Source of the DNA: a bacterium | GTDB taxonomy: Bacteria; UBP18; UBA7526 | Direction of reading: 5' to 3' | Assembly (NCBI GenBank): GCA_030619985.1 | Contig: JAUXAI010000013.1 | Span: forward strand, 1-22,328 | DNA length: 22,328 nucleotides | Shown here: in pieces, positions 1 to 22,328 of the stretch | Layout: the number at the start of each line of letters is the position of its first letter | How positions within the stretch are numbered: position 1 is the first letter of the stretch | Notes under the pieces: generated by a model | Told to the model about the DNA's origin: nothing | Databases searched by the model: none | The model's input: the letters and a program-made list of their open reading frames with translations, nothing else | Made by a program: the position numbers and the translations under genes

Positions 1-90
1 AAAATGACAAATCAAAATGTAAAGTTTAAGAAACTTTTGAATTTTAGTATGTAACTTTAATTTTTAATATTTAATATTTGATTTTCATCT
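1..90. repeat. AT-rich intergenic repeat, truncated by window edge
   Basis: Low-complexity AT-rich sequence made of variants of AAAATGACAA, CAAAATGTAAA, TTTAATATTT and TTGATTTT. The same words recur in the gap before the first gspH (9344-9440), where left and right halves are complementary, so this is probably one arm plus part of the other of the same kind of inverted repeat. No coding potential seen. Confidence 0.5.
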
Positions 91-103
91 GCTAATCTGC
101 TTG

Positions 104-176
104 CCCGCACCTTTTTAGCATTCATAAAGGCATTATTTAAGTATTCAAGAAATTCTGAATATTTAAAAGGTGCGGG
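104..176 (+). repeat. 12-bp perfect inverted repeat just before the P-loop NTPase gene
   Basis: CCCGCACCTTTT at 104-115 is the exact reverse complement of AAAAGGTGCGGG at 165-176, with a 49-base AT-rich loop. The right arm contains the only ribosome-binding-like bases (AAAGG, 166-170) for the GTG at 177, so folding would hide that site. It may be a regulatory leader hairpin or a small inserted element; no transposase or obvious target duplication is visible. Confidence 0.55.
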
Positions 177-854
177 GTGAAATTGCCGAACGAGGTGAGG
201 CCTATCTTGTATCCCTTTATCCTTCTCTTAGGTCGCCCAGGATGCGGGAAGAGCATAATCTATGAGATGCTCACTGAGAGGTTAAAAAAACGAGGGCTAG
301 CCAAGGAGTTTATGAGGATAGACGACTTCCCCATCCTAAAAGAACTCTTTGATAAGGATGTCCATTTCAAGAGGCATAGGAAAAAAGCCGGGGGTTTTGA
401 GGTCACTGACTGGAGCATTGTGGATGAGGTATTGAAGGTAGTGAATGAGAGGATGAAGAGATTAGAGAAAGAGAATAGGATGATCTTCGTTGAGTTTGCC
501 CGGAATAACTACCTTCAGGCCTTAAATAATTTCACTCCAGAGGTTTTGAAAAAATCCCTCATCCTCTATATCTTCGCTCCCTACCAGATCTGTTATCAGA
601 GGAATATCAAGAGGTTTCAGGAAAAGGGGGGAGAGGACCTGGACAGTCATATCGTCCCTCCCGATCTTATGGAATCCTATTATAAAGAGGACGACTTCGA
701 AGAACTCCTCTTGGAGTCTGAAGAGAGGCTTAAAGGGGCCTCACCCCTCCCCCTCATAGTCATTGATAGCCGAAAGACAGGAAGAGCAAGATTAGAACCA
801 GAGATAGAAAAGGCAGTAAAGGCTCTGGAGAAGATAATAAAAGAGCAGGGGTGA
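177..854 (+). CDS. P-loop NTPase, adenylate-kinase/zeta-like fold, function unknown
   Basis: A 225-residue protein read from GTG 177. Residues 19-26, GRPGCGKS, are a Walker A motif directly after a hydrophobic beta strand, as in small nucleotide-kinase-like P-loop proteins. Residues near 102-108 (IFVEFAR) look like a Walker B-type strand ending in Glu, and a basic stretch RNIKRF could be the lid. No transmembrane segment or extra domain is seen. The substrate cannot be named. Start choice is uncertain: GTG 177 has weak AAAGG inside a hairpin stem, whereas TTG 207 has GAGGTGAGG at 192-200 with a 6-base spacer and would still leave 8 residues before the P-loop. The bases 186-200 resemble the leaders just before pilT and pilC, which favours TTG 207. 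It lies upstream of a DUF3006 gene and has no clear link to the pilus genes. Confidence 0.75.
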   Translation: MKLPNEVRPILYPFILLLGRPGCGKSIIYEMLTERLKKRGLAKEFMRIDDFPILKELFDKDVHFKRHRKKAGGFEVTDWSIVDEVLKVVNERMKRLEKENRMIFVEFARNNYLQALNNFTPEVLKKSLILYIFAPYQICYQRNIKRFQEKGGEDLDSHIVPPDLMESYYKEDDFEELLLESEERLKGASPLPLIVIDSRKTGRARLEPEIEKAVKALEKIIKEQG

Positions 855-908
855 CAAGGGTTTTAACCCCTGTTACCCCTGTAGCCCCTATTCCCCCTGT
901 AACCCTTG
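855..908 (+). repeat. Nine-base-period repeat inside an 8-bp inverted repeat
   Basis: CAAGGGTT (855-862) pairs perfectly with AACCCTTG (901-908). Between them the sequence steps through roughly nine-base units of the type ACCCCTGTT, ACCCCTGTA, GCCCCTATT, CCCCCTGTA. It fills nearly all of the gap between the NTPase and the DUF3006 gene. It belongs to the short-period intergenic repeats seen throughout the window. It has no U-run and is not a typical terminator. Confidence 0.55.
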
Positions 909-929
909 ACAAATTGAAGAAGGCGTTAG

Positions 930-1145
930 ATGAGAGGAGTGATTGATAGAATTGAGGAGGGGATTGCGGTCATCGAACTTGAGGATAGGTCTCAGGTTCT
1001 CTTTCCTGCCAAGAGCCTCCCCAAGGGAGCAGGAGAGGGAAGTGTCTTGAGGATTGATATTACTTACGATGCCAAAGCGACCAAGAGACAGAGAGAGAAG
1101 ATCAAAAAACTCCAGGAGAAACTACTAAAGAGATCCCGCAGCTAA
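930..1145 (+). CDS. DUF3006 domain small protein
   Basis: 71 residues. The pattern MRGVIDRIEEGIAVIEL followed by an acidic turn, then LPKGAGEGSVLRID and a basic helical tail rich in Lys/Arg, matches my memory of DUF3006 proteins, small beta-barrel-like proteins of unknown function common in Firmicutes and other anaerobes. AGAAGG at 916-921 is a reasonable ribosome-binding site for ATG 930. The C-terminal 20 residues are strongly basic (KRQREKIKKLQEKLLKRSRS) and could bind nucleic acid, but that is inference. It is separated from the pilus operon by a promoter-bearing gap. Confidence 0.72.
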   Translation: MRGVIDRIEEGIAVIELEDRSQVLFPAKSLPKGAGEGSVLRIDITYDAKATKRQREKIKKLQEKLLKRSRS

Positions 1146-1163
1146 TAGCGTCACTACTTTTAT

Positions 1164-1192
1164 TTGACAAATGTAAATAAATATGATAACAT
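1164..1192 (+). promoter_or_regulatory. Sigma70-type promoter for the pilus/secretion operon
   Basis: A perfect TTGACA at 1164-1169, a 17-base AT-rich spacer, and TAACAT at 1187-1192 as the -10 box (4 of 6 consensus). It lies about 145 bases upstream of the first ATPase gene, giving a long 5' leader that contains an octamer repeat. The spacer style (TTGACAAAT, then ATGATA) is shared with the promoter before gspG, so the two are likely read by the same sigma factor. Confidence 0.6.
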
Positions 1193-1202
1193 AAAAGAAA
1201 AG

Positions 1203-1312
1203 TTGACAAGGTATAAGGATACAAGTTAGTGAAATAGGTGGATTAGTTAGAATAGGGGTGTAATCCAACTATTTTCCTTATTAACTTATCAACTAGTCAA
1301 CTTGTTGACCGA
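1203..1312 (+). repeat. Octamer-period inverted repeat in the operon leader
   Basis: Right arm 1279-1310 steps in eights: ATTAACTT, ATCAACTA, GTCAACTT, GTTGACCG. The left arm (from about 1203) carries GTTGACAA, ACAAGTTAG and GGATTAGTTAG, roughly complementary. The same octamer words recur before the PhnD-like gene and before the second gspH. A transcript starting at the promoter near 1190 would contain the whole fold just upstream of the first ATPase. Confidence 0.5.
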
Positions 1313-1335
1313 TTCAAATTTTAAGGAGTGGTCAG

Positions 1336-3042
1336 TTGGTAGAGGCGAGACAGAGAACCATGGAAAGGATATTAACCTCAAGCGGGCTCCTCACTCAGGA
1401 TCAGCTCAATACCGCCCTTGAAGAGCAGCGCAAGGAGAAGGGGAGGCTGGAGAAGGTCATCGTGCGCCTGAAATTAGCTACCATGGACCAGATCCTGGAT
1501 CTCATCGCTACTCAGATGGGGATGAAGAGGATAAAATTGGAGGATTATAAGTTCACTGAGGAGGCCCTGAAGGCCATCTCAGCAAGGACCGCCCACCTCT
1601 ATAAGGTCATTCCCTTAAAGAAGACCAAGAAGACCCTCACCGTGGCCATGGCTGATCCCTTCGATATCCGCTCTTTAGACGATCTCTCTCTTCTATTGGA
1701 CTGTAAGGTGAAGGGGATGGTTGCTTCTGAGGATGAGGTGATGAAGGCCATTGAGAGGAATTATGGCCTGGTTGAGGAGTCTGTAGAAGAGATGGTGGCT
1801 GGCATGGGGGAGGAGTTAGAGGTAATACATGAGGAGGAGGGAGCAGAAGAATTAGAAGAGATCGCGGATGAAGCCCCCATCATAAAACTGGTCAGTCTCA
1901 TCATCCTACAGGCCCTGAAGGAGAGGGCAAGCGACATCCATTTAGAGCCCTTTGAGAAGACATTTAAGATAAGATATAGGATAGATGGGGTATTGCACGA
2001 GAAGACCCCTCCCCCAAAGCGCTTCCAGGCCCCTATGCTTTCCAGGATAAAGATCATGGCGGGAATGAATATCGCGGAGAGAAGGCTTCCCCAGGATGGG
2101 AGGATCATGCTCAAGATGCTGGGCCGGGATATTGACCTGAGGGTCTCTTCCTTTCCCTCTCTCTTCGGGGAGAGCATCGTCATGAGGATCCTGGATAAGT
2201 CATCTGTTATGCTCGGCCTGGGGGAGATGGGCTTCTTATCCGACCATGAGGAGCTCTTTGATTCCCTGATCAGGAGGCCCAATGGAATCATGCTGGTCAC
2301 TGGGCCTACGGGGAGTGGAAAGACCACTACTTTGTACGCCGCGCTCAATAAGATCAATACCACGGATGTCAAGCTCATTACTGTAGAGGATCCAGTAGAG
2401 TACCACGTCTCTGGGATAAACCAGACCCAGGTGAGGCCCAAGATTGGTTTAACCTTCGCCAGGTGCCTGCGTTCCATCTTACGTCAGGCACCGAACATCA
2501 TCATGATCGGTGAGATAAGGGATGTGGAGACGGCAGAGATCGCCATCCGGGCCTCCCTAACCGGACACCTCGTCTTCTCTACTTTACATACCAACGATGC
2601 CCCTTCTGCTGTCACCCGTCTGGTGGATATGGGGGTAAAGCCCTTCCTGGTCGCCTCTAGTGTGGCCGGGGTCATGGCCCAGAGATTGGTAAGGACCATC
2701 TGTCCTGAGTGCCGGGAGGCCTATGAGCCGAGCACCAAAGACCTACTTCTCTTAAATAAGAAGAAAAAAGAAGACCTGAAAGAAGGGAAATTATATAGAG
2801 GGAAGGGATGTATGGCCTGCGCCCGTACCGGCTATCGGGGAAGGACCGGGATCTTTGAGGTCATGCCCGTTACTGATAGGATAAGGGACCTCATCCTGGA
2901 GAAGGCCCCATCCACTGTGGTCAAGGCAAGAGCCAGGGAGGAGGGGATGAGGACCTTGAGGGAGGATGGCTTCCTGAAGGTAGCCATGGGCCAGACCAGC
3001 ATTGATGAGGTATTGAGGGTAACCCAGGCAGACATCGAATAA
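1336..3042 (+). CDS. GspE/PilB-type assembly ATPase, first copy
   Basis: 568 residues, usual length for GspE/PilB hexameric ATPases that power pseudopilus or pilus assembly at the inner membrane. The N-terminal MshEN-like domain (about 8-150) is followed by the motor domain: Walker A GPTGSGKT 323-330, Asp box ITVEDPVEY 348-356, Walker B ending in Glu393 (GEIRD), His box with His418 (STLHTND). The zinc tetracysteine is C456-x2-C459 and C492-x2-C495. Odd point: the usual RQDPD before Walker B is RQAPN (383-387), so two acidic residues are lost. The start is TTG 1336, supported by AAGGAG at 1323-1328. It is first in the operon, closely related to the ATPase at 4204, with pilT between them. The order suggests either two fibre systems or a specialised pair; the sequence does not decide whether it is best called GspE or PilB. 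Confidence 0.93.
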   Translation: MVEARQRTMERILTSSGLLTQDQLNTALEEQRKEKGRLEKVIVRLKLATMDQILDLIATQMGMKRIKLEDYKFTEEALKAISARTAHLYKVIPLKKTKKTLTVAMADPFDIRSLDDLSLLLDCKVKGMVASEDEVMKAIERNYGLVEESVEEMVAGMGEELEVIHEEEGAEELEEIADEAPIIKLVSLIILQALKERASDIHLEPFEKTFKIRYRIDGVLHEKTPPPKRFQAPMLSRIKIMAGMNIAERRLPQDGRIMLKMLGRDIDLRVSSFPSLFGESIVMRILDKSSVMLGLGEMGFLSDHEELFDSLIRRPNGIMLVTGPTGSGKTTTLYAALNKINTTDVKLITVEDPVEYHVSGINQTQVRPKIGLTFARCLRSILRQAPNIIMIGEIRDVETAEIAIRASLTGHLVFSTLHTNDAPSAVTRLVDMGVKPFLVASSVAGVMAQRLVRTICPECREAYEPSTKDLLLLNKKKKEDLKEGKLYRGKGCMACARTGYRGRTGIFEVMPVTDRIRDLILEKAPSTVVKARAREEGMRTLREDGFLKVAMGQTSIDEVLRVTQADIE

Positions 3043-3110
3043 GAAGTAACAAGTAACAAGTAACAATTAACAAGTAACAATTGTTCATTGTTCAATGTTC
3101 ATTGTTCAAT
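3043..3110 (+). repeat. Heptamer-period inverted repeat between ATPase and pilT
   Basis: Left arm repeats AAGTAAC four times with one AATTAAC variant. The right arm repeats ATTGTTC with one AATGTTC variant, and the two arms are roughly complementary (AACAAGT/AACAATT against GAACAAT). The period is exactly seven. It starts at the stop codon of the first ATPase gene and ends just before the pilT leader. Confidence 0.65.
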
Positions 3111-3139
3111 TCCGACGAACGAAGTGAGGAGGTAAAGAG

Positions 3140-4204
3140 ATGTTGGAAGTGGAGAAGCTCTTACAGATGGTCGTGGATCGCAATGCCTCTGATCTACATA
3201 TTCACGTCGGTCGGCCACCAGTACTGCGCATCGATGGGAAATTACATCCTCTGGATACGAAGCCCCTGAAGCCAGAAGATACTCAATCGTTTATGGAGGC
3301 CCTCTCCCCCCAGAGATACCAGGAGCAGATAAAGGAGATGGGATCGGCCGACTTCGGCCATACCTTCAAGGATCAGGGAAGGTTCCGGGTCTGCATCTAT
3401 CGCCAGACGGGGTCGGTAGCCGTCTCTATGAGACTCATCCCCACCAAACTCCTTACCTTAGAAGAACTGGGCCTTCCCGCTTCTGTTAAGGACCTCTTGT
3501 ATCGGCCGCGGGGGCTCATCTTAGTTACCGGGCCCACGGGAAGCGGAAAGACGACCACCTTGGCCACTATGGTCGATATCATAAATTCTGAGCAGGATCG
3601 CCACATCATCACTGTCGAGGACCCTATAGAATACTACCATCCCCATAAGATGAGTGTCGTCACCCAGAGGGAGGTAGGTATAGATACCCCCTCCTTTGCC
3701 GAGGCCCTGGTTCGTGGCCTTCGTCAGGATCCGGATGTCATTCTGGTGGGAGAGATGAGGGACTTGGCAACCATTGAGGCCGCCATCACTGCCGCAGAGA
3801 CCGGCCACCTGGTCTTCGCTACATTGCATACCAACTCTGCTTCTCAGACCGTGGATCGGATCATAGATGTCTTTCCTCCTGACCAGCAGGAGCAGATCAG
3901 GATGATGCTCTCCGTCTCTCTGGTAGCGGTCTTCTGCCAGCAACTCTTACCCAAGGCAAGCGGTAAGGGAAGGGTGGCGGCCTTTGAGATCATGATGGTT
4001 ACTCCGGCCATTGCCAATATGATCCGGGATATGAAGACCCATCGGATTCTATCCGCCATCCAGACCGGAACCAGATACGGGATGAAGACCATGGACCAGT
4101 CCCTCTTCGAGCTCTATCAGAGGGGACTGATAACCTATCAGGACACGATGACCAGGTGTCACGATAAGGAAGAGATGCAGAAGCTCATTCAGGAGAAGAG
4201 ATAA
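3140..4204 (+). CDS. pilT: PilT, twitching/retraction ATPase
   Basis: 354 residues, typical PilT length. The N-terminal PAS-like region begins LLQMVVDRNASDLHIHVGRP, a PilT signature. Walker A GPTGSGKT is at 131-138, Walker B ends in Glu205 (GEMRD), and the His box contains His230 (TLHTNSASQTVDRIID). The C-terminal retraction motif AIRNLIRE appears as AIANMIRD at 290-297, so it is recognisable but altered at the arginine and glutamate positions. PilT depolymerises type IV pili by extracting pilin subunits into the membrane. The start ATG 3140 has GAGGAGG at 3126-3132, inside a leader resembling those before pilC and possibly the P-loop gene. The stop overlaps the next ATPase start by one base (TAATG), so translation is probably coupled. 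Its presence argues for a dynamic fibre, not a pure type II secretion system. Confidence 0.94.
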   Translation: MLEVEKLLQMVVDRNASDLHIHVGRPPVLRIDGKLHPLDTKPLKPEDTQSFMEALSPQRYQEQIKEMGSADFGHTFKDQGRFRVCIYRQTGSVAVSMRLIPTKLLTLEELGLPASVKDLLYRPRGLILVTGPTGSGKTTTLATMVDIINSEQDRHIITVEDPIEYYHPHKMSVVTQREVGIDTPSFAEALVRGLRQDPDVILVGEMRDLATIEAAITAAETGHLVFATLHTNSASQTVDRIIDVFPPDQQEQIRMMLSVSLVAVFCQQLLPKASGKGRVAAFEIMMVTPAIANMIRDMKTHRILSAIQTGTRYGMKTMDQSLFELYQRGLITYQDTMTRCHDKEEMQKLIQEKR

Positions 4205-6039
4205 TGGCAGAGAGAAGACCAAGGAGAATTCCTCCTGCCCCTGCTTTTCAACAAAGACCCTTAGGAGAGATACTGAAGGAAGTCAAGGTCATTACAGAGG
4301 AAGAATTGAATCGCGCCCTGCAGGAGCAGAAGAGCACCCATGAGAGGCTGGGCAAGATATTGATTAAGAATAACTATGCCACAGAGGAAGAGATATTAGA
4401 TGCCTTAGGAAAGCAGTTCGGCATGGAGGTGATAAGCCTTAAGGATCATAAGATAGATGAGAGCATTTTAGATAACATCTCTCCCCCTTTCGCCCATCTT
4501 TATAAGGTAATGCCCATTGAGAGGAAGGGGGATGTTTTGACCGTGGCCCTCGCTGATCCCCTGAACGTCCATGCCTTAGATGACCTGCGCCTCATTATCG
4601 ATGGTCAGGTGAAGCCGGTCATCGCTTCCGAGGATGAGGTGATGAAGGCCATAGAGAAGTACTATGGGGTAGGGGAGGAGACGGTAGAGCAGATGATAGA
4701 GTCCATGAGCGGAGGGGTGGTGGCAGAAGTAATGGAGGAGGCACCAGAGGAGGATATCGCGGACCTCAAGAGGATGGCCTCTGAGGCCCCCATCATAAAG
4801 CTGGTCAACCTCATCCTGATGCAGGCCATAAAGGATCGGGCCTCTGATATTCACATCGAGCCCTTTGAGGATACTCTCAAAGTGAGGTATCGGGTGGATG
4901 GGGTATTGCATGAGATCGCCCCCCCTCCCAAGCACCTCCAGGCAGCGATTATCTCAAGGTTTAAGATTATGGCCGATCTCAATATCGCAGAGAGGAGGCT
5001 TCCTCAGGATGGGAGGATAAGGATCGTCATGGGAGGGAGGGAGATCGACCTAAGGGTCTCCTGTCTCCCCACCATCTTCGGGGAGAGCGTGGTCATGAGG
5101 GTCCTGGATAAATCAGCCATCATGGTAGAACTTGAGCAACTCGGCTTCTCGAAAGGAATAGAGGAGCAGCTAAAGGAGCTCATTCATCGTCCAAACGGGA
5201 TCGTATTGGTTACCGGGCCCACGGGCTGCGGGAAGACCACCACCCTCTATGCCTCCTTGGCCAAGATAAATAGACCGGACCTGAAGATCATAACCCTGGA
5301 GGACCCGGTGGAGTATCAGCTCCACGGGATCATCCAGGAGCCCATCAACCCCAAGATAGGCCTCACCTTTGCTCGGGGCCTGAGGCACATCCTGCGCCAG
5401 GATCCGGATGTCATCTTAATAGGAGAGATAAGGGATCTGGAGACCGCTCAGCTTGCGGTTCAGGCCTCTCTCACCGGTCACTTGGTCTTCTCTACCTTAC
5501 ATACCAACGATGCCCCGGGAGCCATCACTCGCTTAATCGATATGGGGATCGAGCCCTTCTTAATGACCTCCACCTTAGAGGCCATCTTAGCCCAGAGGCT
5601 GGTGAGAACCATATGCAAGAAGTGCAAGGAATCCTATACTCCGGATCCCAGGGTAGTGAGGGATATTGGATTGACTGAAGAGGATATTAAGGGGGTCAAA
5701 TTCTATAGAGGGAAGGGATGCCCGGAATGTGCCCATACCGGCTATCATGGTCGTAGCGCCATCGCAGAGCTTTTAATTATGAATGATCCTCTGAGGGAAC
5801 TAATTCTGACCCGGGCCTCAACATCGGCAATAACTGCCAAGGCCAGGGAGACCGGGATGGGCAGCCTGTTCGAGGATGGCTGGAGGAAGATAATAGCGGG
5901 AGAGATGACCATAGAGGAACTTGCCCGGGCAACTACTGCAGAGGAAGAAACCCTCCCAGAGGAGAAGCCTCCCGAGGAAGAAAAGCCACCCGAGGAAGAG
6001 AAGTCGCCCGAGGAAGAAAGCAAACCAGAACAATCTTAA
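4204..6039 (+). CDS. GspE/PilB-type assembly ATPase, second copy
   Basis: 611 residues. Same architecture as the first copy: MshEN-like N-terminus (about 20-170), Walker A GPTGCGKT 338-345 (Cys replaces the usual Ser), Asp box ITLEDPVEY, RQDPD intact, Walker B ending in Glu408, His box STLHTND, tetracysteine C471-x2-C474 and C506-x2-C509. The last roughly 30 residues are a repetitive Pro/Glu/Lys tail (PEEEKPP-type units) absent from the first copy. This tail is likely disordered and encoded by near-identical 24-base units. AGGAGA before the ATG and the one-base overlap with pilT indicate translational coupling. It retains every canonical motor motif and is followed by the platform gene, so it is the more likely main assembly motor; which fibre it serves is not shown. 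Confidence 0.93.
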   Translation: MAERRPRRIPPAPAFQQRPLGEILKEVKVITEEELNRALQEQKSTHERLGKILIKNNYATEEEILDALGKQFGMEVISLKDHKIDESILDNISPPFAHLYKVMPIERKGDVLTVALADPLNVHALDDLRLIIDGQVKPVIASEDEVMKAIEKYYGVGEETVEQMIESMSGGVVAEVMEEAPEEDIADLKRMASEAPIIKLVNLILMQAIKDRASDIHIEPFEDTLKVRYRVDGVLHEIAPPPKHLQAAIISRFKIMADLNIAERRLPQDGRIRIVMGGREIDLRVSCLPTIFGESVVMRVLDKSAIMVELEQLGFSKGIEEQLKELIHRPNGIVLVTGPTGCGKTTTLYASLAKINRPDLKIITLEDPVEYQLHGIIQEPINPKIGLTFARGLRHILRQDPDVILIGEIRDLETAQLAVQASLTGHLVFSTLHTNDAPGAITRLIDMGIEPFLMTSTLEAILAQRLVRTICKKCKESYTPDPRVVRDIGLTEEDIKGVKFYRGKGCPECAHTGYHGRSAIAELLIMNDPLRELILTRASTSAITAKARETGMGSLFEDGWRKIIAGEMTIEELARATTAEEETLPEEKPPEEEKPPEEEKSPEEESKPEQS

Positions 6040-6120
6040 AGCACGGATTAGCACGGATGTGAGATACGGATGGGCACGGATAATCAGTGCTAATCAGTGT
6101 TAATATCTGTGATAATCAGT
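6040..6120 (+). repeat. Ten-base-period inverted repeat before pilC
   Basis: Left part repeats GCACGGATTA / GCACGGATGT / GGGCACGGAT. The right part repeats TAATCAGTGC / TAATCAGTGT / GATAATCAGTG. The halves are complementary with one recurring mismatch (ATCAGTGCTAATCAGTG against CACGGATTAGCACGGAT). The unit spacing is ten bases. A closely related sequence occurs before gspG (8593-8690). Confidence 0.6.
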
Positions 6121-6144
6121 GTACCGAACAGAGTGAGGTGAGAG

Positions 6145-7368
6145 ATGGCCACTTTTGCTTATAATGCCCTGGATAAGGCAGGGACAGAGGTAGCAGGAAC
6201 CTTAGATGCCGATAATGAGGGGCTCGCCCTAGGGAGACTCAGGGACATGGGCTATCTCCCCCTGGAGGTCAGAGAGGAGAAGGTAACCAAAGGTGGAATA
6301 TTAGATACCTTCTTAGGAATGTTTGCGGGCAAGAGAGTAAAAGGAAAAGATATCGTAACCTTCACCAGGCAGCTCTCCACCCTCATCGACTCTGGACTTC
6401 CCCTGCTGCGTAGCCTCACTGTTTTAGGCGAACAGACAGAGAACCCCAATCTTAAGGTCCAGATAAAAGATATCGGCGCGAGCGTTCAGGGAGGGAGCAC
6501 CTTCTCCGATGCCTTAGCCAAGCACCCCAGGACATTTAACAAACTCTATACTAACATGATCAAGGCTGGTGAGGCAGGAGGGGTCTTAGAGGTCGTCCTG
6601 GCCCGGCTGGCGGAGTTCAGTGAGAAAGATCAGGCAGTGAGGGCCAAGGTGAAGGGGGCCATGGTCTATCCCGCCCTGGTCATTATGGTGGGAGTAGGGG
6701 TAGTCCTCTTCCTAACCATTGCTATCATCCCCACCTTCGTCGGAATGTTTGAGGAGGTTGCTCTAACCCTTCCTCTTCCCACAAGGATCATGATGGTGAT
6801 AAGCGACTTCTTGAGGGGCTTCTGGTGGGTGAACCTCTTGGCCATCCTGGTCCTGATTGCTGTCTACAGAATGTGGGTGAGGAAGGAGGGGGGGAGGTAT
6901 CAGGCAGATAAGATCAAACTCAGGATACCCATCTTGGGAGAGCTGGTGAAGAAGAGCGCCCTCTCCCGGTTCGCCCGCACCTTAGGAACCCTGATTACCA
7001 GTGGGGTCCCCATCTTACAGGCCCTCTTAATTGTAAGAGATACCGCAGGGAATGAGGTGATAGCTCGGGCCATGGTGGCAGTCCATAATAGCATAAGGGA
7101 AGGGGAGTCCATTGCTGGTCCTTTAGGGAAGAGCCCGGTCTTCCCCCCTATGGTAGTCCATATGATCGCCGTGGGTGAGGAGACGGGCGCCCTGGATAAC
7201 ATGCTCATAAAGGTCTCCGATGCCTACGACCGAGAGGTAGATACTACGGTGGCCGCCTTAACCAGCGTCTTAGAGCCTATCCTAATACTGGGCATGGGGT
7301 TAGTGGTGGGCTTCATCGTAATCGCCATGTACCTTCCCATCTTCCAGATGAGCGCCATGGCAGGCTAA
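6145..7368 (+). CDS. pilC: PilC/GspF inner-membrane platform protein
   Basis: 407 residues, normal for PilC/GspF. Two T2SF domains (about 70-195 and 272-395) are visible, the first opening with the characteristic FTRQLSTLIDSGLPLLRSL and the second with FARTLGTLITSGVPILQAL. Hydrophobic membrane segments are at about 170-200, 222-242 and 372-400 (ending YLPIFQMSAMAG, a family hallmark). The protein anchors the assembly ATPase to the membrane and is thought to hand subunits to the fibre. Start ATG 6145 has GAGGTGAG at 6135-6142. It stands 105 bases after the second ATPase, the gap being filled by the ten-base repeat. Only one platform gene is present for two assembly ATPases, so they may share it. 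PilC and GspF cannot be told apart confidently from sequence alone. Confidence 0.93.
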   Translation: MATFAYNALDKAGTEVAGTLDADNEGLALGRLRDMGYLPLEVREEKVTKGGILDTFLGMFAGKRVKGKDIVTFTRQLSTLIDSGLPLLRSLTVLGEQTENPNLKVQIKDIGASVQGGSTFSDALAKHPRTFNKLYTNMIKAGEAGGVLEVVLARLAEFSEKDQAVRAKVKGAMVYPALVIMVGVGVVLFLTIAIIPTFVGMFEEVALTLPLPTRIMMVISDFLRGFWWVNLLAILVLIAVYRMWVRKEGGRYQADKIKLRIPILGELVKKSALSRFARTLGTLITSGVPILQALLIVRDTAGNEVIARAMVAVHNSIREGESIAGPLGKSPVFPPMVVHMIAVGEETGALDNMLIKVSDAYDREVDTTVAALTSVLEPILILGMGLVVGFIVIAMYLPIFQMSAMAG

Positions 7369-7385
7369 CGGCAATGGAATTGCCG
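7369..7385 (+). other. Perfect hairpin directly after pilC stop
   Basis: CGGCAAT (7369-7375), loop GGA, ATTGCCG (7379-7385): a seven-pair perfect stem touching the pilC stop codon. No T-run follows, so it is not a classic intrinsic terminator; it could protect the 3' end of the upstream message or slow readthrough. Confidence 0.45.
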
Positions 7386-7399
7386 AGTAGGGGAATATA

Positions 7400-7556
7400 A
7401 AAGTAGGGGCAAGGGTTAAGGCAAGGTAGTAGGTTTGGTAAGGGTTAAGTGTTAAAAGACCAACTACCTAACCTAACAACCAAACCAACAACCTAACCGT
7501 AACCGAGCAACTTTTGACTTATCAACTGATTAACTAATCAACTTGTCAACTTAATT
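7400..7556 (+). repeat. Repeat-filled gap: purine-rich arm, pyrimidine-rich arm and octamers
   Basis: 7406-7456 is built of GGTTAAG, GGTAGTAGG and GGTTTGG words; 7458-7499 holds the roughly complementary CCAACTACC, CCTAACC, CCAAACC words. 7506-7556 then steps in eights: TTGACTT, ATCAACTG, ATTAACTA, ATCAACTT, GTCAACTT. The octamers are the same as those before the first ATPase and the second gspH. AAGGGGGG at its end serves as ribosome-binding site for the next gene. Confidence 0.5.
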
Positions 7557-7566
7557 AAGGGGGGAA

Positions 7567-8502
7567 ATGATGAAGAGAATAAGGTGGCTGATCCCTGTTG
7601 TTTTGATTCTTCTTCTGGCCCTAATCCTGGGGGGCTATTACTACTACAATTTTATAAAGGCTCCTCTTCCTTCTCAAGTGATAGAGAGGGCAAGGGCCAA
7701 AGAAGAGAAAGAGGTCCTGGTCATCGGAAGGGTGCCCGCAGAGAACGTGGTAAGACTTTTAAAGAGGTCCCAACCCTTGATCAGATACTTAGAGAAGGAA
7801 CTGGGTATGAGGGTGAGGTTCCAGTTCGCAAGGGACTATGAGGCCATGATTAAAGGGATGGAGAAGAAGATCTATGATCTGGTTCATCTGGGACCCAAGT
7901 CTTATGTTAAGGGACATGGACGAGCAGGCTATTACGCCATCCTGAAGCCCATCCGTCACGGCTCAGCTACCTACAGATCAATGATCATTGTGAGGAAGGA
8001 TTCTGGAATCAATACCTTAAATGATTTGAGAGGTAAGACTTTCTGCTTCACGGATAAGGAGTCTGCCTCTGGCTACCTCTATCCTAAGGTTCTTCTCCTA
8101 AAGAAAGGGATTGGCCCGGATAAGGACTTTAAAAGAGTATTCTTTACCGGGACCCACGATGGAGTGGTCTTGAATGTCTATCATAAAAACTTTGCTGCCG
8201 GGGCCTGCTTCGATGATGCCCGGAAGAGCACCTTCCGGGAAGAGCCGGAGAAGATAGAGGAATTAAGGATAATTGCCCGCACTCCACCCATATCGAATGA
8301 GCCCTTTGCCGTAAGACCTGACCTGGATAAGAAGTTAGTGAAGAAGATATCTAAAGCCTTCTTAAAGTTAGGCTAGTCGCCAGAAGGAAGAAGGATCCTG
8401 GAGGCCCTCTATCCTGGAACGGGACTTGAAGGATATGCAGAAGCAAAAGATTCTGACTATGATGTAGTAAGGGAGATGGAGAGGCTCCTTGAGGAACATT
8501 GA
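7567..8502 (+). pseudogene. PhnD-like periplasmic binding protein interrupted by in-frame TAG
   Basis: A 269-residue frame is stopped by TAG at 8374-8376, but the same frame continues for 41 more residues (SPEGRRILEALYPGTGLEG... DSDYDVVREM) to a TGA at 8500-8502. This continuation matches the usual C-terminus of PhnD-type phosphate/phosphonate-binding proteins, so the TAG falls inside the domain. The N-terminus has a membrane anchor (about 6-29) and no lipobox cysteine. Then comes the type-2 binding fold: VLVIGRVPAENVVRLLKRSQPL, YDLVHLGPKSYV, a hinge near GKTFCFTDKESASGYLYP, and DDARKSTF. Known members bind phosphonate, phosphite or other small ligands for ABC uptake or sensing; no permease or ATPase gene is nearby. 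Either a recent nonsense mutation, a suppressed or recoded TAG, or a sequencing error explains the break. Start ATG 7567 (or 7570) follows AAGGGG. Confidence 0.75.
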
Positions 8503-8503
8503 A

Positions 8504-8536
8504 AAATGCAAAATGCAAAATGTAAAATTAAAAAGT
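8504..8536 (+). repeat. AAAATGC heptamer run
   Basis: Directly after the PhnD-like frame the sequence repeats AAAATGC, AAAATGC, AAAATGT, AAAATTA in steps of seven. It shares words with the AT-rich repeats at 1-90 and 9344-9440. Confidence 0.45.
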
Positions 8537-8562
8537 AAGAATCAGCAAATACTAGAAAATCC

Positions 8563-8592
8563 TTGACAAATAGAAATTTACTATGATATTAT
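8563..8592 (+). promoter_or_regulatory. Sigma70-type promoter for the pseudopilin genes
   Basis: Perfect TTGACA at 8563-8568, an 18-base AT-rich spacer and TATTAT at 8587-8592 (5 of 6). It is about 140 bases before gspG. The transcript leader contains an inverted repeat. It would let the major pseudopilin be made at a higher level than the ATPase genes upstream. Confidence 0.62.
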
Positions 8593-8690
8593 ATACACAG
8601 ATAATCACAGATTCTTTACGGATGGTCACAGATAAATCCGTGCTAATCCGTTTCCAATCTGCGGTAATCTGCGTTTAATACGCTAACGCA
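8593..8690 (+). repeat. Inverted short-period repeat in gspG leader
   Basis: Left arm words ACAGATAATCACAGATT and CACAGATAAATC are complementary to the right arm words AATCTGCGGTAATCTGCG and ATCCGTGCTAATCCG, with about ten-base spacing. It is the closest relative of the repeat before pilC. If transcribed from 8563-8592 it forms most of the gspG 5' leader. Confidence 0.55.
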
Positions 8691-8734
8691 GTATGCCCAA
8701 ACAAAAATCTGCGTATGAGAGGAGGTGAGAAGAG

Positions 8735-9196
8735 ATGAAGAGAGAGAAGGGTTTTACGCTGATTGAGTTGATGGTGGTAGTAGTCATCATCGGGATCTTA
8801 GCTGCCGTTGCCCTACCAAGGTTCATGATGCAGCAGAGGAAGGCTAAGGAGGGAGCTGCCTGGGCAGACCTGGATAGCATGACCACGGCCATGGAGATGT
8901 ACTACCTGGACTGCGACACCTATCCCCTGCCTGCTGCAGCTAGCACCCAGGAGACCGCAGCCCTCGCTGATTTGACAGTCGATAGCGGCGATAGTGGTTG
9001 GGCAGGACCCTACATGAAGTTCAGAAGGGCCACGGGCAACATTCCAGATGATCCCTGGGATAATCCGTATGAGTATGAGGCCGATTCTACTACAACAGCT
9101 AGTGTGTACACCCTCTGGTGCGTGGGTGGAAACTATGAAGGTGCTGTTAATTACTCTGCAGTCTATGTCAACCCTGGTTGGTTCAAGAGTCCTTAA
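8735..9196 (+). CDS. gspG: GspG-type major pseudopilin
   Basis: 153 residues. The short basic leader MKREKG is cut before F (GFTLIEL, Glu at +5), giving the standard class III signal for prepilin peptidase. The hydrophobic helix MVVVVIIGILAAVALPRF follows. The globular part has the GspG hallmarks GWAGPYMK and IPDDPWDNPYEYE, the latter belonging to the region that binds calcium in known GspG structures. Two cysteines (DCDTYP and LWCVGG) could form a disulfide. It would be the main subunit of the type II pseudopilus, or of a pilus in a hybrid system. Start ATG 8735 is backed by GGAGGTGA at 8721-8728. It has its own promoter upstream and strong hairpins downstream, consistent with a separately expressed abundant subunit. 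Confidence 0.93.
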   Translation: MKREKGFTLIELMVVVVIIGILAAVALPRFMMQQRKAKEGAAWADLDSMTTAMEMYYLDCDTYPLPAAASTQETAALADLTVDSGDSGWAGPYMKFRRATGNIPDDPWDNPYEYEADSTTTASVYTLWCVGGNYEGAVNYSAVYVNPGWFKSP

Positions 9197-9200
9197 AGTG

Positions 9201-9257
9201 CCTGCCTGTCGAAGTCCGGTGAAGACGGTCCGTCTGTCGGAGACGGACGGAGGCAGG
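9201..9257 (+). other. Compound hairpin after gspG
   Basis: An inner perfect eight-pair stem GTCCGTCT (9228-9235) / AGACGGAC (9241-9248) with loop GTCGG is enclosed by an outer stem CCTGCCT (9201-9207) / AGGCAGG (9251-9257). It begins four bases after the gspG stop. There is no following T-run, so partial attenuation or mRNA protection is more likely than full termination. Confidence 0.5.
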
Positions 9258-9280
9258 GAGGTTTCCATTTGAAGATAAAA

Positions 9281-9306
9281 CCCCGCCCCGATGTATCGGG
9301 ACGGGG
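9281..9306 (+). other. Eleven-pair GC-rich hairpin between gspG and gspH
   Basis: CCCCGCCCCGA (9281-9291), loop TGTA, TCGGGACGGGG (9296-9306), one mismatch. Second strong hairpin in the same gap. It resembles a dispersed CCCGAT-type palindrome: a related CATCCCG/CGGGATG hairpin lies inside gspJ. No U-tract follows. Confidence 0.5.
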
Positions 9307-9343
9307 GCAATCATACATAACAGTTGGCCAGTTTCGGCTAAAA

Positions 9344-9440
9344 AATTAAATATCAAAAATCAAATATCAAAATGACAATCCAAAATGTAAAAATTTTGCA
9401 TTTTAATATATAATTTTGATTTTTGCACTTTAAATTTTGA
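9344..9440 (+). repeat. AT-rich inverted repeat before first gspH
   Basis: AATTAAATATCAAAA at the left is complementary to TTTTGATATTTTAATT at the right, with AAATGTAAAA and TTTTGCATTTT words between. It is the same family as the sequence at 1-90. It fills the space up to the gspH start, where no clear ribosome-binding site is visible. Confidence 0.55.
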
Positions 9441-9478
9441 TATTTTAATTATCAACCGATTAACGTAACCTCTATATT

Positions 9479-10018
9479 ATGAATAAAAGAAATGGTTTCT
9501 CTATAATAGAGTTATTGGCTGTAATATTTATTATTGCTCTTATGGCCCTGGCGGCCTTTGCTATATTCAAGAATTTCAGGGAGACGACGAGCGTCAGGGT
9601 AGCGGCCAGGGATGTGGTGAACATCATGCGCCTTGCCCGGCAGAAGGCGGTTACCGAGAGAGAACCCTATCTTGCAGTCTATGACTGTAATAATGAAACC
9701 ATCTGGGTCCAATCCTATTCCATCTATATTACTTCAGGAAAGAATCCGGACTTTGGCACGGAGCAAGCCCTCCCCGATATGGCAATCATCGCCCGGGTCA
9801 AAGCAGGCACGGGAGGCCAAGCATCGAACCCTGGCACTCCAGATCCAAATCCAATGGATGCAGCAGACACCGGGACGGCTTATCATAAATTCTCACCCAA
9901 AAGCACGGTTACCGCGGGAAGTGTTTGGTTAAAAGACAAAGGGCTCAAGAACTTCTATAAAGTAACGCTTAAATCCCCGACAGCCCGGGCAAGAATCTAT
10001 GATAGCTGGGAAGATTAA
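9479..10018 (+). CDS. GspH/FimT-type minor pseudopilin, set 1
   Basis: 179 residues. Leader MNKRNG, then FSIIEL (Glu +5) and a hydrophobic helix to about residue 31. The following FRETTSVRVAARDVVNIMRLARQKAVTEREPY is the typical GspH/FimT pattern (helix with ArgXAA, then ARxxAv), and the C-terminus ends with the beta-rich GspH domain (RARIYDSWED). Minor pseudopilin H sits under the tip complex. No Shine-Dalgarno sequence precedes ATG 9479, so it may be poorly translated or use another mechanism. It starts the first H-I-J-K set, and gspI follows after three bases. Confidence 0.87.
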   Translation: MNKRNGFSIIELLAVIFIIALMALAAFAIFKNFRETTSVRVAARDVVNIMRLARQKAVTEREPYLAVYDCNNETIWVQSYSIYITSGKNPDFGTEQALPDMAIIARVKAGTGGQASNPGTPDPNPMDAADTGTAYHKFSPKSTVTAGSVWLKDKGLKNFYKVTLKSPTARARIYDSWED

Positions 10019-10021
10019 GGG

Positions 10022-10492
10022 ATGAAACGGAGAAGGGGAGAAACGGAGAAGGGGAGAAACGGAGAAAAAAAGAAGCTCATCGATTCCCCGTCTCCCCGTT
10101 TCCCCGATTCAAAGAAAGCGGGATTCACCCTTCTGGAGGTCATGGTTGCTGTGATTGTCCTGGGTTTTGGCCTCTTGGCCATTATGCACCTCTTTCCCAT
10201 TGGCCTCAGGGCAAGCAAGATATCCCAGGATACCACGGTGGCCTCCTTTCTGGCCCAGGCAAAGATAGAGGAGTTAAAGAATACTGGATGGAGTCAGATA
10301 GCGGGAGGCACGGAGGCTTACGGAGGAATAACCGACTATCCAGAATTCAAACGGGTAACAACCATTGACAATGTAGAGATCACGGATCCCGGGCTCAAAA
10401 GAATAACGGTTGAGGTCTTCTATAAGCCCTATGGTGGGGAGCGAAGCGTAAAGCTGGTTACTCTCTTTACTGATTATTCGAAAAAGATGTAA
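10022..10492 (+). CDS. GspI/PilV-type minor pseudopilin with repeat-encoded leader, set 1
   Basis: 156 residues. Processing site at Gly34 | Phe35 (AGFTLLEVMVAVIVLGF, Glu at +5), then the GspI pattern with MHLFPIGLRASK and TTVASFLAQAKIEELKNTGW. GspI is a core tip pseudopilin that pairs with J and K. The 34-residue leader is unusually long because 10024-10113 is an octamer repeat (GGAGAAAC and GGAGAAGG units, then TTCCCCGT units) read as protein. There is no later in-frame ATG/GTG/TTG before the processing site, so the repeat must be translated. Only three bases separate it from gspH, so the two are co-translated. Confidence 0.86.
   Translation: MKRRRGETEKGRNGEKKKLIDSPSPRFPDSKKAGFTLLEVMVAVIVLGFGLLAIMHLFPIGLRASKISQDTTVASFLAQAKIEELKNTGWSQIAGGTEAYGGITDYPEFKRVTTIDNVEITDPGLKRITVEVFYKPYGGERSVKLVTLFTDYSKKM
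10024..10113 (+). repeat. Octamer inverted repeat inside the gspI leader
   Basis: Left arm steps in eights through CGGAGAAG, GGGAGAAA, CGGAGAAG, GGGAGAAA, CGGAGAAA. The right arm has TTCCCCGT, CTCCCCGT, TTCCCCGA, TTC, complementary to it. The same right-arm ending CCCCGATTCAAA occurs in the leader of the next gene. It is translated in frame. Confidence 0.7.
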
Positions 10493-10501
10493 TAAAATAT
10501 A

Positions 10502-10624
10502 GAAAGTGAGAAAGTGACCAGGTGAGAAGGTGACCGGTAATCAGGTAATCAGGCTATCAGATAATCAGGAAGAGGAAGAAAGGGGAAAGATCACCGATAC
10601 CCCGGTTCTCCGATTCCCCGATTC
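10502..10624 (+). repeat. Octamer repeat spanning the gspJ start and leader, set 1
   Basis: Steps in eights: AAAGTGAG, AAAGTGAC, CAGGTGAG, AAGGTGAC, CGGTAATC, AGGTAATC, AGGCTATC, AGATAATC, and later TCACCGAT, ACCCCGGT, TCTCCGAT, TCCCCGAT. It covers both the gap and the first roughly 30 codons of gspJ. Its final CCCCGATTCAAA matches the end of the gspI leader repeat. Confidence 0.68.
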
Positions 10625-11270
10625 AAAAAGAATGGGAGTTACCCTTGTTGAGCTTCTGGTCGCAGTTGCCTTACTTTCTCTGTTAATGGTTGCTTTCTAT
10701 ACTGTCTTTAAGATGGGAACCAAGGCCTATAAGACAGGAGAGGAAAGGGTAGAACTAATCCAGAATGCAAGAATTGCCTTTGAGAGAATGGTGAATGAGA
10801 TCAGGCAGGCCCTACCCGATGTGAGTGGCGATGCACCAGATGTTGTCTTTGAACTCGGGGAAGGAGGATCAGCGAAGGAGGGCCGCTGGATTACTTTCTA
10901 TGCTCCCATAGATGGAGTGGAAGGAGCGGAAAGGATTCAGTTCTCCAGGTACTCTGGTGAGCCGGGGGTGGGGAGCGAGACCTATACCCTTTATAAGAGA
11001 GTGCTCAATCCTCCTTATCAAACAAGTGAGGGAAGTTATAGTTTACGTAGTGCTGGTTCCCAACCAATAACTGCCGCCATGCCCGGTACAGAGGGTATTG
11101 TCTCCTATCTCTACTTTAATGATCGACCACCGGCATCCCGTGTCGGGATGATAAAAGTTACTCTGACGGTCAAAGCCGATCCTACAGATGCCAACGATCC
11201 CGGGACCACCTTGCACGCCATGGTCAAGGCGGGCATCCGCTATGGAGAGGATTTAACTGGGGGCTTCTGA
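10530..11270 (+). CDS. GspJ/PilW-type minor pseudopilin with repeat-encoded leader, set 1
   Basis: 246 residues. Processing site Gly36 | Val37 (RMGVTLVELLVAVALL, Glu at +5), then a helix and the GspJ pattern YKTGEERVELIQNARIAFERMVNEIRQAL, followed by a beta-rich domain. GspJ is part of the I-J-K tip complex. Start GTG 10530 is the first usable codon, because upstream GTGs in the repeat are followed by stops. An ATG at 10632 would leave only Met-Gly before the cleavage site, too short for a leader. The peptide RFPDSK before the site is shared with gspI and comes from the repeat. A CATCCCG/CGGGATG palindrome (11134-11150) lies in the coding region. The stop overlaps the gspK start (TGATG). Confidence 0.85.
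   Translation: MTGNQVIRLSDNQEEEERGKITDTPVLRFPDSKRMGVTLVELLVAVALLSLLMVAFYTVFKMGTKAYKTGEERVELIQNARIAFERMVNEIRQALPDVSGDAPDVVFELGEGGSAKEGRWITFYAPIDGVEGAERIQFSRYSGEPGVGSETYTLYKRVLNPPYQTSEGSYSLRSAGSQPITAAMPGTEGIVSYLYFNDRPPASRVGMIKVTLTVKADPTDANDPGTTLHAMVKAGIRYGEDLTGGF
11134..11150 (+). repeat. Palindrome inside gspJ coding sequence
   Basis: CATCCCG (11134-11140), loop TGT, CGGGATG (11144-11150), a perfect seven-pair stem. It encodes part of PASRVGM between a beta strand (YLYFNDRPP) and the next (IKVTLTV). Related CCCGAT/ATCGGG palindromes occur between genes (9281-9306), so this may be an in-frame insertion of the same element. Confidence 0.4.
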
Positions 11271-12880
11271 TGGGAGAAAGGGGTGTTGCCGTGATTATGG
11301 CCATGTGGCTCTTGGCCGTCTTAGCCATCATCGGCACCACCTTCATCTTTATGATGCGTTTAGAACCCATCATCGCCCGAACCCATCGGGACGATATGAA
11401 GGCCATGTATATCACCCAGGCCGGGATAGACCATGCGGTCTATTGGCTAAGAAGGGATACAGATCTTACCATTGACTCCTTCAAGGAGGATTGGGCGACC
11501 TTCTTCAGTGGCTCGGCTGTTGATAACGATGGGGATGGGGAGATGGATTCCAAGTGGATTACTTTGACGGATGAGGATGGAAATATCTTTGGTTACTATG
11601 CAGTATTGATAAACGATGAAGCAGGGAAGGTGAGCCTCAATAACCCATTAGCAGATAATAGTCCCTGGAAGAACCTTCTGGATGGGCTGCCACCAGAGTT
11701 AGATATAGGCACTACAAAAGTCAATAATATCGTTAACTATCAGAAAGGCACTTATGGGCCCTTTGAGACCCTTGACGAATTAGCCTGCGTTTATGACATA
11801 AGTGAAGAGAGTCTCTCAGTCTATCATCAGGTGGCAAAGGTACATCATAAAGGCTTTCCTACAAACCCTACCACCTTCCGTCTTCCCATAAATGTCAATA
11901 CGGCAAATGAGAAGGCCCTGAAGGCTGCCTTTGGCAGGAATCAGAGTGGAACTCCTGGCTATGCCATACTGAAAGTAACTGAGACGAATATCGACCGGGT
12001 AGTGACAGCAATCCTTGCCTATCGTGCTGGAGCAGATGGCATAGAGAGGACAGCAGACGACAACCCCTTTGATGGTGTGGATAGTTATGATGGCGACCAA
12101 CAAGGCAATCCTACGACCATCCCTGGGGATGGCATCTCCGAGGACAACTTCGGAACCATCTCTACAGACCTCGATCCCGCTGGGGGAAACTTTCCCGGCG
12201 CTACTGTCGAGGAGCGGACCAGAGAAGAGTTTAATACCCTGATTAACTATATCCGGGCCTTTGGCTATCCCTCTGGCTCAGATAAGATAACAAAAGCCTA
12301 TGTCCGGGATAATATCAAGGATAACTTCGATGTGGGAGTGGATTACGACAATTATGATTCCAATACCGATGTAGATGGAAACCAGGATAACCACTACCAG
12401 TGTCCAGTATTAGAATGTAAAGCAGTAGTGGCAAGCACCACTATCACCTGTCCCGTCTGTGGAGCAAGTATTACCCCGAAAGAGATAAGGAATGAAATTG
12501 ATAGGAATGAGACGGATGAGAAGTATGAGCCCGGCCTCTGTCCCAATCATAATGGCTGTCCCATGGGCGGAAAAGTGATGAGCATAGATTCAAATGTCTG
12601 TCCCATCTGTGGAGTAAGCGTCACCCCTACTGCCTATGACCCTCTGGACTTCAGTGCTGACCCTGAGACCTATACCACAAACTTCTCCTTTAACAATAGT
12701 CCTACTGGCCCTCCCATGTCCCATAATGACCAGTTCTTTGAGATAATCTCAACCGGAAAGTATGTCTCCCCATCCGGTCAGGGGACCCTGAAGAGGATCA
12801 GGATCATTATAAACAGGGGAAAGGCTACCCCGGCGATTGAAGGCAAAATCTTGTACTACAAAGAAATCCCGGAGGACTGA
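11270..12880 (+). CDS. gspK: GspK-type minor pseudopilin with two zinc-ribbon-like motifs, set 1
   Basis: 536 residues, longer than the roughly 320 of classical GspK. Leader MGERG is followed by VAVIMAMWLLAVLAIIGTTF; GspK characteristically lacks Glu+5, as here. Next come QAGIDHAVYWL and the D-rich DNDGDGEMDSKW (about residues 86-97), a likely calcium site. NDEAGKVSLN and the helix-hairpin-helix-like PINVNTANEKAL are both typical. The unusual part is 378-447: C378-x4-C383 with C394-x2-C397 (CPVCG), then C424-x5-C430 with C444-x2-C447 (CPICG), two zinc-ribbon-like clusters. GspK caps the pseudopilus tip outside the inner membrane, where zinc ribbons are rare; the cysteines could instead form disulfides. 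ATG 11270 overlaps the gspJ stop. Confidence 0.86.
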   Translation: MGERGVAVIMAMWLLAVLAIIGTTFIFMMRLEPIIARTHRDDMKAMYITQAGIDHAVYWLRRDTDLTIDSFKEDWATFFSGSAVDNDGDGEMDSKWITLTDEDGNIFGYYAVLINDEAGKVSLNNPLADNSPWKNLLDGLPPELDIGTTKVNNIVNYQKGTYGPFETLDELACVYDISEESLSVYHQVAKVHHKGFPTNPTTFRLPINVNTANEKALKAAFGRNQSGTPGYAILKVTETNIDRVVTAILAYRAGADGIERTADDNPFDGVDSYDGDQQGNPTTIPGDGISEDNFGTISTDLDPAGGNFPGATVEERTREEFNTLINYIRAFGYPSGSDKITKAYVRDNIKDNFDVGVDYDNYDSNTDVDGNQDNHYQCPVLECKAVVASTTITCPVCGASITPKEIRNEIDRNETDEKYEPGLCPNHNGCPMGGKVMSIDSNVCPICGVSVTPTAYDPLDFSADPETYTTNFSFNNSPTGPPMSHNDQFFEIISTGKYVSPSGQGTLKRIRIIINRGKATPAIEGKILYYKEIPED

Positions 12881-12907
12881 TAAATAACAATGCAAAATGA
12901 AAATTTT

Positions 12908-12966
12908 ACTTTTTACCTATCAACTTATTAACTTATTGACTTGTCAACTTATCAACTTGTCAACTA
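12908..12966 (+). repeat. Octamer repeat before second gspH
   Basis: Clean eight-base steps: ATCAACTT, ATTAACTT, ATTGACTT, GTCAACTT, ATCAACTT, GTCAACTA. Same words as at 1279-1310 and 7506-7556. It is open in frame with the downstream gene, which makes that gene look 28 codons longer than it probably is. Confidence 0.68.
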
Positions 12967-12980
12967 ATCTGGGGAAGACC

Positions 12981-13553
12981 GTGCTAAAGAATAGAAAGGG
13001 GTTCAGTCTTATAGAAATGATGGTGGTAGTAGTCATCATTGCCATTGTCATGGGGGGGGTACTCTTCTACGGCCAGGGGACCTACCGCAGGACGAGCGTC
13101 AAGAATGCTGCCCGGGATATCGCTTCTTTAATGAGACTGGCCAGTAGCAAGGCATTGAGCGAGAGGATATATTATAACCTGGTCCTTGACCTGGACAATG
13201 AGAACTGTTACCTTGAAAAGTATGGTCCCGGTCCTGACGGGGTCTGGGAGAACGTTGTGATCGGAGGAGCGCTGGCAAAAGATTATATGAGCGATAATAC
13301 TACTGAGACAGATGGTAGCCCGGGAGCGAGTAAGAAGATGCCTAGGGCAGTGGATATAGACAATGTCGATGGGACGAGTAGCGGAGAAGTGGAAATAACC
13401 TTCACCTTGAAAGAGACGGTGGTGAATTGTAGTGACCCCCCGGCTACCCCAGATTATGTTGTCTATCTTGACGATAAGATAACGGGAAGCGTCCAATACA
13501 AGGTGGCTGTTGATAACGATACTGCTCGGGTGAAGATATACAGTTCCTGGTGA
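12981..13553 (+). CDS. GspH/FimT-type minor pseudopilin, set 2
   Basis: 190 residues from GTG 12981: leader MLKNRKG, then FSLIEM (Glu +5), hydrophobic helix VVVVIIAIVMGGVLFYG, and the GspH pattern RRTSVKNAARDIASLMRLASSKALSERIYYNL. The C-terminus RVKIYSSW resembles the RARIYDSW of set 1, so the two gspH genes are paralogues. I prefer GTG 12981, preceded by GGGGAAG, over ATG 12897. The longer form would translate an octamer repeat into a Leu/Asn-rich leader of 35 residues and has no ribosome-binding site. It begins the second H-I-J-K set. Confidence 0.83.
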   Translation: MLKNRKGFSLIEMMVVVVIIAIVMGGVLFYGQGTYRRTSVKNAARDIASLMRLASSKALSERIYYNLVLDLDNENCYLEKYGPGPDGVWENVVIGGALAKDYMSDNTTETDGSPGASKKMPRAVDIDNVDGTSSGEVEITFTLKETVVNCSDPPATPDYVVYLDDKITGSVQYKVAVDNDTARVKIYSSW

Positions 13554-13616
13554 GACGCGAATAGACGCGAACTGTAAAGCATGGAAGGAAGTAATAAACG
13601 CGAATAATCGCGAATA
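13554..13616 (+). repeat. CGCGAAT repeat between second gspH and gspI
   Basis: AGACGCGAAT, AGACGCGAAC, then AACGCGAATAATCGCGAATAA with units ten bases apart. The same words recur at 16372-16432, 20363-20453 and 21230-21290, marking a dispersed family. No coding potential. Confidence 0.6.
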
Positions 13617-13644
13617 AAAAAGGCAGGTGGGGAAGGAGGAATTT

Positions 13645-14136
13645 GTGAAACGGAGAAAGGGGGAAAGGGAAAAAGGGGGAAGATCACCGATTCCCCGACC
13701 TGTCCCGTTGGAAGCCAAAGGCTTTCCTTCGGGGTTCACCGATTCACCGATTCATTTTCAAACGGGGTTTACCATTCTCGAGGCCATGATCGCTCTGGTC
13801 ATCCTCTCCATTGCCCTTTTAGCCCTTTTACGCGTCATGCCCGTGGGGATAAAAGGGAGCAAGTTAGCGGAGGAGACAACCATCGCCACCATGCTCGCCC
13901 AGAGGAAGATTGAGGAAATAAGGGCAGCGGGATATCCTGATGCAGCCACTACAAACGGCACTTTCGCTGCTCCAGATAATAATTTCGACTGGGAGATGAC
14001 GGTTAACTCTTACATAACTAACCTGAGGGATCTCTCCCTCTCCATCTATTGGCCAGCGGCTAGCGGGAGCCCGGGAGATAGGAGTGGCCAGCGCTGTGTG
14101 GGGATCAAGACCTATGTGGCTGATTATAGTAAATAG
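13645..14136 (+). CDS. GspI/PilV-type minor pseudopilin with repeat-encoded leader, set 2
   Basis: 163 residues from GTG 13645, chosen because AAGGAGG (13633-13639) lies five bases upstream; GTG 13627 has no such site. Processing site Gly41 | Phe42 (TGFTILEAMIALVILSIALL, Glu +5). MPVGIKGSKLAEETTIATMLAQRKIEEIRAAGYP parallels the set-1 gspI and shows common descent. The 41-residue leader is translated repeat: GGAGAAAGGGGGAAAGGG at the left, TTCCCCGACCTGTCCCG and TCACCGATTCACCGATTC at the right, with a GGAAGCC/GGCTTTCC hairpin inserted. It is the only intact gene in the window ending in TAG, and a second in-frame TAG follows one codon later. Confidence 0.84.
   Translation: MKRRKGEREKGGRSPIPRPVPLEAKGFPSGFTDSPIHFQTGFTILEAMIALVILSIALLALLRVMPVGIKGSKLAEETTIATMLAQRKIEEIRAAGYPDAATTNGTFAAPDNNFDWEMTVNSYITNLRDLSLSIYWPAASGSPGDRSGQRCVGIKTYVADYSK
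13648..13756 (+). repeat. Repeat and small hairpin inside the second gspI leader
   Basis: Purine-rich left part (GAAACGGAGAAAGGGGGAAA) and pyrimidine-rich right part (GATTCCCCGACC, then TTCACCGATTCACCGATTC in eight-base steps). A GGAAGCC aaa GGCTTTCC hairpin at about 13711-13728 interrupts it. It is translated in frame. It parallels the repeats in the set-1 gspI and gspJ leaders. Confidence 0.6.
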
Positions 14137-14154
14137 ATTTAGAGAGGCGTCCTT

Positions 14155-14802
14155 ATGCTTAAGAATGAAAAGGGATTAACCCTACTGGAACTTATGGTGG
14201 CCCTGGTCATCACCGCCCTTTTAGGCATGGCCATCTACAATGTCTGTAAGATGGCCATGGATGCCTGGCAGAAGGGGGAGGCCCGGACCCAGGTATATCA
14301 GAATATGCGCATCGCCTTAGATAGGATGAGTGAGGAGATTCGGAGTGCCATAACCCTTGACCCCACCTATAATCTTTCTCCCAATGATGACATCTACTTC
14401 GATGGAACTTCAACCACCCTGAACTTCATATCCATCGCCCATGCACCCATTGGAAATTATTATGATAGCAACTTCGCTACCAATGAATTGGTCTTTGACT
14501 GCTGCGAGATTGGCTATAGACGCTTGGGAACGAGCATCCTCAGGAGGAAACAGGAGAAGAATGTTCCGGATGACAATATCACTACTGGAGGCTCGGAGAA
14601 GGAACTGGTTACCCATATTACAAGCCTGGGCTTCAGATACTCTTCAGATGGCTCGAGCTGGGATACCGAGTGGTTAGAGGCAAAGACTGAGACCGATGGG
14701 TTGCCCAAGATTGTGGAAATTAGCATTACCGCTGAGTCTGAGAGTGCCCGATATCCAAATACAAAGACCTTCTCCACCTATGTCTATCTCTCTGGAAGGT
14801 AA
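14155..14802 (+). CDS. GspJ/PilW-type minor pseudopilin, set 2
   Basis: 215 residues. Ordinary short leader MLKNEKG, then LTLLEL (Glu +5) and helix MVALVITALLGMAIYNV. The following MDAWQKGEARTQVYQNMRIALDRMSEEIRSAI is the GspJ pattern and aligns with YKTGEERVELIQNARIAFERM of set 1. A beta-rich C-terminal domain ends in STYVYLSGR. AGAGG before the ATG gives a good start. Unlike its set-1 paralogue it has no repeat in the leader, showing that the repeat is not needed for function. It sits 18 bases after gspI. Confidence 0.86.
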   Translation: MLKNEKGLTLLELMVALVITALLGMAIYNVCKMAMDAWQKGEARTQVYQNMRIALDRMSEEIRSAITLDPTYNLSPNDDIYFDGTSTTLNFISIAHAPIGNYYDSNFATNELVFDCCEIGYRRLGTSILRRKQEKNVPDDNITTGGSEKELVTHITSLGFRYSSDGSSWDTEWLEAKTETDGLPKIVEISITAESESARYPNTKTFSTYVYLSGR

Positions 14803-14814
14803 GGAAGGTGCGGA

Positions 14815-16371
14815 GTGAAGTTATTTAAAGAGATTAGAGAGAGAAAGGGGATTGCTCTTATTATGGCCCTCTGGATAATGACCATCCTCTTAGTGGTTGC
14901 GGCCTCCTTTGCCTTTATGATGAGGACTGAGGTGAAGATGGCCAAGAATTACCGTGATGGAATGAAAGCCCACTATCTTGCCTTAGCCGGCGTAGACCAT
15001 GCCATCGCCATGATCCAGAATGATGGGGGAGATGTTGACCATCTCTACGAGGCCTGGTTCACCACTTTTGCTACGGGCTTCGATCATGTAAATGTCACCT
15101 GGGATGAGCGGGTCTTTACCTTTGGAGACGGAACCTATGCCGTAAACCTATCGGATGAGAATAGTAAGTATAACCTCAACTATCCCAACCGTTCCGGGTT
15201 AAAGTTCCTGGTGAGCCTGGATCAGGGTTCAAACCCATCCGTTATCTGGCAGGGGAAGATATGCGGGATTAAGGACTATGTAGATTCGGATGAAGACGTC
15301 CAGGATTGGGGGGGTACGGATAGAGGATATGAAGGCACCGGGGTCGAGAATAAGCCTTTCGATACGGTATATGAGATACAGAAGGTGAGAGGTTATACGG
15401 CCGGCGGCGGCTATGGGATAATCAAAATAAACGATGGCTTCTGGGCCGGCGGCAAAATATATGATAACCCTCTGGATCCACCTTCTGTTGGCTCACGGGG
15501 CCAGCAGAGCGACATGACCGTCTATTCTCAGGACCAGAATACCCAGGTCGATGGTAGCCCAAGAATAGAGATTAAGGACGCCGGTCAAACCACCTTTGAA
15601 GAAGATATTGGCTTCCCTCCTGATGAAGCATCCGCCATAGCCACTGCGTCTGATAAGTTTGCTGACTATCCCGATCCCTATCCCTGGATGACCGAGGACA
15701 TAGACGATTGGCAAGGGATTGGAGCACCGGGATGGTATGATCCTCCTGGTAAGGTTAATCTTGAAGTTGATGTTAACATTCCATCGATGATATTGGCGGC
15801 AGATAAGATGACCGCGGGCAACTACGATAGTGGCATCATCAAAGGAGCGATTAATATCAATACTGCCACCCTCTATGGCCTAAGAGGCCTCCTCATGATT
15901 GATGTGGTCAAGGGGCAGGCCATCATCGATACCCGACTACGACAAGCAGACGGGGGGATAACCTGTAAGGGGCCAGATGGGGAAATAGGCGGCGGTGACG
16001 ATGACTATCTTGAAAACATTGAACTTCCAGATACCACACCTCCTTATACTGGTGACCCTCGGGGAACTCCCTACTTCGCCAATCGGGGGGAGATAATGAT
16101 GGTAGACCCGGGAGGAGGCTTACCAACAATAAAAAGATATGACTTTTGTTTCTTCGGGGATATAGTGACCGTGAGGACGAATCGCTTCCGGATCTACTCC
16201 ACAGGGAAGGTGGGCATTGACGGGAATAGTGATGGCGACCTTGAGGATAGTGTAGATACCGTCTTTGCTTCCCGAAAGATTGAGGCGGTCGTTGATCGGG
16301 ATGGAGATCAGAATGGGACGCCGGGGGATATAAAGGTTCTCTACTGGTCAGAGAAGGTCTTTGCGGATTGA
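14815..16371 (+). CDS. gspK: GspK-type minor pseudopilin, set 2
   Basis: 518 residues. Leader ending RKG, then IALIMALWIMTILLVVAASFAFMMR (no Glu+5, as in GspK), ALAGVDHAIAMI, SDENSKYNLNYPNR and the helix-hairpin-helix-like GAININTATLYGL. Asp/Gly-rich loops (DGNSDGDLEDSVD and RDGDQNGTPGD) near the C-terminus may bind calcium. It lacks the cysteine clusters of the first GspK and has only isolated cysteines. Start GTG 14815 has AAGGAAGG (14801-14808) overlapping the gspJ stop, so translation is coupled. It is the last pseudopilin gene; in related loci pilM-pilN-pilO-secretin would be expected next, but about 5.5 kb of other genes intervene here. Confidence 0.86.
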   Translation: MKLFKEIRERKGIALIMALWIMTILLVVAASFAFMMRTEVKMAKNYRDGMKAHYLALAGVDHAIAMIQNDGGDVDHLYEAWFTTFATGFDHVNVTWDERVFTFGDGTYAVNLSDENSKYNLNYPNRSGLKFLVSLDQGSNPSVIWQGKICGIKDYVDSDEDVQDWGGTDRGYEGTGVENKPFDTVYEIQKVRGYTAGGGYGIIKINDGFWAGGKIYDNPLDPPSVGSRGQQSDMTVYSQDQNTQVDGSPRIEIKDAGQTTFEEDIGFPPDEASAIATASDKFADYPDPYPWMTEDIDDWQGIGAPGWYDPPGKVNLEVDVNIPSMILAADKMTAGNYDSGIIKGAININTATLYGLRGLLMIDVVKGQAIIDTRLRQADGGITCKGPDGEIGGGDDDYLENIELPDTTPPYTGDPRGTPYFANRGEIMMVDPGGGLPTIKRYDFCFFGDIVTVRTNRFRIYSTGKVGIDGNSDGDLEDSVDTVFASRKIEAVVDRDGDQNGTPGDIKVLYWSEKVFAD

Positions 16372-16432
16372 AAACGCGGAGACGCGAATCAACACGAATC
16401 TGAAAAAACGCGAATTATCGCGAATAAAGAAA
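16372..16432 (+). repeat. CGCGAAT repeat after second gspK
   Basis: ACGCGGAGACGCGAATC, AACACGAATC, AACGCGAATTATCGCGAATAA: the same units as at 13554-13616. It marks the boundary between the pseudopilin genes and the accessory block. Confidence 0.6.
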
Positions 16433-16476
16433 ATACAGATAAGCATCTCAAATAATTTATAAGGGGAATGGGAAAA

Positions 16477-17190
16477 GTGAAGATATTTAAACAAATAGCA
16501 ACGACCTTTTTTGTTTTGTGCTTAGCCTTAGTAGTATCTTCTAATAATGTTTCATTATCTAAGAATCCAGATGTTGCTCCAAAAGTAAGTATTACCTCAC
16601 CACAGGATGGAGCAACAGTTAGTGAAGATACACTTAATGTTGTAGTTAGCTTCGGCCCTAAAGAAAAGGGAAAAGGAAACGTGAGATATATTGAACTTGG
16701 ACTCGATGGGCTCTTGGCAGCAGAGTATGAAAACCCAGCAAATATCAAGGAAGGGACACATACCTTCAGCATAGATATAAAAGACCTCTCCTTAGGAGAA
16801 CATTTCCTTCAGGCCTTTGCCTATTTAGCAGAAAAGAGGGCAGGACATAAAGGAGTCTCTGAGGTTATTACCTTTACTCTGGAACCCCTTCCCCCCGTTC
16901 CTCCAGAAGAGGTTTGGAATAATATGAAGAGCACCTTAAAAGAAGGAAATATCGAAGATGCCTTAACTCACTTCAGCGAAGGCTCAAAGGAAAAGTATAG
17001 AGAAATATTTACTCTGTTGAAAAATGAATTGCCCAGAATTGCTAATGAAATGGAAGAGATATATTTAATTGCTATTCAGGGAAATGTGGCAGAGTATTTT
17101 ATTAAGAGAGTAGAAGATGGTGTAGAAAAAGCATACTTCATCTACTTCATAAAAGATGAAAACGACAACTGGAAAATTGACACATTCTAA
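16477..17190 (+). CDS. Exported protein with Ig-like and NTF2-like regions
   Basis: 237 residues from GTG 16477 (240 from ATG 16468). AAGGGG at 16461-16466 is one base from the ATG but ten from the GTG, so GTG is slightly favoured. The N-terminus KIFKQIATTFFVLCLALVVSS is a Sec signal without a clear lipobox. Residues about 35-135 (VSITSPQDGATVSEDTLNVVVSF... TLEPLPP) look like a bacterial Ig-like domain. The C-terminal 100 residues (EEVWNNMKSTLKEGNIEDALTHFSE... YFIYFIKDENDNWKIDTF) resemble NTF2/SnoaL-like domains that end in a W-x-I strand. The role is unknown, probably periplasmic or surface. Base use is more AT-rich than the pilus genes, suggesting separate origin. The next gene starts four bases downstream. 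Confidence 0.68.
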   Translation: MKIFKQIATTFFVLCLALVVSSNNVSLSKNPDVAPKVSITSPQDGATVSEDTLNVVVSFGPKEKGKGNVRYIELGLDGLLAAEYENPANIKEGTHTFSIDIKDLSLGEHFLQAFAYLAEKRAGHKGVSEVITFTLEPLPPVPPEEVWNNMKSTLKEGNIEDALTHFSEGSKEKYREIFTLLKNELPRIANEMEEIYLIAIQGNVAEYFIKRVEDGVEKAYFIYFIKDENDNWKIDTF

Positions 17191-17194
17191 TATA

Positions 17195-17527
17195 ATGAAG
17201 CCCTCTACAAAAATTATAGGATTTACTATTATTGGAGCAGTTACTGGGGCTCTATTAGGACTTTTATATGGATATCTAGTAGGCGATAGCCTTATTCTTT
17301 TCCTCTTTGGATGTAGTATACCGTGGATGATTACTGGAGCTTTAGTTTTTTTAGAAATTAGCAGTATAAAGGAGTTTACAAAAAAGAAAAGTAAATTAGT
17401 AAAATGTTTAAGTTTAATTTTTGCTATTATCCTTACTTTTATAATAATTATTAAGATAGTGCCTTTTTTATCAATTTATTTTGAGACGATGTATGATAAA
17501 CTTTTTATTGCACCTAAATTACACTGA
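17195..17527 (+). CDS. Small three-helix membrane protein, unknown
   Basis: 110 residues from ATG 17195, chosen because it avoids overlap with the preceding frame; a start at 17156 is also open. Three hydrophobic segments: IIGFTIIGAVTGALLGLLYG, LILFLFGCSIPWMITGALVF and CLSLIFAIILTFIIIIKIV. A basic loop (EFTKKKSKLVK) lies between the second and third. No Shine-Dalgarno sequence is apparent. The coding sequence is strikingly AT-rich. I do not recognise a family. Its close spacing to both neighbours suggests one transcript with the exported Ig/NTF2 and phospholipase-like genes. Confidence 0.55.
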   Translation: MKPSTKIIGFTIIGAVTGALLGLLYGYLVGDSLILFLFGCSIPWMITGALVFLEISSIKEFTKKKSKLVKCLSLIFAIILTFIIIIKIVPFLSIYFETMYDKLFIAPKLH

Positions 17528-17540
17528 GGAGTTTAGAATA

Positions 17541-20204
17541 ATGAGAATAAAGCAATTTCTACCTATTTTTCTAATGTTAATTCTATCTTCTCTGACCGTG
17601 ATTGTCCAAACTGCAAATGCTTATAATTCAAAGCTCCACCCTATAATAACGAAAGAATCTATTAACAAATCAAACTTATCTACGGCAAATTATTTGAACA
17701 GGGAATTGGGCTTTAAAAAAGACCTCAATGAAGAGTTTGAGGGCCCCGACAAAACTATTGGCGGAGACATCACTATCAATACGAGAACAGCCCAGGGGTG
17801 GATCGAACGAGGCAGCTTAGTGGAAGACATACCTATGGGATTAAGGGCGAGGACTCACTTTTATGACCCAGTAAACGAGATTGGATTAACTGATCTTCGT
17901 GAATGGTTGATAACCGAGGATCACGCTTTAAAAAGGGCAAAGGGAGAAGGAGAAATTGAGTTCGATTACTCATGGAAAGATGCCAGAGAGTACTATTACA
18001 AGGCTTTGACGAGTGAGACTAAGGAAGTAAGAAACGAGAACTTTGCTAAAACATTTAGAACCTTAGGTCAGGTCCTCCATCTCTTACAAGATATGGCTGT
18101 TCCAGCTCATGTGCGCAATGACAATCATTTTCCACCCCGCATATTTAGTTCTGGAGGATGGGATATGTATGAGCACTACTGCACTCCTGGTGCCCCTTTG
18201 ATCTATGAGGGCTATCCTGTAGTAGAGTTTGATCAACTTAAACCAGAATCTGAAGAATATGTTAGTTTCGATGATTTCTGGGATACCAATATTGGTTCTG
18301 CTACCTTCGGCAAAGGTTTAGCAGAATTCACTAACCACAATTTCCTCAGTCGGGACACAAACTTTGATGCTATAAGAGATTACCATAAATACCTTTATCC
18401 CCTAAAACCTACACCATCAGATATGTGGTGGTCAAAGGATGAAGAAATAACTTACACAGATGAAAATACAGGAGAGGAAATAACGACAACAGTAAAAGTA
18501 GAGTATCTAAAAAGATACGCTTATGACAATTATCTGGGAGCTGAATTTGGCAACCCCTGCCTGACAGCCAAATCCTACTTTGATTTTGAAACAGAGAAAT
18601 ACGGTGTTAAGGCCTATTCTCTGAATAGATCATGTCATCAGTGTTATGCCAAACTTTTACTTCCCCGGGTGGTGGGCTATTCGGCAGGGCTTCTGAACTA
18701 CTTCTTCCGAGGAAAATTGGATGCTACAATAATTCCAGTAGAGGGTGGAGCTCCCAATGAAAGGGAATTAAAAATAACCAATAAATCAGATGAAGATATG
18801 AAGGATGGTACTTTAACCTTCCTTTATGAAAATAAAGATGGCATATATGTAGAGTTAAAAAAGCAGAGTGGAGTCAAGATAGACGCGGGCAAAGAGTATG
18901 AGGGTGAATTTAGATTTAATAAACCTCAAGAGAAGGTGGTCAACTATATCTTGGTCTTCAATGGAACCTTAGGCAATGAGGCCCCAGTAAGCGACCAAGA
19001 GAAAGGGGCAGTAGTTGGAAAGATATGGTTAACAACTTTGAAGATTGTATGGGAGGAGTCTAGTGCCATTTATATGTATGATTTATCAGTAGATACAGAT
19101 GAAGATGGGGTTCCTAACTATTTAGATAGTGATCGGCCTGATCCTGATCCAGCAGAAGTCCGAATTCCTATCAGTACTACTCATGGTCCGTGGATGCCAT
19201 GGCTGCCGTATATTGCCAATAATAAAATTATATATGTTGGAGGTACATATGGCGAGTGTGAAGGTATATATATGTATGATTTATCAGTAGATACAGATAA
19301 AGATGGGGTTCCTAACTACCTGGAAGATCCTCCTCTTAATCCAGACCCGGCTGAATCTTTAGTTATTGGTCCTATTGTGCCGGGTGTTGGGTGGATAGGA
19401 GGTGTATCTGATAAGCATATTTTTTATGCGCCATGGGAAGAGAAAATCCCGGGAGATGAGGGGTGGTATTATAAGATAGACATCTACAGGTATGACTTGG
19501 CAAATAAAGAAGAGGAGTATATTACCTCTATTAACACTGGGTCAAGAGTGTGCTGGAATGTGGCGGTAGATAGTGGTAAAATAGTCTATGTCCAGAAACG
19601 GCCTAGAAGCGAAGTTCGTGTCTATAATATCTCTACAGGAGAAGATAGAGCAGTCCATGCGTATGAAGGTGAGAATGACTATGTCGCCCAGTATTTCCCA
19701 GATATATCTGGGGATAAAGTAGTATACGTTCAGAACCCAGGAATAGAAAACGTTTGGCGCTACTATGGACATGTTGACCTCTATGATTTATCAACCTCAA
19801 CGTTAATGCGTTTGGGTGAGTATGATGAGGAGAATTGGCCATACGCTGATGCACAACAACCACCTTTCACTTATCCTCAAATACATGGTAATATCGTGGC
19901 TTGGGCCACGGGCGGAAGCGATACTGGCGAATCGCCCGTGGGTGTGGAAAATCCTATCCACATCTACGATCTGGCCAAAGGGGAAGAGTTACCAGCAACC
20001 AGCCGGCCATATTCAAGATATCCCAAGACGTACCGGGGTATAGTTGTGTGGGGGTTGATAATCCGATCGGAATACCCAGACCGATGGAGAACCACGGCGC
20101 TATACTTGTATGACACAGCCCACCCAGAACATGGTACAATCGAAATAACACCAGGGGTCAAAGAGGGATGGCGTTACTCCTCCTGGTGGAGGATAGGATA
20201 CTAA
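17541..20204 (+). CDS. Exported zinc phospholipase C/S1-P1-like protein with propeller-like tail
   Basis: 887 residues from ATG 17541, nine bases after GAGGAG (17526-17531). Signal peptide 1-27, probable cut ANA|YN. Residues 28 to about 390 resemble the zinc-dependent phospholipase C/S1-P1 nuclease fold: H33, H106 (RTHFYDP), and LHLLQDMAVPAHVRNDNH with H180, D184, H190, H196 as likely metal ligands, then LLPRVVGYSAGLLNYFF. An Ig-like stretch follows (about 400-480). The rest (about 490-887) repeats VYDL/YMYDL and KIVYV strands like a TolB-type beta-propeller, including two DTDxDGVPNYL calcium-binding-type loops 66 residues apart. Substrate (lipid or nucleic acid) is not determinable. Placed inside a secretion locus, it is a plausible cargo, but that is inference. 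Confidence 0.75.
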   Translation: MRIKQFLPIFLMLILSSLTVIVQTANAYNSKLHPIITKESINKSNLSTANYLNRELGFKKDLNEEFEGPDKTIGGDITINTRTAQGWIERGSLVEDIPMGLRARTHFYDPVNEIGLTDLREWLITEDHALKRAKGEGEIEFDYSWKDAREYYYKALTSETKEVRNENFAKTFRTLGQVLHLLQDMAVPAHVRNDNHFPPRIFSSGGWDMYEHYCTPGAPLIYEGYPVVEFDQLKPESEEYVSFDDFWDTNIGSATFGKGLAEFTNHNFLSRDTNFDAIRDYHKYLYPLKPTPSDMWWSKDEEITYTDENTGEEITTTVKVEYLKRYAYDNYLGAEFGNPCLTAKSYFDFETEKYGVKAYSLNRSCHQCYAKLLLPRVVGYSAGLLNYFFRGKLDATIIPVEGGAPNERELKITNKSDEDMKDGTLTFLYENKDGIYVELKKQSGVKIDAGKEYEGEFRFNKPQEKVVNYILVFNGTLGNEAPVSDQEKGAVVGKIWLTTLKIVWEESSAIYMYDLSVDTDEDGVPNYLDSDRPDPDPAEVRIPISTTHGPWMPWLPYIANNKIIYVGGTYGECEGIYMYDLSVDTDKDGVPNYLEDPPLNPDPAESLVIGPIVPGVGWIGGVSDKHIFYAPWEEKIPGDEGWYYKIDIYRYDLANKEEEYITSINTGSRVCWNVAVDSGKIVYVQKRPRSEVRVYNISTGEDRAVHAYEGENDYVAQYFPDISGDKVVYVQNPGIENVWRYYGHVDLYDLSTSTLMRLGEYDEENWPYADAQQPPFTYPQIHGNIVAWATGGSDTGESPVGVENPIHIYDLAKGEELPATSRPYSRYPKTYRGIVVWGLIIRSEYPDRWRTTALYLYDTAHPEHGTIEITPGVKEGWRYSSWWRIGY
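19071..19120 (+). repeat. Internal direct repeat, copy 1
   Basis: These 50 bases recur at 19269-19318 with one mismatch (GAAGAT against AAAGAT), 198 bases apart, exactly 66 codons. They encode YMYDLSVDTDEDGVPNY. Near-identity at DNA level implies recent duplication or gene conversion of a propeller-like module. Confidence 0.8.
19269..19318 (+). repeat. Internal direct repeat, copy 2
   Basis: Second copy of the 50-base unit at 19071-19120, encoding YMYDLSVDTDKDGVPNY. Sequence after the shared stretch diverges (LEDPPLNPDPAES against LDSDRPDPDPAEV), though the proline/aspartate character is retained. Confidence 0.8.
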
Positions 20205-20321
20205 GAGGGAGACAACAGAAGGTGAGTAAGGCCAACGGAAACTGGGGTAAACCTTGGCTATTACGTATAGACAGAAAATTGAAGGTCGGGTTCGGCGGAA
20301 TCCTTTAAAAAGGAAAAAGAT

Positions 20322-20360
20322 TTGAAGAAGATATCTCTATTCAAGCCATTACTTAAGGCT
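20322..20360 (+). pseudogene. pilM: 5' fragment of a divergent pilM
   Basis: TTG at 20322 opens a frame reading MKKISLFKPLLKA, the same first 13 residues as the pilM that begins at 21950. Over 20318-20359 against 21946-21987, 38 of 42 bases match. Every difference inside the shared codons is silent (ATA/ATT, CTA/TTA, TTA/TTG, CTT/CTC, GCT/GCA). After Ala13 the similarity stops and the frame runs through CGCGAAT-type repeat to TAA at 20451. The silent-only pattern suggests it was part of a working pilM allele before being cut off by insertion. It is too short to function. Confidence 0.75.
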
Positions 20361-20362
20361 AC

Positions 20363-20453
20363 AACACAAATATTCGCGAGTATTCGCGTTCCTACAGACC
20401 CCAACAATAAGCAATACAAAGAAATTCGCGTCCTAGGGAAACAACGCGAATAA
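20363..20453 (+). repeat. CGCGAAT-type repeat before the hicB cassette
   Basis: Contains TATTCGCGAGTATTCGCG, AAATTCGCG and finally GGGAAACAACGCGAATAA (20436-20453). That last 18-base string is repeated exactly at 21273-21290, in front of the second cassette. It lies directly after the pilM fragment. Confidence 0.62.
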
Positions 20454-20497
20454 TGGAGAGAGAATGTCCAAGAATTATGAGAGGAGGTAACTGTCAA

Positions 20498-20698
20498 ATG
20501 AAATTTCGAGTAGAATTAGAATACGATTTTGAATACGAAGGGTATGTTGCAGAATGTCCCATGTTACCTGGCTGTATGTCTCAAGGGAAGACTAAGAAAG
20601 AGGCTTTGAAAAATATTCAAGAGGCCATCTCTGGCTATCTCAAAGTAGTCAAGAAGAAACATTCTTTAAATCCTTGCTCAAGGCCAGAACGCAAATAA
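20498..20698 (+). CDS. HicB-like antitoxin, orphan
   Basis: 66 residues from ATG 20498, preceded by GAGGAGG at 20481-20487; an ATG at 20453 is open but has no such site. The sequence shows the HicB N-terminal half: strand FRVELEYDFEYEGYVAECPMLPGCMSQGKTKKEALKNIQEAISGYL, with the family's CPxLPGC(x)SQGxTxxEA pattern. No DNA-binding C-terminal domain is present. It lies 32 bases before a second hicB that is coupled to hicA, so it has no toxin partner of its own. It may be a duplicated or solitary antitoxin. Confidence 0.8.
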   Translation: MKFRVELEYDFEYEGYVAECPMLPGCMSQGKTKKEALKNIQEAISGYLKVVKKKHSLNPCSRPERK

Positions 20699-20730
20699 GA
20701 ATCTGAATAATCTATTAAAAAGGGGAAAAG

Positions 20731-20979
20731 ATGAAGAAAAAGAAGGTTAGGAAATTTACCGTAGTATTTGAGAAAGCAAAAGAAGGGGGATATGTAGTGA
20801 GCGTTCCCATCCTTCCCGGGTGTGTAAGTCAGGGCGAGACATTTGAAGAAGCAGAAAGAATGATTAAGGACGCCATCAAATGCTATTGTGAAAGCCTGAT
20901 CAAACATGATGAACCAATCCCTAAAGAAAGCGAGGAAATCTTTGGCCTCGTTGATGTGCCAATCAGAATATCAGCATGA
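20731..20979 (+). CDS. hicB: HicB antitoxin
   Basis: 82 residues. FTVVFEKAKEGGYVVSVPILPGCVSQGETFEEAERMIKDAIKCYCESLIKHDEPIP is the standard HicB partial RNase H-like fold including the LPGC-SQGET-EEA signature. The tail ends DVPIRIS, with no ribbon-helix-helix domain visible. Known HicB proteins bind and neutralise HicA and can repress their own operon. AAAGGGG before ATG 20731. The stop overlaps the hicA start by four bases (ATGA), so toxin and antitoxin are made together. The antitoxin-first order is less common than hicA-hicB but is known. Confidence 0.9.
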   Translation: MKKKKVRKFTVVFEKAKEGGYVVSVPILPGCVSQGETFEEAERMIKDAIKCYCESLIKHDEPIPKESEEIFGLVDVPIRISA

Positions 20980-21212
20980 GTGCCAGATTAGGCAGTATAA
21001 AGCCAAAGGAGTTTATTCGACGATTAAGAAAGGCTGGCTTCAGGATTGATCATCAAACAGGAAGTCATGTTACCTTACTTGATGATGCAGGGCATAGAAT
21101 AGTGGTTCCCTTTCATGTAAAAGACTTAAAGAAAGGTCTTCTCTTTAAACTTATTAAACAAGCAGGATTTACTGTGGAAGAATTTAAACGATTAAGGAAA
21201 AAAAGCAGGTGA
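20976..21212 (+). CDS. hicA: HicA toxin (mRNA interferase)
   Basis: 78 residues, double-stranded RNA-binding-like fold of HicA. KPKEFIRRLRKAGFRIDHQTGSHVTLLD contains the invariant GSH with catalytic His31. VVPFHVKDLKKGLLFKLIKQAGFTVEEF is the usual C-terminal half. HicA cleaves mRNA until bound by HicB. All diagnostic residues are present, so it is probably active. The last two codons and stop (AGC AGG TGA) lie within the 27-base repeat that equals the pilM start region, so the present C-terminus may have been fixed by the insertion event. Confidence 0.9.
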   Translation: MSARLGSIKPKEFIRRLRKAGFRIDHQTGSHVTLLDDAGHRIVVPFHVKDLKKGLLFKLIKQAGFTVEEFKRLRKKSR

Positions 21213-21228
21213 AGATTTGAAGAAGATT
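21202..21228 (+). repeat. 27-base direct repeat of the pilM start region, copy at hicA end
   Basis: Identical over all 27 bases to 21935-21961, which contains the pilM ribosome-binding site and first codons. This copy includes the hicA stop codon and a dead-end TTG AAG AAG ATT. A third, diverged relative is at 20318-20359. Together they bracket the two cassettes. Confidence 0.85.
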
Positions 21229-21229
21229 G

Positions 21230-21290
21230 CAACCGCAAAAGCGCAAAACTTAACTGAAAAACGCAAAAAGAGGGGAAACAACGCGAATAA
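21230..21290 (+). repeat. CGCAAAA/CGCGAAT-type repeat before the DUF5678 cassette
   Basis: Units ACCGCAAAAGCGCAAAAC, AAACGCAAAAAG and GGGAAACAACGCGAATAA (21273-21290), the last identical to 20436-20453. It follows the pilM start copy directly, the same order as at the first cassette. Confidence 0.6.
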
Positions 21291-21307
21291 AGAGAAGGAG
21301 TAGAAAG

Positions 21308-21523
21308 ATGAAACTTCAAGAGGCAAAGAAGAAATATAAAGGGGAATGGTTAGCCTTTTTAGTAGTCAAAGAAATAAAGGGCAAGGAGGTTGAGGGAAGA
21401 GTTCTTGCCCATACCAAAGATAGACGTCTTCTCCATCAGATTCTGAGGGATAAACGGGTCAAAAATGCCTACATTACCTATGCTGGCCCGATGGTTAAGC
21501 CAGGGTATGCGGTAATGTTCTGA
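21308..21523 (+). CDS. DUF5678 family small protein
   Basis: 71 residues. Pattern KYKGEWLAFLVVKE... EGRVLAHTKDRRLLHQIL... AYITYAGPMVKPGYAVMF fits the DUF5678 family as I remember it: KYxGEWVA near the start, a G-x-V-lAH strand and an aromatic/glycine C-terminus. Function is not established to my knowledge. GAAGGAG at 21294-21300 gives a strong start. The stop overlaps the protease start (TGATG), so the two are translated together. Size and arrangement recall a toxin-antitoxin partner, but no activity can be inferred from sequence. Confidence 0.78.
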   Translation: MKLQEAKKKYKGEWLAFLVVKEIKGKEVEGRVLAHTKDRRLLHQILRDKRVKNAYITYAGPMVKPGYAVMF

Positions 21524-21912
21524 TGGAAATAAGAATAAGGCCAAACTCACCCATTATCATTCCCAGGGTAAGGATTTGGGGACCTAAAGCTTCTCGAGAA
21601 ATAGATCTGATCCTTGATTCTGGAGCAATGTATACTTCCATCTCCTGGGATGTCGCAAAAGACATCGGTTATGATCCAGCAAGGGTTTCTCGTCGTGCTT
21701 CAATTGTTACCGCAAATGGAGTAATTGAGGTCCCGTTATTTGAAGTAGACCGTATCACTATTTCCGATTTAAAAGCAACAAAGGTTAAGGTAATATGTCA
21801 TGATATCCCAGAAGTTGTAGAAGTAGAAGGTCTATTAGGCTTAAGTTTCTTGCAACATTTTCGAACAACGATCGACTTCAAAAGTCGAAAGGTAAAGATT
21901 GAGAGTTTCTAA
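21523..21912 (+). CDS. Retropepsin-like (clan AA) aspartic protease
   Basis: 129 residues, the length of a single-domain retropepsin that must dimerise. Catalytic motif LILDSGAMYTSI with Asp32-Ser33-Gly34-Ala35. GLLGLSFLQHFRTTIDFKSRKVKI near the end is the family's hydrophobic-Gly loop and last strand. The middle has paired strands (ASIVTANGVIEVPLFEVDRITI) suitable for the flap. No signal peptide or transmembrane segment, so it is cytoplasmic. Members are widespread in prokaryotes with mostly unknown substrates. The start overlaps the DUF5678 stop and no other ribosome-binding site is evident, so it depends on its partner for translation. Confidence 0.82.
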   Translation: MEIRIRPNSPIIIPRVRIWGPKASREIDLILDSGAMYTSISWDVAKDIGYDPARVSRRASIVTANGVIEVPLFEVDRITISDLKATKVKVICHDIPEVVEVEGLLGLSFLQHFRTTIDFKSRKVKIESF

Positions 21913-21934
21913 ATGAAAAATGGCAATCTAAATC

Positions 21935-21961
21935 AAAGCAGGTGAAGATTTGAAGAAGATT
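21935..21961 (+). repeat. 27-base direct repeat at the true pilM start
   Basis: Exact partner of 21202-21228. It carries AGGTGA (21940-21945) and the TTG start of pilM. Confidence 0.85.
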
Positions 21962-22328
21962 TCTTTATTCAAGCCATTGCTCAAGGCAAAGGCGGTCCTT
22001 GGCCTGGACATTGGAACCAGTTCCATAAAGGCCATTCTATTGAAGGTGACCAAGGAGGAGGTGGAGCTGGCCAATGCCGGGATGGTGGAGCTCCACTTAG
22101 ACCCGGCCATAGAGAATAAGGAGAAGAGGGCCAGGGTCATTGAGGGAATAAAGAGATTATTAGAAGAGAATGAGATAAAGGTCAAGGATGCGGTCATCGC
22201 TGTCCCTGGCCAGTCAGTGATCATAAGGCACCTGAGACTCCCTTCTGGAGCAAGGGAGAGATTAGATCAGGTAATTAAGTTCGAGGCCCAGAACCAGATC
22301 CCCTTCCCCTTAGATAAGGTGGGTATGG
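21950..22328 (+). CDS. pilM: PilM, actin-like inner-membrane pilus protein (5' part)
   Basis: The first 126 codons are in the window; the gene continues beyond it. Start TTG 21950 with AGGTGA upstream. After a basic N-terminus (MKKISLFKPLLKA) comes AVLGLDIGTSSIKAILLKV, the PHOSPHATE-1 motif of the actin/FtsA-like fold, then VKDAVIAVPGQSVIIRHLRLPSG and FEAQNQIPFPLDKV, all characteristic of PilM. PilM sits on the cytoplasmic face, binds ATP and the N-terminus of PilN, and links to the assembly motors. In related loci pilN, pilO and a secretin gene follow. Its position after the accessory cassettes shows the pilus operon was split by insertions. Confidence 0.92.
   Translation, partial: MKKISLFKPLLKAKAVLGLDIGTSSIKAILLKVTKEEVELANAGMVELHLDPAIENKEKRARVIEGIKRLLEENEIKVKDAVIAVPGQSVIIRHLRLPSGARERLDQVIKFEAQNQIPFPLDKVGM

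Follow-up and report, generated by a model that had tools for sequence, protein, structure and literature searches.

Small-gene cassettes and stranded pilM starts between gspK and pilM in bacteria of candidate phylum UBP18

The gspK–pilM gap in the window

The stretch of DNA analysed here (the window; 22,328 nucleotides) is contig C55 of G000, a MAG of 1.25 Mb that is 84% complete. It was compared with five other MAGs of the same family in candidate phylum UBP18 (G001–G005, comprising UBA7526, HyVt-354, KR13_S3.mb.88, CSMAG_2709 and CSMAG_2684), a lineage for which we know of no cultured member. The whole sample is six fragmented MAGs; it includes neither isolates nor variants from within one population, nor any donor molecule. 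At the right-hand end of the window lies pilM (21950–22328, on the forward strand, like gspK and the gap features that follow; TTG start; PF11104, 3e-17), which was found by contig overlap to run on into contig C36 of the same genome. The overlap spans about 141 nt (window 22188–22328 and the start of C36), and strain variation right here could explain why the contig breaks inside pilM. The left border of the variable gap is an ORF for a putative gspK-type minor pseudopilin (14815–16371), whose name comes from gene order and its ending. Between the two lie, in order, a three-ORF insert, a first copy of the pilM start, a truncated hicB of type A, a partial pilM-start piece, a hicB-hicA pair of type C, a second copy of the pilM start, and a 71-aa ORF with a clan AA protease gene.

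The three-ORF insert (16372–20204), upstream of copy 1, is an earlier arrival that begins with CGCGAAT repeats read from the sequence (16376–16426), followed by ORFs called at 16468–17190, 17156–17527 and about 17511–20204. A family search with these ORFs gave no firm family, and the large ORF, the one sought in the relatives, was not found in any of the five. It contains an internal 90-nt repeat (19068–19157 and 19266–19355, 80% identical) that encodes DTDEDGVPNY-type calcium-binding motifs.

Copy 1 of the pilM start, with its leader, occupies 20305–20361 and scored 63 bits against a profile made from the genuine pilM starts of all six genomes, compared with 27.5 bits for the best of 40 shuffles. 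The first-pass annotation had described a diverged pilM-start copy with silent changes, and this is confirmed: pilM nt 1–40 lie at 20322–20361 and differ from the pilM of the window by five changes, all silent, with no change of amino acid. Such a pattern fits divergence between working alleles before stranding.

The first cassette opens with hicB type A (20498–20698; PF15919, 4.8e-7), which is 95–97% identical in nucleotide sequence to its counterparts in G004 and G005 up to position 20662, where homology stops. The gene is truncated after about codon 54 and is an orphan antitoxin, its own hicA having been displaced. Exactly at the break point lies a fourth, partial pilM-start piece (nt 16–40, at 20662–20686). 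Its match is weak, at 25.8 bits, a score reached by 0.5% of random 110-nt stretches; in the pilM frame it reads FFKSLLKA vs LFKPLLKA, and its junction, AAGGCC(A/G)GAACGCAAA, is the same as that of the copy in G003. A repeat-type leader, GAACGCAAATAAGAATCTGAATAATCTATTAAAAAGG (20687–20730), follows and is held in common with the pilM leader of G001 (87% over 53 nt). Behind it stand the type C antitoxin hicB (20731–20979; PF15919, 2.5e-13) and toxin hicA (20976–21212; PF07927, 1.3e-15). Given a pilM piece at the break in the first hicB, the first cassette is composite, a truncated hicB followed by a complete hicB-hicA of another type. The last 14 codons of hicA type C are common at the DNA level with hicA type A of G004 and G005, and 21169–21228 is 88–90% identical to those genomes. 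Since homology to hicB type A ends at 20662 and homology to hicA type A resumes only in these last codons, a foreign hicB-hicA has replaced resident DNA. The type C genes took the place of the 3' part of hicB type A and the body of hicA type A, with a homologous right end in the shared hicA tail and a non-homologous left junction. No relative of hicA type C was found in the viral contigs searched, on which ground a viral vehicle for it is rejected, and a plasmid search gave relatives only below 60% identity.

Copy 2 (21202–21228) is identical over 27 nt to the leader and start of the intact pilM (21935–21961), exactly as first reported. It comprises the hicA tail, the leader and pilM nt 1–12; because the 27-mer also holds the last hicA codons (AAAGCAGGTGA), the duplication takes in no more than 12 nt of the pilM reading frame. 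The profile of pilM starts that detects copy 1 also picks up this 12-nt piece and, weakly, the one at 20662–20686. The window has other exact repeats of at least 20 nt, none of which is a gene start upstream of its own gene. Cassette 2 consists of the 71-aa ORF (21308–21523), without a Pfam or NCBIfam match but with 59 nt at its start 95% conserved in a G003 remnant, and the gene for a clan AA (retropepsin-like) aspartic protease (21523–21912; PF13975, 4.8e-14), the sole copy in the six genomes.

Repeats lead into both cassettes. Before cassette 1 there is a CGCGAAT-type dispersed repeat, identified by reading the sequence (20370–20453), and the left end of cassette 2 is formed by a dispersed repeat running from GCAACCGCAAAAGCGC to AACGCGAATAA (21229–21290); 14 left ends similar to it occur across the genomes, in five out of six. 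Repeats ending in GGGAAACAACGCGAATAA had been noted after both copies and do end there, at 20436–20453 and 21273–21290, but CGCGAAT repeats are genome-wide, at 26 places in G000 with up to two mismatches, and not specific to cassettes. The idea that they are cassette-specific ends was rejected, as they occur at many gene borders. Throughout G000, dispersed repeats of about 60 nt running from GACGCGAATYAACGCGAACTGTAAAGCAAAAACG to GACGCGAATCAACGCGAATAA are found in both orientations at many gene borders, often with a reverse-oriented partner (e.g. L004, L005, L014, L023, L025).

The same gap in five relatives

The gspK–pilM interval is present in all five relatives, and the six genomes have six different gaps: none, hicB only, hicBA, hicBA+hicBA, hicBA+HEPN/MNT and the window array. 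The G001 gap is without a cassette, pilM nt 9–36 abutting the gspK stop and repeat debris following; G002 has an orphan hicB, its hicA internally deleted. A remnant of the 71-aa ORF, a hicB-hicA pair, pilM nt 1–38 and then HEPN and nucleotidyltransferase genes make up the gap of G003, while that of G004 has hicB-hicA type B, pilM nt 1–77 and hicB-hicA type A. A hicB-hicA pair of type A stands in G005 before a single pilM start, with no remnant. Domain matches were confirmed for the cassettes of the relatives (PF07927, PF15919, PF05168 and PF18765), and adjacent hicB and hicA genes exceed the family cut-offs in the window (20731–21212), G003 and G004. Tandem duplication of one cassette was rejected, as adjacent hicBA pairs differ in type.

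The alignment of this interval bears out the prediction that some relatives lack one or both cassettes and others carry different small cassettes. It establishes that cassettes form arrays and that pieces of the pilM start, 12–77 nt long, lie between or before them in G000, G001, G003 and G004, and weakly in G002. The pieces end at pilM nt 12, 36–40 or 77 and are short, too short for trees. None of the five relatives is wholly free of debris, and G005, with its single start, still has a cassette. Two successive insertions at one site had been proposed for the window; serial insertion stands, with more than two events.

A 26-base pilM-start pattern, with up to three mismatches, matched pilM loci only in the six genomes, at two places each in G000, G003 and G004 and one each in the others. 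In a control scan for upstream copies of 599 gene starts, in stretches of the six genomes, the strong upstream matches were dispersed repeats or tandem paralogues, and the cases remaining were pilM of G000, G004 and G003, and weakly of G001. By this control, the idea that genes beside repeats generally have duplicated starts is rejected. When 24 pilM loci of other phyla were scanned for start copies, 14 of them with a testable start, an upstream match scoring as high as 20 was found for just one alternative start (L042, 1440–1485).

Movement of cassettes, and probably of pilM alleles, between genomes

Divergence is unequal across the interval: gap contents differ, and between species pilM is less conserved than the cassettes at the DNA level. 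Identity was compared at codons for the same amino acid, with p values that treat codons as independent. Counted in this way, hicB exceeds pilM between G004 and G005 (0.99 vs 0.75, p 1e-7), between G003 and G004 (0.87 vs 0.67, p 2e-4) and, for type A, between G000 and G005 (0.92 vs 0.72, p 9e-4). For G000 and G004 the values are 94% for hicB type A vs 70–72% for pilM, and in pairs with G003 they are 86–87% for hicB type B vs 67–68%. The cassette genes are far more alike between genera than pilM and therefore move horizontally. Of six HicA matches across all six genomes, five lie in the gspK–pilM gap. By these comparisons of codons and positions, cassettes are shown to move between UBP18 species with a preference for this one site.

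Alleles of pilM itself bear on the direction of these events. Between the G004 remnant and the real pilM of that genome there are differences at six of the first 30 nt and at two of the next 47, and compared with G005 the real gene is a mosaic, 75% identical over nt 1–40 and 90% over nt 41–378, the remnant keeping the other allele. As the allele differences are concentrated at the start, the remnant looks resident and the start of the real gene imported. This mosaic start and the silent-only changes of copy 1 back the earlier suggestion that the incoming DNA brought a different pilM allele with it.

Exchange may also reach beyond the gap. The sister genomes G000 and G002 share 98% protein identity in PilT and 98.6% in PilM, and only 35–57% in the second pseudopilin set, the gspK-type gene being 35% identical at the amino acid level. 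Nucleotide similarity between the two returns at 21940, the pilM leader. The divergence of this set, with similarity back at 21940, makes the gap the edge of a larger recombining block, and such divergence of the minor pseudopilins suggests either block exchange or strong diversification. Two pseudopilin sets stand in succession in the window at 8735–16371, as compared with G002 (L097).

Proposed routes of capture

The reading we favour, which we hold to be somewhat more probable than its negation, is serial additive capture, with a homology anchor at pilM and, on the left, an illegitimate junction by which the 5' end of the resident pilM is stranded. In this pilus/secretion operon the gspK–pilM gap would be a hotspot at which promoterless cassettes of small genes (HicBA, HEPN/MNT and the protease pair) are captured. 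Incoming DNA from a UBP18 relative would pair at pilM, its homologous right end, and its left end would join illegitimately within the 5' end of the resident gene, in many cases at the beginning of a dispersed GCAACCGC/CGCGAAT repeat. Each event would add a cassette and a donor pilM start, the first 12–77 nt of the resident gene staying upstream as a remnant and pilM remaining intact behind its ribosome-binding site; repeated events would build arrays, and internal deletions or replacements would give rise to orphan antitoxins and debris. We infer that the step is one-sided, a homology-facilitated illegitimate recombination (HFIR), with natural transformation as its likely entry, and that an insert survives only if it leaves the pilM start unharmed.

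Right ends lie in the pilM leader or start, or in the shared hicA tail, and are homologous, and left junctions are non-homologous. The junction of copy 2 (AAGAAGATT|GCAACCGC) has ATT in common with the usual repeat end, ATTGCAACCGC, which hints at microhomology at that single junction. ComEC is encoded in all six genomes and DprA exceeds its cut-off in five, so that DNA uptake is plausible, though unproven.

A possible but rather less likely explanation is insertion with long target duplication, in which the process copies a long, variable stretch of target and both pilM starts are resident. The exact 27-bp direct repeat around cassette 2 includes bases of the hicA tail, which would not be expected in the cassette, and for this identity, with its 5 nt of hicA tail beyond the leader, plain target duplication fits as well or better. 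TA pairs are comparable selfish modules, and the variable length of the duplications is like the published pattern of long and variable target duplications (PMC3031569, PMC1643837). Against it, the two pilM starts are different alleles in G004, where the differences cluster in the first 30 nt, and for copy 1 of the window; the first cassette of the window removed resident DNA; and the reuse of one site by unrelated cassettes falls outside the pattern so described. One-sided recombination and target duplication may both occur.

A bolder extension, which we consider doubtful, treats the pilM 5' end as a dedicated, reusable capture site of a lineage-wide, integrase-free cassette system. Stranded starts would then still load ribosomes, and a short leader peptide would end at the start codon of the next cassette; read by eye, the frame of such a peptide is open in copies 1 and 2 of the window and in G004, not in G003.

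Site-specific recombination, with the pilM 5' end and repeat as an attachment site at which a recombinase acting in trans inserts circular cassettes in the manner of integrons, would account for one site, many unrelated promoterless cassettes and their arrays. Several remnants end near pilM nt 36–40, which could mark a preferred point or shared descent from one event; other ends, at nt 12 or 77, speak against a fixed site, as does the want of any common 3' site among cassettes besides the pilM leader. Tyrosine recombinases were classified in three genomes (G000, G001 and G002); they are XerC or XerD and fall below the integron-integrase cut-off. A search of these incomplete genomes turned up no dedicated tyrosine integrase, of the integron type or other, among the hits classified (those of G000–G002), and no Y1 transposase in the six. 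Among the six genomes a resolvase-family gene occurs only in G002 (C30, 183960–184406, in a 548-aa open frame). These search results favour homology-anchored exchange over an integrase acting in trans, and we regard the site-specific route as improbable.

Very improbable as the whole explanation is ordinary two-sided allelic exchange of blocks holding pseudopilins and gap, with the remnants as a few old accidents. It accords with a pseudopilin block hypervariable between sisters that are about 98% identical in pilT and pilM, with identity back at 21940, and probably operates alongside additive events; alone, it cannot create extra pilM starts, of which most genomes have at least one, with differing end points. 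An assembly or binning artefact is scarcely credible even for fragmented MAGs and a window contig that ends inside pilM, given the same kind of structure in five separately assembled MAGs, repeats (27–77 nt) shorter than the k-mer of about 141 nt given in the relatives' contig names, and the continuation of pilM in C36.

HFIR involves RecA-dependent uptake of linear DNA, and its products have one homologous end and one illegitimate end, the latter usually with 3–10 bp of microhomology. The general reaction and products combining insertion with deletion have been described, and the process is rare where measured (PMC3240628). The type C replacement resembles them in coupling insertion to deletion with one homologous end. 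The closest model for the pilM site is that of the orphan immunity arrays of the V. cholerae T6SS, for which sequential HFIR has been proposed (PMC5361080). In both, a conserved gene would undergo one-sided recombination again and again, so that a single locus gains unrelated modules and retains orphan protective genes along with remnants of genes; both also show horizontal spread among relatives. In V. cholerae, however, the anchor lies upstream and the 3' part of the old effector is displaced, whereas here the anchor is the downstream pilM and a 5' end is stranded; the modules also differ: here, within a pilus operon, they are intracellular TA cassettes or cassettes of small genes. Within a partial library, neither these sources nor the searches made report capture at pilM or gene starts stranded in this way, and the same library yielded nothing relevant on UBA7526 or on HicA with pilM hotspots.

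Restriction-modification genes of H. pylori insert with long, variable target duplication, according to papers citing Nobusato 2000 (PMC1643837, PMC3031569). They share with the pilM site selfish-type modules, long variable host-gene duplications and the lack of a transposase, but not the reuse of one site by unrelated modules across genera or copies that are often different alleles. Integron arrays likewise hold promoterless small genes, many of them TA, with one expressed position; the pilM site differs in having no integron integrase among the recombinases examined, variable junctions and no attC-type 3' site shown. The cassette genes are of ordinary HicAB and HEPN/MNT families, and the novelty lies in their placement and in the remnants.

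To our knowledge, there is little documentation of how TA and other tiny gene modules get into chromosomes when no transposase or integrase is involved. At the pilM site, the order and direction of successive captures are marked by the core-gene pieces left stranded, so that their route can be read from sequence. The site keeps a readable record of this kind, in which the arrivals are mostly TA genes and most of them leave a broken pilM start; the capture route is testable in more genomes, and cassettes captured in a pilus operon can find an expression site there.
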